Of a stretch of DNA of 64,000 bases, positions 1-64,000 are shown one piece after another. The notes under the pieces were generated by a model. It ran no database searches. It was not told the origin of the DNA and saw only the letters and a program-made list of their open reading frames with translations. The number at the start of each line of letters is the position of its first letter. Position 1 is the stretch's first letter. The stretch covers positions 682,001-746,000 of the forward strand of contig NZ_JAUSVL010000001.1 in assembly GCF_030814695.1 (NCBI RefSeq), written 5' to 3'. This DNA comes from Oligosphaera ethanolica. Lineage in GTDB: Bacteria > Verrucomicrobiota > Lentisphaeria > Oligosphaerales > Oligosphaeraceae. The position numbers and the translations under genes are program-made.

Positions 1-66
1 GGCGCCCGGAGGGCGCCGCAACCCAGGGCAGAAGAAACCCAAAAGACCAAGCGCCCGTAGGGCGCC
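1..66. repeat. Two short perfect hairpins with trinucleotide loops
   Basis: Bases 1-17 form GGCGCCC-GGA-GGGCGCC and bases 51-65 form GCGCCC-GTA-GGGCGC. Both belong to a dispersed set of short hairpins with GTA or TCC (GGA on the other strand) loops that recurs near 12.9-13.2 kb and 38.6-38.9 kb. No gene is visible here. Confidence 0.75.
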
Positions 67-130
67 ACACTCACAACACATCCGCGCAGCCATCAACGGC
101 CGGCACTCCCCACAAGCCCAAAAAGACAGT

Positions 131-290
131 CGATCGGACTGATCGGACTGATCGGACTGATCACGTCTTCTGATCGGTCCGATCCGTCGGATTTGTCCGC
201 GAAAAAGACAGTCGATCGGACTGATCGGACTGATCGGACTGATCACGTCATCGGATCGGTCCGATCCGTCGGATCCGTCGGATTTGTCCG
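131..290. repeat. GATCGGACT tandem array, copy 1
   Basis: Head-to-tail GATCGGACT units are followed by the complementary GGTCCGATCCGTCGGAT-type sequence, so each half can fold on the other. The whole arrangement is duplicated in tandem (about 123-205 and 207-292). Related arrays lie at 45369-45473 and 63284-63380. All three are intergenic. Confidence 0.85.
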
Positions 291-292
291 CG

Positions 293-379
293 AAAAAGAC
301 AGAAGACCAGACTGCTCCGCAAAAAAGACAGAAGACCAGACTGCTCCGCATAAAAGACAGAAGACCAGACCGCTCCGCG
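293..379. repeat. 29-bp tandem repeat, three copies
   Basis: The unit begins AAAAAGACAGAAGACCAGAC and ends CTGCTCCGCA. It occurs three times, the last copy with small changes, and a partial fourth copy follows. It directly continues from the GATC array, whose flank carries the same GTCCGCGAAAAAGACAG junction. Confidence 0.8.
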
Positions 380-419
380 AAAAAGACCGCCGATCTCTCA
401 GAAGCGTCTGCAAAAAAGG

Positions 420-459
420 AAAGCCCACCAGGCGCTTTAGGCATCCTGGTGGGCTTTTT
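420..459. terminator. Strong bidirectional-type Rho-independent terminator
   Basis: A perfect 13-bp stem (AAAGCCCACCAGG at 420-432 with its complement at 445-457) and a 12-nt loop. A T run follows on the plus strand, and a T-rich stretch (complement of 412-417) follows on the minus strand. It could end the minus-strand gene at 696-1100. The 461-695 interval between them shows no gene or repeat that I recognise. Confidence 0.75.
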
Positions 460-695
460 CGTTGAAATGTGCCAGGCGGTCTTTATTCCGTCTGGTCACC
501 GCCGATCCGCTTACGCCGGGCTCTGCGCCCTGTTCGCCTCCGACGTCATAGTGCGTCGAAATCCGTTACCGGCCTCTGGTGGTCCGGTGCGACGTGTCAG
601 TGTCTTGGCTAGGGATCTTACGTCCCGTCGTCCGCGTCTGTTAGTCGTCTTTCCGCGTCAACGAATCGGCAAAAAACTTTCCGTTACTATACTCC

Positions 696-1100
696 TTATT
701 TCGCTGCGGGCGCGGCCTTGCAGCAAGGTTTCTTTTCAGCCGCAGCGGCTTTGGCAGGGCATTCCTTGGCAGCAGCACAGGCTTCAGCGCCTTTTTTGCA
801 CGCCTCGGTGCAAGTGCATTTGCCATCGGCGCCCTTCTTCGGGCAAGCGGCCATGTTCTTGCAGGTGCCATCGGCGGCACGCATGGCGCAGCCTTTTTGC
901 TCGGCGCAGGCGGGTTTTGCGGCCTTCATGGCGCAGCCTTCTTTAGCTTCGGCGGCCTTCATGGTGCAGGCGCTCTTCGCGGCCTTCATGGCGCAACAGC
1001 CTTCCTTTTTCGCTTCCTGTGCGGATGCGGTCATCGCCATCAGCGCCATTGCCATCAGTGCGGCCATCATCATGGTACATTTTTTGGTCATGCTTTTCAT
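696..1100 (-). CDS. Small secreted Cys/Lys/Ala-rich protein
   Basis: A 134-residue protein with a clear signal peptide (Met-rich hydrophobic stretch ending near ASA, about residue 27). The mature part is almost only Ala, Lys, Cys, Glu, Gly and Met. It carries about 15 cysteines in repeated blocks such as GCAMKAAKPAC and CTEACKKGAEAC. A GGAG motif lies 8 bases before the chosen ATG. The next ATG, three codons in, is an alternative. Nothing resembles an enzyme domain. The spacing of cysteines suggests metal binding or a disulfide-linked envelope protein, but this is inference. Low complexity makes homology searches unreliable. Confidence 0.8.
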   Translation of the reverse strand: MKSMTKKCTMMMAALMAMALMAMTASAQEAKKEGCCAMKAAKSACTMKAAEAKEGCAMKAAKPACAEQKGCAMRAADGTCKNMAACPKKGADGKCTCTEACKKGAEACAAAKECPAKAAAAEKKPCCKAAPAAK

Positions 1101-1245
1101 TGTCGTATCTCCAAATGTTGTTTATGTCAGGTGATTGTGAAAAAACGGTGAGAATCGTCACGCCGGCGCAGTGTCCAGCTTCTTCATTGCGTCGTCACCG
1201 GTGTCCACCCCGGCGTGATATCTCCTTTACTTACAGCTCAATCCG

Positions 1246-3414
1246 TCACTTCTCTTTGCTGCCGGCCTTGAGGCGGTACTCGTACAGCGAGTAGCCAACT
1301 TCGCGGCTGGCGGCAATCGTTTCCGGATAAGGCGTGTCGGCGATGTCGATAAAACCAATCTGGTAGTTTTCTTCATCCAGACCGCGACCCGTCGTGGCCT
1401 CGTCCATGTACTTAAACCAGTGGCAACCCACAAAGTTCCGATGGCGAAGCATTCCTAAGACATAATTTTTATAGGCCTCGGCACGAGCCTCCTGACTTTC
1501 CACCGGGACCAGTCCGGTATGGAACATGCCGCGATCCAGCGCCCCGAAGTGGAATTCGCCGATGATCAACGGCACGTCGCGACTGCCAGGATACTTGAAG
1601 GACGACACGTCGCGGCGGTAGAGATTGTAGCAGACGATGTCGCAGTAGGCACCGGCGATGTCCGCCGCGTCGTCGTTGACCCAGGCAAAGCGGCAGCCCG
1701 CGTATAGCTGGTTCGGTGCAGCGGCCTTGAGCGCATCGCGGACGGTGCGGAAGTAGGTCTCAATGAAGGCGCGGTTGAACACACGCAGGTCCTTGCGAGC
1801 GGCGTCATTCAGCTTCACCTCATCGCGATTGGCGCTCATGACCTCCCAAGACGCGAAGGTTGTCTCCCAAGCCGCGTTAAGGGCCTGAATGTCGGCATAC
1901 TGCGCCTGGAGGACTTTGAGCAACTCAATCTTCGCGGCTTGTTCCGGCGGCGACAACAGCGCGCCGACGGCCAACGAGGTCACGTCGCCCCAGCTCAGCT
2001 CGTTGTGCACAAAGTAGCCGATGCACCACGGGTCGCCAATGCTCTTGCCGCGCTGCTGCGCGATGCCCTTCTCAATGGCCTGGCGGAAACTCGGGTCATA
2101 CACATCACTGAATTTTCCCCAATAGCCCACGCTGCCTTCGAGGACCTTGGCACCCCAGGTGCCTACATTGGCAAAGTACGGCGTGCGCTTCTGCAAATAA
2201 ATGTCCGAGTCGGACCAGTTGGCGATGGTGTTGATGCCCCAGCTGCGCAGACGGCGGTGGGCGACATCACTGGACTTGGCCTCCCAGTTGTCGCCGTACT
2301 TGCGCATGTTGTTGGCGCGACCAAAGTCAAACAGCTTCGGCGTCCGACCCTTATAATAGCCATTGACCACGTGCCCCTGGCGACCAAAGCAGTTCTTGAA
2401 TGCCTCTTTGTCGCCAGGAAAGTCCTGGAACCAGGTCTCGCGGTCGTCAATCGGCGTCGACCCGCTTTCGCCGACACAGTCCAAGCCGTGACTGATAAAG
2501 AGGCGGCCGTCGGGATCGACCAGCCACCACTTGTCAGCATACTTTTCGGTGCGGAAAAAGCCCGTGGCGGCCAGCTGCGGTCCGGCGGCCCAGCCGCCCC
2601 ATTTGTTCCAGTCGGCCGGACCCGGCTTCGCGGCCAGCTCCTGCTCTTCGGCGACGCGACGCGCTTCGAGATCCTCAGGGCCGGTGACTTTGCCGGGCCA
2701 GTCGCGGTGAATGAACTGCCCGTAGGTGTCGATGAAGGGGAAAAAATTGTCCTTGGTCAAAGTCGGCCGATCGGCGACCGGCGCCGCCGTACCGGCGGCT
2801 TTGATGTTGTCAATCTCAATGCTGTAGCTTTCCTTGGGACTGGCCATGAATACCAACAGCTGAATGACGTTACTGGCGTCGATCGTGCGCTGGCCGCCGC
2901 GCATGCTGCCATTGACTTCAACGGGATAGCCGCGCATGCCAAAGAGGTCCACAGTCATTTCGCCACTGGTGCTGGTGTAGCTGATGTCTAGGCGCTGCAT
3001 ACCGCCAGGAATGATCTCAATCATCTGCTGCAGGCAATGCTTGCCGCCATCGGCGCCGGGGTTGTCCACGCGGAAGCCCACGCGGGCGGCTGTGGCGCCA
3101 GTGTTGCGGATGTCCAGACCAATACGCTGATACGGCCGCAGGTCCCACTTGCCCTCGGGGGCCTTGAGCGTAATGCCCGGCCATGCCGTACCAGGCTGGA
3201 AGACGATTTCCAGAGCGCCCTCTTCAGTCAACCGCGTCGTCGTCTCGCGCATCTCCAACAGGCCGACGGGCACTGGCGCGCTGAAGTCATAGAGAACCAG
3301 TTCGTCTGCCATGGTCAGAGCTCCCATTGTCATCAGTGAAGTTGTCAACAAAGCCAGCACGCCACGAGGGCCGCGCGGGCGAGTAACCGTGAATTTGCGC
3401 AGTAATGTCGACAT
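1246..3414 (-). CDS. GH50-like beta-agarase / secreted glycoside hydrolase
   Basis: A 722-residue protein. I start at the ATG preceded by AAGGAG (5 bases upstream); the frame stays open about 30 codons further. Residues 18-36 are a signal-peptide-like hydrophobic stretch ending near MADEL. A beta-rich N-terminal domain (about 40-240) precedes a TIM-barrel catalytic domain. The motif HNELSWGD carries the probable acid/base Glu (about 471), and IIGEFHFGA carries the probable nucleophile (about 619). Both motif contexts match GH50 agarases. Related GH42/GH86-type enzymes are the alternative. It probably cleaves an agar-like or other galactan in the periplasm or outside the cell. The downstream neighbour is the Cys-rich secreted protein. 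Confidence 0.8.
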   Translation of the reverse strand: MSTLLRKFTVTRPRGPRGVLALLTTSLMTMGALTMADELVLYDFSAPVPVGLLEMRETTTRLTEEGALEIVFQPGTAWPGITLKAPEGKWDLRPYQRIGLDIRNTGATAARVGFRVDNPGADGGKHCLQQMIEIIPGGMQRLDISYTSTSGEMTVDLFGMRGYPVEVNGSMRGGQRTIDASNVIQLLVFMASPKESYSIEIDNIKAAGTAAPVADRPTLTKDNFFPFIDTYGQFIHRDWPGKVTGPEDLEARRVAEEQELAAKPGPADWNKWGGWAAGPQLAATGFFRTEKYADKWWLVDPDGRLFISHGLDCVGESGSTPIDDRETWFQDFPGDKEAFKNCFGRQGHVVNGYYKGRTPKLFDFGRANNMRKYGDNWEAKSSDVAHRRLRSWGINTIANWSDSDIYLQKRTPYFANVGTWGAKVLEGSVGYWGKFSDVYDPSFRQAIEKGIAQQRGKSIGDPWCIGYFVHNELSWGDVTSLAVGALLSPPEQAAKIELLKVLQAQYADIQALNAAWETTFASWEVMSANRDEVKLNDAARKDLRVFNRAFIETYFRTVRDALKAAAPNQLYAGCRFAWVNDDAADIAGAYCDIVCYNLYRRDVSSFKYPGSRDVPLIIGEFHFGALDRGMFHTGLVPVESQEARAEAYKNYVLGMLRHRNFVGCHWFKYMDEATTGRGLDEENYQIGFIDIADTPYPETIAASREVGYSLYEYRLKAGSKEK

Positions 3415-3565
3415 AATACTCCTTGGTTCAGTCCCGTCGGGCCGTTCCGCCAAGAGCTGCTGCTGCTTTGGCGAAAACGTCCCGCAAGCCGGGTATTTGG
3501 TGGTGGGCAATGGTGGGTAATGAGTCAGCGAGGGTCAACGCATGAACGTGCCCGATTATTGTCTT

Positions 3566-4525
3566 TTAGCGCGGCACCGCGACGTCTTCCAGCACCCGCG
3601 CGACGACCTCGTCGCAGGTCAGTCCTTCGATTTCGTATTCCGGTCGCAGAAGCAACCGGTGGGCCATGACCGCGCGCGCCAGGCCTTTGACATCGTCGGG
3701 CGTAACGAAATCACGGCCGTCGAGGGCAGCGGCAGCGCGGCTGGCCATGACCAACGCCTGCGTCGCCCGCGGACCGGCGCCGACCAGTACGCACTCCTGC
3801 CGTCGGGTCGCCTGAACCAACCGCACGATGTATTCGAGTAGTTCATCTCGTAACAGCACCTGTGGTAACTGGGCGCGTACCGCACTGAGCGCGCCGGGCG
3901 CAAGCACCGGCGTAATGGCGCCATCGGCAAGAGCCTTCTCCGGCGCGGCGTCGTTCGCCATGCGCCGGGCCAACTCGAGTTCGTCATCCCAGCCAGGCAT
4001 GTCCATGGCGATTTTGAGCAGAAAGCGGTCTTTCTGCGCCTCGGGCAGCGGATACGTCCCCTCGTACTCCACGGGGTTCTGGGTAGCGAACACCGTGAAA
4101 TCCGCCGGTAACGGATGGGTCTGGCGATCCAGGGTCACCTGCCGTTCCTGCATGGCCTGCAGCAGCGCCGACTGGGTCTTGGCGGGCGCGCGGTTGATCT
4201 CGTCCGCCAGCAGGAACGTCGTGAACACCGGCCCTTTCATGACCTTGAATTCCTGGCTGCGCATGTCAAAAATCGTTGTGCCGGTGATGTCCGACGGCAT
4301 GAGATCGGGCGTGAATTGAATGCGGCCAAAATCGCAGCCGAGGAGCTTCGCCAGGGTCCGCACCAGCAGGGTCTTGGCCACGCCGGGCACGCCTTCGATC
4401 AGCGCGTGCTGACCGCAGCAGATGGCGATCAACGCCTGATCCAGCACGTCCTGCTGGCCAATAATCACCTTCGCGGCCTCCTGTTTCACTTGGGCCAATA
4501 CATCTTGAATACGCATGTCGGTCAT
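3566..4525 (-). CDS. MoxR-family AAA+ ATPase
   Basis: A 319-residue AAA+ ATPase of the MoxR type, the usual length. Walker A is GVPGVAKT (45-52) and Walker B is LLADEINRA (105-113). The sensor-1 region is FATQNPVEYEGTYPLP and the C-terminal lid ends near the stop. AGGAG lies 8 bases before the ATG. MoxR ATPases act as chaperones for the assembly of envelope or von Willebrand-domain complexes. It is the last gene of a closely spaced run with a DUF4350 and a DUF4129 protein, the usual partners. The DUF58 gene normally found in this cluster is not present here. Confidence 0.95.
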   Translation of the reverse strand: MTDMRIQDVLAQVKQEAAKVIIGQQDVLDQALIAICCGQHALIEGVPGVAKTLLVRTLAKLLGCDFGRIQFTPDLMPSDITGTTIFDMRSQEFKVMKGPVFTTFLLADEINRAPAKTQSALLQAMQERQVTLDRQTHPLPADFTVFATQNPVEYEGTYPLPEAQKDRFLLKIAMDMPGWDDELELARRMANDAAPEKALADGAITPVLAPGALSAVRAQLPQVLLRDELLEYIVRLVQATRRQECVLVGAGPRATQALVMASRAAAALDGRDFVTPDDVKGLARAVMAHRLLLRPEYEIEGLTCDEVVARVLEDVAVPR

Positions 4526-4564
4526 GGTTCTCTCTCCTGCCCGGCGCTGCCGCCGGGCCTTGCT

Positions 4565-5758
4565 TCAACGTTGCCACCTGCGGCCGAGTTTGTCACACCA
4601 GTGATTGTAGAGCTCCGTCAACGATCGCCGTTCGCCTGCCGGTCTCGCGGCATTCGCGGCCAGCTCGGCATTGATCTCGTCGAGCGCGCCCTGCGCGTCC
4701 CCTTGCTCGGGCCGGACGGCGTCCCGTGCCCACTCGTCGCGACAGGCGGCGAGCAGCTGTGATGGCGGTACGTTTGCCTGCAACAACCGCGCCAGACCGG
4801 CGGCGGCGCTGGCCGGCAAGGGCTCGTCGTCGTCGTCGTCGCACACGGGCAGGTGCTGCTGACGCCAGATGACCATGCCGAAGAGGATCAGCACGCCAAT
4901 CACCAACCCATGCAACCGCGCCCGTCGCATGAGGGTCACCAAGCTAGGTCGCTCGGCCACGCCGAGATGCCACTCGTCAAATAGCAGGCGCTCGTCATCG
5001 CCGGCACACCAGGCGAGGAAGGCCGTTTCGCGCGCAATGCTCAGCGCTTCATTGCTGAACAAGTAGCTGCCCGCGCATAGCACAATGCGGCCACGACCCC
5101 AGCTGCGCTGCAAGACCACCGGCTGACCGCCAAGAATATACAGCGCCGACCAATCCGCCGGTACCGCGCCGAACCCGCCGCGATCACGCCACAGTAGCTC
5201 GGACGGCAAAGCACCCGACGGCATTGCCAAGCGCGCCCACCGATCAGATCCCGCAACGACCGGCGGCAAACCGCCCACCTTCGGCAAGCTCAACCGGCTA
5301 GCCAATACTGCCGCTGGACGGGGAGCGGGACAGGTGCCGCAACCCGCACCGCATTTGCTCGGCTGCGACGCGCCTGCGTCTGCCAAATCCGCGCTAGCCA
5401 ACGCGACCAGCAGCACGCCGCCGCCATGAACAAAGTCCAGCAACGCGTCGTCCTGAAGGCAGTCCATATCCCACGGCGATAACCCCAGCACGAACAGACG
5501 CGTGCCGGTGGACGGCGAGGACGCCGCCGGCAGTTCCACCGGTGGACGATAGAAGCGCGCGAGCTGACGGCCGGGCACTTCGCTCAAGGCGTCGTAATAA
5601 GCGCGGCAGCCCATGGGGTCCGCACGCAGGCTGGAATACTCGGCGTAGGCATCGCCGCGCGCAAAACGCCACGAGAGCAGCACGTACAGCCCCGCAACCA
5701 GCACTACCGCCAGTAGGCATAGCCCAGCTTTGGCTAAGATGGACGAACGCTCACGCAT
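4565..5758 (-). CDS. DUF4350-type membrane protein
   Basis: A 397-residue protein with a transmembrane helix at about 9-29 and a second near 275-297. Between them is a predicted extracytoplasmic alpha/beta domain. It contains RLFVLGLSPWDMD and LLDFVHGGGVLLVALASAD, typical of DUF4350 (a glutamine-amidotransferase-like fold without catalytic residues). The C-terminal 100 residues are cytoplasmic and rich in Asp/Glu and Arg (a run DDDDDE near 305). It sits 20 bases downstream of the DUF4129 gene and 39 bases before moxR, so the three are probably one transcript. Function is unknown apart from association with MoxR. Confidence 0.85.
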   Translation of the reverse strand: MRERSSILAKAGLCLLAVVLVAGLYVLLSWRFARGDAYAEYSSLRADPMGCRAYYDALSEVPGRQLARFYRPPVELPAASSPSTGTRLFVLGLSPWDMDCLQDDALLDFVHGGGVLLVALASADLADAGASQPSKCGAGCGTCPAPRPAAVLASRLSLPKVGGLPPVVAGSDRWARLAMPSGALPSELLWRDRGGFGAVPADWSALYILGGQPVVLQRSWGRGRIVLCAGSYLFSNEALSIARETAFLAWCAGDDERLLFDEWHLGVAERPSLVTLMRRARLHGLVIGVLILFGMVIWRQQHLPVCDDDDDEPLPASAAAGLARLLQANVPPSQLLAACRDEWARDAVRPEQGDAQGALDEINAELAANAARPAGERRSLTELYNHWCDKLGRRWQR

Positions 5759-5778
5759 ATAAAACAGTTATCCCTATA

Positions 5779-7701
5779 TCAATCGTGGTTCGTAGGCGGC
5801 AAGACCGGCGCAGCAGGCTCGGCAGGAGGAGCTGTGGTGGACGCAGTGCACGTGGCCGCAGGCAGATCAGGTGGCGAAGCAGGCAGTGCCGGCAGCGAGG
5901 ACGACCCGGTCGCTGGCACGGGCGGCGAAGCCCCCTGTGATACATCAGCAGATTTATCAGCAGGCACGGGAGGTGGAATCGCCGGCTCCAGAGGCGCCCG
6001 AGGCGCTAGCGGCGGGGGCTTCACTGCAGGCGTGGCCGGCGGCGGTACATTCCAGGCAGGCGCAGCAACGGCCGTGCGCACCCGCGCTTGCACGCAGGCG
6101 ACCAGCGCGGCATCAGCAACGAGACGGCCGTACCAGACAGCATCAAAGAGCCGGCCATTGGCGACGAAGTCGTCAAAAAACTGTCCAGCGACGCGGCCGC
6201 GCTGGCGCAGTTCGCGGAAATAGTCGTGGTTGCTCTTGCCGCGGGCAAGACGTAGTAGCTCCCGTTCGGCGAGCGCGGCGATGTGAGCCAGATACCACGA
6301 ACGCAATGCCTGTCGCCACTGGCCCTTGCGGGCGAGCTCTTCGGCCTGCTCGACCCAGCCGTCGGGGCTGCGTTCTTCGGCGGCGAGCACGGCATCGACA
6401 ATCGGCTCCGCAACAGCAGCTGGCGTCCCCGCAGCCTGCGCTGCCCGGCGGCGACGCTTGGCCAGCGTGCGCCGCAGCAGCCGCACGGTCAAGATGATCA
6501 GCAGCACAGCCAGCAGCAATGCCGCCCAATGCAGGATGACCATCAGGCCATCGCGGCTATACCAGCCCGGATGTGGTATGGCACCTCCCGACCCGTCATC
6601 CCAATCCGGCACAAAGCGCCGCCACCAGTTGCGAATGCGGTCCAGAGCGTTGCGGACATCGTCAACAACATCACGAATTGCCTCGGCGATGCTTTCCGCC
6701 CAAAGCGCAATATGTTGCGACCATTCGCGCTCTGCCTCGCTCGGCGGCGCTGGCAAGCGCCACGCGTACATTTCACGGGCCAGGACGCGGTCGATGCGAC
6801 CATTAAGCTCGGCACTGCCCACGGCATCCGCCGCCAGCGCGGATGCGCCGCCGCCGGCAAGCGCGACGGCGGCCAGCAACACGCCCAGCGCACGCGGCAG
6901 CCGCCCTTGATACCGCCGCAGCGCCGCAAGAATGTCCTCGCCCGTGCCGATAGCTTCGACGCGAAAGGCCATGCCGCTCAGCAGCGCCAGCCAGAGCAGC
7001 TCCATGCCAATATGAGTCAGCAGCAAAGTCAGCATGACAAAACTGCTGTTGATAAGATGGAAGCCGCTCTTCGTGAAAACGGTGTCCAGGCCAGTCAGCA
7101 TACGCAGAAACTCCGGCAGAAAATTCACCGCGATGGCGCAGTTGAGGGCAAGCACCAACGCCGCCGGCAGCAGGATGACATGGAGCAGCAGCAGGTCTTT
7201 CACGCTGTGTCGACAGACAGTCAGCGCCCGCTGACCAATGCCGCCCTTTGCGTCGTCGTCCCGCCCCAGCGCCGTCGCAGCCAGCGCAACGCCATGCCCC
7301 AGCGGATAGAGCACAAGCGTACAGGCGCTCACCAGGCTTAGCCCGAGTACCCACGGCTGCACCCGGCATTGCGCCGCGGCCAGCGCCCGAAAAGAACGCC
7401 AGGACCACGCCTGCGCGGCGTCGCCACGCAGGCGCCGGCGCATATACTGGCAGACACTCGCGAGGCAGACGCGATACCACAAGTACAGCCCCGCTAACAC
7501 CAACGCCCCGGCAATACAGCGCCAGGTCGCGCGCCGTCCAACGCCCATGTCCAACCAAAAATACATCAGCGCCAGGATGAAAGGCGCCGCGCCACCTAGA
7601 AACCAGCACCAGGCCGCCGCCGGCAAAGCCCGCAGCTGAGCCAGGGCGTCGTCTATCAGCCCCAGTCTGGCGAGCTCATGCAGGCGTAGCCGTTTTTTCA
7701 T
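5779..7701 (-). CDS. Multi-pass membrane protein with DUF4129 domain
   Basis: A 640-residue protein. The N-terminal 280 residues hold about six hydrophobic helices. A periplasmic-looking segment (about 290-375, rich in Trp/Arg/Asp) leads to one more helix (380-405). A cytoplasmic domain at about 445-545 carries WYLAHIAALAERELLRLARG, characteristic of DUF4129. The last 90 residues are a Pro/Ala-rich tail of low complexity. Its ATG overlaps the stop of the upstream U32-like gene (TGATG), which implies translational coupling. It probably works with the MoxR and DUF4350 proteins as an envelope-associated complex; the substrate is unknown. Confidence 0.85.
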   Translation of the reverse strand: MKKRLRLHELARLGLIDDALAQLRALPAAAWCWFLGGAAPFILALMYFWLDMGVGRRATWRCIAGALVLAGLYLWYRVCLASVCQYMRRRLRGDAAQAWSWRSFRALAAAQCRVQPWVLGLSLVSACTLVLYPLGHGVALAATALGRDDDAKGGIGQRALTVCRHSVKDLLLLHVILLPAALVLALNCAIAVNFLPEFLRMLTGLDTVFTKSGFHLINSSFVMLTLLLTHIGMELLWLALLSGMAFRVEAIGTGEDILAALRRYQGRLPRALGVLLAAVALAGGGASALAADAVGSAELNGRIDRVLAREMYAWRLPAPPSEAEREWSQHIALWAESIAEAIRDVVDDVRNALDRIRNWWRRFVPDWDDGSGGAIPHPGWYSRDGLMVILHWAALLLAVLLIILTVRLLRRTLAKRRRRAAQAAGTPAAVAEPIVDAVLAAEERSPDGWVEQAEELARKGQWRQALRSWYLAHIAALAERELLRLARGKSNHDYFRELRQRGRVAGQFFDDFVANGRLFDAVWYGRLVADAALVACVQARVRTAVAAPAWNVPPPATPAVKPPPLAPRAPLEPAIPPPVPADKSADVSQGASPPVPATGSSSLPALPASPPDLPAATCTASTTAPPAEPAAPVLPPTNHD

Positions 7702-8738
7702 CAGCCTCCCCCGTTCGACGCGCCGCCCTCGCTGCTGATCAGGCGAAAGACCTCAGCGCAAGTGCCGCAGAGCTCGCAATCGTGGCCGCAATCGGCCGTG
7801 CGTTCATACCAGTCGGCGGGAAAACGGCTGTTGTCCAAATAAGGCATGCCCGGCAACGCCGAGTGGCCCGGTTCCAGCAAATCCAGCACATTGCCATGAT
7901 AGCGCCCGCGCACATAGGCGCCGAGGACCTTCTGCGGCCGCGGATGCACCCGCGTCGCCAGTTTCACCGTGCTGAACCACGCCTCGTAGTGATGTATGTC
8001 TTCCGGACGAATCCAGCAGTTGCGCAACAACCACGGCCAGCGCTCGGGCTTCTCCAGGAACTCCCAGCATGGCGCCGGGTAGGCCAGCGGCCGTCCCGGC
8101 TGCTGCCGCGCCTCGGCCTCATGGGCGACCAAATTGTCGTGAAAAGTCTGGTACGCACAGTCATACAGACAGCCGCTGTTGGCCAGCAGATGCAGGCTCT
8201 TGCCGTGCGCATCACACCAGGCCTTCAGCGCGGTGATCTGTGATGGCGAACGATTGAGCTCGCGCTTGAGGTAATAGCCGTCGAAGCTGTCAGCCAAATG
8301 CGCCATCGCCGCCACCGACCCCACGCGCATATTCACCGACGCACGCACCTCAATCCGCGGAAACTCCCGCTTGAACTGCCGCGCAATCGCCAACGATGTG
8401 GTCGTAACCGCCGACAAAGGCACGAACTGTTCCACCAGGGCCACGCCGCGCCGCACCCGCTCTTCCAGCGCGAAGGACATCGCCTCCGCGCCGTAGCACG
8501 ACGAATTGAGCAGCAGCACCGCCTGCACGCCCATCCCCGCCAGCTCACTGAGGTCGCTGCCCATGGCATTCCAGGCGTCGTCAACGCTCCACACATCGTC
8601 CAGACCCAGCGGGGCGCGCCCACTGGCTTCGGCCGGCAGGGCAAAATACACCTCGGCCACCGCGCCGGGATAGGCGGCGACGACGTCCACAATGGACCCG
8701 TAGTCGCCGGGAAGCTGGTAGCCGATGGCAAAACGCAT
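7701..8738 (-). CDS. Peptidase-U32-like TIM-barrel protein with C-terminal Cys cluster
   Basis: A 345-residue protein related to the U32 (PrtC/UbiU-like) barrel family. It has VRASVNMRVGS in the middle, YYLKRELNRSP after it, then LLANSGCLYDCAYQTFHDN, the usual U32 pattern with two close cysteines. The C-terminus adds CGHDCELCGTC (about 318-328). Together with the earlier cysteines this could bind an iron-sulfur cluster, as known for the UbiU/V and RlhA branches. The substrate cannot be named. It lies 6 bases downstream of the QueG-like gene, and its stop overlaps the next start. Confidence 0.75.
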   Translation of the reverse strand: MRFAIGYQLPGDYGSIVDVVAAYPGAVAEVYFALPAEASGRAPLGLDDVWSVDDAWNAMGSDLSELAGMGVQAVLLLNSSCYGAEAMSFALEERVRRGVALVEQFVPLSAVTTTSLAIARQFKREFPRIEVRASVNMRVGSVAAMAHLADSFDGYYLKRELNRSPSQITALKAWCDAHGKSLHLLANSGCLYDCAYQTFHDNLVAHEAEARQQPGRPLAYPAPCWEFLEKPERWPWLLRNCWIRPEDIHHYEAWFSTVKLATRVHPRPQKVLGAYVRGRYHGNVLDLLEPGHSALPGMPYLDNSRFPADWYERTADCGHDCELCGTCAEVFRLISSEGGASNGGG

Positions 8739-8744
8739 GTGACG

Positions 8745-9761
8745 CTACTCCTTGTCCGTCAGCCGCGCGCTGTCCTTGGCGAGAACGCCCTGCCAGCCGT
8801 CGCTGCCCAACGGCGGCAGCTTCCACGGCGTGCGCTTGCGGAAGGGATTTTTGAAAGTCTTTTTGAGCACGCCCTTGGCCTCCAGGTGCGCCAGGCAAGC
8901 CCGGAAGCAGCCACGCGCGCCCTCCAGCGCCGGATTGTGCCCTTCGATGCGGCCGTATTCCATGGCCTTGTCCATGGCCGGACCGCCCGTATAGCCATGG
9001 AAATCCTCGGGCTTGTGCGTGGGCTGGAAGAAGGGATTGTAGTCAGGATTGCCGCCGCGATAAGCGATGGAGCACTTGACGATATCGAGCTTACCCCATT
9101 CAATCTTGCGGCCGGCAACGACGATGGACTCGGTCTCCGTCGCCGATATGGCCTTGCCGGAACACTCGCGCACGCAGCTCATGCAGCGATCGCAGATTTT
9201 GCCCTCGAAAAGCGGATCGGGCTCCAGCTCGGCATCTGTCAAAATGGCGACAAAGCGCTGCATGGGCCCGAACTCGGGCGTCAAAAAGACCTTGCTGTAG
9301 CCGAACTCGCCCATGCCGGCGGCGAAGGCCATGATGCGGAAGTCAGGCATGACGTCAGGAAAGGGCAGGCCCTCGCGCACCGGCCGGCTGCGCTCAGGCG
9401 TCTCCGCCTGCCGCGGAAAGCTGATGCTGGCACCGATGTACATATTGGGAATCGGCACGCCTTCGTAGCCCTCGTCCTCCAGGAAACAACACAATTCACG
9501 CATGACGCCAGGCATATAGACGTTGTTCATGTGGCCGTAGCCCATGCCCGTATAACTGGCGAAGTACGTGCCTTCCTCAATGCCGCGCATGTAGCCGCGT
9601 GGTATCCGGAAGGCCAGCACGATGGCCGCCTTGGCGTCCGGAAAAATGTAACGCGGATCCTGCTGCTTCGGCGCGCCAGCAAAGCGGTCCATCGACGCGA
9701 TCCCACACAAATCCGCTCCGAGCTCCCGGGCTACGCGCTTCACTTCTGCTGCTGTGAGCAT
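8745..9761 (-). CDS. QueG-like / reductive-dehalogenase-like 4Fe-4S protein
   Basis: A 338-residue protein. One complete ferredoxin-type motif CDRCMSCVREC lies at 190-200 (Cys-x2-Cys-x2-Cys-x3-Cys). Upstream, GMGEFGYSKVFLTPEFGPMQ corresponds to the conserved substrate/cobamide-side motif of the epoxyqueuosine reductase family. A second canonical cluster motif is not evident; only isolated cysteines follow. It therefore belongs to the broader QueG/RDase-like group seen in anaerobes rather than to QueG itself. Its neighbours on the same strand are the FGGY kinase upstream and the U32-like gene downstream. Confidence 0.75.
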   Translation of the reverse strand: MLTAAEVKRVARELGADLCGIASMDRFAGAPKQQDPRYIFPDAKAAIVLAFRIPRGYMRGIEEGTYFASYTGMGYGHMNNVYMPGVMRELCCFLEDEGYEGVPIPNMYIGASISFPRQAETPERSRPVREGLPFPDVMPDFRIMAFAAGMGEFGYSKVFLTPEFGPMQRFVAILTDAELEPDPLFEGKICDRCMSCVRECSGKAISATETESIVVAGRKIEWGKLDIVKCSIAYRGGNPDYNPFFQPTHKPEDFHGYTGGPAMDKAMEYGRIEGHNPALEGARGCFRACLAHLEAKGVLKKTFKNPFRKRTPWKLPPLGSDGWQGVLAKDSARLTDKE

Positions 9762-9790
9762 CTGCTGCTTCCTTCTGTTGGTATATCACC

Positions 9791-11278
9791 TCAACCAGGC
9801 AGCACCTGCCGCCGGCTGAATTCACGGACGCACGCGTACCAGTCCTGGTACTGCTTGAATTTGACATCGTAGAGGCCGGCCTGCTCGGCATCGGGCTCTA
9901 CCAGCCGCTCGGGATCGAAATTCTGCTTGGCCAGCTCCTGCACTGGCCGGCCCTCGACGGCGCTCTGCGCCAGCCGCGCCCCGCCGAGGCAGCCCGCCTC
10001 GGCCACATCCAAGCACTGAATGGCCTTGTTCAACACATTGGCCTTCATTTGCACCAACGCCCGATTGCGCGAACCACCGCCAGTGGCAATCAAGCGCGTA
10101 ATCGCCATGCCGGACTGCTCCAGCAAAGCCAGATTGAGCTTCATCTCCAGCGCCACGCCTTCAAGCAGGCCCTTGAGCACTTCGCCGCGCGGCGTACTCA
10201 AACGCCAGCCCCAGATGCACCCCGGCGTATGCGGGTCGAAATACGGCGTCCCCGACGGCGTGAAATACGGCAGGGCCAGCAGGCCGCTGGGCGCGGCCGG
10301 CATCTCGGCGAGAATCTCGTCGTAGCTGTGACCGAAGCCGAACTGGTCGTGGCAATACTGCAGCAGGTTGCTGCCGGTGAGGCTGTACGCCACCGACGTG
10401 TAGCAGCCCTTGATGCTGTAGTCGTAGCTGCAGAGATTGTTCCGGCAGAGCGCCTCGCTGCGCGTCAAAGCCGGCACAACCGGGCAGAGGCATTCGACCG
10501 TCCCCGCCGCGTACATGGCCGTGCCCTGCTCGATCACACCGGCGCCCAACGCGCCAATCGTCTGGTCGTGCCCCCCCGTGACAACCGCCACGCCGCGCGG
10601 CAAGCCGAGCTCGGCGGCGACCGCGTCGCTCACCGTCCCGGCGATGCTGCCGCTGGCCAATGGCCGGGCGAGTTTGTCCGGCGACAACGCCAACGCGCCT
10701 AGTATCTCCGGGCTCCAGCAATGCTTCTCGACGTCGAAAAGCATGGTGCGGCCAGCCATCGGCCAGCCCATGGCCGGGTCGACGCCCAACCGCAGTTCCA
10801 AGAGGTCCTCGTAGCACAAGAATGCGCGGGCGGACGACCACACCGCCGGCTGGTACTTCTTCAGCCACAGCAGCTTGAAGAGGCTGAACATGGGCGACGG
10901 CGTGTGCCCGGTCAGGTGGTAGAGTTGTTCGAGCCCAAAACTGGCCACAAAGGGCGCGACCAAGTCCAATGCGCGGCAGTCCGACGACACCAGGCCATTG
11001 CCCAGCATTTCACCGTGCGCGCCAACCGGCGTAAAGGCCTCGCCTTGACTAGATATGCCCAAGCCGCGCAGCGGGTCGCCGGCCGGCGCCTGCGCCGCCG
11101 CCTCGGTAATCACCGCGCAGCAGGCGTCCATCACCTCGCTGGACGACAACTCGGCCCAGCCGGGCCGCGGCGTCTGTACAGCGTAGGCACGGCGCGCCGA
11201 ACTAAGCTGCCGGCCCGCGTCGGAAAAGACCACGGCTTTGCAGCCGCTGGTACCAATATCCACGCCCATGTAACTCAT
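9791..11278 (-). CDS. FGGY-family carbohydrate kinase (xylulokinase/fuculokinase type)
   Basis: A 495-residue kinase of the usual FGGY length. The N-terminal phosphate-binding loop is GVDIGTSGCKAVVF, the central motif is GGHDQTIGALGAG, and the C-terminal ATP-site motif is ATGGGSRNRALVQMKANVL. AGGAGG lies 9 bases before the ATG. It phosphorylates a ketose using ATP. The gene just upstream encodes a fucose/arabinose-isomerase-like protein, so the expected substrate is the ketose that enzyme makes, for example xylulose, ribulose or fuculose. The sequence alone does not decide between these. Confidence 0.9.
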   Translation of the reverse strand: MSYMGVDIGTSGCKAVVFSDAGRQLSSARRAYAVQTPRPGWAELSSSEVMDACCAVITEAAAQAPAGDPLRGLGISSQGEAFTPVGAHGEMLGNGLVSSDCRALDLVAPFVASFGLEQLYHLTGHTPSPMFSLFKLLWLKKYQPAVWSSARAFLCYEDLLELRLGVDPAMGWPMAGRTMLFDVEKHCWSPEILGALALSPDKLARPLASGSIAGTVSDAVAAELGLPRGVAVVTGGHDQTIGALGAGVIEQGTAMYAAGTVECLCPVVPALTRSEALCRNNLCSYDYSIKGCYTSVAYSLTGSNLLQYCHDQFGFGHSYDEILAEMPAAPSGLLALPYFTPSGTPYFDPHTPGCIWGWRLSTPRGEVLKGLLEGVALEMKLNLALLEQSGMAITRLIATGGGSRNRALVQMKANVLNKAIQCLDVAEAGCLGGARLAQSAVEGRPVQELAKQNFDPERLVEPDAEQAGLYDVKFKQYQDWYACVREFSRRQVLPG

Positions 11279-11331
11279 GGTGGCGGTCCTCCTGTCAGTA
11301 TGCGAAAATGGTCAGCGCCGCGCGTGCGGCA

Positions 11332-12735
11332 TCACAGCTCGGTAATGTCGTAGTTGAGATAGCGCGTGAAGGCCTCCCGCAAGGCCACGGCGACCCGCCC
11401 CGGCGCCACACTGACGTGATGCCGATAGCCTGCGTAGGCCATCTTGTAGAGTTTCTGCTGCAGATCGGGAATGTGCGCCACGCCCGCGCAGCCGAAGAAT
11501 TCCTCCGGAATGGGATCGTTGGTGAACTCGCCCTCGCCGAGGTAGAAGCGCAACTTGCCGTCCTGGGTGGTCGCGCTGGCGAAGGAGAAAGGCATGGGGC
11601 TGATACGGCCGACATTGCAGCCGTAACTGCAGCCGGCGCCGAGGCTCTTCACGAACATCGGGTGGTCAATGACTTTGCCCTTGGCGGTCATCAACGACTG
11701 CGGCACCGGCCCGCAGTGGAAGAGTATGCACTTGTCGTCGTCGTCGCCGTAGTTGTTGTTCCAGTCCAAGCAGGTGGGAGTCTTCTCAGTGGCCAGGTTC
11801 AACGCCCGCATCGCCACGGCGTTGCAGACGTCCAGCTCGCAGGCCGCTGGGAAGCCGCGGTCATTCAATTCACTCAGCAACACGCAGGGCGCAACGCCCA
11901 GCGATTTCTCCAACTCAAGCCAGCAACGCAGGCCCAGGGCGTCCAAGCCATTCTCGGCAATGATCTCATCCAAAACCACACTCAGTCGAACCATCGCAGA
12001 AAAATTCTTTGCGGGCACGCCGGAGAAGTCCGTGTAGGCCTTGAGGCGCTTGGCTTTTGCCTTGCACGCCGCCGTGGTGTCTTTCATGTTGTTGACGCGG
12101 AGGACAACTTCAGCCAGGTCGTTGGTCTCAGTAGTGATGCCGTACTTCTGCAGGGTCAATTCGTCAAAACGGACAGTTTTGAAAGGGCTGGTCCGCGCGC
12201 CAATGGCGCCGACGGTAAAGCGCTTCATGCCATTGACCACCCGGCATACCGCCGCAAAATCGCCGATCTGCTCGTCGAATTTCTTTGCTGACGGGTGCAG
12301 GGTCTGCGGCGGAAAGACCGTATAAGGCAGGCCATACTGGTAGAAGACGTCCATGACCGAGAACTTGCCGCAGAAGGCGTCCCGGCGGGACTCGAAGCCC
12401 ATCTTGTCAAAGGTGTCCGGATAGGCCTGGATGTAAATGGGCACACCGCAGTCCCGCAGGGCGGCAATAGCACCATTTTCGTCGCCGAAATTGGGCAGGC
12501 TGAGGATGACACCCTGGAACTTGCCACGGTTCTCCTCCAGGAATTTGGCATAGACGCGGCCTTCTTCTGACGTCTCAATAGCGCCATTACGGGTGGCCGC
12601 GGCGTCGAGCATCAGCACGCCGTAACCCAGCTTGCGCAACTTCGCCGATATCTCTTTACGAGCCGATGCAATCAAACTCTCGGGAAAGAAGCCGCGATTG
12701 CCGAAGTACAACGCAAAGGTCATTTTTTCTGCCAT
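11332..12735 (-). CDS. L-fucose/arabinose isomerase-like protein
   Basis: A 467-residue protein with the three-domain layout of the fucose/arabinose isomerase superfamily. I start at the ATG with GAGGACGGAC just upstream; the frame is open 18 codons further. The segment WLELEKSLGVAPC followed by CELDVCNAVAMRALN fits the metal-binding Glu and Asp region. His in LFHCGPVPQS is a probable third ligand. It interconverts an aldose and a ketose and lies 53 bases before the FGGY kinase. Many such proteins in polysaccharide-degrading bacteria are only distant relatives of FucI, so no symbol is given. Confidence 0.8.
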   Translation of the reverse strand: MAEKMTFALYFGNRGFFPESLIASARKEISAKLRKLGYGVLMLDAAATRNGAIETSEEGRVYAKFLEENRGKFQGVILSLPNFGDENGAIAALRDCGVPIYIQAYPDTFDKMGFESRRDAFCGKFSVMDVFYQYGLPYTVFPPQTLHPSAKKFDEQIGDFAAVCRVVNGMKRFTVGAIGARTSPFKTVRFDELTLQKYGITTETNDLAEVVLRVNNMKDTTAACKAKAKRLKAYTDFSGVPAKNFSAMVRLSVVLDEIIAENGLDALGLRCWLELEKSLGVAPCVLLSELNDRGFPAACELDVCNAVAMRALNLATEKTPTCLDWNNNYGDDDDKCILFHCGPVPQSLMTAKGKVIDHPMFVKSLGAGCSYGCNVGRISPMPFSFASATTQDGKLRFYLGEGEFTNDPIPEEFFGCAGVAHIPDLQQKLYKMAYAGYRHHVSVAPGRVAVALREAFTRYLNYDITEL

Positions 12736-12942
12736 GTCCGTCCTCACTTTCGTGTGTTGATGTGACTTCGACTCTGTATCTAAACCCAACGCTCTTCACT
12801 TAACGATTCGTTAATGTGCGAAGTTTTGTGATGAAACCTGTAGTTGCCAATCGGTGATTCCTGGTGCAAATATGATCTAACCTCTTCTTTTGCATAAAGA
12901 ACTTTTACAATAACCTGCTTGTCAAACATTTGTGCATGAATT

Positions 12943-13192
12943 TGCCCCGTAGGGGCACTACCATGCTTAACCCCAGGCTTCAGCCTGGGGTAAGGTATCC
13001 TATCGAAATTAGTGCCTCGTAGAGGCACAACAGTTACGAAGTCGTGGTTAAAAATTGTTTGTAATCGTTTTCAGATTGTGTTTGTCAGGCATCCAGTAGT
13101 GCCCCTACGGGGCACGATTGGCAGGAGAGCATTTTTCCCCAGGCTAAAGCCTGGGGTTAAGCATGGTTAAGCGCCTACGGCGCAGACAAAGG
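12943..13192. repeat. Cluster of GTA-triloop hairpins in inverted arrangement
   Basis: Hairpins are TGCCCC-GTA-GGGGCA (12943-12957), CCCCAGGC-TTCA-GCCTGGGG (12971-12990) and GTGCCTC-GTA-GAGGCAC (13012-13028). GTGCCCC-TAC-GGGGCAC follows at 13099-13115, then another CCCCAGGC hairpin and a GCGCC-TAC-GGCGC hairpin by 13192. The second half is roughly the reverse complement of the first. The same trio recurs at 38839-38922. It lies in the 1.1-kb space between the isomerase and aldolase genes, which holds only repeats. Confidence 0.8.
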
Positions 13193-13247
13193 ATCCAGAA
13201 CCACTGTGTCAAGTCTCTCTTTCTATCACAAGATTTCGCACATTACC

Positions 13248-13442
13248 AACGATTCGCCTGGTGCTTCTATGCTTCAACAATAAATACCTATTATCGGCGC
13301 AGCATTCCATCGCCGCGAAGCGGCAGAAACGCTGAAAGCGCGCGCCGCCCTGGGTACAACGGCGACTATGTCCAACGCTCTTCACTTAACGATTCGCCTG
13401 GTACTTCTATGCTTCAACAATAAATACCTAGTTATCGGCGCT
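13248..13442 (+). repeat. 140-bp tandem duplication including a partial palindrome element
   Basis: The stretch from AACGATTCGCCTGGT at 13248 repeats from 13388, an offset of 140 bp, with a few substitutions. The first unit carries a shortened copy (about 13303-13372) of the ~176-bp dispersed palindromic element. The second unit leads into the full copy at 13443. A related start (CAACGCTCTTCACTTAACG) also occurs at 12787. Confidence 0.75.
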
Positions 13443-13617
13443 GCATTTCATCGCCGCGAAGCGGCAGAAGCGCTGAAAGCGCGACACATACCAGCCCACG
13501 GCAAGCGCGCTGAAAGCGCGCGCCGCCCTGGGTACAGCGCCTATTGCGCTCGTGTTCCTCGGCCTCTTTGGCCCCAGTCGGCGAAGCTGACTGGGGCCAA
13601 AGGGGCAATGGAACTCA
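13443..13617 (+). repeat. Dispersed palindrome-mosaic element, copy 1
   Basis: About 175 bp. It contains in order CCGCGAAGCGG, AGCGCTGAAAGCGC, a GCCCACGGCAAG...CGCCCTGGG long-range pair, and a long hairpin GGCCCCAGTC-ggcgaagct-GACTGGGGCC. It ends at GGCAATGGAACTCA. The same block recurs at 18311, 19169, 22531, 31736 (reversed), 56305 and 61597. Confidence 0.85.
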
Positions 13618-13770
13618 CTTTTCTTGCTTGCCATGTCGCACCCCTCCAGGGTGCCATTTTGAGAAGGAACCCCAGGCTGGTATGCCTAACGCTTTCAGCG
13701 TGCTTATTGGTGTCAGCCCCTATGTTTTTGAATGATTTCACACTGGGCCGAAGATGGATAGGGAGGGGGC

Positions 13771-13810
13771 GCGGGGGAGGGGAAGGCGCGAGCGCCTTCC
13801 CCTCCCCCGC
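13771..13810. terminator. 19-bp perfect hairpin after the aldolase gene
   Basis: Bases 13771-13789 are exactly complementary to 13792-13810 with a 2-base loop, all G/C rich. It starts 10 bases past the aldolase stop on the minus strand. There is no T tract on either side, so it may act as an RNA-stabilising 3' end or a Rho-dependent pause rather than a classical terminator. Confidence 0.5.
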
Positions 13811-13819
13811 AAAACCTAC

Positions 13820-14752
13820 CTATTCACCTTGGCCGAGGTCGGTGCCGAGGAGTTTCGGGGCCGACCCTTCGATATGCAACTCATCGCGGATGATGGTGAG
13901 CATTGCGTCATAGACCGCCTGTTGTGCAGCGGCAGTATCGCCGCCCTGCGCCAGCGTCCGCTCGTATGGCTGTCGGATAGCCGTCGCCACATTGATCTTG
14001 GCGATGCCGCGCTTGATGGCCTGCTGGACATACTCCGCGGCGATGCCGGTGCCGCCATGCAGCACCAGCGGTATTCCCGTGGCCTTCTGCAGCAGCGCCA
14101 GATGATCTATATCCAGCCGCGCGCGCGGCTTCTCCTTCTGCTTGCCGGCCGCTGAAATCGCCCCGTGGATATTGCCGATAGCCACCGACAGCCAATCCGC
14201 GCCGGACTCGGCAACAAAGCGCCGCGCCTCATCGGCGTCAGTAAAGCCCTTTTTGCTGGCAAAGAGCTCCTCGTATGGCGGCAACGGCCCGGCCTCGTGA
14301 CCCATGACGGCGCCCAGTTCGGCTTCCACCGGCACGCCGTAGTCCTTGGCCAGCGCCGCGACCTTCGCCGTGCAGGCGATATTCTCCGCCAGCGGCAGCC
14401 GCGAACCATCGACCATCACCGACTCATAGCCCAGCGCCATCGCCTCACTGATCACGGCGGCATAATCAACCCGCAGATTGTCCTCGTCAATCACCGGCAC
14501 GTGATCCAGATGCAGCCGGGTATGCCCAAGGTCCTTGACCTTCTCGTACTCATCGCGTATCGCCCGCAGACTCCCGGAGGAAAATTTGATCCATTCCAGC
14601 CTGGCGACCATCACCAGCCCAAAACTGTCGCAGTCCCGCAGTGCCTGCACCACCGGCGCCATCATCGGCAGGTAGGGTATGTTGAAACCAGGCACTGCCA
14701 GGCCCTGACGCCAGGCGTTCTTCACAATCGCATCCGTCCGTAAAGTCGACAT
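13820..14752 (-). CDS. Class II (zinc-dependent) ketose-bisphosphate aldolase
   Basis: A 310-residue protein of the FbaA/GatY/KbaY superfamily. Probable zinc ligands are His in LHLDHVPV, Glu in VEAELGAVMG, His in AIGNIHGAIS and His in LVLHGGTGI. AAGGAG lies 6 bases before the ATG, which decides the start over an upstream TTG. It cleaves a ketose phosphate to dihydroxyacetone phosphate and an aldehyde. It could finish the route begun by the isomerase and FGGY kinase, although 1.1 kb of repeats separates them. The substrate (fructose- or tagatose-1,6-bisphosphate or another) is not decidable. Confidence 0.9.
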   Translation of the reverse strand: MSTLRTDAIVKNAWRQGLAVPGFNIPYLPMMAPVVQALRDCDSFGLVMVARLEWIKFSSGSLRAIRDEYEKVKDLGHTRLHLDHVPVIDEDNLRVDYAAVISEAMALGYESVMVDGSRLPLAENIACTAKVAALAKDYGVPVEAELGAVMGHEAGPLPPYEELFASKKGFTDADEARRFVAESGADWLSVAIGNIHGAISAAGKQKEKPRARLDIDHLALLQKATGIPLVLHGGTGIAAEYVQQAIKRGIAKINVATAIRQPYERTLAQGGDTAAAQQAVYDAMLTIIRDELHIEGSAPKLLGTDLGQGE

Positions 14753-15084
14753 CCACAACTCCTTACTCGCTCATTAGCAACCAGCCAACACCACGCGCCA
14801 GCTCCGACGCCCCTTGCGCGCTAACAACATCAGAAACGAAAGTGTAATCCAATATTGGCTATTTTCACCACCCATAGCCACTTTTTAGCCAGGACCGATG
14901 ACAGGACCGCGGTAACGCCTTACACATGCAAAGCTGAAGCACCCCAATGCGCCTCTTCTTCGCATGAGTGAGGGAATACCAGGCGGAAAAATCTCCCACA
15001 CAAGGCGACTTGAACGAACCAGACATCCAATTACATTGTCTTACAAGCTATTACAATCGTTTACAAAAAAGAGGAGTATTAACC
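14753..15084. other. Intergenic, no gene seen
   Basis: Divergent space between the aldolase (minus) and the antitoxin (plus). It is AT-richer than its neighbours and must hold both promoters. I see no repeat, riboswitch or convincing operator here. Confidence 0.5.
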
Positions 15085-15303
15085 ATGAGTGTTGCCATAT
15101 CCGTAAGACTTCCCGACGAGCTTGCCAAAGCGCTTGCCGACGTTTCGCTTGCCTCGGAGCGTTCCAAATCGTTTGTGTTGCAGAAGGCCCTTGAGGCCTA
15201 CCTGGAAGAGCAGGCCGACTTGCAGATTTCCCTTGATCGGTTGAAAGATCCCACCGATGCCGTCATTTCACTGGAAGCGATGAGGTCCGAGCTTGGCCTA
15301 TAG
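15085..15303 (+). CDS. Ribbon-helix-helix antitoxin
   Basis: A 72-residue protein. Residues 4-45 (VAISVRLPDELAKALADVS then a helix ending VLQKALEAYLEEQ) fit the RHH/CopG DNA-binding fold. The tail is an acidic toxin-binding helix. GAGGAG lies 8 bases before the ATG, which I prefer to an upstream in-frame start at 14968. It should neutralise the RelE-like toxin encoded immediately downstream and repress the shared promoter. Confidence 0.9.
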   Translation: MSVAISVRLPDELAKALADVSLASERSKSFVLQKALEAYLEEQADLQISLDRLKDPTDAVISLEAMRSELGL

Positions 15304-15547
15304 GATCACATTCAAGGCATCCGTATCACGGGATCTCAAGAAGCTCAGTAAGGACGAAGCTGACCGCATCCTGCTGGGCATTGCCGTCGATTTACCAGGG
15401 ATGGCAGATAGATTGCCGGAACTCAAAGGCAAGTTTGCCGGCCTGCGAAAATACCGAATCGGCGACTACCGAGTGATCTTCGTCATCATCGGCGACGCCA
15501 TACTGATAACGCGCATCGGACATCGGCGAGAAATCAACAAACACTGA
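15293..15547 (+). CDS. RelE/ParE-family toxin
   Basis: An 84-residue protein with the RelE/ParE pattern: a basic first helix (SRDLKKLSKDEADRI), a middle LKGKFAGLRKYRIGDYRVIF, and a C-terminus ITRIGHRREINKH. The Arg and His residues there fit the ribosome-dependent RNase group. It overlaps the antitoxin gene by 11 bases and appears to start at TTG, giving strong translational coupling and low toxin output. The first in-frame ATG would remove most of the fold. Confidence 0.88.
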   Translation: MAYRITFKASVSRDLKKLSKDEADRILLGIAVDLPGMADRLPELKGKFAGLRKYRIGDYRVIFVIIGDAILITRIGHRREINKH

Positions 15548-15720
15548 GAAAGTGTACGGAATGCACCCGCCGGTTCCACCCCTGGCGCGCTGCCGGGCGA
15601 AGAAAGTGCCCGGTGGTAGCTAGTAAGTACAGAGTGACGGTTGTAACTTCCCCCATTTACGCACACGGCGTCCTCTGGCGCCACTATCACCACCAATCCA
15701 GGAAACACGAGGCGAAACCG

Positions 15721-17988
15721 ATGCAAGAATGTCCGCTGATTCCGATGGGCGCCATTACCGGCAAGCCGAGCAAGGCCATATTGACCGAGACGCTGGAGGC
15801 CTATCGCGCACAGGGCATAACCCAGTTTCTGATCTATCCGCGTTCGGGCTGCGAACTGGAGTACCTGAGCGACGACTGGTTCGGCGTCTGCGAACATATC
15901 ATCACCGAAGCCACGCGCCTGGGCTTCACTTCGCTCTGGCTTTATGACGAGTACAACTGGCCCAGCGGCACCTGCAACAAACAAATACCACAACTGCATC
16001 CCGAATTCGCCGCGCAGCAGCTGTGCGCCTATCCAGAAAATGGCGACATCAAGACCGTCGTCCGCAAAAACCCGCGCATGACTGATCTTATGAATCCAGA
16101 CGCTGTCGACTGTTTTATTGCCATGACCCACGATCAATACGCCCGCCGTTTCAACAAGTACATGGGGACACTGATCAAGGGCTTTTTCACCGACGAACCC
16201 GACATCGCCTTCTTTTCCTACGACCACAAGGAAGATATTCTACGCATGCCCTTCTATTCCGGACTGCCGGAAGACTACCAGCGCGAAACCGGCAGCGATC
16301 TCTTCGCCGATATCCGCACCGGCCTGAACAACCACAGCAGCTTCTATCAGCCCGTCTGTAATCGCCTCTGCGCCGAAAAGTTCCGGGCGAACTTCGCAGA
16401 AAGAATCTCCGCCTGGTGCGCCCGCCACAACCTGGTTCTCACCGGCCACCTGATGAACGAATATTCATCCAACCTGGCCTTGCGCTGCAACGGCCATCCT
16501 CTGCGCGTGCTCAGCGCGTTCTCACAACCCGGCATGGACGAAATTTTCACCCAGCGCAGCGTCGCCACCATCGAATGGCTGACCCTCGGTACAGTCATGT
16601 ACGCTGTCGAACAGCGCGGCAACCACGGCGGTCTGGCGGAATTATTCGCACTGGGCCCTTGCGATCTGACACCAGCACAAATCCGCCGGCAGCTCTGGCT
16701 AACGGCACTGTTCGGCATCAACCGCTATGTCATGGCCGTGGCCCATCTGGACAGTCGCGGCAGCGCCGAAAGAAAAGCATATTTCCATCCCTTCACCCGC
16801 ACGCAGCCGTGGTTCCTCGCGTATGACGCACTGGGCGCCGAGGCAACACGAGCGGCCGCCTACGCCACCAAGAGCCGCAAACACCGCATTGGCGTGCGCT
16901 ATCCCTACGCGCCCGCGCCACTCACCGACCTTCTCAAACACCTCACCGCACTCCAGTACGACTGGACGCTGCTACTGCCGGACGAAACGACCGACTGCGA
17001 CGCCGTTATCCGCTGCCAGGACGGGGGCATTTACGAAGAACGGACGCAACGGGCCTTCTTCGATATCGGTTGCCTGGAACACGACCTGCTCGCGACCATG
17101 CCGCTGCGTTCGGCATGGATCAGCGACGCGGATGGCCAACTCGCCGACGAACTGTTCATCCGCTGCTTCCAAGACGGCAGCGTGGTCGTGCTCGATTTTT
17201 CCGGCCGGGACCGCCAACTCCGCCTCAACCGCGCCGGCATGCAGACCGTCTTTTGCCTCCCCGCCGAAGGCGTGATCTGCTTCCCCGGCTGGGCCGTCAC
17301 CCTGGGCCACCCCAATACCCTGCGTGCCGATTTCGTGGACGGTCAATTCGCCTTCGACCTCCTCGCGCCCTGCCCGGACCTGCATATCGCTCTGCGCCAT
17401 TGCGCCGACCTACCCGAAGTGCTGCTCGACGGCGCGCCACTGCCAGCGACGCAGCCCTGCACCGGTCTGCCACAGGGCTTCAATGAAATCTACCTGGCCA
17501 GCGAAACCCTGGCACTCGCCGCCGGGCCGCATATGCTGGAGCTGAAAAATGTCTGCGACGACCTGCCCTATCTGCCGCTGGCATGGCTAGTCGGGACGTT
17601 TGCCCGCGAATCCCAGAACCGCCTCGCACCCTATCAAAACGACGGTCTGGGCCTGGCTGGCTACGCCGGCGCCATCACTCAGCGCGCCAAGATGCTAATT
17701 CCAACCGACACCCTACGCCTGAACGTCGATCCCCAGGGTATGGCCACCGAACTGCGCATCAATGGCCAGTCGCTCGGCAAACGGCTCTGGCCCCCCTTCA
17801 CCTGGATTTTACCCAGCGATACCCCCGGCACCAGCGCCGACATCGAAATCATCCGCTACAGCTCCTGCGGGCAAATCTTCGGCCAAAAAGCATTCACCAG
17901 CGACGACCATGCCCACCCCTGGCTGAAAGCCTACGCGCCCAACAACGCCACCGCCCCAAAGCCCTTCTGCGAAGTGCACCTGCTGTAA
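15721..17988 (+). CDS. Large GH106-like putative glycoside hydrolase
   Basis: 755 residues from an ATG preceded by GAGGCG; an upstream in-frame start at 15613 has no such site. The N-terminal half looks like a TIM barrel, with FLIYPRSGCELEYLSDDWF, LWLYDEYNWPSG and KGFFTDEPDIAFF. These resemble the alpha-L-rhamnosidase (GH106) type proteins common in Bacteroidota and Lentisphaerota. The C-terminal third is a beta-sandwich with a galactose-binding-like end. No signal peptide is visible, so it may act in the cytoplasm on imported oligosaccharides. Family assignment is tentative and the catalytic residues are not identified. Confidence 0.6.
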   Translation: MQECPLIPMGAITGKPSKAILTETLEAYRAQGITQFLIYPRSGCELEYLSDDWFGVCEHIITEATRLGFTSLWLYDEYNWPSGTCNKQIPQLHPEFAAQQLCAYPENGDIKTVVRKNPRMTDLMNPDAVDCFIAMTHDQYARRFNKYMGTLIKGFFTDEPDIAFFSYDHKEDILRMPFYSGLPEDYQRETGSDLFADIRTGLNNHSSFYQPVCNRLCAEKFRANFAERISAWCARHNLVLTGHLMNEYSSNLALRCNGHPLRVLSAFSQPGMDEIFTQRSVATIEWLTLGTVMYAVEQRGNHGGLAELFALGPCDLTPAQIRRQLWLTALFGINRYVMAVAHLDSRGSAERKAYFHPFTRTQPWFLAYDALGAEATRAAAYATKSRKHRIGVRYPYAPAPLTDLLKHLTALQYDWTLLLPDETTDCDAVIRCQDGGIYEERTQRAFFDIGCLEHDLLATMPLRSAWISDADGQLADELFIRCFQDGSVVVLDFSGRDRQLRLNRAGMQTVFCLPAEGVICFPGWAVTLGHPNTLRADFVDGQFAFDLLAPCPDLHIALRHCADLPEVLLDGAPLPATQPCTGLPQGFNEIYLASETLALAAGPHMLELKNVCDDLPYLPLAWLVGTFARESQNRLAPYQNDGLGLAGYAGAITQRAKMLIPTDTLRLNVDPQGMATELRINGQSLGKRLWPPFTWILPSDTPGTSADIEIIRYSSCGQIFGQKAFTSDDHAHPWLKAYAPNNATAPKPFCEVHLL

Positions 17989-18196
17989 GTCAGCACGGCA
18001 TGCCATAATCTGCATGTCAACAACGAGCACCTACACTCCGCCAGTGACGCCACCCGTTGGTTGCGGCAATGGCCGACGCCAGCACCACGCCAGCCAACCA
18101 GCAGGCGTCACCCAGAGGCTCTGGCGTCCTGCCGTGACTCGCCCCAGCAATGCCGTGCGTCAATTAACTGCATCGCTGAGAAAACGTAATCGGTCA

Positions 18197-18233
18197 GTAA
18201 CCACCCCGGTGAATTCCCTGCCGGGGTGGTTAC
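18197..18233. repeat. 13-bp perfect palindrome at the tandem-duplication edge
   Basis: GTAACCACCCCGG (18197-18209) pairs exactly with 18221-18233 across an 11-base loop. The 858-bp duplicated unit begins inside its left arm at 18204. The interval 17989-18196 shows no gene. No T tract follows, so it is not a simple terminator. Confidence 0.75.
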
Positions 18234-19061
18234 TCCTATGAAACCGATGCTCTGCATTTTACGGTATCCATGGCACTTGTTGTTTCAACCAAGCAGCCTT
18301 TTCTCGTCGTGCATTTCCGCCGCGAAGCGGCAGAAGCGCTGAAAGCGCGGCCTAAGATAGCCCAGGGCAAGCGGCGCCGAAGGCGCGCGCCGCCCTGGGT
18401 AGCGCGCCATATTGGTCCGTGTTCCTCAGCCTCTTTGGCTTCAGTCGGCGAAGCTGACTGGAGCCAAAGAGGCAATGGAACTCATTGATTGCTGCAGCAA
18501 TTTTGCGCTGTGACCCTTCGTCGCAGGTCTTTTAGGCCGCCCCTTCAGGGCTCTATTGGGATGGGGCACCTTACCCAGGGCGACGCGCCCTGCGGGCGCT
18601 TGCCCTGGGCTATCTTAGGGCGCACCTTCGGTGCTCAAAACCTCGGCGAATGATCACGCGAACGGTCACCAATCAACTCATCGCCAACCATTGCCAGTAC
18701 ACCACGTGAAGAGCATTAATCCTATGAAACCCGTTGCCGTATAGGTCGGCGGAAATCAAGGTCGAATGGTTGGGCGGCGGCGGGCCGTGGGTTTCCTGCA
18801 AATTGTCCCCGGTGTTATCCCCACCAAGATAGTTACTTACCGATTACGTCTCGCGGCCGTGGAGTGGGCGTCTCGCCCACTCCGACAAGACGGCTCATTA
18901 AACCGTCCTCGTCATCCACGCCGACCGTACCCGGCCCGTCTCCGCCGCCCGCACGAGCCGCTGCTACTCTGGGCCCGCTATGAATTCGCAGCCGTAAAGG
19001 TCGGCGGAAATCAAGGTCGAATAGCTGGGCGGCGGCGGGCCGTGGGTTTCCTGCAAATTGT
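18204..19061 (+). repeat. 858-bp tandem duplication, copy 1
   Basis: The unit contains a full palindrome-mosaic element (18311-18486), a second hairpin block (about 18520-18720) and two copies of a GGTCGGCGGAAATCAAGGTCG unit. It holds no credible gene. By eye it matches copy 2 at every position I compared. Confidence 0.9.
18311..18486 (+). repeat. Dispersed palindrome-mosaic element, copy 2
   Basis: Same order of palindromes as at 13443, with CTTCAGTC-ggcgaagct-GACTGGAG as the last hairpin arms. An extension follows to about 18720 (GGCCGCCCCTTCAGGGC, then a CCAGGGCGACGCG block), shared with the copies at 19169 and 56305. Confidence 0.85.
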
Positions 19062-19960
19062 CCCCGGTGAATTCCCTGCCGGGGTGGTTACTCCTATGAA
19101 ACCGATGCTCTGCATTTTACGGTATCCATGGCACTTGTTGTTTCAACCAAGCAGCCTTTTCTCGTCGTGCATTTCCGCCGCGAAGCGGCAGAAGCGCTGA
19201 AAGCGCGGCCTAAGATAGCCCAGGGCAAGCGGCGCCGAAGGCGCGCGCCGCCCTGGGTAGCGCGCCATATTGGTCCGTGTTCCTCAGCCTCTTTGGCTTC
19301 AGTCGGCGAAGCTGACTGGAGCCAAAGAGGCAATGGAACTCATTGATTGCTGCAGCAATTTTGCGCTGTGACCCTTCGTCGCAGGTCTTTTAGGCCGCCC
19401 CTTCAGGGCTCTATTGGGATGGGGCACCTTACCCAGGGCGACGCGCCCTGCGGGCGCTTGCCCTGGGCTATCTTAGGGCGCACCTTCGGTGCTCAAAACC
19501 TCGGCGAATGATCACGCGAACGGTCACCAATCAACTCATCGCCAACCATTGCCAGTACACCACGTGAAGAGCATTAATCCTATGAAACCCGTTGCCGTAT
19601 AGGTCGGCGGAAATCAAGGTCGAATGGTTGGGCGGCGGCGGGCCGTGGGTTTCCTGCAAATTGTCCCCGGTGTTATCCCCACCAAGATAGTTACTTACCG
19701 ATTACGTCTCGCGGCCGTGGAGTGGGCGTCTCGCCCACTCCGACAAGACGGCTCATTAAACCGTCCTCGTCATCCACGCCGACCGTACCCGGCCCGTCTC
19801 CGCCGCCCGCACGAGCCGCTGCTACTCTGGGCCCGCTATGAATTCGCAGCCGTAAAGGTCGGCGGAAATCAAGGTCGAATAGCTGGGCGGCGGCGGGCCG
19901 TGGGTTTCCTGCAAATTGTCCCCGGTGAATTCCCTGCCGGGGTGGTTACTCCTATGAAAC
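19062..19960 (+). repeat. 858-bp tandem duplication, copy 2, plus 41 bp of a third
   Basis: Copy 2 is 19062-19919. Bases 19920-19960 repeat the first 41 bases of the unit again and then diverge at CCTATGAAAC. Its own palindrome-mosaic element lies at 19169-19344. Confidence 0.9.
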
Positions 19961-20067
19961 ACGCTGCCGCAAAGGTCGGCGGAAATCAAGGTCGGATGGC
20001 TGGGCGGCGACTGGCCGTGGGTTTCCTGCAAATTGTCCCAGCGAAGCGCCGGGGTGTACACTGACCG
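19948..20067 (+). repeat. 120-bp dispersed repeat, forward copy
   Basis: Runs from ACTCCTATGAAACACGCTGC to ACACTGACCG. Its exact reverse complement (by eye) is found at 61374-61493. The interval 20068-20400 after it holds no feature I can name. Confidence 0.9.
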
Positions 20068-20400
20068 ATTACAGAAAACGTAAAACCCTATATTCTGCAA
20101 AGTTGGCTATGCAAAAACATAGCATATGTTGTATACCACATTGCCACGGCTCAAGCACGGCCGCAGGGCAATTACCCGCATGCGACACCCAGGCGCTGCC
20201 CCCGAGAGTCCACAACAGCCGACCGACTGCGGAGCCTTTGCGGCATTCCCTGCCAGCCCAAATTTCAGGTTCAACCGCCGATCTATTGAAAAAAAGAGCT
20301 CCATTGCCAGAAATTCTCAATAGAACAATTGCAGAGTGTCTTTAGGAGTCGTGCGATTTCTTATACTGAACCAAGAGAGCGTATGAGGGTATTGAAGGGA

Positions 20401-20769
20401 TCAAGGGAAGAATTTTTCTGGTGCTTCACCCAGGGCCTTGGCGAATTTACTAGCCGCTTTCATGGTCAGCTTGCGCTTGCCGGTTTCATACTCGCTGATC
20501 ATCACCTGCGCAATACCGGAACGCTCAGCCAAGTCATTCTGGGTTAGGTCATGTTTCAAGCGAAACCCCATCAGCAGTGAGCCGGGAGTGACCGCCGTCC
20601 GCCAATAGCATGACTCTTGGACCTTGACAACGCTATCATCGTCCTCATCCGTGGAAAGAATCTCCACGTTGAATCCCTTCTGGAGACAATCCAGTATTTC
20701 TGCAGCCCCATCGCCATGAATGGATATCTCAGTACGGGGCGTTTTCACGACTGCCAACAGAGTACACAT
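20401..20769 (-). CDS. XRE-type helix-turn-helix regulator / orphan antitoxin-like protein
   Basis: A 122-residue protein. The C-terminal half (about 66-118) is a Cro/C1-type helix-turn-helix: LKHDLTQNDLAERSGIAQV, then SEYETGKRKLT. The N-terminal half (1-60) is a small alpha/beta region of unknown type. This layout is common in antitoxins and in HTH proteins that regulate neighbouring genes. No toxin partner is visible on either side. It is 91 bases downstream of the next minus-strand coding end, so it may be monocistronic. Confidence 0.75.
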   Translation of the reverse strand: MCTLLAVVKTPRTEISIHGDGAAEILDCLQKGFNVEILSTDEDDDSVVKVQESCYWRTAVTPGSLLMGFRLKHDLTQNDLAERSGIAQVMISEYETGKRKLTMKAASKFAKALGEAPEKFFP

Positions 20770-20860
20770 CGATGATTACACTGCCCCACCGTTGTCTCCC
20801 TCGCGTAATTAGTACGATTATCTCATTGCCTCATATGCCCCCCAAAAGACAGCTCAAAAG

Positions 20861-22135
20861 TCAATTCTTCAAGGCAGTCAAGGGCACGACAAATACGCCA
20901 TCTGGCCTTTGGTAGGCGGCGTTGGTCAAGCCACAAACAACCGCCAGAACCGATGCTGGCGCACCGCCTGATTTTTCTATACTCGCGTTGACCGACAACA
21001 GCTGGTTGGCAGCACTGTCAATTTGATTTGCCCCAAGTTTGATCTCGAAAGCGCACCAGCTTTTATCAGGCAATTCAATTACGGCGTCGATTTCGTTGTT
21101 CTTGTAATCCTGATAATGATAGAGTTCGCCGCCAAAGGAATTTGCGTACACCCGCAAATCACGCTCAGCCAGCGCCTCAAACAGGAAACCATACGTTTCC
21201 AGATCATTGATCAGGCCCTCGGGGTTAAGTCTCAGCAGGGCACAAGTCAATGACGGATCGGCCAAATGGCGTTTTTCTGCTTGCTTGATGCGAATGGACG
21301 ACCTGGTTGCAGGCGAAAAAGGCAGCTGGTTATCCAACAGGAACAGCCTGCGAAACGTTTCCAGATAGGCTGCAATGGTGTCATCATCAATATCTTCCGC
21401 ATCAATTGCCCTGATGTCGTTCTTCAAAACCTTGTTCGTGGCCGTAGTGCTTTCGTTGCGCGCCAGCGATTTCAGCAACAAGGTCATCTTCTGAACATTT
21501 TTCTTACTGCCATCCAGTCGCGCGATGTCATTTTCCAGAATTGCCGCGAGGTACTCTTTCGCCAATAGCCCGGCGTTCGCAACTGGTACAGACAAATTAC
21601 CCGGCCAACCACCGCGAACGATATGCTCTGCCAATGATCGTAATTCCACCTCGCCAGTCAAGGCGGGAGTCATTCGGCCTCGACATAACTCCGCCAACGA
21701 TACCACGCCTGATGAAAGGCCCGCTTCAAAAAGACTCATCGGCCGCATCCGCAGCCGTCCAATACGACCGGCGCCACTATGCAAGACTCCCTTCTGGTTG
21801 GGAGTGGCAGAGCCAGTCAATATGAATTGACCTTTGGCGTTGCGCTTATCAACCTCAGCACGGACGGCATCCCATAACAGCGGGACCTCCTGCCACTCAT
21901 CCAGCAGGCGCGGCACAACACCATCCAGAACCAAAGCAGGTGATAGTTCCGCTAGCCGCTTGTTCTGAAAATTGCCATCTGGACTGCCAAGCAGAAATTC
22001 ACTCTGGCTGTGCTGGCGCGACGTCCAAGTCTTGCCACACCACTTGGCGCCTTCAATCACAACCGCGCCAAACGCAGTCAGATAGTCGGCAACGGCGACG
22101 TCGAGCAATCGGGGTAGATAAGTGTCTTTCTTCAT
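20861..22135 (-). CDS. DUF4143-containing AAA ATPase
   Basis: A 424-residue protein starting at the ATG with GCGAGG upstream. The N-terminal ATPase has EGAKWCGKTWTS as Walker A, RLLDEWQEVPLLW as Walker B and FILTGSATP as sensor 1. The C-terminal DUF4143 domain ends in YKNNEIDAVIE and CAFEIKLG, a restriction-nuclease-like D-xn-ExK pattern. Members are scattered widely as stand-alone genes, often near toxin-antitoxin or mobile loci. Their biochemical role is not established. Lys in Walker A and Asp-Glu in Walker B are intact, so it is probably active. Confidence 0.88.
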   Translation of the reverse strand: MKKDTYLPRLLDVAVADYLTAFGAVVIEGAKWCGKTWTSRQHSQSEFLLGSPDGNFQNKRLAELSPALVLDGVVPRLLDEWQEVPLLWDAVRAEVDKRNAKGQFILTGSATPNQKGVLHSGAGRIGRLRMRPMSLFEAGLSSGVVSLAELCRGRMTPALTGEVELRSLAEHIVRGGWPGNLSVPVANAGLLAKEYLAAILENDIARLDGSKKNVQKMTLLLKSLARNESTTATNKVLKNDIRAIDAEDIDDDTIAAYLETFRRLFLLDNQLPFSPATRSSIRIKQAEKRHLADPSLTCALLRLNPEGLINDLETYGFLFEALAERDLRVYANSFGGELYHYQDYKNNEIDAVIELPDKSWCAFEIKLGANQIDSAANQLLSVNASIEKSGGAPASVLAVVCGLTNAAYQRPDGVFVVPLTALKN

Positions 22136-22204
22136 GGCAGTACCTCGCAACTTATTGATCAATCGCAAAGTAAGATACTGCGGGGCAGCTCCTCATACAA
22201 GAAA

Positions 22205-22342
22205 ATTCGGTCAGATTTCAGATTTTCATTCGGTCAGATTTCAGATTTCCATTCGGTCAGATTTCAGATTTCCATTCGGTCAGATTTCAGATTTCCATTC
22301 GGTCAGATTTCAGATTTCCATTCGGTCAGATTTCAGATTTTC
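22205..22342. repeat. 23-bp tandem repeat, six copies
   Basis: The unit ATTCGGTCAGATTTCAGATT plus TCC or TTC occurs six times without gaps (22205, 22228, 22251, 22274, 22297, 22320). A decayed partial copy follows. The first and last units share TTTTC; the inner four are identical. It lies upstream of the DUF4143 ATPase gene and is not part of a believable protein. There are no spacers, so it is not a CRISPR array. Confidence 0.95.
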
Positions 22343-22530
22343 ATTTGGTTGGATTCTTCCAGGACATTCCACTGGCTGCCTGGCCCATGCGTGTAATGCT
22401 CTTTATGATACGGTTCTGCAGGGCTTTCAGCTTCCGCAACAAGCACAATGTACATTTCTACACCGGCGCAATTTCATCGCCGCAAAGCGGCAAGCACCAC
22501 CAGGGAAAATACCATGCGAATGCGTGGCGG

Positions 22531-22706
22531 GCATTCCATCGCCGCGAAGCGACAGAAGCGCTGAAAGCGCGAAACATACCAGCCCACGGCAAGCGCGCTG
22601 AAGGCGCGAGCCGCCCTGGGTTAAGCGCCATTTTTGTTCTTGTTCCTCGGCCTCTTTGGTCCCAGTCGGCGTCGCCGACTGGGACCAAAGAGGCACTGGA
22701 ACCTAC
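22531..22706 (+). repeat. Dispersed palindrome-mosaic element, copy 4
   Basis: Starts GCATTCCATCGCCGCGAAGC and ends with the hairpin GGTCCCAGTC-ggcgtcgcc-GACTGGGACC. The outer arm pairs have changed together relative to other copies (GGTCCC with GGGACC instead of GGCCCC with GGGGCC). A short fragment of the same element precedes it at about 22468-22490. Confidence 0.85.
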
Positions 22707-22790
22707 TTTTCCTGCTTGCTATGTCGCGCCCACCGCATGCTTTTGGCCGCCCTTTTAGGGCTCCATATGTAGTGTGCCGTGCTCCCAGCG

Positions 22791-24689
22791 TCAGCGAGTG
22801 GCGTTGAGTTCCAGCAGGATGGCACTATGCGCGGCGATGCGTTCGGGCATGGCACCGGCGAGTGTCCAGCCGGGAGCGATGCTCAGCGGCGGCGGTACTT
22901 CTTCCGTGTGATTATTGACGGCGACGACCCAGAGATGCTGATCGCCGTCGGGGTGTTCCGTCAGAGTGACCAGCGGGTGGTTCGACCGGACTGCACGTTG
23001 CGCCAGCACGCGCCCAGCAAAGGCCTGGTAGAGCTCAAACCACGGCGCCTCACCCGGACGATGGAAGGCGCCCGCCCGGCCGGCCAGGTAACGCTCCAAA
23101 GGCAAGGTCAGCAGATAGACTTCACCCAGGCCAAAGGCGTGGCGAATATACACCGGATTGCCGTCGGCTTCCGTTGCCAGTATTTCGGCGTCATCGCAGA
23201 GCAATGCCAGGCGGAAAGGCGCGTCGATGGCGTACTGCACCCCGCCACGGGTGAATTGCGCCGGCCCACGGCGCGCCTCGCGATAGTCCACGCTGGCGCC
23301 GAAGACCTCCTCGAAGGGACTCAGCGCGCCGTCGTCCATGGACAGATACAGCGTCGCACCAGCCCGCACCCGTTCCAGCAGCGCCTGCATTTCGTGATTG
23401 CGCGACCAGTTGGCGCCGCAAATGCCCGGAACCACATAAAGTGCGCTGTCGACCAGGGGTTCGTCCACATACTGGAAACGCATATCGAAGCCGGCCTGCT
23501 TAGCCAGCATAAAAGCGCTCCAGCCATTTTCCATGAAGCGGTTGAAATTCATGTCGCGGCTAATGATGCACACGGCGTCCTGCCGGCAGGGCGGCAGAGG
23601 CGACACCGGCAGCGCGCTGACAAAATCGCCGAAAGCGCGGATTTCCTCCCCGACGGGCTTGAGCTGGAAGTCAGGCGTGTAGAGTCCGAGCTGCCGTTCC
23701 CAACTGCTCCAGTCGTAAGGCGGGTGTTTGAGTTGCGACTGGTCAAACGCGCACCACCAGACAAAATAGTCCGACCCGTGCGCCCAGGCGTTGAGCATGG
23801 CGTTGCGGGCAAAGGCCGCCTTGGTCTTTTCATTGCAATAACTCGGCGCAAAAGTGCCGATCTCCTCCACAAAGGCCGGCCGATGACCGAAATCGCGATA
23901 GAAGCACGTCTCGACCGTCGCCTGAAAGACCGCCCGGATCGACGTGTGCGCGTCCACCCGCGCCGGCAGCTTCGACGGCGAATGCGGATAGGGATGGGAC
24001 GTCAGCAGGTCGCAGAGCTCGCCCTGCGTCTCAATCGCCCAATTTGCCCCGGCGGCGAATTCGGCGTCGGCAGCCGGCAGCAAGCCATGCATGCCCGATG
24101 CCACCGGCCGGCTGCTGTCCTCCGCGCGAATAGCGGCGGTGATGGCGTTGGTCCAGTTCCAGGCCTGCTCGGCGCTGCTCACCGGCCCCATGCAATTGCA
24201 TTCGTTGCCCAATTCCCACATGCGTATCGCCGGCAAATCCCGCCATGCCCGCACCAAGCATCGCACCATGCGCACCTGCCATTTGATTGCCAGCGGGTCG
24301 GTGAGTGGATTAAGCCCCGCAAAGGCCGGCGGCATGTACAGCTCGCCGCTCATCCAGCCTGTGACCAACCCAACGATCAAGCCCATGCCGTGCTCCGCCG
24401 CAATCTCCGCCAGCGTGCGGAAGCGCGCCAACTGCACCTCGTCCACGCCAGCCTGGCCACTGGCCGTAGCCGGCAAAGGCTCGCCATGCAGGCGCAACTC
24501 AATCTTTTGCCCGCCAAAGCCGCGCAGGAGTTCCAACGGCTGGAATTCCGGCCAGCGCGGAAAAACCCGCACGACCTGCATCCCGGCGGCGGCCATCAGT
24601 GCGAAGTCCTGGCGCACCACGTCCTCCCGCCAATCCGCCCACATCTTCACACCCGCATGGGACGCCCAGTAGTTACAGCCGACCTGCAT
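22791..24689 (-). CDS. GH-A clan glycoside hydrolase (GH5/GH42-like)
   Basis: A 632-residue protein. The N-terminal 380 residues form a (beta/alpha)8 barrel, starting MQVGCNYWASHAG. The acid/base Glu163 is in WELGNECN and the probable nucleophile is Glu275 or Glu276 in FVEEIGTF. The middle and C-terminal parts look like a glutamine-amidotransferase-like beta-galactosidase trimerisation domain (YVVPGICGANWSRN) and a beta domain, as in GH42. There is no signal peptide, so it is probably cytoplasmic and acts on short oligosaccharides. The exact family and sugar are undecided; GH5-type mannosidases are an alternative. Confidence 0.78.
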   Translation of the reverse strand: MQVGCNYWASHAGVKMWADWREDVVRQDFALMAAAGMQVVRVFPRWPEFQPLELLRGFGGQKIELRLHGEPLPATASGQAGVDEVQLARFRTLAEIAAEHGMGLIVGLVTGWMSGELYMPPAFAGLNPLTDPLAIKWQVRMVRCLVRAWRDLPAIRMWELGNECNCMGPVSSAEQAWNWTNAITAAIRAEDSSRPVASGMHGLLPAADAEFAAGANWAIETQGELCDLLTSHPYPHSPSKLPARVDAHTSIRAVFQATVETCFYRDFGHRPAFVEEIGTFAPSYCNEKTKAAFARNAMLNAWAHGSDYFVWWCAFDQSQLKHPPYDWSSWERQLGLYTPDFQLKPVGEEIRAFGDFVSALPVSPLPPCRQDAVCIISRDMNFNRFMENGWSAFMLAKQAGFDMRFQYVDEPLVDSALYVVPGICGANWSRNHEMQALLERVRAGATLYLSMDDGALSPFEEVFGASVDYREARRGPAQFTRGGVQYAIDAPFRLALLCDDAEILATEADGNPVYIRHAFGLGEVYLLTLPLERYLAGRAGAFHRPGEAPWFELYQAFAGRVLAQRAVRSNHPLVTLTEHPDGDQHLWVVAVNNHTEEVPPPLSIAPGWTLAGAMPERIAAHSAILLELNATR

Positions 24690-24821
24690 TGCCGCCTCCG
24701 TCCTTGTTTATTCTGACATCCTAGCAGTTCTCACCTTGTCAATAATTGGCAAAATCACCAATCAGGAACATATTCCTAGTTTGCCTTATAACCAAGTACC
24801 GTTCCAGGAGAAAATACTGCC

Positions 24822-25505
24822 ATGGATTGCCTGCTGACCGACATCGAGGCCCGTATCCTCGGTTGCCTGATCGAAAAACAAGTCACTACGCCCGATAGCT
24901 ACCCGCTGACCCTCAACAGCCTGATGCTGGCCTGCAACCAGAAATCCAACCGCGACCCCGTTGTCGACTATGACGATGTCACCGTGGTCAAGGGCCTTGA
25001 CGGCCTGCGAGACAAAAAGCTCGCCATGATGATCGGCATGGACGGAGCTCGCGTCCCCAAATACGAGCACAACTGCGACTACACGCTGCCCATGCCGGCC
25101 GAGGAGCTCGCCCTGCTCGCCGTGCTCATGCTGCGCGGCCCCCAAACCGCCGGCGAACTGAAGACCCGCACCGAACGCTACCACGCCTTCGCCAGCGTCG
25201 AAGAAGTCGAAGCCATCCTCAGCCGCATGGCCGATCAACCCACGCCGCTGATCGTCAAACTGCCCCGACAGCCCGGCAAGCGCGAGGGACGCTTCGCACA
25301 CCTCCTCTGCGGTGAACCCGTCGTGCCCGAAACGCCCAGCGCACAGCCCCAACCCGAAGCGGCGCGCCTCGAACTTGAAGCCAACAATACTCGTATGGAC
25401 CTCATGGCCGACCAAATCAGCCAGCTGCAGGAAAAAATCGCCGCAATCCAGGAACAACTTACCGAACAATATTCCATCATCGAAAAGTTGCGCGAACTGC
25501 TCTGA
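24822..25505 (+). CDS. YceH-family (DUF480/UPF0502) protein
   Basis: A 227-residue protein with two winged-helix repeats typical of the YceH family. The first has ARILGCLIEKQVTTPDSYPL and LACNQKSNRDPV; the second has LAVLMLRGPQTAGELKTRTE. A coiled coil (about 190-225) ends the protein. AGGAG is present but 16 bases before the ATG, so translation may be modest. The molecular role of this family is not established. It opens a plus-strand run continuing with polysaccharide genes. Confidence 0.93.
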   Translation: MDCLLTDIEARILGCLIEKQVTTPDSYPLTLNSLMLACNQKSNRDPVVDYDDVTVVKGLDGLRDKKLAMMIGMDGARVPKYEHNCDYTLPMPAEELALLAVLMLRGPQTAGELKTRTERYHAFASVEEVEAILSRMADQPTPLIVKLPRQPGKREGRFAHLLCGEPVVPETPSAQPQPEAARLELEANNTRMDLMADQISQLQEKIAAIQEQLTEQYSIIEKLRELL

Positions 25506-25593
25506 AGTGCCGCCAGCCACGACACGAGCTGTTGCAGCAGCGAACACAAGCAGATATATTGGCCCCTAACATACGCTGGCTTCCGAAAAAAAG

Positions 25594-26784
25594 ATGGATC
25601 ACATGGATACGCCTCTGGAGCTTTTCATTTTCATCGACGCACTAGGCTGGCGTATTGCGCAGCACCATCATTTTCTCGAAGACCTGATGCCCTACCGGCA
25701 GCCCGTCACCATGCAGTTCGGCTACTCCTGCACTGCCCTGCCTACCATCCTCAGTGGCAAAAAACCCGTCGATCACGGCCACCTCAGCTTCTTCTACCTC
25801 GATCCGGCAAATTCGCCCTTCAAGGCCTTCCGCTTTCTCAAGCACGTGCTGAAGCCCGCGTCACTATGGGACCGCGGCCGAGTCCGCCACCAACTCTCCA
25901 AGATCTTTCGCGCCGCCTACGGCTATACCGGCTATTTCCAGCTCTACGCCGTGCCCTTCGACCGCCTACCCTACTTCGACTACTGCGAAAAAAAGAACAT
26001 TTTCGGCCCCGAGGGCCTCGCGCCCGTGCCAAACCTCTTCGACCTTCTCCTGCGCTCAGGCCTGCAATTCCACATCACCGACTGGCAGCTGCCCGAAGCG
26101 CAAAACTTCGCCCTTGCCGGCGATGCCGCCGCACGCAAGGACATGAACTTCATCTTCCTCTACACGGCGTCGCTCGACGCGCACCTGCACAACCACGTCG
26201 GCGACGACAAGGCCATCCAGCAAAAACTCGATTTCTTCGACTTCAATATCCGCAAGCTCATCCAAGTCGCCAAGAGCCACCATCCGCGCTGCCATGTCAC
26301 CGTGATATCCGACCACGGCATGACGCCACTGCGGGGCGTCTTTGATGCCAAAGCCCAGATTGCCGCCACACCGCTGCTCTTCGGCAAGGACTACACAGCC
26401 TGCTATGACGCCACCATGGCCCGCTTCTGGTTCCATCGTCCCGGCGCTGAAGAAAAAATCCGCCAGGCCATGGCCAAGGCCCCCGGTCATTGGCTCAATG
26501 ACGACGAAAAATGCCGCTACGGCATCGACTTCCCCGACCACAAGTACGGCGATGCCATTCACCTGCTTGACCCCGGCTGGCAAATCGCACCCTCTGACAT
26601 GGGCGTCAAGCCCCTCAATGGCATGCACGGTTATACTCCCGACGACGAGCTGTCCAACGCTAGCCTCCTCTCCGATACACCGTTTGACGACTGCCCCGTG
26701 CAGGAAGTGGCTGATCTCTTCACGCTGATGAAGAAACGCATTCAGGACATGCGCCTGGACGCCCTGGAGCACATCACCCTCTAG
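25594..26784 (+). CDS. Alkaline-phosphatase-superfamily phosphodiesterase/sulfatase-like protein
   Basis: A 396-residue protein. IFIDALGWR (12-20) provides the first metal Asp, where the nucleophile region is degenerate. YSCTALPTILSGKKP (about 50-64) holds the likely Thr/Ser nucleophile. LYTASLDAHLHNHVGDD and VISDHGMTPL (about 236-246) supply the remaining metal ligands. This matches the type I phosphodiesterase/nucleotide pyrophosphatase group. It lies about 90 bases before a flippase gene, so a role in modifying or trimming a surface glycan or its lipid carrier is plausible but inferred. Confidence 0.8.
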   Translation: MDHMDTPLELFIFIDALGWRIAQHHHFLEDLMPYRQPVTMQFGYSCTALPTILSGKKPVDHGHLSFFYLDPANSPFKAFRFLKHVLKPASLWDRGRVRHQLSKIFRAAYGYTGYFQLYAVPFDRLPYFDYCEKKNIFGPEGLAPVPNLFDLLLRSGLQFHITDWQLPEAQNFALAGDAAARKDMNFIFLYTASLDAHLHNHVGDDKAIQQKLDFFDFNIRKLIQVAKSHHPRCHVTVISDHGMTPLRGVFDAKAQIAATPLLFGKDYTACYDATMARFWFHRPGAEEKIRQAMAKAPGHWLNDDEKCRYGIDFPDHKYGDAIHLLDPGWQIAPSDMGVKPLNGMHGYTPDDELSNASLLSDTPFDDCPVQEVADLFTLMKKRIQDMRLDALEHITL

Positions 26785-26869
26785 AGACCCGCAGCGCCGT
26801 CCGCACGTCAAGCCCCCGGGCACCACGTGCCAACAACCCTGACGAACGCCGCGACCAGCCCAGGCAGCC

Positions 26870-28417
26870 ATGAAACACAATGCCCATATTCTCAAAAACA
26901 CCCTGACCAACTACCTTCTCGTCGGCCTGCGCATCGTGCAAGGCGTCCTAGTCACCCGCTGGCTGTTCAACTCCCTCGGCAAAGAATACTACGGTTTCTG
27001 GTCACTGATCTGGATGATTCTGGTCTATGCGCTGCTGCTGGACTTCGGCTTCAGCAAGGCCGCCCAGAAATACACCGCCACCGGCCTGTTCAAAAGCAAC
27101 CCCGATACCTACAATCGCTACCTGACGGCGGTCTTCTCACTACTCACGCTGATGGCCACCGCCATCGTCGCCGGCAGCTTCATCGCCAGCCACTTCCTGG
27201 CTGCGCTCACCCGCATCGACTCGCCAGAGCAACTCGCCTACTGCCAGCTCACACTGCGCGTCTTCGGCATCGGCTGTGCACTGGTTTTCCCCACCGGCAT
27301 CTTCCCCGAAATACTCGTCGGCCTGCAAAAAATCTACCTGCGCAACTACGTCCTCATTGGCACGCGCATTGCTGAGACCATCGGCATCGCTGTCATCCTG
27401 GCCATGGGAGGCTCGCTGCTGGGCCTGGCCATCTTCTCCGTAACCCTTAATTTGAGTACCAATCTGGTGATGTACGCGCTCTGCCGGCGGGAAATACCCC
27501 ACCTGCGTCTGCGCTTCCGCTGGGACCCGACAACGCTCAAAGAGCTCGCCAACTTCAGCGGCTTCATCTACCTCATCTCCATCAGCCGCCTCGTTCTCCT
27601 CAAAACCGACCACATCGTCCTCAGCGCCTTCGCCGGCCTCAACGCCGTTGGCGTCTACCAGCTCGGCAGCCGCCTGCCCGAACTCTGCGGCAATCTTGCC
27701 ACTCAGTACCAGGAAAACATCGCGCCAATCAGCGCAGCCCTCCACGCCGACAATCAACAGCAGAGCCTGCGCGACGTTATCTTCTTCGCCATGCGTTTTA
27801 GCAGTTTCATGGCCGTAGGCGGCATCGCCCTGGCCTATATCGTCTGCCAAGACCTTATCGCCCTCCTCTTCAATGTCCACGACGCCGATGTCATCACTGC
27901 TTGCCGCTGGTTGCTCCTCAACGCCACTTTCACCATCGCCGTCCGCAGCGTTTCCGATAAATTTCTCATGATGTCCGGCCGCCACCGCCTCCTGACCGGC
28001 ATCTATTTTTCCGAAGCCGCAGCCAATCTGCTCATCAGCCTGCTGCTGGTCCGCCGCTACGGCGTCACCGGCGTTATCATCGGTACACTTATTCCCAACG
28101 CCATCATCGCCATTCTCGTTCTGGTGCCTTATATTATGACCTTTACACATAGATCGCCCTTGGCTTTTTTGGACAAGGTGTATTTGCGACCAGTGCTGGC
28201 TGCGGCGCTGATGACCCTGGCAGTCATCGGTACTAGGCACGGCTTGGCAGGTACCATGCCACAGCTGCTACAGCTGAGCGTCACCATAGCAGTAGGCGCC
28301 TTGGTTTACTGCGCGGTCTCTTTGGGCATCAATCCCGACGACTGGCAGGCTTTGCATAGGGTTTTTCGTCATAAACTGAAGAAACAGGGGCAATCAGACA
28401 CGACTGCCGGACATTGA
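26870..28417 (+). CDS. Polysaccharide flippase (Wzx/MATE-like, MOP superfamily)
   Basis: A 515-residue integral membrane protein with 12-14 hydrophobic segments throughout. It starts KHNAHILKNTLTNYLLVGLR with the typical VTRWLFNSLGKEYYGFW N-terminal motif of O-antigen and exopolysaccharide exporters. It moves lipid-linked oligosaccharide repeat units across the inner membrane. It lies between the phosphodiesterase and STAS genes, with a GT2 gene further on, all plus strand. The substrate is unknown. Confidence 0.9.
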   Translation: MKHNAHILKNTLTNYLLVGLRIVQGVLVTRWLFNSLGKEYYGFWSLIWMILVYALLLDFGFSKAAQKYTATGLFKSNPDTYNRYLTAVFSLLTLMATAIVAGSFIASHFLAALTRIDSPEQLAYCQLTLRVFGIGCALVFPTGIFPEILVGLQKIYLRNYVLIGTRIAETIGIAVILAMGGSLLGLAIFSVTLNLSTNLVMYALCRREIPHLRLRFRWDPTTLKELANFSGFIYLISISRLVLLKTDHIVLSAFAGLNAVGVYQLGSRLPELCGNLATQYQENIAPISAALHADNQQQSLRDVIFFAMRFSSFMAVGGIALAYIVCQDLIALLFNVHDADVITACRWLLLNATFTIAVRSVSDKFLMMSGRHRLLTGIYFSEAAANLLISLLLVRRYGVTGVIIGTLIPNAIIAILVLVPYIMTFTHRSPLAFLDKVYLRPVLAAALMTLAVIGTRHGLAGTMPQLLQLSVTIAVGALVYCAVSLGINPDDWQALHRVFRHKLKKQGQSDTTAGH

Positions 28418-28463
28418 ACCACCGCCCAGAAACGCGGTCCGCAACAGGGAAGGAACGACGACG

Positions 28464-28802
28464 ATGGAGATTACCCAGAATAACCAGAATGGCGTGCAAG
28501 TCATTGAAGTCAAAGGCCGCCTCACCGCCGACTGCGCGGAAACCTACAAGCAGACGCTGACGGACGTCGTCGCCCAAAACAATCGCCTGGTCATCGACCT
28601 CGCCCAACTGGAATATATTGACAGTACCGGCCTGGGCGCCATGGTCTATATCCTTCAACAGACGCTCGATAACGGCGGCGAGCTCAAACTAGCGCGCCTA
28701 CAGGGCAAATCACGCATCGTCTTCGATATCACCAAGGCCTACAAAATCTTCGATATTTTCGACACCGTCGAAGAGGCCGCCGCCGCCATCAAGAACAAAT
28801 AA
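28464..28802 (+). CDS. STAS-domain anti-sigma-factor antagonist
   Basis: A 112-residue single-domain protein of the SpoIIAA/RsbV family. VKGRLTADCAETYKQ leads into LVIDLAQLEYIDSTGLGAM (42-60). Ser54 or Thr55 is the expected phosphorylation site for a partner kinase. GGAAGGA lies upstream of the ATG. It should bind an anti-sigma factor in its unphosphorylated form. No kinase or phosphatase is nearby, so its partner must be elsewhere. It sits 46 bases after the flippase and may regulate polysaccharide production. Confidence 0.92.
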   Translation: MEITQNNQNGVQVIEVKGRLTADCAETYKQTLTDVVAQNNRLVIDLAQLEYIDSTGLGAMVYILQQTLDNGGELKLARLQGKSRIVFDITKAYKIFDIFDTVEEAAAAIKNK

Positions 28803-28957
28803 GTACCGGGGCCACCCCTCGACCCGAATGCGCCAAGGGCACCATTCTGCCTGCCCCACTTTCCACCCCGTGGAAAACCACCCCCATTCGCGCCGCGGCC
28901 CCGACAGCATGTCGTCGCCGCGGCGCTGTGGTATTCAGCCACGACAGACACCGCACC

Positions 28958-29803
28958 ATGTCCGCCATATCAATTATCATCCGCGCCCACAATGACGCTG
29001 TCTACCTCCCGCAGGTCTTGGCCGGTCTCCGTCGCCAGACCCGCAGGGACTTCGAGCTCATCGCCTGCGACGACCGCTCCAGCGACTGCTCGGCCGATCT
29101 CCTGCGCAGCTGGCCGGGCGTCGTCGTGCTCCCGCCCGAACAGAACGGCTACGTCCCCGGCAAAGTCCTTAACCGCGCTGTCCGCGCCGCCCACGGCGAT
29201 ATCGTCGTCTTCAACAATGCCGATGCGGTCATCCAGGACGAACGCTGGCTCGAAGAACTTGTCGCCCCCCTGGCCGACGATCACGTCGCGGCGGTCTATG
29301 CCCGACAGTTGCCCCGGCCAGACGCCTGGCCGATGGTCCAACGCGATCACGAACAAGCCTTTGGCGACAACCCGCAAGGACCCGGCTGGCGCCATTTCTT
29401 TTCGCTGGCCAGCTCCGCCGTCCGCCGCGATCTGCTGCTGGCAACGCCGTTCAGCGAATCCCTGCAGTACTCCGAAGACGTCGACTGGACCTGGCGCATG
29501 CGCAAACAAGGCTGGCTCATCCGCTACGCCCCCAGCGCCCGCGTCGAACACTCACACAACTACCCGCCAGCGGCACTACGCAAACGCTTCTACAACGAGG
29601 GTCTCGCTGACGCCGCCATCTTCGGCGACAAGCCGCAGCCCCTCCGCGCCTGCCTGCAGGCCGCCACTGACAGCGCCCGCGACCTCAAATACTGCGTCGC
29701 CAACCACCTCTGGACCGGCCTCCTCATGGCCGCACCCTACCGCTGGCGACAAAAACTCGCCCACGACCGCGGCCTCAGAGACTACCGCCCAAAACAGCAG
29801 TAG
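28958..29803 (+). CDS. Family 2 glycosyltransferase
   Basis: 281 residues from the ATG of SAISIIIRAHNDAVYLPQ; a GTG ten codons upstream is the alternative. It has a GT-A fold: the nucleotide-binding DDRSSDCSADLL, the metal-site-like VFNNADAVI in place of strict DxD, and a late SEDVDWTWRMRKQGW (the ED catalytic-base region). It transfers a sugar from a nucleotide donor to a surface polysaccharide or lipid-linked acceptor. It closes the plus-strand surface-glycan run and is convergent with murF. Confidence 0.9.
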   Translation: MSAISIIIRAHNDAVYLPQVLAGLRRQTRRDFELIACDDRSSDCSADLLRSWPGVVVLPPEQNGYVPGKVLNRAVRAAHGDIVVFNNADAVIQDERWLEELVAPLADDHVAAVYARQLPRPDAWPMVQRDHEQAFGDNPQGPGWRHFFSLASSAVRRDLLLATPFSESLQYSEDVDWTWRMRKQGWLIRYAPSARVEHSHNYPPAALRKRFYNEGLADAAIFGDKPQPLRACLQAATDSARDLKYCVANHLWTGLLMAAPYRWRQKLAHDRGLRDYRPKQQ

Positions 29804-29867
29804 CCCAGAAGTCAGGCGAAATATCACCGCCTTGCCCCAAACCTGACAACACTTCGCCCACCGGGGT

Positions 29868-31268
29868 TCACTCGCCGTCGGGGAGGAATTTCTCCAGGTG
29901 TATGCCGTGTGAGGCCTTGAGGAACACCCAGCTGCCTTTGGGGAAGTGGCCGGCGAGGGCCGCCTTGGCCATGGCCGTATCGGGATAATGCTCCAGGCCC
30001 AGCGTGGCGGCGGCGGCGGCCATGTGCGGTCCGACGGTGATCACACGGGCGTCAGGCATCTTCTCGCGCACCCAGCGGAGCAGATCGCGATGCGCGGCTT
30101 CGCAATGGTCGCCCAATTCCAGCATGTCGCCAAGGAGGAGAATGCGCGTGGTCACCTGCCGGCTGATTTCGGCGAACCAAGTGATGCTGGCGCGCATGCT
30201 GTCCGGCCCGGCGTTATAGGCGTCATTGACCCAGTGAATGCCCTGGCGCTCGCATTCGGCCATGCGGTTGTCCGGCAGTACACACTGCTGTAGGCCGCGG
30301 GCGACTTCCGCCAGGCTCAGGCCGTAAATCATACCGACGGCGGCCGCGCCGGCGGCGTTGCGGGCCTGGTGCTCGCCGCCGATTTGCCAGGTCAATTCGA
30401 CGCGTTCGCCGTTGTCTCGTCGCGTCAGCGCCAGCCCGTAACCGCCCTTGCGCTGGCCGAGATACTCGCAGCGCATATCGGCTTCAGCTGCGGCACCGAA
30501 GGTAATGATGCGGCGTGGCGCGGCATGCGCGCGCAGGATGTCGATGCCCTCGGCTTCCACGGGAATGATCGCCACGCCGTCCAGCGCGCTCATGGCCAGC
30601 AAATCGCCTTTTTCCTCGGCGACGCCACGCAGGTCCCGGAAGAATTCCAGGTGTGCAGCGCCGATGCTGCAGATCAGTCCGTGCTGGGGCATGGCCATCT
30701 TGGCCAACGTGACAATCTCGCCCGGGTGGTTGCTGCCCATCTCGATGACTGCGGCGGCCGTTTCACGGGTGATCCGCAGCAGATTGCGCGGCACCCCGAA
30801 GTGATTGTTGGTGTTGGCGATGGTCTTGAGAACCCGCCCCGGCCAGCGCTGCGCCAACACCGCCGCGCAAAGCTCTTTCGTGCTGGTCTTGCCGCAGCTG
30901 CCCGTAATACCCAACACTGGCAACGCAGAAAATTTCAGGCGATGCGCGCGCGCCAGGGCCTGGAAGGCCGCCAGGCCGTCTGCAACCCGCAGACAGCCGC
31001 AGCCGGCGGCCTCTGCGGCCGACCGCTCTTCGGCCGTCAGATCACGCTGCACACACAGCGCGGCCGCGCCGGCCTGCACGGCTGGCAAGATATAGCGATG
31101 GCCGTCGGTTAATTCGCCAGCTATCGCCACAAATAACGCGCCGGGACGCAACTCGCGGCTGTTGTCCTGGACGGCATTCACGCCCGTCCGCAACGACGAC
31201 GGCGGCAAGAGCCACGTGCCCTCGGTGATCCTGGCAAGATCCTGCCACGAAAAAAATAAATCGCTCAT
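29868..31268 (-). CDS. murF: UDP-N-acetylmuramoyl-tripeptide:D-Ala-D-Ala ligase
   Basis: A 466-residue Mur ligase. It has an N-terminal UDP-binding domain with the FFSWQDLARITEG start. The ATP loop is GITGSCGKTSTK (120-131). IANTNNHFGVPRNLL and VIEMGSNHPGEI follow; the latter two are MurF signatures. The C-terminal domain carries DAYNAGPDSMRASI. It adds D-Ala-D-Ala to UDP-MurNAc-tripeptide in the cytoplasm. No other cell-wall gene adjoins it. A decayed copy of its first ~22 codons is found at 36488-36538 and 38164-38180, on the far side of the retroelement. Confidence 0.96.
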   Translation of the reverse strand: MSDLFFSWQDLARITEGTWLLPPSSLRTGVNAVQDNSRELRPGALFVAIAGELTDGHRYILPAVQAGAAALCVQRDLTAEERSAAEAAGCGCLRVADGLAAFQALARAHRLKFSALPVLGITGSCGKTSTKELCAAVLAQRWPGRVLKTIANTNNHFGVPRNLLRITRETAAAVIEMGSNHPGEIVTLAKMAMPQHGLICSIGAAHLEFFRDLRGVAEEKGDLLAMSALDGVAIIPVEAEGIDILRAHAAPRRIITFGAAAEADMRCEYLGQRKGGYGLALTRRDNGERVELTWQIGGEHQARNAAGAAAVGMIYGLSLAEVARGLQQCVLPDNRMAECERQGIHWVNDAYNAGPDSMRASITWFAEISRQVTTRILLLGDMLELGDHCEAAHRDLLRWVREKMPDARVITVGPHMAAAAATLGLEHYPDTAMAKAALAGHFPKGSWVFLKASHGIHLEKFLPDGE

Positions 31269-31713
31269 TGACTAATCTCCACTGGCGATGTGAAAACAAC
31301 CCGTGCCGCCGAGCTTGAGACGGCCTGTGCCTCTGCGGCGGCGAAAAAACGCATATTGCCTCAAGAATACTCCCGGCTTGGCGGCGGACAAAAACCATAA
31401 AGACTCAAGAATACTCCCGGTGCGGACACTTTGCAACGCTATACACCGGCAATTCCCGCTGGGACGGCGGCGCTCCCAGGACTATTGCCGCCGGGACGGC
31501 GGCGCGCCCAGGATGATTGCCGCCAATACTGGCGCGACGCATTGGACACCCAAGCTTCTCCCCCCCCAAATAATAATCTGCGTCAATCTGCGGCATTTGC
31601 GGATAGAAAGCACCCCGGCCGCGACACACGCGCTGCGACTGGACGATAGACCATGCCGCTTGCCGAATAGCCGTAAGCGGTCAGCCATTGATAACGGATG
31701 CTAGGCATGCCGC
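31209..31713 (+). repeat. DGR-flanking direct repeat, left copy (includes murF start)
   Basis: About 505 bp. It covers the first codons of intact murF, its upstream sequence, a GCCGCCGGGACGGCGGCG block and a block from CACCCCGGCCGCGACACACG to GGCATGCC. Matching blocks occur in the same order at 36488-36538 and 38164-38626. The middle parts (about 31396-31420 and 31510-31607) have diverged. No gene is supported between murF and the DGR template. Confidence 0.8.
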
Positions 31714-31735
31714 CGACGTCAACCCCAGGTATGCA

Positions 31736-31917
31736 AGTGAGTTCCATTGCCCCTTTTGGCCCCAGTCAGCTTCGCCGACTGGGGCCAAAGGGGCCGAGGA
31801 ACACGAACATAGTCGCCGTTGCACCCAGGGCGGCGCACGCTTTCAGCGTGCCTGCCCTGGACTGGTATGTTTCGCGCTTTCAGCGCTTCTGCCGCTTCGC
31901 GGCGACTGAAATGTTGA
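31736..31917 (-). repeat. Dispersed palindrome-mosaic element, copy 5 (inverted)
   Basis: The same element as at 13443 but on the opposite strand, beginning TGAGTTCCATTGCC and ending CGCGGCGACTGAAATG. It lies between the left flanking repeat and the DGR template. Confidence 0.85.
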
Positions 31918-32137
31918 CCAGTGGCAAGGCATGACATCAAAGAGCGTTTGCCCTGCAAAGTGTATACGTAATTTGTGAACGGCACCTTACCTATTTCCGC
32001 GAGAGAAAAGTTGTCCGGCCACGTTGATCCCGCAATACGGGACTACTTGCCGCCGGACAGCGGTTGGATTTCGTCTCCATAGTGATGGAGCACGGGCTGA
32101 GCGGATGGGACGGTTCATGTCCTTGCCGTGAATCGTG

Positions 32138-32272
32138 CTCACGAGGCGGAAGCCCAGATTGTTGTTCCGGTTCGACGGCCAGTTCCTGTTGCGGTTCGCC
32201 GAACGGCAGTTGTTCGCGTTGTTGTTCCAGCTGCCGCCCCGGTTGACGCGATTGGACCCGCCGGCAGCGCCT
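32138..32272 (-). repeat. DGR template repeat (TR)
   Basis: A 135-bp segment that aligns without gaps to 33978-34112, at an offset of 1840. Read on the minus strand it is rich in AAC and AAT codons (it would encode RGGSWNNNANNCRSANRNRN), the hallmark of a DGR template. It lies 45 bases downstream of the reverse transcriptase stop on the same strand. Of its 32 minus-strand adenines, 19 differ in the variable repeat, and none of its 103 other bases differ. An open frame of about 105 codons crosses it (31987-32304); I regard that as template RNA, not a gene. Confidence 0.97.
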
Positions 32273-32317
32273 CGACTCCGCCAGCCCAAAATGAAAATTG
32301 TCAATTAATGCCTTCGT

Positions 32318-33304
32318 CTATCTGCCGATGCCTGGGCGCACGCCCAGAAAAACCGCGTCAGCACAAACAGCCCGCACATAATCAACCATTTTTGCCTCGC
32401 TGATCACCCCCTCCGTAAACTGCTGCTCACGGTGCCGCGCCTGACGCTCCATGCGGTGGTATCTGCGCTGTTTAAATCGCAATATGCCGGGAAACACCCG
32501 GAGACCGAGGTATGGAATCCCCTCTGAACACGGTGCAAACAGCCGGGCCTCGGCCTTGATCGACAGCGCCCTCTCTCTTGTAAGCCACTCGGTGAGAGCA
32601 TCGCAATACCCCCAAAGTGCAGCTTTGTTGTCAGCGAACAGCAACATGTCATCCATATAGCGGATAAAACCCGGTACGCCCCTGTCATCCAGGATGAAAT
32701 GATCCGCTCCATCCAGATAGAAGTTGGCAAACCACTGACTGGTCAAGTTGCCGATGGGCAGCCCTTTGCCGGAGTTCTGTCCAGGAAAAGGGTGACAGAC
32801 AATACGGGTGAGCAGGTCGAGCAGCTTTTGTTCTCGGAAGAGCCGGCCGAGCAGGCCCAGAAGAATCCCGTGGTCCACGCTGTCGAAGAAGCGCTTCACG
32901 TCCAGTTTGCAGAAGTATCCGAACCGACGCGCAAACTCGAGCGCCCGCAACACCGCACGATGGGTTCCCTTGCCCTCCCGGCAGGCGAACGAGTCGTAGA
33001 TGAACCGCCGTTCGATCACCGGCCCGATCACGCTGCAGACCGCATGCTGCACCACCCGGTCACGGAACGGCGCGCAGCTGATCCGTCGAGGCTTGGGGTC
33101 CATGACACGGAACTGGTCGTAGCCAGAGGGCTCATAGCCGCCGCTACGCAGATCGTATTCGAGGGCAGACAACTCGCTGCCCGCATTCGCCACGAAACGC
33201 GTCACCCCCGGACGGTCCATCTTGCCGCGAGCGGCACGATCCATGGCTGACAGGAGGTTCTCCCGCGCGCAAACCTGATCGAAAAGACCGCCGACCGATT
33301 TCAT
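32318..33304 (-). CDS. DGR reverse transcriptase
   Basis: A 328-residue group of retroelement RTs specific to diversity-generating retroelements. Motif A is KLDVKRFFDSVDH (133-145, Asp135). The DGR-type motif GLPIGNLTSQWFANFYLD (181-198) replaces the usual QGxxxSP. The catalytic YMDD is at 216-219, and a thumb region follows. All catalytic aspartates are present, so it should be active. It copies the template RNA while misincorporating at adenines, giving cDNA that replaces the variable repeat. Its ATG overlaps the HRDC gene stop (ATGA), implying coupled expression. The template repeat follows its stop. Confidence 0.97.
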   Translation of the reverse strand: MKSVGGLFDQVCARENLLSAMDRAARGKMDRPGVTRFVANAGSELSALEYDLRSGGYEPSGYDQFRVMDPKPRRISCAPFRDRVVQHAVCSVIGPVIERRFIYDSFACREGKGTHRAVLRALEFARRFGYFCKLDVKRFFDSVDHGILLGLLGRLFREQKLLDLLTRIVCHPFPGQNSGKGLPIGNLTSQWFANFYLDGADHFILDDRGVPGFIRYMDDMLLFADNKAALWGYCDALTEWLTRERALSIKAEARLFAPCSEGIPYLGLRVFPGILRFKQRRYHRMERQARHREQQFTEGVISEAKMVDYVRAVCADAVFLGVRPGIGR

Positions 33305-33807
33305 CGCCCTTCGTCTCCTTCTTCAGGTGTTTTCCCAGCCGCCGCAGACGGTTCCGGCTGCAGATCGTCGGGGATCAACTTGAGGATATCCTGACCATAC
33401 TTTTGACAGGTCCCCTCGCCAATCCCCTCAATCTCTTTAAGCGCGGCCAAGCTATGCGGCAGGCGGCGGCAGATTTCTGCTATCTGCACATTGCGCATGA
33501 TCACGTAGCTGGGAACGCCATCCTGCTTTGCGCGTTCATTCCGCCATTGCCGCAGGTCCCGGTAGAGCTTCTGAAGGTGTTCCGACAGGGCCGTGCCGGG
33601 ATCGTTCTCCGGCCGGAACTTCGTCTCCGGCTTCGTATTGTCGCCGTTCAGGAGTAAAACCAGGGCCAAATGCGGCACATTCCCATGCATGAAAAAGTGG
33701 TCGCGCACCTCAAGCACGTCGCACCCCGAGACAACCTTGGCAAGATCATCCTCGGGAAATCCCTGCAAGCCTTCGCTATAACGGAGGGTGATGACACGTG
33801 TTTTCAC
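33301..33807 (-). CDS. DGR accessory protein with HRDC domain
   Basis: A 168-residue protein. The N-terminal region (1-55: TRVITLRYSEGLQGFPEDD, then DVLEVRDHFFMHGNVPHLAL) is a small conserved domain seen in DGR-linked accessory proteins. Residues 78-147 form an HRDC domain: LQKLYRDLRQWRNERAKQDG, PSYVIMRNVQIAEICRRLP, ALKEIEGIGEGTCQKYG. HRDC domains bind nucleic acid. Here it probably stands in for Avd, the usual DGR accessory protein, which is absent. It shares an ATGA overlap with the RT gene. Its exact biochemical role is not established. Confidence 0.92.
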   Translation of the reverse strand: MKTRVITLRYSEGLQGFPEDDLAKVVSGCDVLEVRDHFFMHGNVPHLALVLLLNGDNTKPETKFRPENDPGTALSEHLQKLYRDLRQWRNERAKQDGVPSYVIMRNVQIAEICRRLPHSLAALKEIEGIGEGTCQKYGQDILKLIPDDLQPEPSAAAGKTPEEGDEGR

Positions 33808-33849
33808 GGCCTATGTCTCCTGAAACAGAAATCCGAAAAATTGAATCGA

Positions 33850-33891
33850 CCAGGGGCTGCGCCCCTGGACCCCAACGCCGCTTGCAGCGGC
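33850..33891. other. GC-rich hairpins between the DGR target and its accessory gene
   Basis: CCAGGGGC-TGC-GCCCCTGG (33850-33868) is an 8-bp perfect hairpin, and GCCGC-TTGCA-GCGGC (33877-33891) follows. They lie about 75-115 bases beyond the target stop. In well-studied DGRs a hairpin or cruciform downstream of the variable repeat helps homing, but it is usually much closer. These could instead be a terminator or RNA-processing site. Confidence 0.5.
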
Positions 33892-33964
33892 TTGCCGCTG
33901 CGGCTGCGCCGCCCCTGCCGGGACGCGGCAAGACCGCGCAACACGGCGAAAAGGACGGCAAGGA

Positions 33965-33990
33965 CTACTGAACCGCCCTCACGAGGCGGA
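33965..33990 (-). promoter_or_regulatory. Probable initiation-of-mutagenic-homing (IMH) region
   Basis: On the minus strand VR ends CTTCCGCCTCGTGAG, then GGCGGTTCAGTAG. TR has the same first part, then CACGATTCACGGC. The partial likeness past the junction, with differences that are not adenine-linked, resembles the IMH (VR) versus IMH* (TR) pair known from other DGRs. It overlaps the target stop codon. Confidence 0.6.
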
Positions 33991-36286
33991 AGCCCAGAAT
34001 GATGCCCCGGCGCGACGGCCAGTCCCTGTTGCGGTCCGCCGAACGGCAGTCGTACGCGTAGCGGCCCCAGCCGCCGCCCCGGGCGACGCGATCGGACCCG
34101 CCGGCAGCGCCTGGGGGATCGGTCTGAGCCGCACTCCCCAGTTCGCTCTGATACCAGTCCAGGCACCATTCCCATACGTTACCGTGCATGTCATAAAGCC
34201 CCCACTGATTCGGCAAATAGCTGCCGACTTTGGCAGAGCCAACGGATGTGTCACCATCAGATGAATAACCTGATCCGCCATTGTACCAGTATCGCCCGAC
34301 CTCGGCTACATTCGGGCATTCATATTCATCGGTCAAATTCTTCCCCGAATTCAAGGCGGTCGTGGTCCCTGCCCGGCAGGCATACTCCCATTGTGCTTCC
34401 GTCGGCAGGTCGAAGTCCAGGCCGGTTTTGGTCCGCAGCCGCCCCAGGAAGGAGCCGGCATCAACAGCATTGTTGCCCGGCCAGCCTGCTCCGGCGCTAC
34501 TTCCACGAATGTCGTCGTAACTGATCTGTTCCACTGGGCGGGCATCGCGATAGGATGCGTTGGAAAACCAACTTGGCCAGTTGCCCATCACCCGCTCCCA
34601 TTGCTTCTGGGTCACTTCAAAGACACCCACATAGAAGTCCTTGGTCAGGGTCACCGGATGCTGGGTCTCGTCAGGATCTCGCCCCAGTTCATTTGCTGGC
34701 GACCCCATGGTGAAAGTACCAGCAGGAATTTTTCGTAGCACCAGCTTCGTGGTCTTGTATTCGTCAGTCCAGCCGCCGGCCGGGGCGGTCGTGCGAGTGC
34801 TAACCGGGTAGCTCGCGGCGTCAGGCCCTGCTGACAAGTCAATAACGAGATAGGTATCCTCAGGCGGCGCAACATATCCACCTGGCCAATATAGCCAATA
34901 ACCGTTCCCGGCAAGCAGATTTTCCGTCGGATAAAAGCGCTGCCCATTCCACCCCCAGGCGACGGCACCGGCGCTCCACAGGCTGCGGTCGCACAGCGGG
35001 CCCACAAAATTCCAGCCCAATTTCAGGCTCGCCTCGAAATCAAAGCTTTCAAGGGCAGTACCAAAAAGTGTGACTTCATCCGCTGCCTGACAATAGATCC
35101 AATATGCCTGGGTTGCAGCCAGGTTGCCGCTGAGAGCATAGGCCTTGCTGCTTGCATCCAGCGTCATCGCCCCTTTATTCAGCAGCAGAGACTGGGAATC
35201 CTGGTCAAGATTTAGACTGGCGCTGATCAGGTTCCAGCCGGCAGTGAGTTTACAGGAGTAGTAATACGCGGTAGGCAAGCCTGCGTAGTGAGTACCCCAG
35301 CCGGCAGTCCCGAAAACATGGTAGGCCGTGCCGGGGACGCCCAAAAAATGGTTATCGCCCTCAGTAAGCGGCGGAACACCGGCAAAATAGACTGCCAGGA
35401 GACTCGAACACCCATCGAAAGCCCAGCCGCCGATACTGGTCACGCTGGCGGGAATGATCACCTTGGCGAGCTGTGCGCAATAGGAAAACGCCCCTTCACC
35501 AATGCTGGTGACGCTGTCGGGTATCAACACGCTTGCAAGCAGTCCACACTCATCAAAGGCCCAAGCGCTGATGCTGACAACGCCATCGGGAATCTGATAG
35601 GCGCCGGATTTTGCGGCGGGATACAACAATAAAATCGTCATGTTTTTGTCGAACAGAACGCCATCTACGCTGCTGTAGGCGGGATTGGCCTGGGACACGA
35701 CAAATTCAACCAGCCTCAGGCAGAGATCAAACGGGTATTCACCCATGGTGACAACCCCGGCGCCTATACTCACCTTGCTCAGATTGTCGCATTCGGCAAA
35801 GGCCCAATCCCCGATACTGATAACGCTGTCGGGTATGGCCACGCCGGTGATAGAGGCTAAATAAGCGAATGCCTCCTCGCCAATGCCGGTCACCGGCACG
35901 CCGTCAATCGTGTTGGGTATGACGATGTCGCCGCCGGCGCCAGTATATTGAGTTATGGTGACTTCGTTATTGCTGATGGTATACTCGTAATCGTCGTCAC
36001 TTCTGACGGCACTGCGCAGGATGCTATTGCCGTCTTGTTGCGGAGCTGTGCGACGAGAGGCGAGTCCTAGTGCCATGTCAACGCTGGATGCAAAGTCCAC
36101 GGCGTTACTCGTGCCGGCAGGCAACATCCGTGATGGCTCTGCAGACACAGACAGCATGAAGAAAAGCAAAAAAGTCAATGAACAGACTCTGGCCACTCTA
36201 CAGATTGATTTGCGTGCTGGTCGCAACGCCTTTGCGTTCATGTCACGCATCGCCACTGAATGTCTGAGTTGTCTGAAGAATTCCAT
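33965..36286 (-). CDS. DGR target protein: secreted, BspA-like repeats plus FGE/C-type-lectin-fold variable domain
   Basis: A 773-residue protein. AGGAGGCGAAGG precedes the chosen ATG; the frame stays open 25 codons further. A signal peptide ends near residue 49 (SLTFLLFFMLSVSA). Residues about 100-345 are BspA/TpLRR-like repeats (IPDSVTSIGEGAFSYCAQL type). About 355-480 hold two Trp/Gly-rich modules (AGWNLISASLNL; LGWNFVGPL; GNGYWLYW). From about 510 a formylglycine-generating-enzyme-like domain follows (IPAGTFTMGSP, LPTEAQWEYACRAG, YDMHGNVWEW). Its last part (726-770) is the variable repeat. Only one of the two catalytic FGE cysteines seems present (YAYDC), so it is probably a ligand-binding, not enzymatic, domain. 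It likely acts at the cell surface. Confidence 0.95.
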   Translation of the reverse strand: MEFFRQLRHSVAMRDMNAKALRPARKSICRVARVCSLTFLLFFMLSVSAEPSRMLPAGTSNAVDFASSVDMALGLASRRTAPQQDGNSILRSAVRSDDDYEYTISNNEVTITQYTGAGGDIVIPNTIDGVPVTGIGEEAFAYLASITGVAIPDSVISIGDWAFAECDNLSKVSIGAGVVTMGEYPFDLCLRLVEFVVSQANPAYSSVDGVLFDKNMTILLLYPAAKSGAYQIPDGVVSISAWAFDECGLLASVLIPDSVTSIGEGAFSYCAQLAKVIIPASVTSIGGWAFDGCSSLLAVYFAGVPPLTEGDNHFLGVPGTAYHVFGTAGWGTHYAGLPTAYYYSCKLTAGWNLISASLNLDQDSQSLLLNKGAMTLDASSKAYALSGNLAATQAYWIYCQAADEVTLFGTALESFDFEASLKLGWNFVGPLCDRSLWSAGAVAWGWNGQRFYPTENLLAGNGYWLYWPGGYVAPPEDTYLVIDLSAGPDAASYPVSTRTTAPAGGWTDEYKTTKLVLRKIPAGTFTMGSPANELGRDPDETQHPVTLTKDFYVGVFEVTQKQWERVMGNWPSWFSNASYRDARPVEQISYDDIRGSSAGAGWPGNNAVDAGSFLGRLRTKTGLDFDLPTEAQWEYACRAGTTTALNSGKNLTDEYECPNVAEVGRYWYNGGSGYSSDGDTSVGSAKVGSYLPNQWGLYDMHGNVWEWCLDWYQSELGSAAQTDPPGAAGGSDRVARGGGWGRYAYDCRSADRNRDWPSRRGIILGFRLVRAVQ
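33978..34112 (-). other. DGR variable repeat (VR)
   Basis: The 135-bp 3' end of the target gene, aligned gap-free with the template repeat. The 19 differences all sit at template adenines (minus strand). They alter mainly Asn codons: N to A, G, R, Y, D or I, plus one S to G. Unchanged parts keep the fold: GFRL near the end, CRS, RNR and WPS. Similarity breaks abruptly at 33977, where TR and VR differ at a non-adenine base. This is the expected junction with the initiation-of-homing sequence at the 3' side of the coding strand. Confidence 0.97.
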
Positions 36287-36487
36287 CCTTCGCCTCCTGA
36301 TTTTGCTCTTTCCACGGTTTGCTTTCAACACCTCTCCCGGTTGCGGTGTGAGTTCTGTCAAAAATCATACTATTGTTTCATCGCAACTTACTATTTTTGA
36401 GTAACCTACGCTTAGTTATCACCATCCTGCAATTTACTGAAAAACCTCTTTGCACATTTGGTTTGACAACGGTCATGTGGACGGCAA

Positions 36488-36538
36488 CAGCCACGCGCCC
36501 TCGGTGATCCTGGCCAAGTCCTGCCACGAAAAAAATAA
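36488..36538 (+). pseudogene. murF 5' fragment, part 1 of the right flanking repeat
   Basis: On the minus strand this encodes LFFSWQDLARITEG, then AWLLP, corresponding to murF residues 4-22. A stop follows where similarity ends. It is the first part of the right direct repeat of the DGR and is separated from the rest by the ISL3 element. It is a remnant without a promoter or downstream gene. Confidence 0.8.
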
Positions 36539-38163
36539 GGCTCTTCAGGAAACTTAGTGGGTAGATTTTTCGACGTTTTGTGCTCAGAACCAAGACAACG
36601 CCTTGTCACATGGGGGGAAAAAAGCCAGCTAATCGTACGCATAAAATAGTGTAACTTGTTGATATTCAACGATCAATTAATGTTCAAATTATGATGCCCG
36701 CCCAGCTTTCCATGTCAATTTGTATGGAAGGCAGTCGGAGCAATCTTCCGCTTCGGTGTTTCTTGTTATTGCAAGAATGCCTTCACTTTTGTTGCACCCG
36801 ATCATTTTTGTGTTTCATTACCTCATGGCCACGCAATGCCCAGTCAATCACCTGACCTCGTCATTCACATTGAGCCATGGGAGTCCGCCATGAACTTGGA
36901 GTCGTTTTATCAACGCGTGATTAATCCGCCATCGCCCTGGACTGTCTCCAAGGTCGAAATTTCCGACGACAGTACCCGTGTTGACGTCTGGCTGATCCAT
37001 CAGGAGCATTATCGCTTTTCGTGTCATGCCTGTCACACCCCATCACCTACTTACGACCATGCTCCGGAAAGAACCTGGCAACATCTGGACACCTGCGAGT
37101 GCAAGACCTACCTTCATGCCCGTATTCCCCGAGTTCAATGCCCCAAGCATGGGATCGTCAACAGCGACTTTCCTCTGGCTGATTCACAGATCTCAATTAC
37201 ATACAAGATGGAAAGCAAGTGCATCAAGACCATCCAGGCCTCCAATTTGACCGATGCGTCCGAACTAACGAGGGTGTCTTGGGACATGTTGGAAAGTATC
37301 CGCGATCGGGCCGTCAAGCGAGGGCTTGAGCGACGTGGCGATACGACGCCGGTCATCATGGGACTTGACGAGAAGCAGGTGTTTTCCAGACATCGCTATT
37401 TCACCATTATCACTGACATTGGCAATGGGAGCGTGTTTGACGTGGTGGACAAGCGGCGCATTGATGACATCAGCCCCTGGTTTGAAAAACGCAAGGAAAG
37501 TTTGAAAAACGTCCAGATCGCGGCCATGGACATGAGTGCGGGGTATGAGCGTATTGCGTCAAACTTCATGCCCAATGCCGAACTGTGTTTTGATCATTTC
37601 CATGTGATGCAGGTCGTCCAAAAGGCAGTGGACAGCACACGAAAGCAAGAACAGGCCACGATGAGCGATGAGGACAAGAAAAGCATGTTCGGAGCGCGCC
37701 ATGATTTTCTGTATGGCAGGGAGAATCTTCCTGACAAAAACAAGGCCAGGTTCGAAAAAGTTAGACAGATTGCCAAGAAAACGGCGCGGGCATGGGCAAT
37801 CAAGGAAAACCTTCGCGACATGTGGACAACTTGCCCCGACAAAGAAGAGACGCCGAAGTATTTCAAACACTGGTACTGGTGGGCGACGCATTCACAAATT
37901 CCGGACATGGCAAAAGCCGCCCATACGCTGAAAAACCACTTCTATGGCATAGTGGCTGCAATCGAACATGGGGTCAGCAATGCCCTGACCGAGGGGCTGA
38001 ACAGCAAAATTGAGGCTGTCAAGAGAAGTGCATGTGGTTTCAAAAACAAAGAATCTTTACGCAATGCAATTCTGTTTCATTGCGGGAAACTTAACCTGCT
38101 GCCAGAGGCCGCCAACTAGCACTTGCACTCAAATTTGCAACCCACGGAATTGCCTGAAGCACC
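36539..38163 (+). mobile_element. ISL3-family insertion sequence
   Basis: 1625 bp. The left end begins GGCTCTTCAGGAAACTTAG. The right end, reverse-complemented, begins GGTGCTTCAGGCAATTCCG. These are imperfect terminal inverted repeats of the ISL3 type. It is flanked by 8-bp direct copies of AAAAATAA (36531-36538 and 38164-38171), the target-site length usual for ISL3. Removing the element and one copy restores the murF 5' fragment. It contains one intact transposase gene. The intervals 36539-36835 and 38120-38163 hold no other gene. Confidence 0.93.
36836..38119 (+). CDS. ISL3-family transposase
   Basis: 427 residues, or 409 if the ATG at 36890 (NLESFYQRVINPPSPW) is used. An N-terminal zinc-finger-like region (CHACHTPS and a later CPKHG) is followed by the DDE transposase domain. 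The motifs are IMGLDEKQVF (first Asp), AAMDMSAGYE and FDHFHVMQ (second region), and NALTEGLNSKIEAVKR (catalytic Glu). All three acidic positions appear intact and the frame is uninterrupted, so the element may still be mobile. It catalyses cut-and-paste movement using the terminal inverted repeats. Confidence 0.95.
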   Translation: MPSQSPDLVIHIEPWESAMNLESFYQRVINPPSPWTVSKVEISDDSTRVDVWLIHQEHYRFSCHACHTPSPTYDHAPERTWQHLDTCECKTYLHARIPRVQCPKHGIVNSDFPLADSQISITYKMESKCIKTIQASNLTDASELTRVSWDMLESIRDRAVKRGLERRGDTTPVIMGLDEKQVFSRHRYFTIITDIGNGSVFDVVDKRRIDDISPWFEKRKESLKNVQIAAMDMSAGYERIASNFMPNAELCFDHFHVMQVVQKAVDSTRKQEQATMSDEDKKSMFGARHDFLYGRENLPDKNKARFEKVRQIAKKTARAWAIKENLRDMWTTCPDKEETPKYFKHWYWWATHSQIPDMAKAAHTLKNHFYGIVAAIEHGVSNALTEGLNSKIEAVKRSACGFKNKESLRNAILFHCGKLNLLPEAAN

Positions 38164-38626
38164 AAAAATAAATCGCTCATTGCATCAATCTCCACTGGCG
38201 ACGCGAAAACAACCCGTGCCGCTGGACATGAGACTGCTCGAGCCTCTTGGGCGGCGGGAAAACGCATATTGCCTCAAGAATACTCCCAGCACGGGTACTT
38301 TGCAACGCCATACACCGGCAAATGCCGCCGGGACGGCGGCGCTCCCAGGACTATTGCCGCCGGGACGGCGGCGACACGGGCGCGCTACGATCGACGTGGA
38401 TGACGAAGACGGTTTTATGAGCCGTCTCGCCGGCGCGGGCTGAAAGCCCGCACCACGGCCGCGATACAAGTGCGCGAGGGAGACGCTGAAAACACGCGTG
38501 CGAGGGGACGCGAGCTGACCTCATGCACCCCGGCCGCGACACACGCGCCGCGACTGGACGATAAACCATGCCGCTTGCCGAAAAGCCGTAATCGGTTAGT
38601 GATTGATAACTGATGCACGGCATGCC
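38164..38626 (+). repeat. DGR-flanking direct repeat, right copy, part 2
   Basis: Continues the right repeat after the insertion sequence: the murF start codon region (minus-strand ATGAGCGATTTATTTTT), then AATCTCCACTGGCGA, ACGCATATTGCCTCAAGAAT, the GGACGGCGGCG block and the CACCCCGGCCGCGACACACG block. About 130 bp in the middle (38375-38520) has no match in the left copy. Confidence 0.8.
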
Positions 38627-38665
38627 TCTCGCTGGCGCGTGGGACGCGGCGTGCTAGCCAATGTG

Positions 38666-38922
38666 GCGCCCTCCGGGCGCAATTCCAAGTTGTTGTCACA
38701 CCCCTGGTTGCGGCGCCCTCCGGGCGCCTCGCCAGGGGTTATGCATGGTACGGCCCTCCGGGCCGAACTTGGCCGATCTGACGACTTGCTTTGTCCGATT
38801 CGGGTCGAAAACCTCCATCATTTAATATCCATGTTTTTGCGCCGTAGGCGCTTAGCCATGCTTAACCCCAGGCTTTAGCCTGGGGACGCAGCCTGCCAAC
38901 AGACAGTGCCTCGTAGAGGCAC
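38666..38922. repeat. Cluster of TCC- and GTA-triloop hairpins
   Basis: GCGCCC-TCC-GGGCGC (38666-38680) comes first. A nested CCCCTGG...CCAGGGG stem (from 38701) follows, enclosing GGCGCCC-TCC-GGGCGCC. Next is CGGCCC-TCC-GGGCCG near 38751. Then GCGCC-GTA-GGCGC (38839-38851), CCCCAGGC-TTTA-GCCTGGGG (38866-38885) and GTGCCTC-GTA-GAGGCAC (38906-38922). Loops stay constant while stems change in pairs. No gene lies between 38627 and 39079. Confidence 0.8.
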
Positions 38923-39079
38923 CACAGTTTTGGTTATCAATCACTGACCGATTACCAAAAGCCTGTCAATGGGCAACCAGCCCAAGTGCTATTTTTATGT
39001 CATGAACTACAGTAAGCGCCTTGCGACTCCGTAGCCGCTGAAACAGCGTTTTGACTACAGTTTCACATGTGGGATAGGT

Positions 39080-41797
39080 ATGAAAATTGAGTTGGTGCTC
39101 AGCCCCGGCGGCCGCCTGCGTCTGGAAACGACCGTGGAGCCCGAATTCGATTGTTGGGATGCGCCTGATGCCATCGTTCAGAAACTGACAGACGGCTTTG
39201 CACGTGGCAATGCCGATGGCCTGCTGGCTTTGGTCAATGAGGACATCTCCGCCAGCGCCCCCCTCGCCTGCAGATATTTCCGCCAGTTTACGCGCGAAAT
39301 CATCACCGCGCTATGCCGCGTGCAGTGCGGCAACGCCAGCGAGCTTCCCCGGGCCCTGGCTGAGCTCAGCCCAGAACAGTCAGCCCTTGACGCCGAGATT
39401 ATGGCTGCACCGCCCATGCGCGGTGCAGAATACATCAACGCCGACTGGCTGCAGTCCCTCCATGGCGAGCTCATCACCTGGGTAACGGACCAGTACAAAC
39501 CCCGCTTCGGGCCCTTTGCCGAATGGGTCAGAAAACTGAATCCGGCGTGGAAGAGCGTCGGCAAAGTCAGTTTTCACCTAGCCGAAAACAAGCAGGACAC
39601 GAGCGGCGCGTATCCCTTTGCCTTTTTGGCGACATTCATCCATCGGCTCTCCGAAAATGACGTCCCCCGACACCTCCCCCTCGGCACCGCCATCAAGACC
39701 TACGTCAATGATCGCAACGCCCTGCTGGCCCTGCTCAAACCCGTCCAGGACGCTGCGGCACGTAGCAAGCTAATCGCCGGCCTGTTGGAAAAGCGCGAGA
39801 TATTCCGCCCCCAGGCGTGGACGGCCCGTCAGGCCTTCGATTTTCTCAGCGACCTGCCCGCCATCGAGGAATCCGGCGTCATCGTCCGCATCCCGAACAT
39901 CTGGAAAAACAACGCCCCGCCAAAGGTCAAAGTGTCCGTCGCCGTGGACCTGCGCAAGAACCAGCAACTCGGCGTCAATGCCCTCCTGGACTTTTCCGTC
40001 CAAGCGGTTCTTGACGGTCAAGAGCTGTCACGGGAAGAGTTGGCCGCCTTGCTGAATTCGAACGACGGCCTAGTCCGTATCAAAGGCAATTGGGTCGCAG
40101 CCGATTCTGACAAAATCCGCGAGCTTTTGCAACAGTGGGACCAAGCTGCCCGCAGCAACCAACAGGGCATGAGTTTTATTGACGGCCTGCGCCTTCTGGC
40201 CGGCGCTCAGTTGCCCGGCTCGCCCAACAGGCCAGCCGACGAAGCCAACGTCTGCGAAGTCCACGCCACCGGGCAGCTCCAGCAGCTCCTGGCCGAACTG
40301 GCCAGCCCCTCAGCAATCCCCTTGCCGCCCATGCCGGCGCCTCTGCAAAGCAGGTTGCGACCCTATCAGCTGGACGGCGTCCGCTGGCTCTGGCGCATGT
40401 CCGAACTGGGTCTGGGCTGTTGTTTGGCTGACGACATGGGGCTGGGCAAGACTCTGCAAGTCCTCTGCCTCCTCACCTTGCTGCAAGCGCGGGGCGACAC
40501 CCGGCAAAGCCCGGCCTTGCTGGTCGTACCCGCGTCGCTGCTGCAAAATTGGTGCAAGGAATCCGCGCAATTCACTCCCCATTTGCGCTTTGGCATTCTC
40601 CATCCCATGGCGATGAGCGACGACGACACCCGGGCCTGCAACGACAACGCCGCCCAGTACGTGCAGCGCTTCGACGCCGTGCTCACTACCTACGGCATGC
40701 TCTCACGCATCAACACGTTGCAGACAATCACCTGGGCCGCCGTCATCGCCGACGAAGCCCAGGCCATCAAAAACCCCGCCTCCAAGCAAAGCAAAGCCGT
40801 CCGCGGCCTGCAGAGTCCGCGCCGCCTGGCCCTGACCGGCACGCCCGTCGAAAACCGCCTCTCGGACTTGTGGAGCATCTTCGACTTCATCAGCCCGGGC
40901 CTGCTCGGCAGCCCGAGCTCCTTCAAGACCTTTGTCAAAAATCTCAATGACGCCGGCGGCAACGCCAACTTCGGGCCTCTGCGCCGACTCACCCGGCCCT
41001 ACATTTTGCGGCGATTGAAGACCGACAAGCGCATCATTGCCGACCTCCCCGACAAAACGGAAATGAAAGTCTTCTGCCAGCTGACCAAGCCCCAAGCCGT
41101 CTTCTACCAACAGGCCGTCACCGCCATGACCAGGGAACTTCAGGAAAGCGACGGCATCCAGCGCCGCGGGCTGATTTTCAAATATCTGATGATCTTCAAG
41201 CAAATTTGCAACCACCCCAGCCAATTCACGGGTGATGGCGACTACGACGCGGCTTCCGGCGGCAAATTCCTCCGGCTGGCGGAAATTGCGGAGGAAATTC
41301 GCTCGCGGCAGGAAAAGGTGCTGGTCTTCACCCAGTTTGCGGAGATGACCGAGCCCCTGCACGAACACTTGACGCGATGTTTTGGCCGCAGCGGCTTGAT
41401 CCTGCACGGCGGCACGGCCATCAAACAGCGCCAAGTGCTGGTTGAGGATTTTCAGCGGGACGCCGGCCCGCCCTTTTTCGTGCTATCAGTGAAGGCCGCC
41501 GGCACGGGCCTGAATCTCACCGCCGCCAACCACGTGGTCCATTTCGACCGCTGGTGGAATCCCGCCGTGGAAAACCAGGCCACCGACCGTGCCTACCGCA
41601 TCGGTCAGCACCGCAATGTCCTGGCCCACAAATTCATCTGCAAAGGCACCGTGGAAGAAAAGATTGACGCGCTCATCGATGAAAAGAAAGACCTCGCCGA
41701 TTCGCTGCTCAGCCAGGGCGCCGAAAAATTGCTCACAGATATGAACAATGACGAGTTGCTCAAGTTTGTCGAACTCGACCTGAAGTCAATGATGTAA
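39080..41797 (+). CDS. SNF2-family DNA-dependent ATPase/helicase
   Basis: A 905-residue Swi2/Snf2 protein. The N-terminal ~420 residues are a bacterial SNF2-associated region. The helicase core starts at LRPYQLDGVRWLWRM. Walker A is DDMGLGKTLQVL (about 451-462), motif II is IADEAQAIKN (DEAQ, about 556) and motif III is LALTGTPVENRLSDLW. The C-terminal half carries KVLVFTQFAEM and VHFDRWWNPAVENQATDRAYRIGQ. All motifs are intact. It translocates on double-stranded DNA to remodel protein-DNA complexes. It lies 13 bases before the SWIM-domain gene, a frequent bacterial pairing. Confidence 0.95.
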   Translation: MKIELVLSPGGRLRLETTVEPEFDCWDAPDAIVQKLTDGFARGNADGLLALVNEDISASAPLACRYFRQFTREIITALCRVQCGNASELPRALAELSPEQSALDAEIMAAPPMRGAEYINADWLQSLHGELITWVTDQYKPRFGPFAEWVRKLNPAWKSVGKVSFHLAENKQDTSGAYPFAFLATFIHRLSENDVPRHLPLGTAIKTYVNDRNALLALLKPVQDAAARSKLIAGLLEKREIFRPQAWTARQAFDFLSDLPAIEESGVIVRIPNIWKNNAPPKVKVSVAVDLRKNQQLGVNALLDFSVQAVLDGQELSREELAALLNSNDGLVRIKGNWVAADSDKIRELLQQWDQAARSNQQGMSFIDGLRLLAGAQLPGSPNRPADEANVCEVHATGQLQQLLAELASPSAIPLPPMPAPLQSRLRPYQLDGVRWLWRMSELGLGCCLADDMGLGKTLQVLCLLTLLQARGDTRQSPALLVVPASLLQNWCKESAQFTPHLRFGILHPMAMSDDDTRACNDNAAQYVQRFDAVLTTYGMLSRINTLQTITWAAVIADEAQAIKNPASKQSKAVRGLQSPRRLALTGTPVENRLSDLWSIFDFISPGLLGSPSSFKTFVKNLNDAGGNANFGPLRRLTRPYILRRLKTDKRIIADLPDKTEMKVFCQLTKPQAVFYQQAVTAMTRELQESDGIQRRGLIFKYLMIFKQICNHPSQFTGDGDYDAASGGKFLRLAEIAEEIRSRQEKVLVFTQFAEMTEPLHEHLTRCFGRSGLILHGGTAIKQRQVLVEDFQRDAGPPFFVLSVKAAGTGLNLTAANHVVHFDRWWNPAVENQATDRAYRIGQHRNVLAHKFICKGTVEEKIDALIDEKKDLADSLLSQGAEKLLTDMNNDELLKFVELDLKSMM

Positions 41798-41810
41798 GGA
41801 ACACCAGCAC

Positions 41811-43127
41811 ATGGCCGCCAGAAGACGATACAGCAGCAAAAGCTATTACGGTTATCCCCGTTACGTGACCATTGCGGAGCGTCAGTACCAGGCCAGCGAG
41901 GAGATCAACGCCATGCACGCCGACGGGGCCAACCCGTCGCCCGTTGTCATCCAGGGCAGGGCCATCGCCAGCACCTTCTGGGGCAAGGCCTGGTGCGATA
42001 ACGTCGAGTCCTACCAGGACTACTCAAATCGCCTGCCCCGCGGCCGCTCCTACGTCCGCAGTGGAGCGGTCATTGATCTGCAGATCAAAGAAGGCCATGT
42101 CAGCGCCAAGGTCATGGGATCGTCACGCTACAGCATTGAAATGGACATCCAAAAGCTCTCGAGCAGCAAATGGCAACAAATAAAACACGCTTGCGCAGGC
42201 AAGATCAGTTCGCTAGTCGATCTGATTAGTGGCCGACTGAGCCCGGAAATCATGGCCGTCCTCTGCCGCAAAAACGACGGCCTGTTTCCGACGCCAGGCG
42301 AAATCAAAATGACCTGCAGTTGCCCCGACTGGGCCAGTCTTTGCAAGCATCTGGCAGCCGTGCTCTACGGCATCGGCGCCCGCCTGGACACCGAACCCGA
42401 ACTGTTCTTCCTCCTTCGCGGCGTTGATCAGAAAGAGCTGCTCTCTACCAGCATCGTCGAAGCCGCCGTCGCAGGCGCGACGCAAGGCGCAATCAGCGAT
42501 GGTGACCTAAAGGGTATATTCAATATCGATCTCGATGGGCTCGATGGGCTCGATGGGCTCGATGGACAAACACCTGTCCAAGAAAAAACGCCCGCCAGCA
42601 AGGCTGCAACAGATACGACTGCGGCGACCACAGCGGGGACAACGCCTGCCCCCGCCGCCAAGCGCAAGCCCGGACGACCGAAGAAGGCGTCCGCAGAAAC
42701 GACTCCAGCGACCGCCGCCAGGCGCAAGCCCGGACGACCAAAGAAGGCGTCCGCAGCGGCAGCAAGCATAAACACGCCGCCGACTGCAGCGAAGACGACA
42801 ACGGCCGTAACAACGACGACGACGGCGACGGCCGCCAAACGCAAGCCCGGGCGACCGAAGAAGGAGCCGGCAACCACAGTAAAAACGACGCCAGCGACCA
42901 CAACCAAGCGCAAACCCGGGCGACCGCAGAAAGCAGCCGCAACCGCTCTCGATGGCAACTCCGCGACCGCCGCCAAGCGCAAACCCGGGCGACCGCAGAA
43001 AGCAGCCGCAACCGCTCTCGATGGCAACTCCGCGACCGCCGCCAAGCGCAAACCCGGGCGGCCGCGCAAATCCGATGCTGCAGCGCCGCCTGCGGCAGAA
43101 AAAGGTCGGCCGCGCAAAGGCCATTGA
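41811..43127 (+). CDS. SWIM zinc-finger protein with AT-hook tail
   Basis: A 438-residue protein in two parts. Residues 1-230 are a globular region ending in the SWIM motif CSCPDWASLCKH (about 168-179, CxC...CxH), expected to bind zinc and DNA or protein. A 9-bp DNA repeat then gives four GLD units (about 242-254). The rest is a disordered Ala/Thr/Lys tail with six AT-hook cores KPGRPKK or KPGRPQK/RK plus a final GRPRK; AT-hooks bind the minor groove. Two tail units are identical (about 63 bp repeated near 42950-43070). It probably anchors the SNF2 partner on DNA. Confidence 0.9.
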   Translation: MAARRRYSSKSYYGYPRYVTIAERQYQASEEINAMHADGANPSPVVIQGRAIASTFWGKAWCDNVESYQDYSNRLPRGRSYVRSGAVIDLQIKEGHVSAKVMGSSRYSIEMDIQKLSSSKWQQIKHACAGKISSLVDLISGRLSPEIMAVLCRKNDGLFPTPGEIKMTCSCPDWASLCKHLAAVLYGIGARLDTEPELFFLLRGVDQKELLSTSIVEAAVAGATQGAISDGDLKGIFNIDLDGLDGLDGLDGQTPVQEKTPASKAATDTTAATTAGTTPAPAAKRKPGRPKKASAETTPATAARRKPGRPKKASAAAASINTPPTAAKTTTAVTTTTTATAAKRKPGRPKKEPATTVKTTPATTTKRKPGRPQKAAATALDGNSATAAKRKPGRPQKAAATALDGNSATAAKRKPGRPRKSDAAAPPAAEKGRPRKGH

Positions 43128-43179
43128 TTAACTTGGCAACATGTTCTCACTGCCCCTAACACCCCCCCGGAGGACCGTC

Positions 43180-45354
43180 ATGAGCAACCTCGCCATTCTA
43201 CCCGTCGGCAACGCGCAGCCAGCCCTGCCCTGCCAGCATTTCCCCATGCCATACCAAGCCGTAATCTGGCGCAACTGGGGCATGGTGCCCATGGCGCGTC
43301 TGGCGCAGATTCTTGACTGCAGCGAGGACCAGCTCGTCCACGCCGCCGGCGCCATGGGCCTGCAGCCACAGGACGATCTCTGCGACACCTGGTGCCAGCG
43401 GGGCTACCAGACCATCATCCGCCAAAACTGGCATCTGCTCAGCTACGAACAGCTCCTCGTCGCCATCGCTTGGACGCCAGAAAAACTCGATTTCATCCTG
43501 CGCGAGGACGACTTCTTCTGGCACAAGCTCGGCTACTTCAAGCCGATTGTTGACTCTCCCCGCTACACGCCACTCAACGCTGAGCAGGCCCGGGCCACGG
43601 CGCAGCTGCGCCACTGGCTCGAGGACGCCCTGGCGCCCCTGCCACCGCAGTCAGCAGCGCCCTTCGCCTTCCTGCATCAGCGCCTGAACCACGCCGCACC
43701 CACGCCGGCGGCGGCCGACGGCGGCCTGCGCATGATCTACTCCTACTCGGCGCTCTACGGCGATCCGTTGCTGGACAGCGCGGCCGATCCCTTCCCCGAC
43801 GAGCTTCTAGCGGATTATGCGGCGGCCGGCGTCAACGCCCTGTGGATGCAAGCCGTGCTCTATCTGCTGGTGCCGTGGTTTGGCGACACGCCGTACTCCG
43901 CGCAACACGAGCTGCGCATCGCGAATCTTCGCCAGCTCACCGCGCGCTTACGCAAGCACGGCCTCAAGCTCATGCTGTACATCAACGAGCCCCGCGCCAT
44001 GCCCGAGCCGTTCTTCCAGTTCCACCCGGACTGGCGCGGCTGCAAAGACCGCAGTACCGACCTCTATACACTCTGCACCAGCCTGCCCGAAGTCCGCGAG
44101 AAACTCAGCCAGGGCGTGGAAACGCTTTTCCGACTAGTCCCCGACCTCGGCGGCCTCTTCTGCATCAGCATGTCCGAAAACCTCACCAACTGCTGGTCCC
44201 GCAGCTCATTGGCAAAGCCCACGGCCTGCCCGCGTTGCGCCCAACGCCCACCCGCCGATGTCGTGGCCGAGGTCATCAACGCCATCAACGACGGCGCCCG
44301 CCGCGGCAAAGCCGACGCTGACGTCATCGCCTGGAGCTGGGCCTGGCCGAGCGCCTGGGACGCCGATGTGCTCTGCCAACTCCCCAAAAATGTCAAAGTG
44401 ATGAGCGTCAGTGAAACCGCCGTGCCCACCCATGTCGGCGGCATCGACGGCGTAGTCAGCGACTACTCCATCTCCAAACCCGGCCCGGGCCCCGTCGCCA
44501 GCCGCCTGTGGGACCTCGCCAGAGCCCAGGGCCTCGACGTTGTCGCCAAGACCCAGCTCAATAACACCTGGGAGAACTCCGCCGTGCCGTACCTGCCGGT
44601 GCCCGACCTCGTCGAAGAACACCTGCAGGGCCTGCGCGCCAAAGGCATCAGCAACTTTATGCTCAGCTGGACCCTCGGTGGCTTCCCTGGCGGCAACATC
44701 CGGCTGCTGCACCACAGCAAGGAAGAACTCGCACAGATGGACTTCGGTAAGGCCGCGCCGGACATTCTCCGCGCATACCGCTGTTTCTCCGACGCCTTCC
44801 GCCATTTTCCCCTGCACGGCACCAGCCAGCTGTACCTCGCACCACAGAATTACGGCCCGCATAACCTGCTCTACGACAGCCCAACCGACTACCGCGCGAC
44901 CATGATCGGTTGCCCATACGACGACCTCAAAGCCTGGCGCGGCGGCGAGCATTACCCCGAAGACGTCTTCGAAAACGAATTCCGCCTCCTCAGCGACGGC
45001 TGGCAAGACGGCCTGGACATCCTCCGACGCGTTGCCCCGGCCATCGCCCCGACGCAACGCCAGTGCTTCGACGACCTGTGGCATGTCGCCGAAGCGGCCT
45101 ACTGCCATTTCCGCAGCAGCTATCTGCAAATCGCCTTCGTGCGCCGACGCCAGGCGGAAGACCACGCGGCCATGCGCGACATCCTCCACGATGAAATAGC
45201 TCTTGCCCAGCGCCTCCTAGCCGTCATGAACGGCGACTCCCGCATCGGCTTCGAAGCCAGCAACCATTACTACTACACCCGCAATAGCATCATCGAAAAA
45301 ATCTTTAACTGCCAACACCTGCTCGCCACACTGGGCAACAACAACCAGAACTGA
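43180..45354 (+). CDS. Uncharacterised 724-residue protein, glycosidase-like barrel
   Basis: Starts at the ATG with GGAGG 7 bases upstream; an in-frame ATG at 43141 lacks such a site. Residues about 1-130 look helical. The middle (about 170-510) has the rhythm of a TIM barrel: GVNALWMQAVLYLLVPW, LKLMLYINEPRAMPEPFF, LFCISMSENLTNCW, ADADVIAWSWAWPSAWD, VVAKTQLNNTWENS and FMLSWTLGGFPGGN. These motifs fit a glycoside-hydrolase-type barrel, perhaps GH20-like, but I do not recognise the family and name no function. There is no signal peptide. The C-terminal ~200 residues are helical and end VMNGDSRIGFEASNHYYYTR. Confidence 0.8.
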   Translation: MSNLAILPVGNAQPALPCQHFPMPYQAVIWRNWGMVPMARLAQILDCSEDQLVHAAGAMGLQPQDDLCDTWCQRGYQTIIRQNWHLLSYEQLLVAIAWTPEKLDFILREDDFFWHKLGYFKPIVDSPRYTPLNAEQARATAQLRHWLEDALAPLPPQSAAPFAFLHQRLNHAAPTPAAADGGLRMIYSYSALYGDPLLDSAADPFPDELLADYAAAGVNALWMQAVLYLLVPWFGDTPYSAQHELRIANLRQLTARLRKHGLKLMLYINEPRAMPEPFFQFHPDWRGCKDRSTDLYTLCTSLPEVREKLSQGVETLFRLVPDLGGLFCISMSENLTNCWSRSSLAKPTACPRCAQRPPADVVAEVINAINDGARRGKADADVIAWSWAWPSAWDADVLCQLPKNVKVMSVSETAVPTHVGGIDGVVSDYSISKPGPGPVASRLWDLARAQGLDVVAKTQLNNTWENSAVPYLPVPDLVEEHLQGLRAKGISNFMLSWTLGGFPGGNIRLLHHSKEELAQMDFGKAAPDILRAYRCFSDAFRHFPLHGTSQLYLAPQNYGPHNLLYDSPTDYRATMIGCPYDDLKAWRGGEHYPEDVFENEFRLLSDGWQDGLDILRRVAPAIAPTQRQCFDDLWHVAEAAYCHFRSSYLQIAFVRRRQAEDHAAMRDILHDEIALAQRLLAVMNGDSRIGFEASNHYYYTRNSIIEKIFNCQHLLATLGNNNQN

Positions 45355-45368
45355 CCAGACCGCGAAAA

Positions 45369-45473
45369 ATGATCGTCGATCGGACTGATCGGACTGATCG
45401 GACTGATCGGACTGATCAATCCGACGGATCGGTCCGATCGGTCCGATCGGTCGGATCCGTCAGATCCGTCCGC
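45369..45473. repeat. GATCGGACT tandem array, copy 2
   Basis: Four GATCGGACT units are followed by GGATCGGTCCGATCGGTCCGA-type units of opposite sense, so the two halves can form a long imperfect hairpin. It ends GTCCGC, like the arrays at 131 and 63284. It lies just after the stop of the 724-residue protein. Confidence 0.85.
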
Positions 45474-45691
45474 AAAGAGGACCACTAGGACCGTGAGGAC
45501 GCCTTGGCTCCTGGGAGCGCCGCCGTCCCGGCGGCACTTATTGGCGACTGCGCGCACTGCGGTGAGGACTCACGGACTCATGAGGCATGGTCCCATGGAT
45601 TGGACCGTGGGGACTTTCTGGACCATGGGGAATGACGCCTTGGACGCTGGGGACCGGTTGTGGACTACTTGGACACCAGGGACTGACTGGC

Positions 45692-45799
45692 AGCGTCCAC
45701 AATGTCCACAATGTCCACAATGTCCACAATGTCCACAATGTCCACAATGTCCACAATGTCCACAATGTCCACAATGTCCACGATGTCCATAGCGTCCAT
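45692..45799. repeat. 9-bp minisatellite (AATGTCCAC)
   Basis: Nine perfect copies of AATGTCCAC (45701-45781) with one degenerate unit before and two after. The array falls 250 bp upstream of the permease start. Because the unit is a multiple of three, several frames stay open through it, but none is a convincing gene. A related, degenerate TGTCCAC array is at 53485-53526. Confidence 0.95.
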
Positions 45800-46048
45800 T
45801 TCAGCGCCCAGTGTCCCGCCAGGCAAGAGGCGGCGCTGGCGGCCAGCTATTCGCAACCGACCGATTACGTCGATCAGGCCGATCTTTGCGTTCTTTGCAG
45901 GAAAAACGGCTTGGCTGGCCTACATTATGCGACCAGCAAAACCCCGGCGACAACCAATCGTTCTGTTTACCGCCGGCCGTTTTCCCTCGCTTCATCTGCC
46001 CCCCTATTTTTCCTCGTCCTCATCCCCCTTTCCTCGACAATCTCGCCC

Positions 46049-47356
46049 ATGCCCACGTCACTTCGCCCCACCATATCGCGCGTCTTGAGTCCCTCGTCGC
46101 TCACCCTCGGAGTTGCGGCTCTGCAGCAGACCATGGCGATGTTTGCCGGGCTGGTGATGGTCCCGTTGATCATTGCCCGCGGCATCGGCGTCAGCGCCGA
46201 GGACAGTACGCGGCTGGTGGGCATCGCCATCCTGGTATCGGGTCTGACGACCTTTCTGCAAGTGAGCCGCTGGGGGGTGCTAGGGTCGGGCTATTTGCTG
46301 GTGATGGGCTCCAGCAGCCTGTTCATCGCGCCGTCCATCATGGCGGGCAAGGCCGGCGGCCTAGCGCTGGTCTGCGGCATGACGCTGGCCATGGCGCCGG
46401 TTGAAGCGCTGCTCAGCCCAGCGGCACGTGTTCTCAAACGCCTGGCGCCGCCGCTGGTGATCGGCGTCATTGTCATCCTGCTGGCCTGCTCCATCGTCCC
46501 GGTTAGCATCCAGCAGTTCATGGGCGGCTTCAACGCCGGCGACGACCTGGCCAGTTGGCGCATGCTCGCGGTGGGCAGCTTCACTGTTGTCTGCACCTTC
46601 CTGGCCAATGCCTGCCCCTGGGGCATCGTCCGCGTCGGCTCCGTCATTGTCGGTCTCCTGGCTGGATCGGCGCTGGCGGCGCTCTTCGGCATGGGCGATG
46701 TCAGCCACTTGCGCGAAGCCGCCTGGCTGGCCTTGCCGCAACCCGGCTGGACCGGCCTGGCCTTCTCGCTGGATTTCGCCCTGCCCTTTGCCATACTCTA
46801 CGTCATTAGCGCCATCGAGACCTTTGGCGACATCCACGCCATCGCCGTCGTCAGCGGCGAAAAAATGAGCGCGGTAGAGAATCGCCGGCTCAGCGGCGGC
46901 CTCATGGCCGACGCCGTGGGCAGCGCCCTGGCCGGGCTCTTCGGCACCGTTGCCAACACCAGTTTCAGCGGCAACATCGCCATCGCCGAATTAAGCGGCG
47001 TGACCTCGCGCAAAGTGGGCGTCATCGTCGCGGCGCTACTGATCGTGCTGAGTTTCTTCCCCAAACTGGCGGCGGCGTTGACGATCATGCCCGCGCCGGT
47101 GCTGGGCGGCAGCATGCTGGTCGCTGTGGCCATCCTGCTCAGCGTGGGCCTGCGCATTTTATTCAGCGGCCAGCCCAGTCATGGCGAATTGATGGTCGCC
47201 GGCATGGCGCTGGCCATCGGCTTGGGCGTCCAAAGCAGCCCGGCCATCGCGACGCACGCGCCGGCGTGGCTAGCGCCGCTACTGCGCTCAAGCATCTGCA
47301 TGGGCACCCTCGTCGCCATTGTCGGCAACACCTGCCGCCGCTGGTCAAAAGCATAG
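46049..47356 (+). CDS. NCS2 nucleobase permease (uracil/xanthine type)
   Basis: 435 residues from the ATG of PTSLRPTISRVLSPS. The frame is open to 45587 only because of the minisatellite. There are about 12-14 hydrophobic segments. Family motifs include LGVAALQQTMAMFAGLVMVP at the start, YVISAIETFGDIHAIAVVSG (substrate-site Glu in helix 8) and FGTVANTSFSGNIAIAELSG (helix 10, with Asn in place of the usual acidic/Gln position). It imports a purine or pyrimidine base with a proton or sodium ion. No clear ribosome site lies before the ATG. trmO follows 25 bases later. Confidence 0.88.
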   Translation: MPTSLRPTISRVLSPSSLTLGVAALQQTMAMFAGLVMVPLIIARGIGVSAEDSTRLVGIAILVSGLTTFLQVSRWGVLGSGYLLVMGSSSLFIAPSIMAGKAGGLALVCGMTLAMAPVEALLSPAARVLKRLAPPLVIGVIVILLACSIVPVSIQQFMGGFNAGDDLASWRMLAVGSFTVVCTFLANACPWGIVRVGSVIVGLLAGSALAALFGMGDVSHLREAAWLALPQPGWTGLAFSLDFALPFAILYVISAIETFGDIHAIAVVSGEKMSAVENRRLSGGLMADAVGSALAGLFGTVANTSFSGNIAIAELSGVTSRKVGVIVAALLIVLSFFPKLAAALTIMPAPVLGGSMLVAVAILLSVGLRILFSGQPSHGELMVAGMALAIGLGVQSSPAIATHAPAWLAPLLRSSICMGTLVAIVGNTCRRWSKA

Positions 47357-47381
47357 TCTGCCAACCACCACCTGAACCGCC

Positions 47382-48215
47382 ATGCCGAACCATCCGACCC
47401 CATCCCCAGCCGACGCCCCTCTGGCTCTCACGCCCATCGGCACCTTCCATGCCGATGCCAAATACGCCTACGATGTGCCCCGCCAAGCCGTCCTGGCTGA
47501 CAGCAACCGCGGCGTCATCACCCTCCGCCCTGACGGCAATTTCCAGGACGCCCTCCGCGACCTCGACGGCTTTTCGCACATTTGGGTGCTGTTCTGGTTC
47601 CATCGCAACCAGCATTGGCGCCCCGTGGTGCGACCGCCCTGCCATCGCAATCGCAAGGTCGGCGTCTTTGCCAGCCGCGCGCCCTACCGGCCGAACCCCA
47701 TTGGCCTCAGCTGCGTCGAGCTCGTCGCCATCAAAGGTCTCGACATCATCATCGCCCGTCATGACCTCCTTGACGGCACGCCCATCCTCGACATCAAGCC
47801 CTACCTCCCCTACGCCGACGCCTTTCCCGACGCCGATCCCGGCTGGACCAGGGACGACGACAACGCGCGCTTCACCGTCCGCTTCGCCGACAACGCCCAC
47901 CAGCAGCTCTGCTGGCTGGAGATGAACGGCCTAACCTGCCTGCGTCCTTTCATCCTCAATCATCTCAGCTACGAGCCTCTCAACCCACGCCGGCATCGCC
48001 TGGAAGCCGTCTGCGACGACTCGGCCATCCTCGCCTACCGCACCTGGCGCGCATTTTACCACTGCGACCCTCAGCAGCGCAGCATCACCGTCCTCAACGT
48101 CTTCTCGGCATACAACAACGATGAAATCAGCGACAGTCAGGACAAATACCGCGACAAGGCCCTCCACCGCCGCTACACCCAGGCGCAACCCGGTGCAGGC
48201 CCCGCCAGCAAATAA
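47382..48215 (+). CDS. trmO: tRNA (N6-threonylcarbamoyladenosine-37) methyltransferase
   Basis: A 277-residue protein of the TrmO/YaeB (UPF0066) family. LTPIGTFHA starts the beta-barrel domain. Conserved stretches are LDGFSHIWVLFWFHR, VGVFASRAPYRPNPIGLSC (SAM-binding Arg and Asn) and LLDGTPILDIKPYLPYADAF. The extra C-terminal domain (about 160-277) is the length seen in E. coli-type enzymes. It uses S-adenosylmethionine to form m6t6A in tRNA-Thr(GGU). It is convergent with the acyltransferase gene. Confidence 0.95.
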   Translation: MPNHPTPSPADAPLALTPIGTFHADAKYAYDVPRQAVLADSNRGVITLRPDGNFQDALRDLDGFSHIWVLFWFHRNQHWRPVVRPPCHRNRKVGVFASRAPYRPNPIGLSCVELVAIKGLDIIIARHDLLDGTPILDIKPYLPYADAFPDADPGWTRDDDNARFTVRFADNAHQQLCWLEMNGLTCLRPFILNHLSYEPLNPRRHRLEAVCDDSAILAYRTWRAFYHCDPQQRSITVLNVFSAYNNDEISDSQDKYRDKALHRRYTQAQPGAGPASK

Positions 48216-48248
48216 ACGCGCACCCGCCCCGCACGCACAACGGCACCC

Positions 48249-49363
48249 TCAGGCAATGATCCAGCGGGTGTTTTTGACGCCGAGCTTCTTCAGCCCAAGC
48301 TGTACGGCCACGACGCCGGCAGTCATCAACAGAGTCGTCAGCACTGCCGCCACCAGCAACGACACCAAGATCAACGGCTCGGACAAAACGGTGACATAGC
48401 GACGGAAAATCGGCGCGACTATCACGCCAATGAAGCTGTTGTGATAGAGATAAATGCCAAAACTGGTCGGCGATATCCGCAGCAGTAGTTCCCGCATGGA
48501 CTTGCCAATCCCCGCCGTCGCGGTGGCCGCGTTGCGAGCCAGCGTCCCGATGTATGCCAAGCTGAAGACCAGCCGGCACAGAGTCTGGATATGCGCTTCA
48601 TCCGGCAGGACGCAGGCAACAAAAAAGAGTACCACACTCAGGCTCGCCAAAACAAGCTGCCGTCGTCGCAGCCACAGCAGCCAGCGTTCGTGGTCCAACG
48701 CGCCGGCCATGCCCAGCAGGTAGAAGGGCAGAAAATAAAGCGTATTGTGCAACACCTGCAGGTAGCCCGCCCGGCCAATGACCAGCGACAGCACGAAAAA
48801 CAGCGCAATCACGACATGGTGCCACCTCTGCCGCATAAGCCACAAGGTCAACGGCGTCAACAGGAAAAAAATCATGAGCATCGGCACAAACCACAGGTGC
48901 ACGCCGCCACGCCCCGCGAGCAGACTCACCAGTACCTCACGAACGAAACTCAGCAGCTGATAATTGCCACCACGAATGCACTGCATAAGCTCCAGCAACA
49001 CCGTCGCAATCGCGTAGGGACACAATATCGTCAGCGCTTTCTTGCGCAAAAAAGGCAAGAAACGAAAATTTGTCGACTGGTACTGGCACAGAAAACCCGC
49101 CAGCAGTGCAAACAGCGCCGTCCCGCTGTCCGCCAGCGCCCCCACGCCGCCATACACATGGGGCAACTGGCGAAAGACTAGAAACAGCAGATGATAGACC
49201 ACAATCAGAAACATCGCCAGCGCCCGCCAGTCGTCCAGTACGTCCAGATGTCCCGTCGCCGGCCGGTGTAACGCCGGGTCAGTGGACAAACGCGGTACTG
49301 CCGGCGCTGCAGCGGCAGCGCTGGCCAAGCCCTCCCTCTCCGGAGACGGCCTATGATCAATCA

Positions 49364-49364
<1 letters not shown>
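48249..49364 (-). CDS. Acyltransferase-3 family membrane protein
   Basis: A 371-residue protein with about ten transmembrane segments. After a 40-residue soluble head, VLDDWRALAMFLIVVYHLLF gives the family's active-site His. HLWFVPMLMIFFLLTPL and FGIYLYHNSFIG are further family motifs. These enzymes acylate surface sugars such as O-antigen, peptidoglycan or exopolysaccharide. Its ATG overlaps the argH stop (TAATG), so the two are translationally coupled although functionally unrelated. Confidence 0.9.
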
Positions 49365-50749
<1,385 letters not shown>

Positions 50750-50752
50750 GAC

Positions 50753-51586
50753 TCAACCTTCTTTCTGCTGGTTGCCGTTGCCGTTGCCGCAGCTGCAGCC
50801 GCCGTTGCCGGCCGTGCAGTCCTTGCCGGCCGCGCCACCGCTGGCTGGCGGCGTGCAACGGGTGAGGCAGTCGAGTATCTGCGCAGCGGCGATAGTGATG
50901 TGACCGGCATTGAAGCCCGCACGCACCAGCTCCTTGTAAAACGACTCCGCCAGCAGCCGCACCACCTTGGTGGGGTTGTTCAGCGACAGCACCATCAGAT
51001 TCTTCAGTCGCTCATCTTCGCTGATGTTCTTGCCGGCGGCGCAGTTCGCCGCCTGAAACTCCTGCGATTTGATGGCGAAGTGCTGCCGCAGGTAATCGTA
51101 CACTTTCGAGTTCTCAATGACCAGTGACGCAAAAGAGCCGATCAGCGAAAAGAGCCGGCGCCGAATGGGATCGTAGGGCTTGTTGCTCTCGGACTTGGCA
51201 CCGCTGGCGACCAGCAGGCCAATCCGCTCGCCCTTGACCGTGACCGGCATGACAATCATGGGGAAACGCAGGCCCTCAATACCGGAATCAACCCAGTTGA
51301 TCTGATGGAGGCTACGCAGCCGCCACAGTATGCTGTGCAACCGCGCCGGCAGATCCACTGGAAAGCCCACCCGCAACTTATCGCCCTCAATGCCCACGGC
51401 AGAACGCAGGATGAGATTGTGCGTGCCCTCATCCCGGAACAGAAAACCGGCCTGATCAGTGCCCATGAGCTTCCGCGTCATGCTGGTGATCTGATCCAGG
51501 CCGTCGTCCAGCGAACGTGGTACCGTCAGGGCTTCCGAAAGAATCTTCAACACGTCAAGGCTGTTTTCAAAGTCATTCGTGCTCAT
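50753..51586 (-). CDS. GAF-domain protein with Gly/Cys-rich tail
   Basis: A 277-residue protein. Residues about 15-165 form a GAF-like sensory domain: LDDGLDQITSMTRKLMGTDQ, LRFPMIVMPVTVKGERIGLL, RLFSLIGSFASLVIENS. A helical segment follows (170-245). The last 30 residues are Gly/Cys/Asn-rich (NGGCSCGNGNGN), preceded by CLTRC. There is no output kinase or cyclase domain, so it probably acts by protein contacts, perhaps with a metal or Fe-S site in the tail. Its stop lies 3 bases before argH, and holA lies 62 bases upstream. Confidence 0.75.
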   Translation of the reverse strand: MSTNDFENSLDVLKILSEALTVPRSLDDGLDQITSMTRKLMGTDQAGFLFRDEGTHNLILRSAVGIEGDKLRVGFPVDLPARLHSILWRLRSLHQINWVDSGIEGLRFPMIVMPVTVKGERIGLLVASGAKSESNKPYDPIRRRLFSLIGSFASLVIENSKVYDYLRQHFAIKSQEFQAANCAAGKNISEDERLKNLMVLSLNNPTKVVRLLAESFYKELVRAGFNAGHITIAAAQILDCLTRCTPPASGGAAGKDCTAGNGGCSCGNGNGNQQKEG

Positions 51587-51648
51587 ATCGTTTATTCCTG
51601 CTTGGGCTTGTTGCGGTTGCTACACCTAATTGCTTGCGGGACTCTATC

Positions 51649-52773
51649 TTAACGGCGGCCACAGCCGACGATGCGAATCAAGGCGTTTTCCAGGGACACT
51701 CGCGCCGCCGTGGCCGACGACATGCACTGCCACAACGCATCGCGCAGCACCCGGATGGCCTCAATCATCTCCTGCGGCGAAAAACGGCCAATCTCCTCGG
51801 CCAGTTTCATCGCCCGGTAGGGATGGTAGTTGACAAAGGTCATGCCTTCGGCCACCAAGGCATTCTTCTCCTCGGCACTCGCGCCTTCAAGGAAACGCTT
51901 GAGCCCCGGCGCATTGCTTATACGCTGTTCAGCCATGAAGACCTTAATGCGCAGCGCCTCGCGAAAATAATTAGCCGCGTTGATGATCAGCGAGCGCGCC
52001 GCCCGGTCGTCGTCCTTCTCCTGGCCGACCAGGCTGTTCACCACCTGCAGCACGGATGCGAGATTACGGCTGCCGAGGGCACTGCCCATCACCCAGATCA
52101 TCTCTTCAGCCTGGCCCGTGCAGACGGCCGCGGCATCAGCCATCGTCACCGGCTGCTTCGTGCCGCCGCAGTAGCAGATCAGCTTCTCCAGCTCGACGTC
52201 GATCCGCGAGGTGTCGGTGCCGACAATGTCCACCAGGAAATTGCACACGTCATCACGCAGGGTCAGGCCCTTGTCGGCGGCTGCCTGTTGGATGTAGGCC
52301 ACCATCGTGCGCTCCCAGCCCATCTTTTTCCGGTCAGGCTGGTTGAAGAGACGCAATTCGCCCACGGCCTCGCAGGCCTTGCCCAGCGCCCGGCGCCGGT
52401 CGATGCCGACGCCATCCATCACCAACACGATGTCCTGCCCGATGCCTGCGCCGATCAGCTCGGCCAAATCGCGCAGCGCACCGCCAACAGTATCGCCGCC
52501 CTTCTTCTCGCCTTCGGCGTCAAACCCCGTGAAATGCTTGAGCCATACCGTCTTTTGACCGCCTAGGAATGGCGGCGACTTCAGTGACCGCAGCATGCCG
52601 TAGAGCATCGCCGCCGTCGGCCCGGCATCGCCCTCCTGAAAAAGCTCAAAAGCAAAGGGATCGGGATTTTCGCCCGCAATGGACCGCACCAGCTTGTCCG
52701 CCTCAGCATGGATGAGACTGGCGTCGTTGCCACTGAGCAAAAATACATTGACCGATTTCTTTGCCAACTCCAA
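51649..52773 (-). CDS. holA: DNA polymerase III delta subunit
   Basis: About 374 residues. The most likely start is a TTG at 52773 or 52767 (start of LELAKKSVNVFLLSGNDAS), because longer frames run through the upstream gene; no ATG fits. It has the HolA layout: an N-terminal AAA-like domain (VNVFLLSGNDASLIHAEADK, without a true Walker A), a middle LRDDVCNFLVDIVGTDTSRI and a C-terminal helical domain. It opens the sliding clamp as part of the clamp loader. The start overlaps none of the upstream membrane-protein gene if 52773 is used. Confidence 0.85.
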   Translation of the reverse strand: MELAKKSVNVFLLSGNDASLIHAEADKLVRSIAGENPDPFAFELFQEGDAGPTAAMLYGMLRSLKSPPFLGGQKTVWLKHFTGFDAEGEKKGGDTVGGALRDLAELIGAGIGQDIVLVMDGVGIDRRRALGKACEAVGELRLFNQPDRKKMGWERTMVAYIQQAAADKGLTLRDDVCNFLVDIVGTDTSRIDVELEKLICYCGGTKQPVTMADAAAVCTGQAEEMIWVMGSALGSRNLASVLQVVNSLVGQEKDDDRAARSLIINAANYFREALRIKVFMAEQRISNAPGLKRFLEGASAEEKNALVAEGMTFVNYHPYRAMKLAEEIGRFSPQEMIEAIRVLRDALWQCMSSATAARVSLENALIRIVGCGRR

Positions 52774-52801
52774 GACCTTTCCCGCACCGTCGTCGCGACC
52801 C

Positions 52802-53293
52802 TTAGGCCAGCAGCCCCGATGCCTGCAACACCACGCTGTACAGCAGCCAGCACATGGCCGCCGCCGAAAATAAATAACCGGCACGCTCCAACAGCAGACT
52901 GCGCGGCGGCATCTCCTTGATGTCCAGCAGATTCACCACGCCGGTCGCCGATTGCCGCCAGGCCATACGCAGCATCACCCCGATGTAGATGACATCTTTC
53001 AGCAGCACGGCCAGCGCCAGCGGCCGCTGCGTGCCGCGCCACAGCAAATAGCCCATCAGCACCATTTCCAACAGCAAGGCCAGCATCTCAAAGAGACTGC
53101 TAAGGACCAAACGCCGCATATAACGCCACTCGCTATCCTCCAGTTTGATCTCTGCACCTGAGAAGACCGCACTGGCACGATCAAGCAGTCCATCGTCTGC
53201 CACCCGCAACAGCCCGTAGGTGAAAAGTCCCTCCACAGTCACCCGCAGGGAATACACCAGATTGATCCACACAACTATGCCCAATAACAACAT
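52802..53293 (-). CDS. Small multi-pass membrane protein, unknown function
   Basis: A 163-residue protein from the ATG of LLLGIVVWINLVYSL. There are about four hydrophobic segments (near 1-15, 65-90, 95-115 and 140-160) with a charged loop between the first and second. I do not recognise a family. It ends 28 bases before the proposed holA start, so the two are likely co-transcribed. An upstream alternative start at 53344 has no better ribosome site. Confidence 0.6.
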   Translation of the reverse strand: MLLLGIVVWINLVYSLRVTVEGLFTYGLLRVADDGLLDRASAVFSGAEIKLEDSEWRYMRRLVLSSLFEMLALLLEMVLMGYLLWRGTQRPLALAVLLKDVIYIGVMLRMAWRQSATGVVNLLDIKEMPPRSLLLERAGYLFSAAAMCWLLYSVVLQASGLLA

Positions 53294-53676
53294 GCGTATG
53301 CCTATATAGTCCGTACCACAAACATGCCTGCCTGGCCCGACCAAACCACGGCCGGACTGTGACTAGTAGCCCGCAGAGCCGCCAGTGAAACCAATAATAT
53401 AAGGCCATTTGCGCAAAGAACAGAAATTTCTCCGCCACGCAGTAGCCAACACCTTCTTACAGAGCCACACACAGCGCGGCACTCCACCCTGTCCACGCTG
53501 TCCACGTTGTCCACCCTGTCCACACCTCCAACCTGTCCGTCCGCGCCGCTTTTTTGCGTCAGGCGGTTGTTTTCGAGCTGGTGTTAGCTACACTATTGGC
53601 CTGTCGCCGCGCCTTCGCCAGCGGCGTTACCCAGTCCATCTTGACAGTCTCGTCCAAAGCCTGGAAGGCCGTGGTC
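53294..53676. repeat. Intergenic with degenerate TGTCCAC repeat
   Basis: Divergent space of about 380 bp. At 53485-53526 a 9-bp unit (CTGTCCACG, TTGTCCACC and variants) occurs about five times, related to the minisatellite at 45701. Nothing else is recognisable. Confidence 0.6.
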
Positions 53677-54333
53677 ATGACCTCATCAACGAGTGCCTTT
53701 TCCCGTAACTGGCGTTACGGCAATATCCTGCTTCTTGTGGCCGTCTACGCCTGGTCGGCGGTCAATCCGGCGGACCGCGCGGTGTGGTGGGTGGAGATGG
53801 CGTCGGTAATCGCCATCAGCGCGCTGCTGCTGGTCAGCAGTCGCTGGTTCCGTTTTTCCAATACCAGCTACGCCATCGTCTCGTTGTGGCTGATCATGCA
53901 CAGCATCGGCGCCCATTACACTTTTGAGAAAGTGCCTTTCGACTGGGTCAGCAACGCCTTCGGCTTTGAGCGCAATCACTACGACCGCGTCGCCCATTTC
54001 GTCATCGGCATCAATGCTTTCCTCTTTGCCGAATTTGCCTACCGCAAAGACTGGCTGCGCACGCCGCTTTTGGCCGCTACTGTCGGCCTGGCCGCCATCA
54101 TGGCCATGGCCGCCGCCTGGGAAATCATCGAGTGGCTCTACGCCGCCATGGACGGCGGCGAAGTCGGCGCGGCCTTTCTCGGCTCCCAAGGCGATGTCTG
54201 GGACGCGCAGAAGGACATGCTCGCCGATACCCTCGGCGCCATCCTCGGCACCGGGCTTTTTCTCGCCCTGCACCGCGTCGTCAGCCCCACCAAAGACACC
54301 ACTAGCGCCGCCCCGGCATCTTCGGAGGCATGA
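53677..54333 (+). CDS. DUF2238 (YjdF-like) inner-membrane protein
   Basis: 218 residues from the ATG with TGGAAGG upstream. There are about six transmembrane segments. Family motifs are IMHSIGAHYTFEKVPFDW, NHYDRVAHFVIGINAF and AAWEIIEWLYAAM, followed by GDVWDAQKDMLADTLGAIL. The conserved His, Asp and Glu in the membrane are all present. Function of the family is unknown. The stop overlaps the MarC-like start (ATGA). Confidence 0.9.
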   Translation: MTSSTSAFSRNWRYGNILLLVAVYAWSAVNPADRAVWWVEMASVIAISALLLVSSRWFRFSNTSYAIVSLWLIMHSIGAHYTFEKVPFDWVSNAFGFERNHYDRVAHFVIGINAFLFAEFAYRKDWLRTPLLAATVGLAAIMAMAAAWEIIEWLYAAMDGGEVGAAFLGSQGDVWDAQKDMLADTLGAILGTGLFLALHRVVSPTKDTTSAAPASSEA

Positions 54334-54932
54334 CCATGGCCGCCTTTTTCACGACTTGGCTGCAGTTCACCGTCCTGCTCACGCCCTTCTTTGTCCTGTC
54401 GATGTTCCTGTCCATGACCATCGGCTGGCCGGAGAGCGACCGGCGGCGCCTGGCCATCCGCATCGGCGTGGCGTCCTTCGCGGCTAGCATCATCCTCTTC
54501 TACTTCGGGAACTGGATCTTCCACGTCTTCGGCATCACGGTCGATGCCTTCCGCATCGGCGGCGGCGCCCTGCTGTTCCTGACGGCTGTCGGCCTAGTCC
54601 AGGGCGATCACCAGAGCAGCAAACCCCGCCCCATTGAGTCCAGTGACATCGCGGTGGTGCCGCTGGCCATACCCATCACCGTCGGCCCCGGCACCACCGG
54701 CGCGCTGCTCGTCATTGGCGCGCAGACCACCGACGTAAATCTCCGGCTGATCACCACGGCGTCGCTCATCGCCGCCATCGCCGGACTGACAGGAATCCTG
54801 CTGCTGGGGTCCTTCTTAGAACGCGTCCTGCGCCTCCGCGGCATCACCATCATCAGCAAACTCACCGGGCTCTTCCTCTCGGCTATGGCCGCCGAAATGC
54901 TCTTCACCGGCATCCGGTCATTCTTCAAATAA
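54330..54932 (+). CDS. MarC-family membrane protein
   Basis: A 200-residue protein with six transmembrane segments, the usual MarC/SNG1-like size. Motifs are FRIGGGALLFLTAVGLVQG and VVPLAIPITVGPGTTGALL (two gating loops), ending SKLTGLFLSAMAAEMLFTGI. The physiological role of this family is uncertain; the E. coli marC locus link to antibiotic resistance was not upheld. It is co-translated with the DUF2238 gene. Confidence 0.93.
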   Translation: MTMAAFFTTWLQFTVLLTPFFVLSMFLSMTIGWPESDRRRLAIRIGVASFAASIILFYFGNWIFHVFGITVDAFRIGGGALLFLTAVGLVQGDHQSSKPRPIESSDIAVVPLAIPITVGPGTTGALLVIGAQTTDVNLRLITTASLIAAIAGLTGILLLGSFLERVLRLRGITIISKLTGLFLSAMAAEMLFTGIRSFFK

Positions 54933-54938
54933 CCGCCA

Positions 54939-56198
54939 TTAGCCCGCCGCATTGCCCCCCGACCGCTCTAGCCGACGCCCATAGCGCCACACCGCCAGCA
55001 GGAATTTGGGGTTGCCGATGACGTAGCGGCGAAACATCCGCCGCGGCTCCAGCATCAGCCGGAAAACCCACTCCAAGCCCATCTCCCGCAACCACAAGGG
55101 CGCCCGACGAATCGCCCCGGAATAAAAGTCGAAGAGACCGCCGACCGCGAGCCGCACCGGCACGCGCAGCTCATCGCGGTGCTCAATCAGCCACAGCTCC
55201 TGCAGGGGCACCCCGAAAGCCACCAGCAGGATGTCCGGCTGCGCGGCATTGACCGCGGCAATGACCCGAGCGCTGTCCTCCTCAAAATTGAAATAACCGT
55301 GCTGCGTGCCCACTATCTTCAGGCCGGGAAATTCCCCCGTCATGCGTTCTTTGACGCGTTCGGCAATGCCGGGCTTGCCGCCAAGCAGATACAGCGAACG
55401 GCCCTGCTCCTGCGCCGACCGGCACAGCCGCGGAAACAAATCCGTGCCGTTGACATTCTCTTTCAGCGGCGTGTTCAGCATGCGACAGGCCAACACCACG
55501 CCGCTACCGTCGGGATAAATGCGATCCGCCTGCAGCAGCGCCGCGCGGTAGTCTTCCCGGGCATTGGCGAGGTTGAAACAGTGCGGATTGACAAAAAAAA
55601 CTGCGCGCAGCCCGCGAGCGCCGCTGGCGGCCGCGCCCACAATTGCCGCCGTGGCTTCCGCCTGCGTGCTGTTGGCGAAGGGAATACCAAACAACTCCAG
55701 ACGCTCCGACAGCTGCGGCGCTACCAGCGGCGAGAAAAACAGCAGCGCGAATAAACACCGTAACAGCAGACTCAGGTCCCCACGCAAACTCTGCGAGGCG
55801 CAAAATGCGGCTTCGACGCTTTCACGGTCGGCGATGCCCATGCGCGTCGACTGATGCAGCAGCCACGGGCTGAAGATCGCCGGCCGCGCCGCCCCGCTCG
55901 CAATCGCCGGCAGCGCCTCGCCCGGCTTGCGCAGCCCCCACCCACATAGCGACATCTTCCCCGCCAGCACCCACAACAGCAAGGGCGCCCAGCGTACCAA
56001 AGGCCACGACGACGACAGATACCACACCGTCATCTCACCGCCAGACAAATTTGCCACGACCCGCTCGCGCTCCAGCCAGGGACGCCGGCGGCAACACTGG
56101 ATCAGCAACACCAGCACGGCAAGCGGCAGCAGCCAGGACAGCGTCGCCAGCAGACACAGTATGTACTCGCAGATGCGTCGCGCCATATCACCCCACAT
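54939..56198 (-). CDS. WecG/TagA/CpsF-family glycosyltransferase with degenerate sugar-transferase N-terminus
   Basis: A 419-residue protein. The C-terminal domain (about 165-405) is a WecB/TagA/CpsF (GT26) glycosyltransferase: PHCFNLANAREDY, DRIYPDGSGVVLACRML, LFPRLCRSAQEQGRSLYLLG, LLVAFGVPLQELW and VGGLFDFYSGAIRRAPLWL. The N-terminal 160 residues resemble a WcaJ-like polyprenyl-phosphate sugar transferase (hydrophobic helix, then LLLWVLAGKMSLCGWGLRKP for the usual MSLVGPRP), but its catalytic motifs are not preserved. It may act as a membrane anchor. It adds an N-acetylhexosamine-type sugar to a lipid-linked glycan. Confidence 0.88.
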   Translation of the reverse strand: MWGDMARRICEYILCLLATLSWLLPLAVLVLLIQCCRRRPWLERERVVANLSGGEMTVWYLSSSWPLVRWAPLLLWVLAGKMSLCGWGLRKPGEALPAIASGAARPAIFSPWLLHQSTRMGIADRESVEAAFCASQSLRGDLSLLLRCLFALLFFSPLVAPQLSERLELFGIPFANSTQAEATAAIVGAAASGARGLRAVFFVNPHCFNLANAREDYRAALLQADRIYPDGSGVVLACRMLNTPLKENVNGTDLFPRLCRSAQEQGRSLYLLGGKPGIAERVKERMTGEFPGLKIVGTQHGYFNFEEDSARVIAAVNAAQPDILLVAFGVPLQELWLIEHRDELRVPVRLAVGGLFDFYSGAIRRAPLWLREMGLEWVFRLMLEPRRMFRRYVIGNPKFLLAVWRYGRRLERSGGNAAG

Positions 56199-56304
56199 GT
56201 CAATGTTATTTACTTAACGATTCCAAGTGCTTAGGAGCTGTTCACAAATTACGTTTACCCTTTGCGACGCAAACGCTCTTTCATGTCATACCTTGCCGTC
56301 GGTC

Positions 56305-56715
56305 AACATTTCCCTCGCCGCGCAGCGGCAGAAGCGCTGAAAGCGCGAAACATACCAGCCCAGGGCAAGCACGCTGAAAGCGTGCGCCGCCCTGGGTACA
56401 ACGGCGACTATGTTCGTGTTCCTCGGCCTCTTTGCCCCCAGTCGGCGAAGCTGACTGGGGGCAAAGAGGCAATGGAACTCATGTCCTGCAGCCGCATTTT
56501 GCACTGTTGTACCTCGTCAAAGCTCTTTTAGGCCGCCCCTTCAGGGCTTTTTTCGGCCGGGCCCCTTACCCGGGGCGGCGCGCCCTGAGCGCGCTTGCCC
56601 TGGGCTATCTTAGGTCGCGCCTTCGGCGCTCAATACATCGGCAATATGGTCTCGCGCAGGATGACTAACCAACCCATCCCCAGGCCATTGTGAACACACC
56701 ATATAAAGAGCATGG
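56305..56715 (+). repeat. Dispersed palindrome-mosaic element, copy 6, with extension
   Basis: The core (56305-56481) matches the element at 13443, ending in GCCCCCAGTC-ggcgaagct-GACTGGGGGC. The extension to 56715 (GGCCGCCCCTTCAGGGC; CCCTGGGCTATCTTAGG) matches that of the 858-bp repeat. It fills the space between the two glycosyltransferase genes; no gene is supported there. Confidence 0.85.
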
Positions 56716-56772
56716 CACCCCGCATTCAGCTATGACTCAAACTATCCCACTTAGCAGGCATAACTCGCCAGC

Positions 56773-57993
56773 CTACGCATTCCCAGCGTTCCCCGTGTTC
56801 CCGGCGCCACCCGTCGCGACGGCGATGCGTGTCAACAGCGCGTCGTAGCCGGCCAGTACTCGCTCCTGACAGAACTTTGTTCTGATCAATTCGCGGCCGC
56901 GCTGGCCCATCTGCTGCCGCAGCGCCGCATCGCCTAGCAGGCGGTCGCAATGCCGGGCCAACTCGGCGAGGTCGCCGGGCGTCGCCATCAGGCCCGTTTC
57001 GCCGTGAATCAGCGATTCGCCCACGCCGCCCAGCGCAAACGCCGCCACCGGCAAGCCCGCCGCCGCGCATTCGGCCACCACCAGTCCAAAGGGCTCCTGC
57101 CAGCGAAAAGGCAACACCGCCAGATCGGCCGTGGCCATCTTCTCCTCAGGCGTCAGGCACCAGCCGCTGAACTCTACCCGGTCCGCAACGCCCAGCGACA
57201 ACGCCAGCGCCTCCAACATCGCGCGGTCCTTGCCGTCGCCAATAATCTCAACGCGATAGGGCTGCCGCAACAGCGGCAACAGCCGCAACAGCATGTCGGC
57301 GCCCTTACCGCGTATCAGCTGCCCAATGAAGATGATCCGTGGCGGCGCGTCAGCTGTCGCCGCCGACCGCACTGGTGCGGGCTCCGCGACGGGTATGTGC
57401 GGCGGTATCAACGTGATGCGCTCTGGCGCAAAGCCGTTGGCGACAAGATTGTCGCGCATGAACTGCGACAGCACCACCAAATGGGGGAAGTGACGATAGC
57501 ACGCAAAACGCTCGGGAAAAAGCGAGAATTTCTCCCGCAATTCCCCCCGCAGCCCCCCCGACCAACGCCGAGGTGATATCGCCATACCGCAGCAGCCACA
57601 GAGCAACCGCGCATACGGCAGCTGGCAGTTCCGCCGAGTAAAAGGAAAATACTTGTGCGAACGCGGGCAATACACGTCATGGTCGTGGACAAACAAGGCC
57701 AGTCGCTCGCCATAACGCTCCAGGAGGTCCTGCAGCAGCGTGTTGTCGCTTAGCTTGTGCACGCCGACCAGTGCAAAGTCCCGGTCCAGTTCCGGCAACT
57801 CAGTGATTGGCAGCAACCGGTCAAAGCCGGCGCGAAAGCGCTCGCTGTCCCGGGCCATCTCGGCGAAAGCGCCCCACAGCTCCACGCCCTGCTTACGCAG
57901 CAACGCCCCGACCTGGAAGATGTAGCGCTCAACGCCGCCGAAAAATCCAGCCTTTTGTGAGATGAACAGCAGCTTCCGGCCGCGTAATTCCAT
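56773..57993 (-). CDS. GT4-family glycosyltransferase
   Basis: A 406-residue GT-B enzyme. The N-terminal domain starts KLLFISQKAGFFGGVERYIF, with the Gly-Gly-x-Glu acceptor-side loop. The C-terminal donor-binding domain has IIFIGQLIRGKGADMLLRLL and FGLVVAECAAAGLPVAAFAL, with Glu in ECAAAG as the nucleotide-sugar-binding residue. It retains anomeric configuration when moving a sugar to a glycan or lipid. The extra cysteines near 125-150 (CPRSHK, LLCGCCG) are seen in a subset of bacterial GT4 enzymes. It lies 27 bases downstream of gcvPB on the same strand, but its function belongs with surface glycans. Confidence 0.9.
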   Translation of the reverse strand: MELRGRKLLFISQKAGFFGGVERYIFQVGALLRKQGVELWGAFAEMARDSERFRAGFDRLLPITELPELDRDFALVGVHKLSDNTLLQDLLERYGERLALFVHDHDVYCPRSHKYFPFTRRNCQLPYARLLCGCCGMAISPRRWSGGLRGELREKFSLFPERFACYRHFPHLVVLSQFMRDNLVANGFAPERITLIPPHIPVAEPAPVRSAATADAPPRIIFIGQLIRGKGADMLLRLLPLLRQPYRVEIIGDGKDRAMLEALALSLGVADRVEFSGWCLTPEEKMATADLAVLPFRWQEPFGLVVAECAAAGLPVAAFALGGVGESLIHGETGLMATPGDLAELARHCDRLLGDAALRQQMGQRGRELIRTKFCQERVLAGYDALLTRIAVATGGAGNTGNAGNA

Positions 57994-58019
57994 GGCAACT
58001 CGCTCTCCTCCTCGGGTTG

Positions 58020-59483
58020 TCAGCAGCAGGGCCGGGCAGTAAGCACCGGCTGCCGCGCCGCGGACACTTCGTCCAGCCGGCCAATCGGCATGGTCAACGG
58101 GCAGCGCTTGATTGCCTCGGGGTCGCTCTCGGCTTTCTTGGCAATGTCGATCATCGCATCGCAGAAGCGGTCGAGCATCTCTTTGGACTCCGTCTCCGTC
58201 GGCTCAATCATCAGCGCTTCAGGAATGATCAACGGGAAATAAATGGTCGGCGCGTGAAAACCCGCGTCCAACAGCGCCTTGGCGATGTCCAGCGCGTGGA
58301 CGCCAAAGCGCGTCTGCGGGCGCGCCGACAGCACGCACTCGTGCATGCAATAACGCGTAAATTTCTGCTCGTAGTACGGCGCCAAACGCGCCCGGATGTA
58401 GTTGGCGTTGAGCACGGCGTTCTCGCTGATGCGTTTGCAGCCATCGCGACCGCACATCGTCAGGTAGGTATAAGTCCGCAACAAAATCCCGAAATTGCCG
58501 TAGAACGGCGCAATGTAGCCAATGGACTGCGGATAGTCGTACGCGAGGCTGTAACTGCCGTCAGCGTGCTTCACCACCCGCGATTTCGGCAGAAAGGGCA
58601 CCAGCTTCTCCGCCACGCCCACCGGCCCGGCGCCGGGTCCGCCACCGCCGTGCGGCGTCGAAAAGGTCTTGTGCACATTCACGTGCATCGCATCGAACCC
58701 CAGATCGCCCGGACGCACCCGACCGACAATCGCGTTGAAATTGGCGCCATCGCAGTAGGCCAGCCCACCGGCCTGATGCACCAGTTCGACGACCTTCTCC
58801 ACATGCTTGTCAAAGAATCCCAACGTGTTCGGACAGGTCAGCATGATGCCGGCGACGTCGTCGCCCAGCGCGGCCCGCAGCGCGTCGAGGTCCACATCGC
58901 CGTCCGCGTCGCTGGCGATTTCCCGGCAATCGAAGCCGGCCATGGCGGCCGATGCCGGGTTGGTGCCGTGCGCGGCATCCGGTATGAGCATGACCGTTCG
59001 CCGCTGGTCGCCGCGCGCCTTGTGGTACGCCGCGAACATCATGACGCTGGTCAGCTCGCCATTGGCGCCGGCCATGGGCTGCAGCGTCGTCGCCGCAAAG
59101 CCCATCAGCGCGGAGAGCATCCGCTCGGTTTCATAAAGCACTTCCAGCGATCCCTGGCACAGCGACCCGCCCTTGCGCAGCTGCGACAGCAGCGGGTGCT
59201 GATTGGCAAAACCCGGCAGCGCCGCCATCCGCTCGTTGATCTTCGGGTTGTACTTCATGGTACAGGACCCCAGCGGGTAAAAATGGGTGTCCACGCCCAT
59301 GTTCAAACGGCTGAGCAGCGTGTAATGCCGCACCGTCTCCAACTCGCTCACCTCCGGCAATGCCGCCGGCGCGCCGCGCCGCAGGGACGCCGGCAAGTCG
59401 CTCGTCGTAAAAGGCCGCACATCGCATTTGGGCAGGCGGACGCCGCGACGACCAGCCGCGCCTTGATTGAATATCAGTTCCAT
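58020..59483 (-). CDS. gcvPB: Glycine dehydrogenase (decarboxylating) subunit 2
   Basis: A 487-residue C-terminal half of P-protein, the usual size for split systems. The pyridoxal-phosphate Lys lies in DAMHVNVHKTFSTPHGGGG. PLGSCTMKYNPKINERMAAL and ANGELTSVMMFAAYH are further signatures. With subunit 1 it decarboxylates glycine and passes the aminomethyl group to the lipoyl H-protein. It overlaps the gcvPA stop by 10 bases. Confidence 0.97.
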   Translation of the reverse strand: MELIFNQGAAGRRGVRLPKCDVRPFTTSDLPASLRRGAPAALPEVSELETVRHYTLLSRLNMGVDTHFYPLGSCTMKYNPKINERMAALPGFANQHPLLSQLRKGGSLCQGSLEVLYETERMLSALMGFAATTLQPMAGANGELTSVMMFAAYHKARGDQRRTVMLIPDAAHGTNPASAAMAGFDCREIASDADGDVDLDALRAALGDDVAGIMLTCPNTLGFFDKHVEKVVELVHQAGGLAYCDGANFNAIVGRVRPGDLGFDAMHVNVHKTFSTPHGGGGPGAGPVGVAEKLVPFLPKSRVVKHADGSYSLAYDYPQSIGYIAPFYGNFGILLRTYTYLTMCGRDGCKRISENAVLNANYIRARLAPYYEQKFTRYCMHECVLSARPQTRFGVHALDIAKALLDAGFHAPTIYFPLIIPEALMIEPTETESKEMLDRFCDAMIDIAKKAESDPEAIKRCPLTMPIGRLDEVSAARQPVLTARPCC

Positions 59484-60814
59484 AGTACCGCCTCCAGGGA
59501 ATTGGCAAAGCCGTTGATCTCTTCGCGGGTACGCTTCTCCGTCACCGACACCAGCAGCTGATTCTGTCGCTGGGAATAGTAACGCCCCAGCGGGAACCCC
59601 GCCGCGTAGCCCTTCTCGACCATGCGACCGCTAGCCTCCGCCGCGTCTACCGGCAATTCCACCACGAACTCATTGAAAAAAGGCTGTGAGCCGACCCGCC
59701 GCACGCCACGAATGGAACTGAGTACATCCAATGCGTAGCGCGCCTTGGACATGCACAGCTCGGCCACCTCCACCAGCCCCTGCTTGCCCATCAGGGTCAT
59801 GTAGGACAGCGCGCAGAGCGCGCAGAGATTCTCGTTGGAACAGATGTTGGACATCGCCTGCGCCCGCCGAATGTGTTGTTCGCGCGCCTGCAGCGTCAGC
59901 ACGTAGCCGGTGCGCCCCGACGCATCCTTCGCCTGGCCGACAATGCGCCCGGGCATCTTCCGCATCAGCTTGCTGGTTGTACACATGAAACCCAGGTAGG
60001 GCCCGCCAAAGGACAAGGGCATGCCCAGCGGCTGGCCTTCGCCCACCACGATGTCAAAACCGCATTCGCCGGGCGTCTTCACCACGGCCAGCGCCGTCGG
60101 ATAGGACGCGCAGACTGCTAGCGCGCCACGAGCCTTGATGGCCGCCACGCACGCCGTCCAGTCCTCAATGGTGCCGAACGCGTTGGGATATTGCACGATC
60201 ACACAGGCTGTATCGTCGTCCACGGCCGCCAGCAACGCGTCTTGATTGCTGCGTTCGTCATCAGTAGCCACCGTAGTGATACGACAGTCCAGATTGGCAC
60301 TGTAGCATTTGAGCATTTCCCGGAAGATCGGCGAAACCGCACTGGCAAGCACCACGTGCCGCCGCTGCGTGCTGCGCAGAGCCATCACCATCGCCTCGAA
60401 AACCGCCGTACCGCCGTCGTAGAGCGATGCGTTGGCCACGTCCATGCCCGTCAGGCGGCAGATGGCCGTCTGCCATTCGAAGATGGCCTGCAGCGTCCCC
60501 TGCGATGCCTCTGCCTGGTAAGGTGTGTAGGCGGTGTAAAATCCCGACCGCCCCAGTATTTCCGACACCGCCGCCGGTATGAAATGATCGTAGTAGCCCA
60601 TGCCCAGAAAACACACCAGCTCGGTGGCGTTCTTACCGGCCAAATGCGTCAGGTGCTTGGCGACTTCGTACTCCGAACGCCCCGACGGCAGCATGGAAAA
60701 ATCGCTCGTCGGCGCCGGCACGTTGGCTTTGTCCCACAGCTGATCCAGACTGGCACAGCCGATGGCCGCCAGCATTTCCCGCCGGTCGGCATCCGTATTG
60801 GCAATGAATGGCAT
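59474..60814 (-). CDS. gcvPA: Glycine dehydrogenase (decarboxylating) subunit 1
   Basis: A 446-residue protein. It starts FIANTDADRREMLAAIGCAS and has FLGMGYYDHFIPAAVSEILG, YTPYQAEASQGTLQAIFEWQ and MDVANASLYDGGTAVFEA, all P1-subunit signatures. It is the non-PLP-lysine half of the P-protein and is required for the active heterotetramer. It lies 62 bases after gcvH and overlaps gcvPB. Confidence 0.97.
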   Translation of the reverse strand: MPFIANTDADRREMLAAIGCASLDQLWDKANVPAPTSDFSMLPSGRSEYEVAKHLTHLAGKNATELVCFLGMGYYDHFIPAAVSEILGRSGFYTAYTPYQAEASQGTLQAIFEWQTAICRLTGMDVANASLYDGGTAVFEAMVMALRSTQRRHVVLASAVSPIFREMLKCYSANLDCRITTVATDDERSNQDALLAAVDDDTACVIVQYPNAFGTIEDWTACVAAIKARGALAVCASYPTALAVVKTPGECGFDIVVGEGQPLGMPLSFGGPYLGFMCTTSKLMRKMPGRIVGQAKDASGRTGYVLTLQAREQHIRRAQAMSNICSNENLCALCALSYMTLMGKQGLVEVAELCMSKARYALDVLSSIRGVRRVGSQPFFNEFVVELPVDAAEASGRMVEKGYAAGFPLGRYYSQRQNQLLVSVTEKRTREEINGFANSLEAVLWN

Positions 60815-60876
60815 GGTCGTCGCTCCTCTCTACGCAAGGCAAAAATGCTCAGAGACAACTGCCGCCGGCAGCACCA

Positions 60877-61242
60877 TCACTCGGCGATGGTCTTCTGATA
60901 CTGCTCGGCCGTGAGCAGCGTTTTCAGCTCGTCTTCCTTGACGTCCTTCAGGCGGCAAATCCAACCGTCGCCCTCGGGCGCTTGATTAAGCAGCGCCGGG
61001 TCGGCGGCCAGCGCGTCGTTAACCTCGCTGACCGTCCCGCCAATGGGCGCAAAGATGTCTGATGCGGCCTTGACGGACTCAACCGTGCCGATGACGGCGC
61101 CCGCCGCGAAGGCCTTGCCCACCGCCGGCATCTCCACGTAAGTCAGATCGCCGAGCTCCTCAGCCGCGAACGTGGAAATGCCCATGGTCGCAATGCCGTC
61201 AACGACCTCAATCCACTCGTGAGTTTCTGCGTAGTATTTCAT
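60877..61242 (-). CDS. gcvH: Glycine cleavage system H protein
   Basis: 121 residues from the ATG with AAGGAG 9 bases upstream; the longer frame has no such site. It begins KYYAETHEWIE. The lipoylated Lys lies in GTVESVKAASDIFAPIGG. The C-terminus is GWICRLKDVKEDELKTLL. It shuttles the aminomethyl intermediate between the P and T proteins. gcvT would be expected directly adjacent, but about 625 bp of repeats intervene. Confidence 0.97.
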   Translation of the reverse strand: MKYYAETHEWIEVVDGIATMGISTFAAEELGDLTYVEMPAVGKAFAAGAVIGTVESVKAASDIFAPIGGTVSEVNDALAADPALLNQAPEGDGWICRLKDVKEDELKTLLTAEQYQKTIAE

Positions 61243-61373
61243 CTCGCTGCTCCTTCCTGGGTTGGCACATGGCCTGCGCCGTTCTGTCATTCACAACTGC
61301 AAAAGTACGAATATAGCGCCGCGGCCGCACAAGTTCACCGCGCCGGCATGGCTAATTCACCGTTCGCCGTAAG

Positions 61374-61493
61374 CGGTCAGTGTACACCCCGGCGCTTCGC
61401 TGGGACAATTTGCAGGAAACCCACGGCCAGTCGCCGCCCAGCCATCCGACCTTGATTTCCGCCGACCTTTGCGGCAGCGTGTTTCATAGGAGT
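61374..61493 (-). repeat. 120-bp dispersed repeat, inverted copy
   Basis: The reverse complement of 19948-20067, with no difference seen by eye. It begins CGGTCAGTGTACACC and ends TTTCATAGGAGT. It sits between gcvH and the palindrome-mosaic element. Confidence 0.9.
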
Positions 61494-61596
61494 GATTGTT
61501 ATCAGTCGGTCTCAGGGGACGCAAGGGACCGGGGCCCTTCACGTAACGATTACCATGGCGCCTGTTGTTTCTTCAAATCAGCCTTATGTCATCGCG

Positions 61597-61772
61597 GCAT
61601 TTCATCGCCGCGAAGCGGCAGAAGCGCTGAAAGCGCGAAACATATTAGCCCAGGGCAAGCACGCTGAAAGCGTGCGCCGCCCTGGGTGCAACGGCAACTA
61701 TGTTCGTGTTCCTCGGCCCCTTCGGCCCCAGTCGGCGAAGCTGACTGGGGCCGAAGGGGCAATGGAACTCAC
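61597..61772 (+). repeat. Dispersed palindrome-mosaic element, copy 7
   Basis: Same order of palindromes, ending with GGCCCCAGTC-ggcgaagct-GACTGGGGCC and GGCAATGGAACTCA. It lies in the gap between gcvT and gcvH, on the strand opposite to those genes. Confidence 0.85.
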
Positions 61773-61868
61773 TTTCTTGCTTGCTATGTCGCCCCCTTTC
61801 AGGATGCTTCCTGCAGCAGGCATAAACGTCGGAGGCATATCGTCCATCCAATATCAATCACTGATCGT

Positions 61869-62990
61869 TCACCGTCCGGCGAGCTCCATGCGGGCGCTGC
61901 CGGCGCCATAGAAGGGCAACGCCGCCACCGTGCCGGCCAGGCGCACCCGGCCGTTGTCCAGCTCCAGCGCCGCGCCCACCGGTAGCTCCAGGTCGGCACG
62001 GACATAGCCCATGGCGACCGCGCGGTCCAGGCTCGGCGCGACCGCGCCAGAGCTCACCGTGCCCACCTGCTCGGCGCCGCAGTAGATCGGTGCGCCAGCG
62101 CGCGCGGCCCGTTTGTTCTCCAACGCCATGCCGATTAGCCGGCGTCGCGGCTTGCCCGCGACCGGATCACGCAGAACGGCACTGCCGATGAACTCGCGCG
62201 GCTGCCCCAGTTTCAGCATGGCGCCAAAGCCGGCTTCTACCGGCGTCGTCGTTTCGTCCATTTCATGACCATAGAGCGGATAGCCCATTTCCAGCCGCAG
62301 AGTGTCGCGTGCGCCCAGATCAGCGGGCTTCACCGCCGGATCTGCCAATAGCAGTCGCCACAGCTTGACGGCGGCCGCGGCCGCAAAATACAGCTCAAAC
62401 CCCAGCTCGCCAGTGTAGCCCGTACGGCTCAACAGCACCGGCACGCCGGCAATGGCCGTCTGCTGAAAATGATAGTAACGCGGCAATGACGCCGTCGCCA
62501 ACCCCAGCCGCCCCAGCACGGCGGCCGCTTCCGGCCCCTGCAAGTCCAGCTTGGCCGTGGCGGCCGATTCGTCCGCAAACGCGGTCGTCGTCGACAAGTG
62601 ACCGCCAATCCATGCCGCATCGCCAGCGCAAGGCCCGGCATTGACCACAAGATAAAACTCGTCCGCCGCGAGGCGATAGACAATGAGGTCGTCGCGCACG
62701 CCGCCCTGCTCATTCAGAGAGAAGTTATATCGGCAGCTGCCCACGGGCTGGTCGGCCACCGGCCGAGCCAGTATGCGGTCGAGGTCCGCCGCCGCCAGCG
62801 CGCCCTTGACCCGAAACTCGCCCATGTGGCAGATATCGAACAGCGCAGCGTGCTGCCGACAATGATGGTGCTCCGCCAATATGCCCTCAGCGTACTGCAC
62901 CGGCATCAGCCAGCCCGCAAAAGGCACCATCCGCGCACCCAATGCGCGATGCTCCGCAGCCAACGGCGTCTCCAGCAGTTTCTCGTCCAT
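61869..62990 (-). CDS. gcvT: Glycine cleavage system T protein (aminomethyltransferase)
   Basis: A 373-residue protein of the usual length. [22 protein letters not shown] starts the folate-binding fold. [40 protein letters not shown] and [20 protein letters not shown] are T-protein signatures; the Asp in GGVRDD is catalytic. It releases ammonia and forms 5,10-methylene-tetrahydrofolate. No glycine riboswitch is apparent upstream (62991-63230). Confidence 0.97.
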
Positions 62991-63283
62991 TCACACACCT
63001 CATCTGATCTCAGTGGCCCATCGCCTCGGCGCGCCGACACCGCCGCAGAAACACGCACGGCGCCGCGCGCAACACTACCGCCAATGAATGTAACGCCCGC
63101 AGCCCATTGCGCCACATGGCCTTCGCGTGAGAAATAAAGCCTATGGATAGACCCACAGGCCCGCCCATGCCAACTCGCGTCCTTATATCGGCGGCGTGAA
63201 TTGCCGCGAAGCGGCAAGACATGCCGCCATTCTTCTTCACATTTGTCTTCTTCGCGCCTTCGCGTCAGTTTTATCTTCTCGTC

Positions 63284-63380
63284 TTTTCTCGGACCGATCG
63301 GACCGATCCGACGGATCGGACTGATCGGTTTGATTGATCGGTCTGATCGGTCCGATCAGTCCGATCCGTCCGCGAAAAAA
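63284..63380. repeat. GATCGGACT-type array, copy 3
   Basis: GGACCGATCGGACCGATCCG-type units run into GGTCTGATCGGTCCGATCAG, again forming an imperfect inverted repeat. It ends GTCCGCGAAAAAACAA as in copy 1. It lies downstream of the partial gene at the right edge and upstream of gcvT. Confidence 0.85.
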
Positions 63381-63421
63381 CAACCACGAGGCAAACCGTC
63401 CCCACCTAGAAATCTGCGGAC

Positions 63422-63449
63422 AAAAAAAGGCGGGCATGCTGGCCCGCCT
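63422..63449 (-). terminator. Rho-independent terminator
   Basis: On the minus strand, AGGCGGGC-cagcat-GCCCGCCT is followed by a T7 run. It starts 15 bases past the stop of the partial gene at 63464 and should end its transcript. Confidence 0.9.
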
Positions 63450-63463
63450 CGACACCTAGCCAA

Positions 63464-64000
63464 TTACCTGGCGCCGGCGCCGTCGATATAGAGCCACAGG
63501 CCGCCATAGGCGCCAATCACATCCGTCTTGACAAAGCGCCTGAGCTGGCCATCCCAGCGGTACGCAAGGAAATAATTCGGCACGATAAATTCCCCCGTGC
63601 TCGGCGCGCCAGTGAACTGCCACTTGCCTATGGTGCCGCCAATCGCCTCAATGGGCGCCATCGCAATGCCACTGATCGGCGGCTTCACTCCGAAGGCCCA
63701 GTAGGCCTGGCCGCCGCGAATACGCGACGCCTTGGCGTACACCCGCCGCTGCGCGTCGTAGGCCACCGGTTGCCTGGCCGCAATGATCGCATCACTGCTG
63801 CTTTGGCTGATTTCCCCCGGCACCGCAAATACCTGCCAGCCACCACTGGCCAACGCCGGCACTATCACCTGGGTAGCGGCCCTGATCACCCGCGACATCG
63901 CTGTATCGCTGCTGATCATGCCCTCCCGCCGCGCCTGCGCGGTTAGGTACGCGCTTGCAGTCAAAACCAAGGGCGCCGTGTAAATTTGCTCGGCGCCATC
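63464..64000 (-). CDS. C-terminal part of a surface-type protein (cut by window edge)
   Basis: The frame is open to base 64000 with no start required inside, so about the last 178 residues are seen. Two Trp/Gly-rich modules are visible: GGWQVFAVPGEISQSSSDAI with QAYWAFGVKPP, and GKWQFTGAPSTGEF with YRWDGQLRRFVKTD and GGLWLYIDG. The same pattern is found at about residues 355-480 of the DGR target protein. It probably belongs to a secreted or surface protein. A terminator follows immediately. Confidence 0.75.
   Translation of the reverse strand, partial: DGAEQIYTAPLVLTASAYLTAQARREGMISSDTAMSRVIRAATQVIVPALASGGWQVFAVPGEISQSSSDAIIAARQPVAYDAQRRVYAKASRIRGGQAYWAFGVKPPISGIAMAPIEAIGGTIGKWQFTGAPSTGEFIVPNYFLAYRWDGQLRRFVKTDVIGAYGGLWLYIDGAGAR

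Follow-up and report, generated by a model that had tools for sequence, protein, structure and literature searches.

A complete diversity-generating retroelement with an HRDC accessory gene and a covarying RNA element 3' of its template repeat in Oligosphaera ethanolica

Results

The 64,000-nucleotide stretch of Oligosphaera ethanolica DNA analysed here (the window) carries a complete diversity-generating retroelement (DGR), composed of a template repeat (TR) and a variable repeat (VR) that differ only at TR adenines, a reverse transcriptase (RT) of the DGR branch, an HRDC accessory gene and an FGE-family target gene ending in the VR. Very probably, the RT acts with the HRDC protein, with no Avd encoded in the cassette, and copies the TR from an RNA ending in a folded handle, after which the adenine-mutated cDNA replaces the 3' terminus of what is predicted to be a surface-lectin gene. 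All parts map to the minus strand in the order target, HRDC, RT, TR and folded RNA, and the target, HRDC and RT frames are all open. The first-pass annotation had described a complete, intact system with its components on one strand, and this description stands.

Adenine-only divergence of the repeats

The TR (32272–32138, minus strand) and the VR (34112–33978, minus strand) align without a gap over 135 bp. They differ at 19 sites, each of them a TR adenine (A>G at 12, A>T at 4, A>C at 3). Thus 19 of the 32 adenines differ but none of the 103 other bases (hypergeometric probability 5.3e-15), the latter count being valid for the 135 bp only because TR and VR diverge directly beyond them, at non-adenine bases. 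Our program alignment agrees with the first-pass annotation in the coordinates of both repeats, the gap-free length and the adenine-only pattern. The 32 adenines occupy the first (17), second (14) and third (1) codon positions; 14 TR codons are AAY, in which single adenine changes at positions 1–2 never yield a stop codon.

The VR stops 13 bases short of the end of the target gene. Its last 21 bases (33978–33998) are identical to the TR end (32138–32158) and are followed by divergence; by sequence this segment is IMH-like and it may have the corresponding role. The exact 21-base VR end occurs at four sites of the genome (TR, VR, and one paralog together with a truncated copy of its end), and two further sites resemble it with 1 and 3 mismatches. 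The first-pass annotation had raised the prospect of further VRs. A TR search of the genome, in which 40 of 54 candidates from a first look were scored, yielded five matches, with no adenine-only match apart from the TR/VR pair; the three weaker ones are FGE paralogs with non-adenine differences and were rejected as extra VRs.

Reverse transcriptase and accessory protein

The RT (328 aa, 32318–33304, minus strand; PF00078; 8ub7_A, E=1.6e-44) contains the motifs GLPIGNLTSQ at residue 181 and YMDD at residue 216, and is 34.5% identical to the BPP-1 RT. In a tree of 101 rows, obtained by a short search and containing some long branches, 88 rows including the RT of the window form the DGR branch (SH-aLRT 100), a placement in line with the DGR motif pointed out in the first pass. 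Outside this branch are 13 other RVT_1 rows, among them three of the genome's eight other RTs, which were taken as group II-like collectively rather than by a family scan of each. Within the DGR branch, the RT belongs to a 19-row subset (support 100). The seven rows of this subset in which the accessory gene could be assessed all have HRDC (a fragment in L015) and none has Avd; over the whole tree, HRDC without Avd is found in 17 of the 32 rows having a detected accessory.

A mobile origin of the cassette was considered and rejected, as no close RT was found among the phage records listed or the IMG/VR matches kept. The best phage RT is 39.6% identical (best 40 of 147 records) and IMG/VR RTs reach 36% (among the 80 matches kept); the best plasmid RT is at 47%.

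Either avd or HRDC is accepted as the DGR accessory gene in published accounts (PMC3240598, PMC10053308). The accessory gene noted in the first pass encodes an HRDC-domain protein of 168 aa (33301–33807, minus strand; PF00570, E=5.9e-20), which matches the HRDC domain of RecQ and whose stop codon overlaps the RT start by 4 bases. An AlphaFold2 model (pLDDT 87.4) predicts an N-terminal beta-alpha-beta-beta part in addition to the HRDC domain. The Avd gene that stands beside the RT in BPP-1-type DGRs was not found in the cassette (window 29001–38000). The sole bAvd-like gene of the genome was below the cut-off and encodes a 23S rRNA-IVP protein.

Target gene

The target gene (33965–36286, minus strand) encodes 773 aa, counted from an ATG at 36286 which is preceded by AGGAGG and coincides with the end coordinate given in the first pass; the open frame extends to a TTG at 36361. 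Judged by eye, the N-terminus is hydrophobic and leader-like, and a linker is GWN-rich. LRR_5 (BspA-type) repeats cover approximately 35378–36001 (minus strand; Pfam PF13306, alignments to solved LRR proteins). The VR lies in an FGE-sulfatase domain (33977–34729, minus strand; PF03781, E=3.8e-42) of the C-type lectin fold family, which matches the Treponema denticola variable protein 2y3c (E=3e-20). By sequence, through homology to TvpA and FGE, the VR thus occupies the 3' terminal part of a gene of this fold family. An AlphaFold2 model of the C-terminus was too poor (pLDDT 42.6) and was discarded. The target is likely to be a surface protein, the tip of which the cassette is predicted to rewrite.

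Codon fingerprint in unlinked FGE paralogs

Enrichment of mismatches at adenines is shared by most unlinked FGE paralogs and was therefore not taken to prove a VR. Instead, third-base and synonymous-codon tests were applied, with shuffles and controls. When eight unlinked FGE domains of the same genome were tested jointly, the set bore a codon fingerprint of adenine mutagenesis in the past. In these paralogs, fourfold codons end in C or T at a frequency of 0.90 at AAY columns versus 0.52 in variable flank columns, and same-residue VR codons match the TR at 0.71 versus 0.38 expected. The eight domains are therefore likely to be retired DGR targets.

Ordinary diversifying selection on a lectin loop with inherited C-ending codons is a rather doubtful explanation of the fingerprint. 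It would fit the common ancestry of the paralog rows and the variation between genomes: the fingerprint is absent in G004 (0.68 versus 0.68), reversed in G033 (n=3) and G034 (n=5), and not significant in G007, where 48 of 400 shuffles were as high. Against it, the own-genome paralogs retain the fingerprint although they are only 38–42% identical to the target and 54–65% diverged at flank third positions, and phylum-level FGE controls showed neither the excess of C/T endings nor the TR codon match.

A folded RNA 3' of the TR

A folded RNA of about 105 nt (32009–32113, minus strand), formed by a hairpin and a long branched stem, begins 24 nt 3' of the TR. It had no match in Rfam 15. Covariance models detect it in 12 other DGR loci, again 3' of the TR. 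The E-values of these searches are rough. Model R1, for which only this genome and G018 were used, matched L016 (5.8e-7), L015 (1.2e-6), L018 (2.3e-4) and L017 (0.0091), in each case 21–26 nt 3' of the locus's own TR. Model R2, which drew on these loci and L026, added six loci outside its training set (L091, L094, L024, L022, L256 and L095; E<=0.0025), with each element 3' of an AAC-rich TR. The searches covered the loci other than L001–L013, L099–L108, L136–L147, L150–L174, L257–L283 and L324–L352. Three of the 11 R1 matches at E<=1 were out of place (window 63190–63228, the antisense of the element, and L020 10180–10276), as was one R2 match (L297, E 0.0047), within an FGE gene on the opposite strand in a genome without an RT match. 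The TR-brt region of BPP-1 gave no match to the RNA model.

Covariation is strong in an alignment (A11) that was fitted to the structure: 24 of 26 pairs have changed on both sides, and 91.9% of cells are paired versus 34–46% in slid controls (0/500 shuffles). Unpaired stretches are conserved as well, namely a run resembling GUCCCAUCCG ahead of the first hairpin and GUA within the second. Avd is present in three of the 12 element loci (L022, L256, L091), and the element is thus not peculiar to Avd-free cassettes. An additional hairpin between TR and element was seen in the Avd-bearing loci; it derives from a post hoc motif and serves as a lead only.

The folded RNA is likely to be the handle by which the enzyme recognises the template RNA. 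To the eye, its long GC-rich stem followed by ACTTTTCTC looks like a terminator, but it is improbable that the element does no more than terminate the RT-TR transcript or form the end of that mRNA, given the two covarying hairpins, the conserved unpaired stretches and the short distance from the TR. Further, in L016, where the TR lies upstream of the RT, the element accompanies the TR and not the RT, and in BPP-1 a folded spacer 3' of the TR recruits RT and Avd (PMC12875486).

Activity of the cassette

Recent activity, as proposed in the first pass, is plausible on sequence grounds because TR and VR show no non-adenine drift, yet the closest other TR (G018) already differs at 6/103 non-adenine sites. 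It is unlikely that the cassette is complete but silent, i.e. that a single homing occurred not long ago in molecular terms and the system is now nonfunctional. Such silence would accord with the lack of a hairpin close to the VR: hairpins were found only at +76 and +109, with loops CAAG and GCA and none of GRNA type. GC-rich GRNA-loop hairpins are described 4–34 bp after the VR in phage DGRs and are predicted, citing unpublished data, for most chromosomal ones (PMC3240598). Our scan recovered the BPP-1 hairpin, which has a GAAA loop and lies 4 bp after the VR. A GRNA hairpin was not counted as a defining DGR trait.

G001, an 88% complete draft genome of the same genus, encodes a target homolog of 63% identity and gave no RT match; no HRDC match was present in the 0.5 kb of contig remaining after its VR. 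Such targets thus seem to get stranded at times. Compared with the TR, the G001 target differs at 21/32 adenines and 12/103 other positions (flank 87/397), which is no more than suggestive of a stranded VR. Against a silent cassette stand the three open genes and the 0/103 non-adenine differences of the VR, as compared with 12–47% in 34 unlinked paralog domains. As for an empty site, only 0.5 kb of contig follows the target homolog in G001, no close copy of the Mur ligase gene was found in G001, and the G002 contig starts within the Mur ligase gene.

Finally, a chance or paralogous repeat mimicking a DGR is refuted for practical purposes: besides target and TR the genome has 14 other FGE matches, several with similar tails, but when eight of the genome's own paralog domains were compared with the TR, the adenine-only pattern appeared in none of them, and in the cassette it adjoins a DGR RT and HRDC.

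Discussion

The protein parts of this cassette are ordinary, since earlier publications describe HRDC accessories, FGE targets and cassettes with the TR after the RT, and the cassette itself is one more DGR. By analogy to BPP-1, TR and handle would be transcribed as one RNA, the handle would be recognised by the RT with HRDC, misincorporation would take place at adenines during cDNA synthesis, and homing would be guided by the common 21-base VR/TR end. Earlier rounds may have written the variable tips of the unlinked FGE paralogs, with the link to the template being lost later.

A broader reading, to which we give about even chances, is that the folded RNA represents a new RNA family, a portable template mark for RTs in and beyond the HRDC branch which outlasts the loss of Avd. 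HRDC and handle would then replace the Avd-spacer arrangement of BPP-1, and released targets would have built a fixed lectin repertoire across the genome. BPP-1 requires Avd for retrohoming (PMC12875486), yet many RTs have HRDC only; Avd-free recognition now becomes testable, and the covarying 105-nt RNA is a defined object for asking what such an RT recognises. The RNA profile can be used to locate TRs in genomes, and by the codon fingerprint one may recognise gene families formerly written by a DGR even after template and RT have been lost.

BPP-1 resembles the present system in its homologous RT, in the VR at the 3' end of the target and in the folded 3' spacer of its TR RNA (PMC12875486), which parallels the folded RNA 3' of the TR here. 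It differs in having Avd instead of HRDC and the TR before the RT. The TvpA-type DGR of Treponema denticola shares with ours an HRDC accessory overlapping the RT gene, an FGE-family target and an adenine-directed VR (PMC4891356); the solved TvpA structure (2y3c) aligns to the C-terminus of our target. The T. denticola accessory sits between TR and RT in a cassette assigned to group 1a (PMC4891356); in ours the TR comes after the RT, with the covarying RNA element beyond it. This order (RT 33304–32318, TR 32272–32138, minus strand), on which the first pass had not commented, is that of the DiGReF 'group 2' DGRs, which were mostly cyanobacterial in that survey (PMC3521204). The present cassette is set apart from them by HRDC without Avd, and the text consulted on these DGRs does not mention a folded RNA 3' of the TR.

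For targets with missing or broken machinery, the degenerate DGR loci of Thiohalocapsa PB-PSB1 provide a precedent (PMC10907252). Those loci were recognised by component loss (PMC10907252), whereas here it is the codons of the paralogs that bear the traces, and neither a TR nor an RT was seen next to these paralogs. The DGR of the Prosthecochloris aestuarii plasmid pPAES01 (L256) shares FGE genes, HRDC and a 47% identical RT with the cassette described here. It also contains the same RNA element (E 0.0022), 3' of an AAC-rich TR-like stretch, and differs in having Avd as well as HRDC.

The cassette and its surroundings

The first-pass annotation had described a diversity-generating retroelement (DGR) whose template repeat (TR) and variable repeat (VR) differ only at adenines. 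The computed alignment of TR 32138–32272 with VR 33978–34112 on the minus strand indeed spans 135 bp without a gap. Its 19 mismatches are confined to the 32 adenines of the TR, the 103 other bases being identical, a pattern with a chance probability of 5.3e-15. From TR to VR, A changes to G at 12 sites, to T at 4 and to C at 3; the TR contains 14 AAY codons. When positions 28001–42000 were scanned automatically for A-only repeats, this pair alone was recovered.

The reverse transcriptase (RT), the accessory gene and the target gene ending in the VR, likewise annotated, are all present on the minus strand. Read 5′ to 3′, the cassette consists of the target gene (ATG at 36286 after AGGAGG, gene end at 33965; Pfam LRR_5 and FGE-sulfatase), the HRDC accessory gene (33807–33301; Pfam HRDC), the RT gene (33304–32318; Pfam RVT_1), which overlaps the accessory gene by 4 bases, the TR (32272–32138) and, last, a folded RNA 3′ of the TR (32113–32009). 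The target sequence matched BspA-type LRR structures, formylglycine-generating enzymes and the T. denticola variable protein. In the PDB, the RT sequence matched 8ub7_A (‘Reverse transcriptase’; E = 1.6e-44), which we take to be the BPP-1 enzyme, ahead of group II RTs. We consider it practically certain that the locus is a DGR; judged by its sequence, recent activity is plausible. The flanks, with a Mur ligase gene (29868–31268) and an ISL3-type transposase gene (36836–38119) assigned by Pfam, look chromosomal.

Between target and HRDC gene, window 33840–33910 contains GC-rich perfect hairpins, possibly a dispersed genomic repeat. Two copies of the Acido-Lenti-1 RNA (RF01687) are located on the minus strand at 18335–18399 and 19193–19257, 858 bases apart, and may be part of a tandem duplication. 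Elsewhere in the genome (G000:C1, about 4.70–4.73 Mb), LRR_5-like repeats occur in open frames longer than 9,000 aa (9446 and 9641).

Reverse transcriptase and accessory proteins

The genome, a single 5.73-Mb contig, has nine RVT_1 matches. Eight of them score much higher against RVT_1 and fall into two groups, each of nearly identical copies; these were assumed to be group II-like, and the window RT differs from them. The window RT falls in the DGR clade: in a tree of 101 rows (8 short rows omitted, midpoint root, short search), the DGR branch comprises 88 rows (SH-aLRT 100). The 13 rows outside are other RVT_1 sequences, including three of the eight copies from the same genome (only three were entered).

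The window RT lies within a set of 19 rows (SH-aLRT 100), nested in a 36-row HRDC set (93). Accessory genes were sought in DNA loci only, and rows without a call include proteins and cut contigs beyond assessment. Because all seven assessable rows of the 19-row set have HRDC (a fragment in L015) and none has Avd, and six loci of the 36-row set carry both, this can fairly be read as loss of Avd from an ancestor with two accessories. The structure model of the HRDC accessory (44 sequences; pLDDT 87.4, pTM 0.53) predicts a beta-alpha-beta-beta N-terminal part (residues 2–53) and an HRDC part; Foldseek placed RecQ HRDC domains on top (E = 3.8e-4).

An A-only TR/VR pair was found by scan in 57 of 75 loci. 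By position only, the TR follows the RT in 11 of 13 HRDC-bearing rows with a placed pair (window included) and precedes it in 37 of 39 other placed DGR rows (BPP-1 placed by annotation), four of these 37 (L032, L033, L034, L036) having the TR on the opposite strand. Several RTs of 390–443 aa (P0061, P0068, P0075 and others) are annotated as RVT_1 plus FGE-sulfatase; they are probably RT frames continuing in frame into the TR.

Unlinked FGE paralogs

Besides target and TR, the genome contains 14 FGE matches. Eight domains from fetched stretches (alignment start at or before residue 180, end at or after 255 of the 268-residue FGE query) were tested as a set; 70 pass the same filter once other family genomes are added. 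In the 14 TR-AAY columns of the eight domains, the fraction of fourfold codons ending in C/T was 0.90 (n = 41), compared with 0.52 at variable columns of the flank (p = 4e-6). For 38 domains of eight family genomes it was 0.75 versus 0.55 (p = 9e-6); these genomes are all drafts, seven without an RT match and one (G005) with a weak one (8.5e-10), G012 contributing no domain. The positive control, 17 DGR-linked rows of which one (L022) is a TR translation, gave 0.85 versus 0.47. The negative control, 22 FGE domains out of 29 phylum-level loci, gave 0.63 versus 0.65 (p = 0.7), these domains being 27–35% identical and their alignment less sure.

A possible alternative is that the paralogs inherited C-ending codons under diversifying selection, with no past DGR mutagenesis. 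This would suit the family genomes in which the difference is nil (G004, 0.68 versus 0.68), little (G009, n = 8), reversed (G033, n = 3; G034, n = 5) or not significant (G007, 48 of 400 shuffles). However, the signal in the window genome's own paralogs survives permutation of codons among like residues inside each gene (0.83 versus 0.57 expected; 0 of 400 shuffles). Their same-residue codons in the VR agree with those of the TR at 0.71, where 0.38 is expected (z 9.1; flank 0.43 versus 0.38). The phylum controls show neither signal (0.66 versus 0.71; 0.37 versus 0.42). From codon usage, the eight unlinked FGE domains, taken as a set, are likely retired DGR targets. Degenerate DGR loci (PMC10907252) and DGR hosts with additional VR-less paralogs (PMC3521204) have been described before.

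An unlinked FGE lipoprotein gene has a truncated copy of its 3′ end some 20 kb away (G000:C1 1744927, L116, and 1724739, L011/L109); gene and copy both contain the exact 21-base VR end. On the contig that carries the DGR of WAS_Bin_30 (G018), an open frame of 1396 aa (L110 10560–14567, minus) encodes four FGE domains in tandem, 65–73% identical to that of the target; a comparable cluster in the window's genome is at C1:5640463–5645951.

A folded RNA 3′ of the TR

Directly 3′ of the TR, successive 50-base blocks are identical to WAS_Bin_30 at 50/50, 46/50 and 36/45 positions (5 unaligned), and similarity drops beyond; the RT agrees at 573/672 bases and the TR at 128/135. The 150 nt 3′ of the TR have a folding energy of −52.4 kcal/mol (z −2.43), matched by 2 of 200 shuffles. 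Rfam 15 gave no match at E ≤ 1 within 31900–32320.

Covariance model R1, built from these two genomes and run on 45 sources, gave 11 matches at E ≤ 1. Apart from the two seeds, L016, L015, L018 and L017 matched at E ≤ 0.0091, each 21–26 nt 3′ of its own TR, and L026 (0.14) and L256 (0.53) more weakly; three matches were off-place (window 63190–63228, the antisense of the element itself, and L020). Model R2, built from seven sequences including L026, matched the window and 12 loci at E ≤ 0.0025 in a first run on 65 sources, six of the loci being outside the model (L091, L094, L024, L022, L256, L095); L097 (0.088) and L025 (0.93) were weaker. In all 12 loci, the match is closely preceded, on its own strand, by an AAC-rich, FGE-tail-coding TR. 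Since three of them carry Avd (L022, L256, L091) and L091 is outside the HRDC set, the element is wider than Avd-free cassettes.

R2 had no match in 61 viral loci. Another set of 87 sources comprised, among others, the remaining 19 viral loci and 40 paralog stretches; in these, R2 matched L014, which is from the contig of L110, and also L297 (E = 0.0047). The L297 match lies inside an FGE gene, on the strand opposite to it, and is probably due to chance. With filters off, five weak matches appeared in five additional loci (best E = 0.059), four of them by coordinates 3′ of the RT on the RT strand.

In the first seven sequences, 94.0% of cells are paired and 20 of 26 pairs are altered on both sides; in the 13-sequence alignment, the values are 91.9% and 24 of 26, with a covariation score of 0.745 (slid controls, 0.09–0.16; 0 of 500 shuffles). 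Because the sequences were aligned by fitting them to the model, these counts are somewhat inflated.

Between TR end and core RNA, the Avd-bearing loci L020, L022, L023, L027, L091 and L024 (the last counted as Avd-bearing via its sister L021) have an additional hairpin whose loop is AYGG-like, a motif defined post hoc. It was seen neither in the Avd-bearing L256, L097 and L028 nor near the window, and the motif also matched three HRDC-only loci (L015, L030, L095). Possibly this hairpin is an Avd docking site.

We regard the folded RNA as the most valuable new item of the analysis. A literature search that covered few subscription papers found no description of such an element. The BPP-1 TR-brt region did not match the RNA model. 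In BPP-1, the RT–Avd complex is recruited by a folded spacer on the 3′ side of the TR (PMC12875486). For the RNA described here we infer a function by analogy, and propose that it would play the same recruiting role as the BPP-1 spacer, with HRDC.
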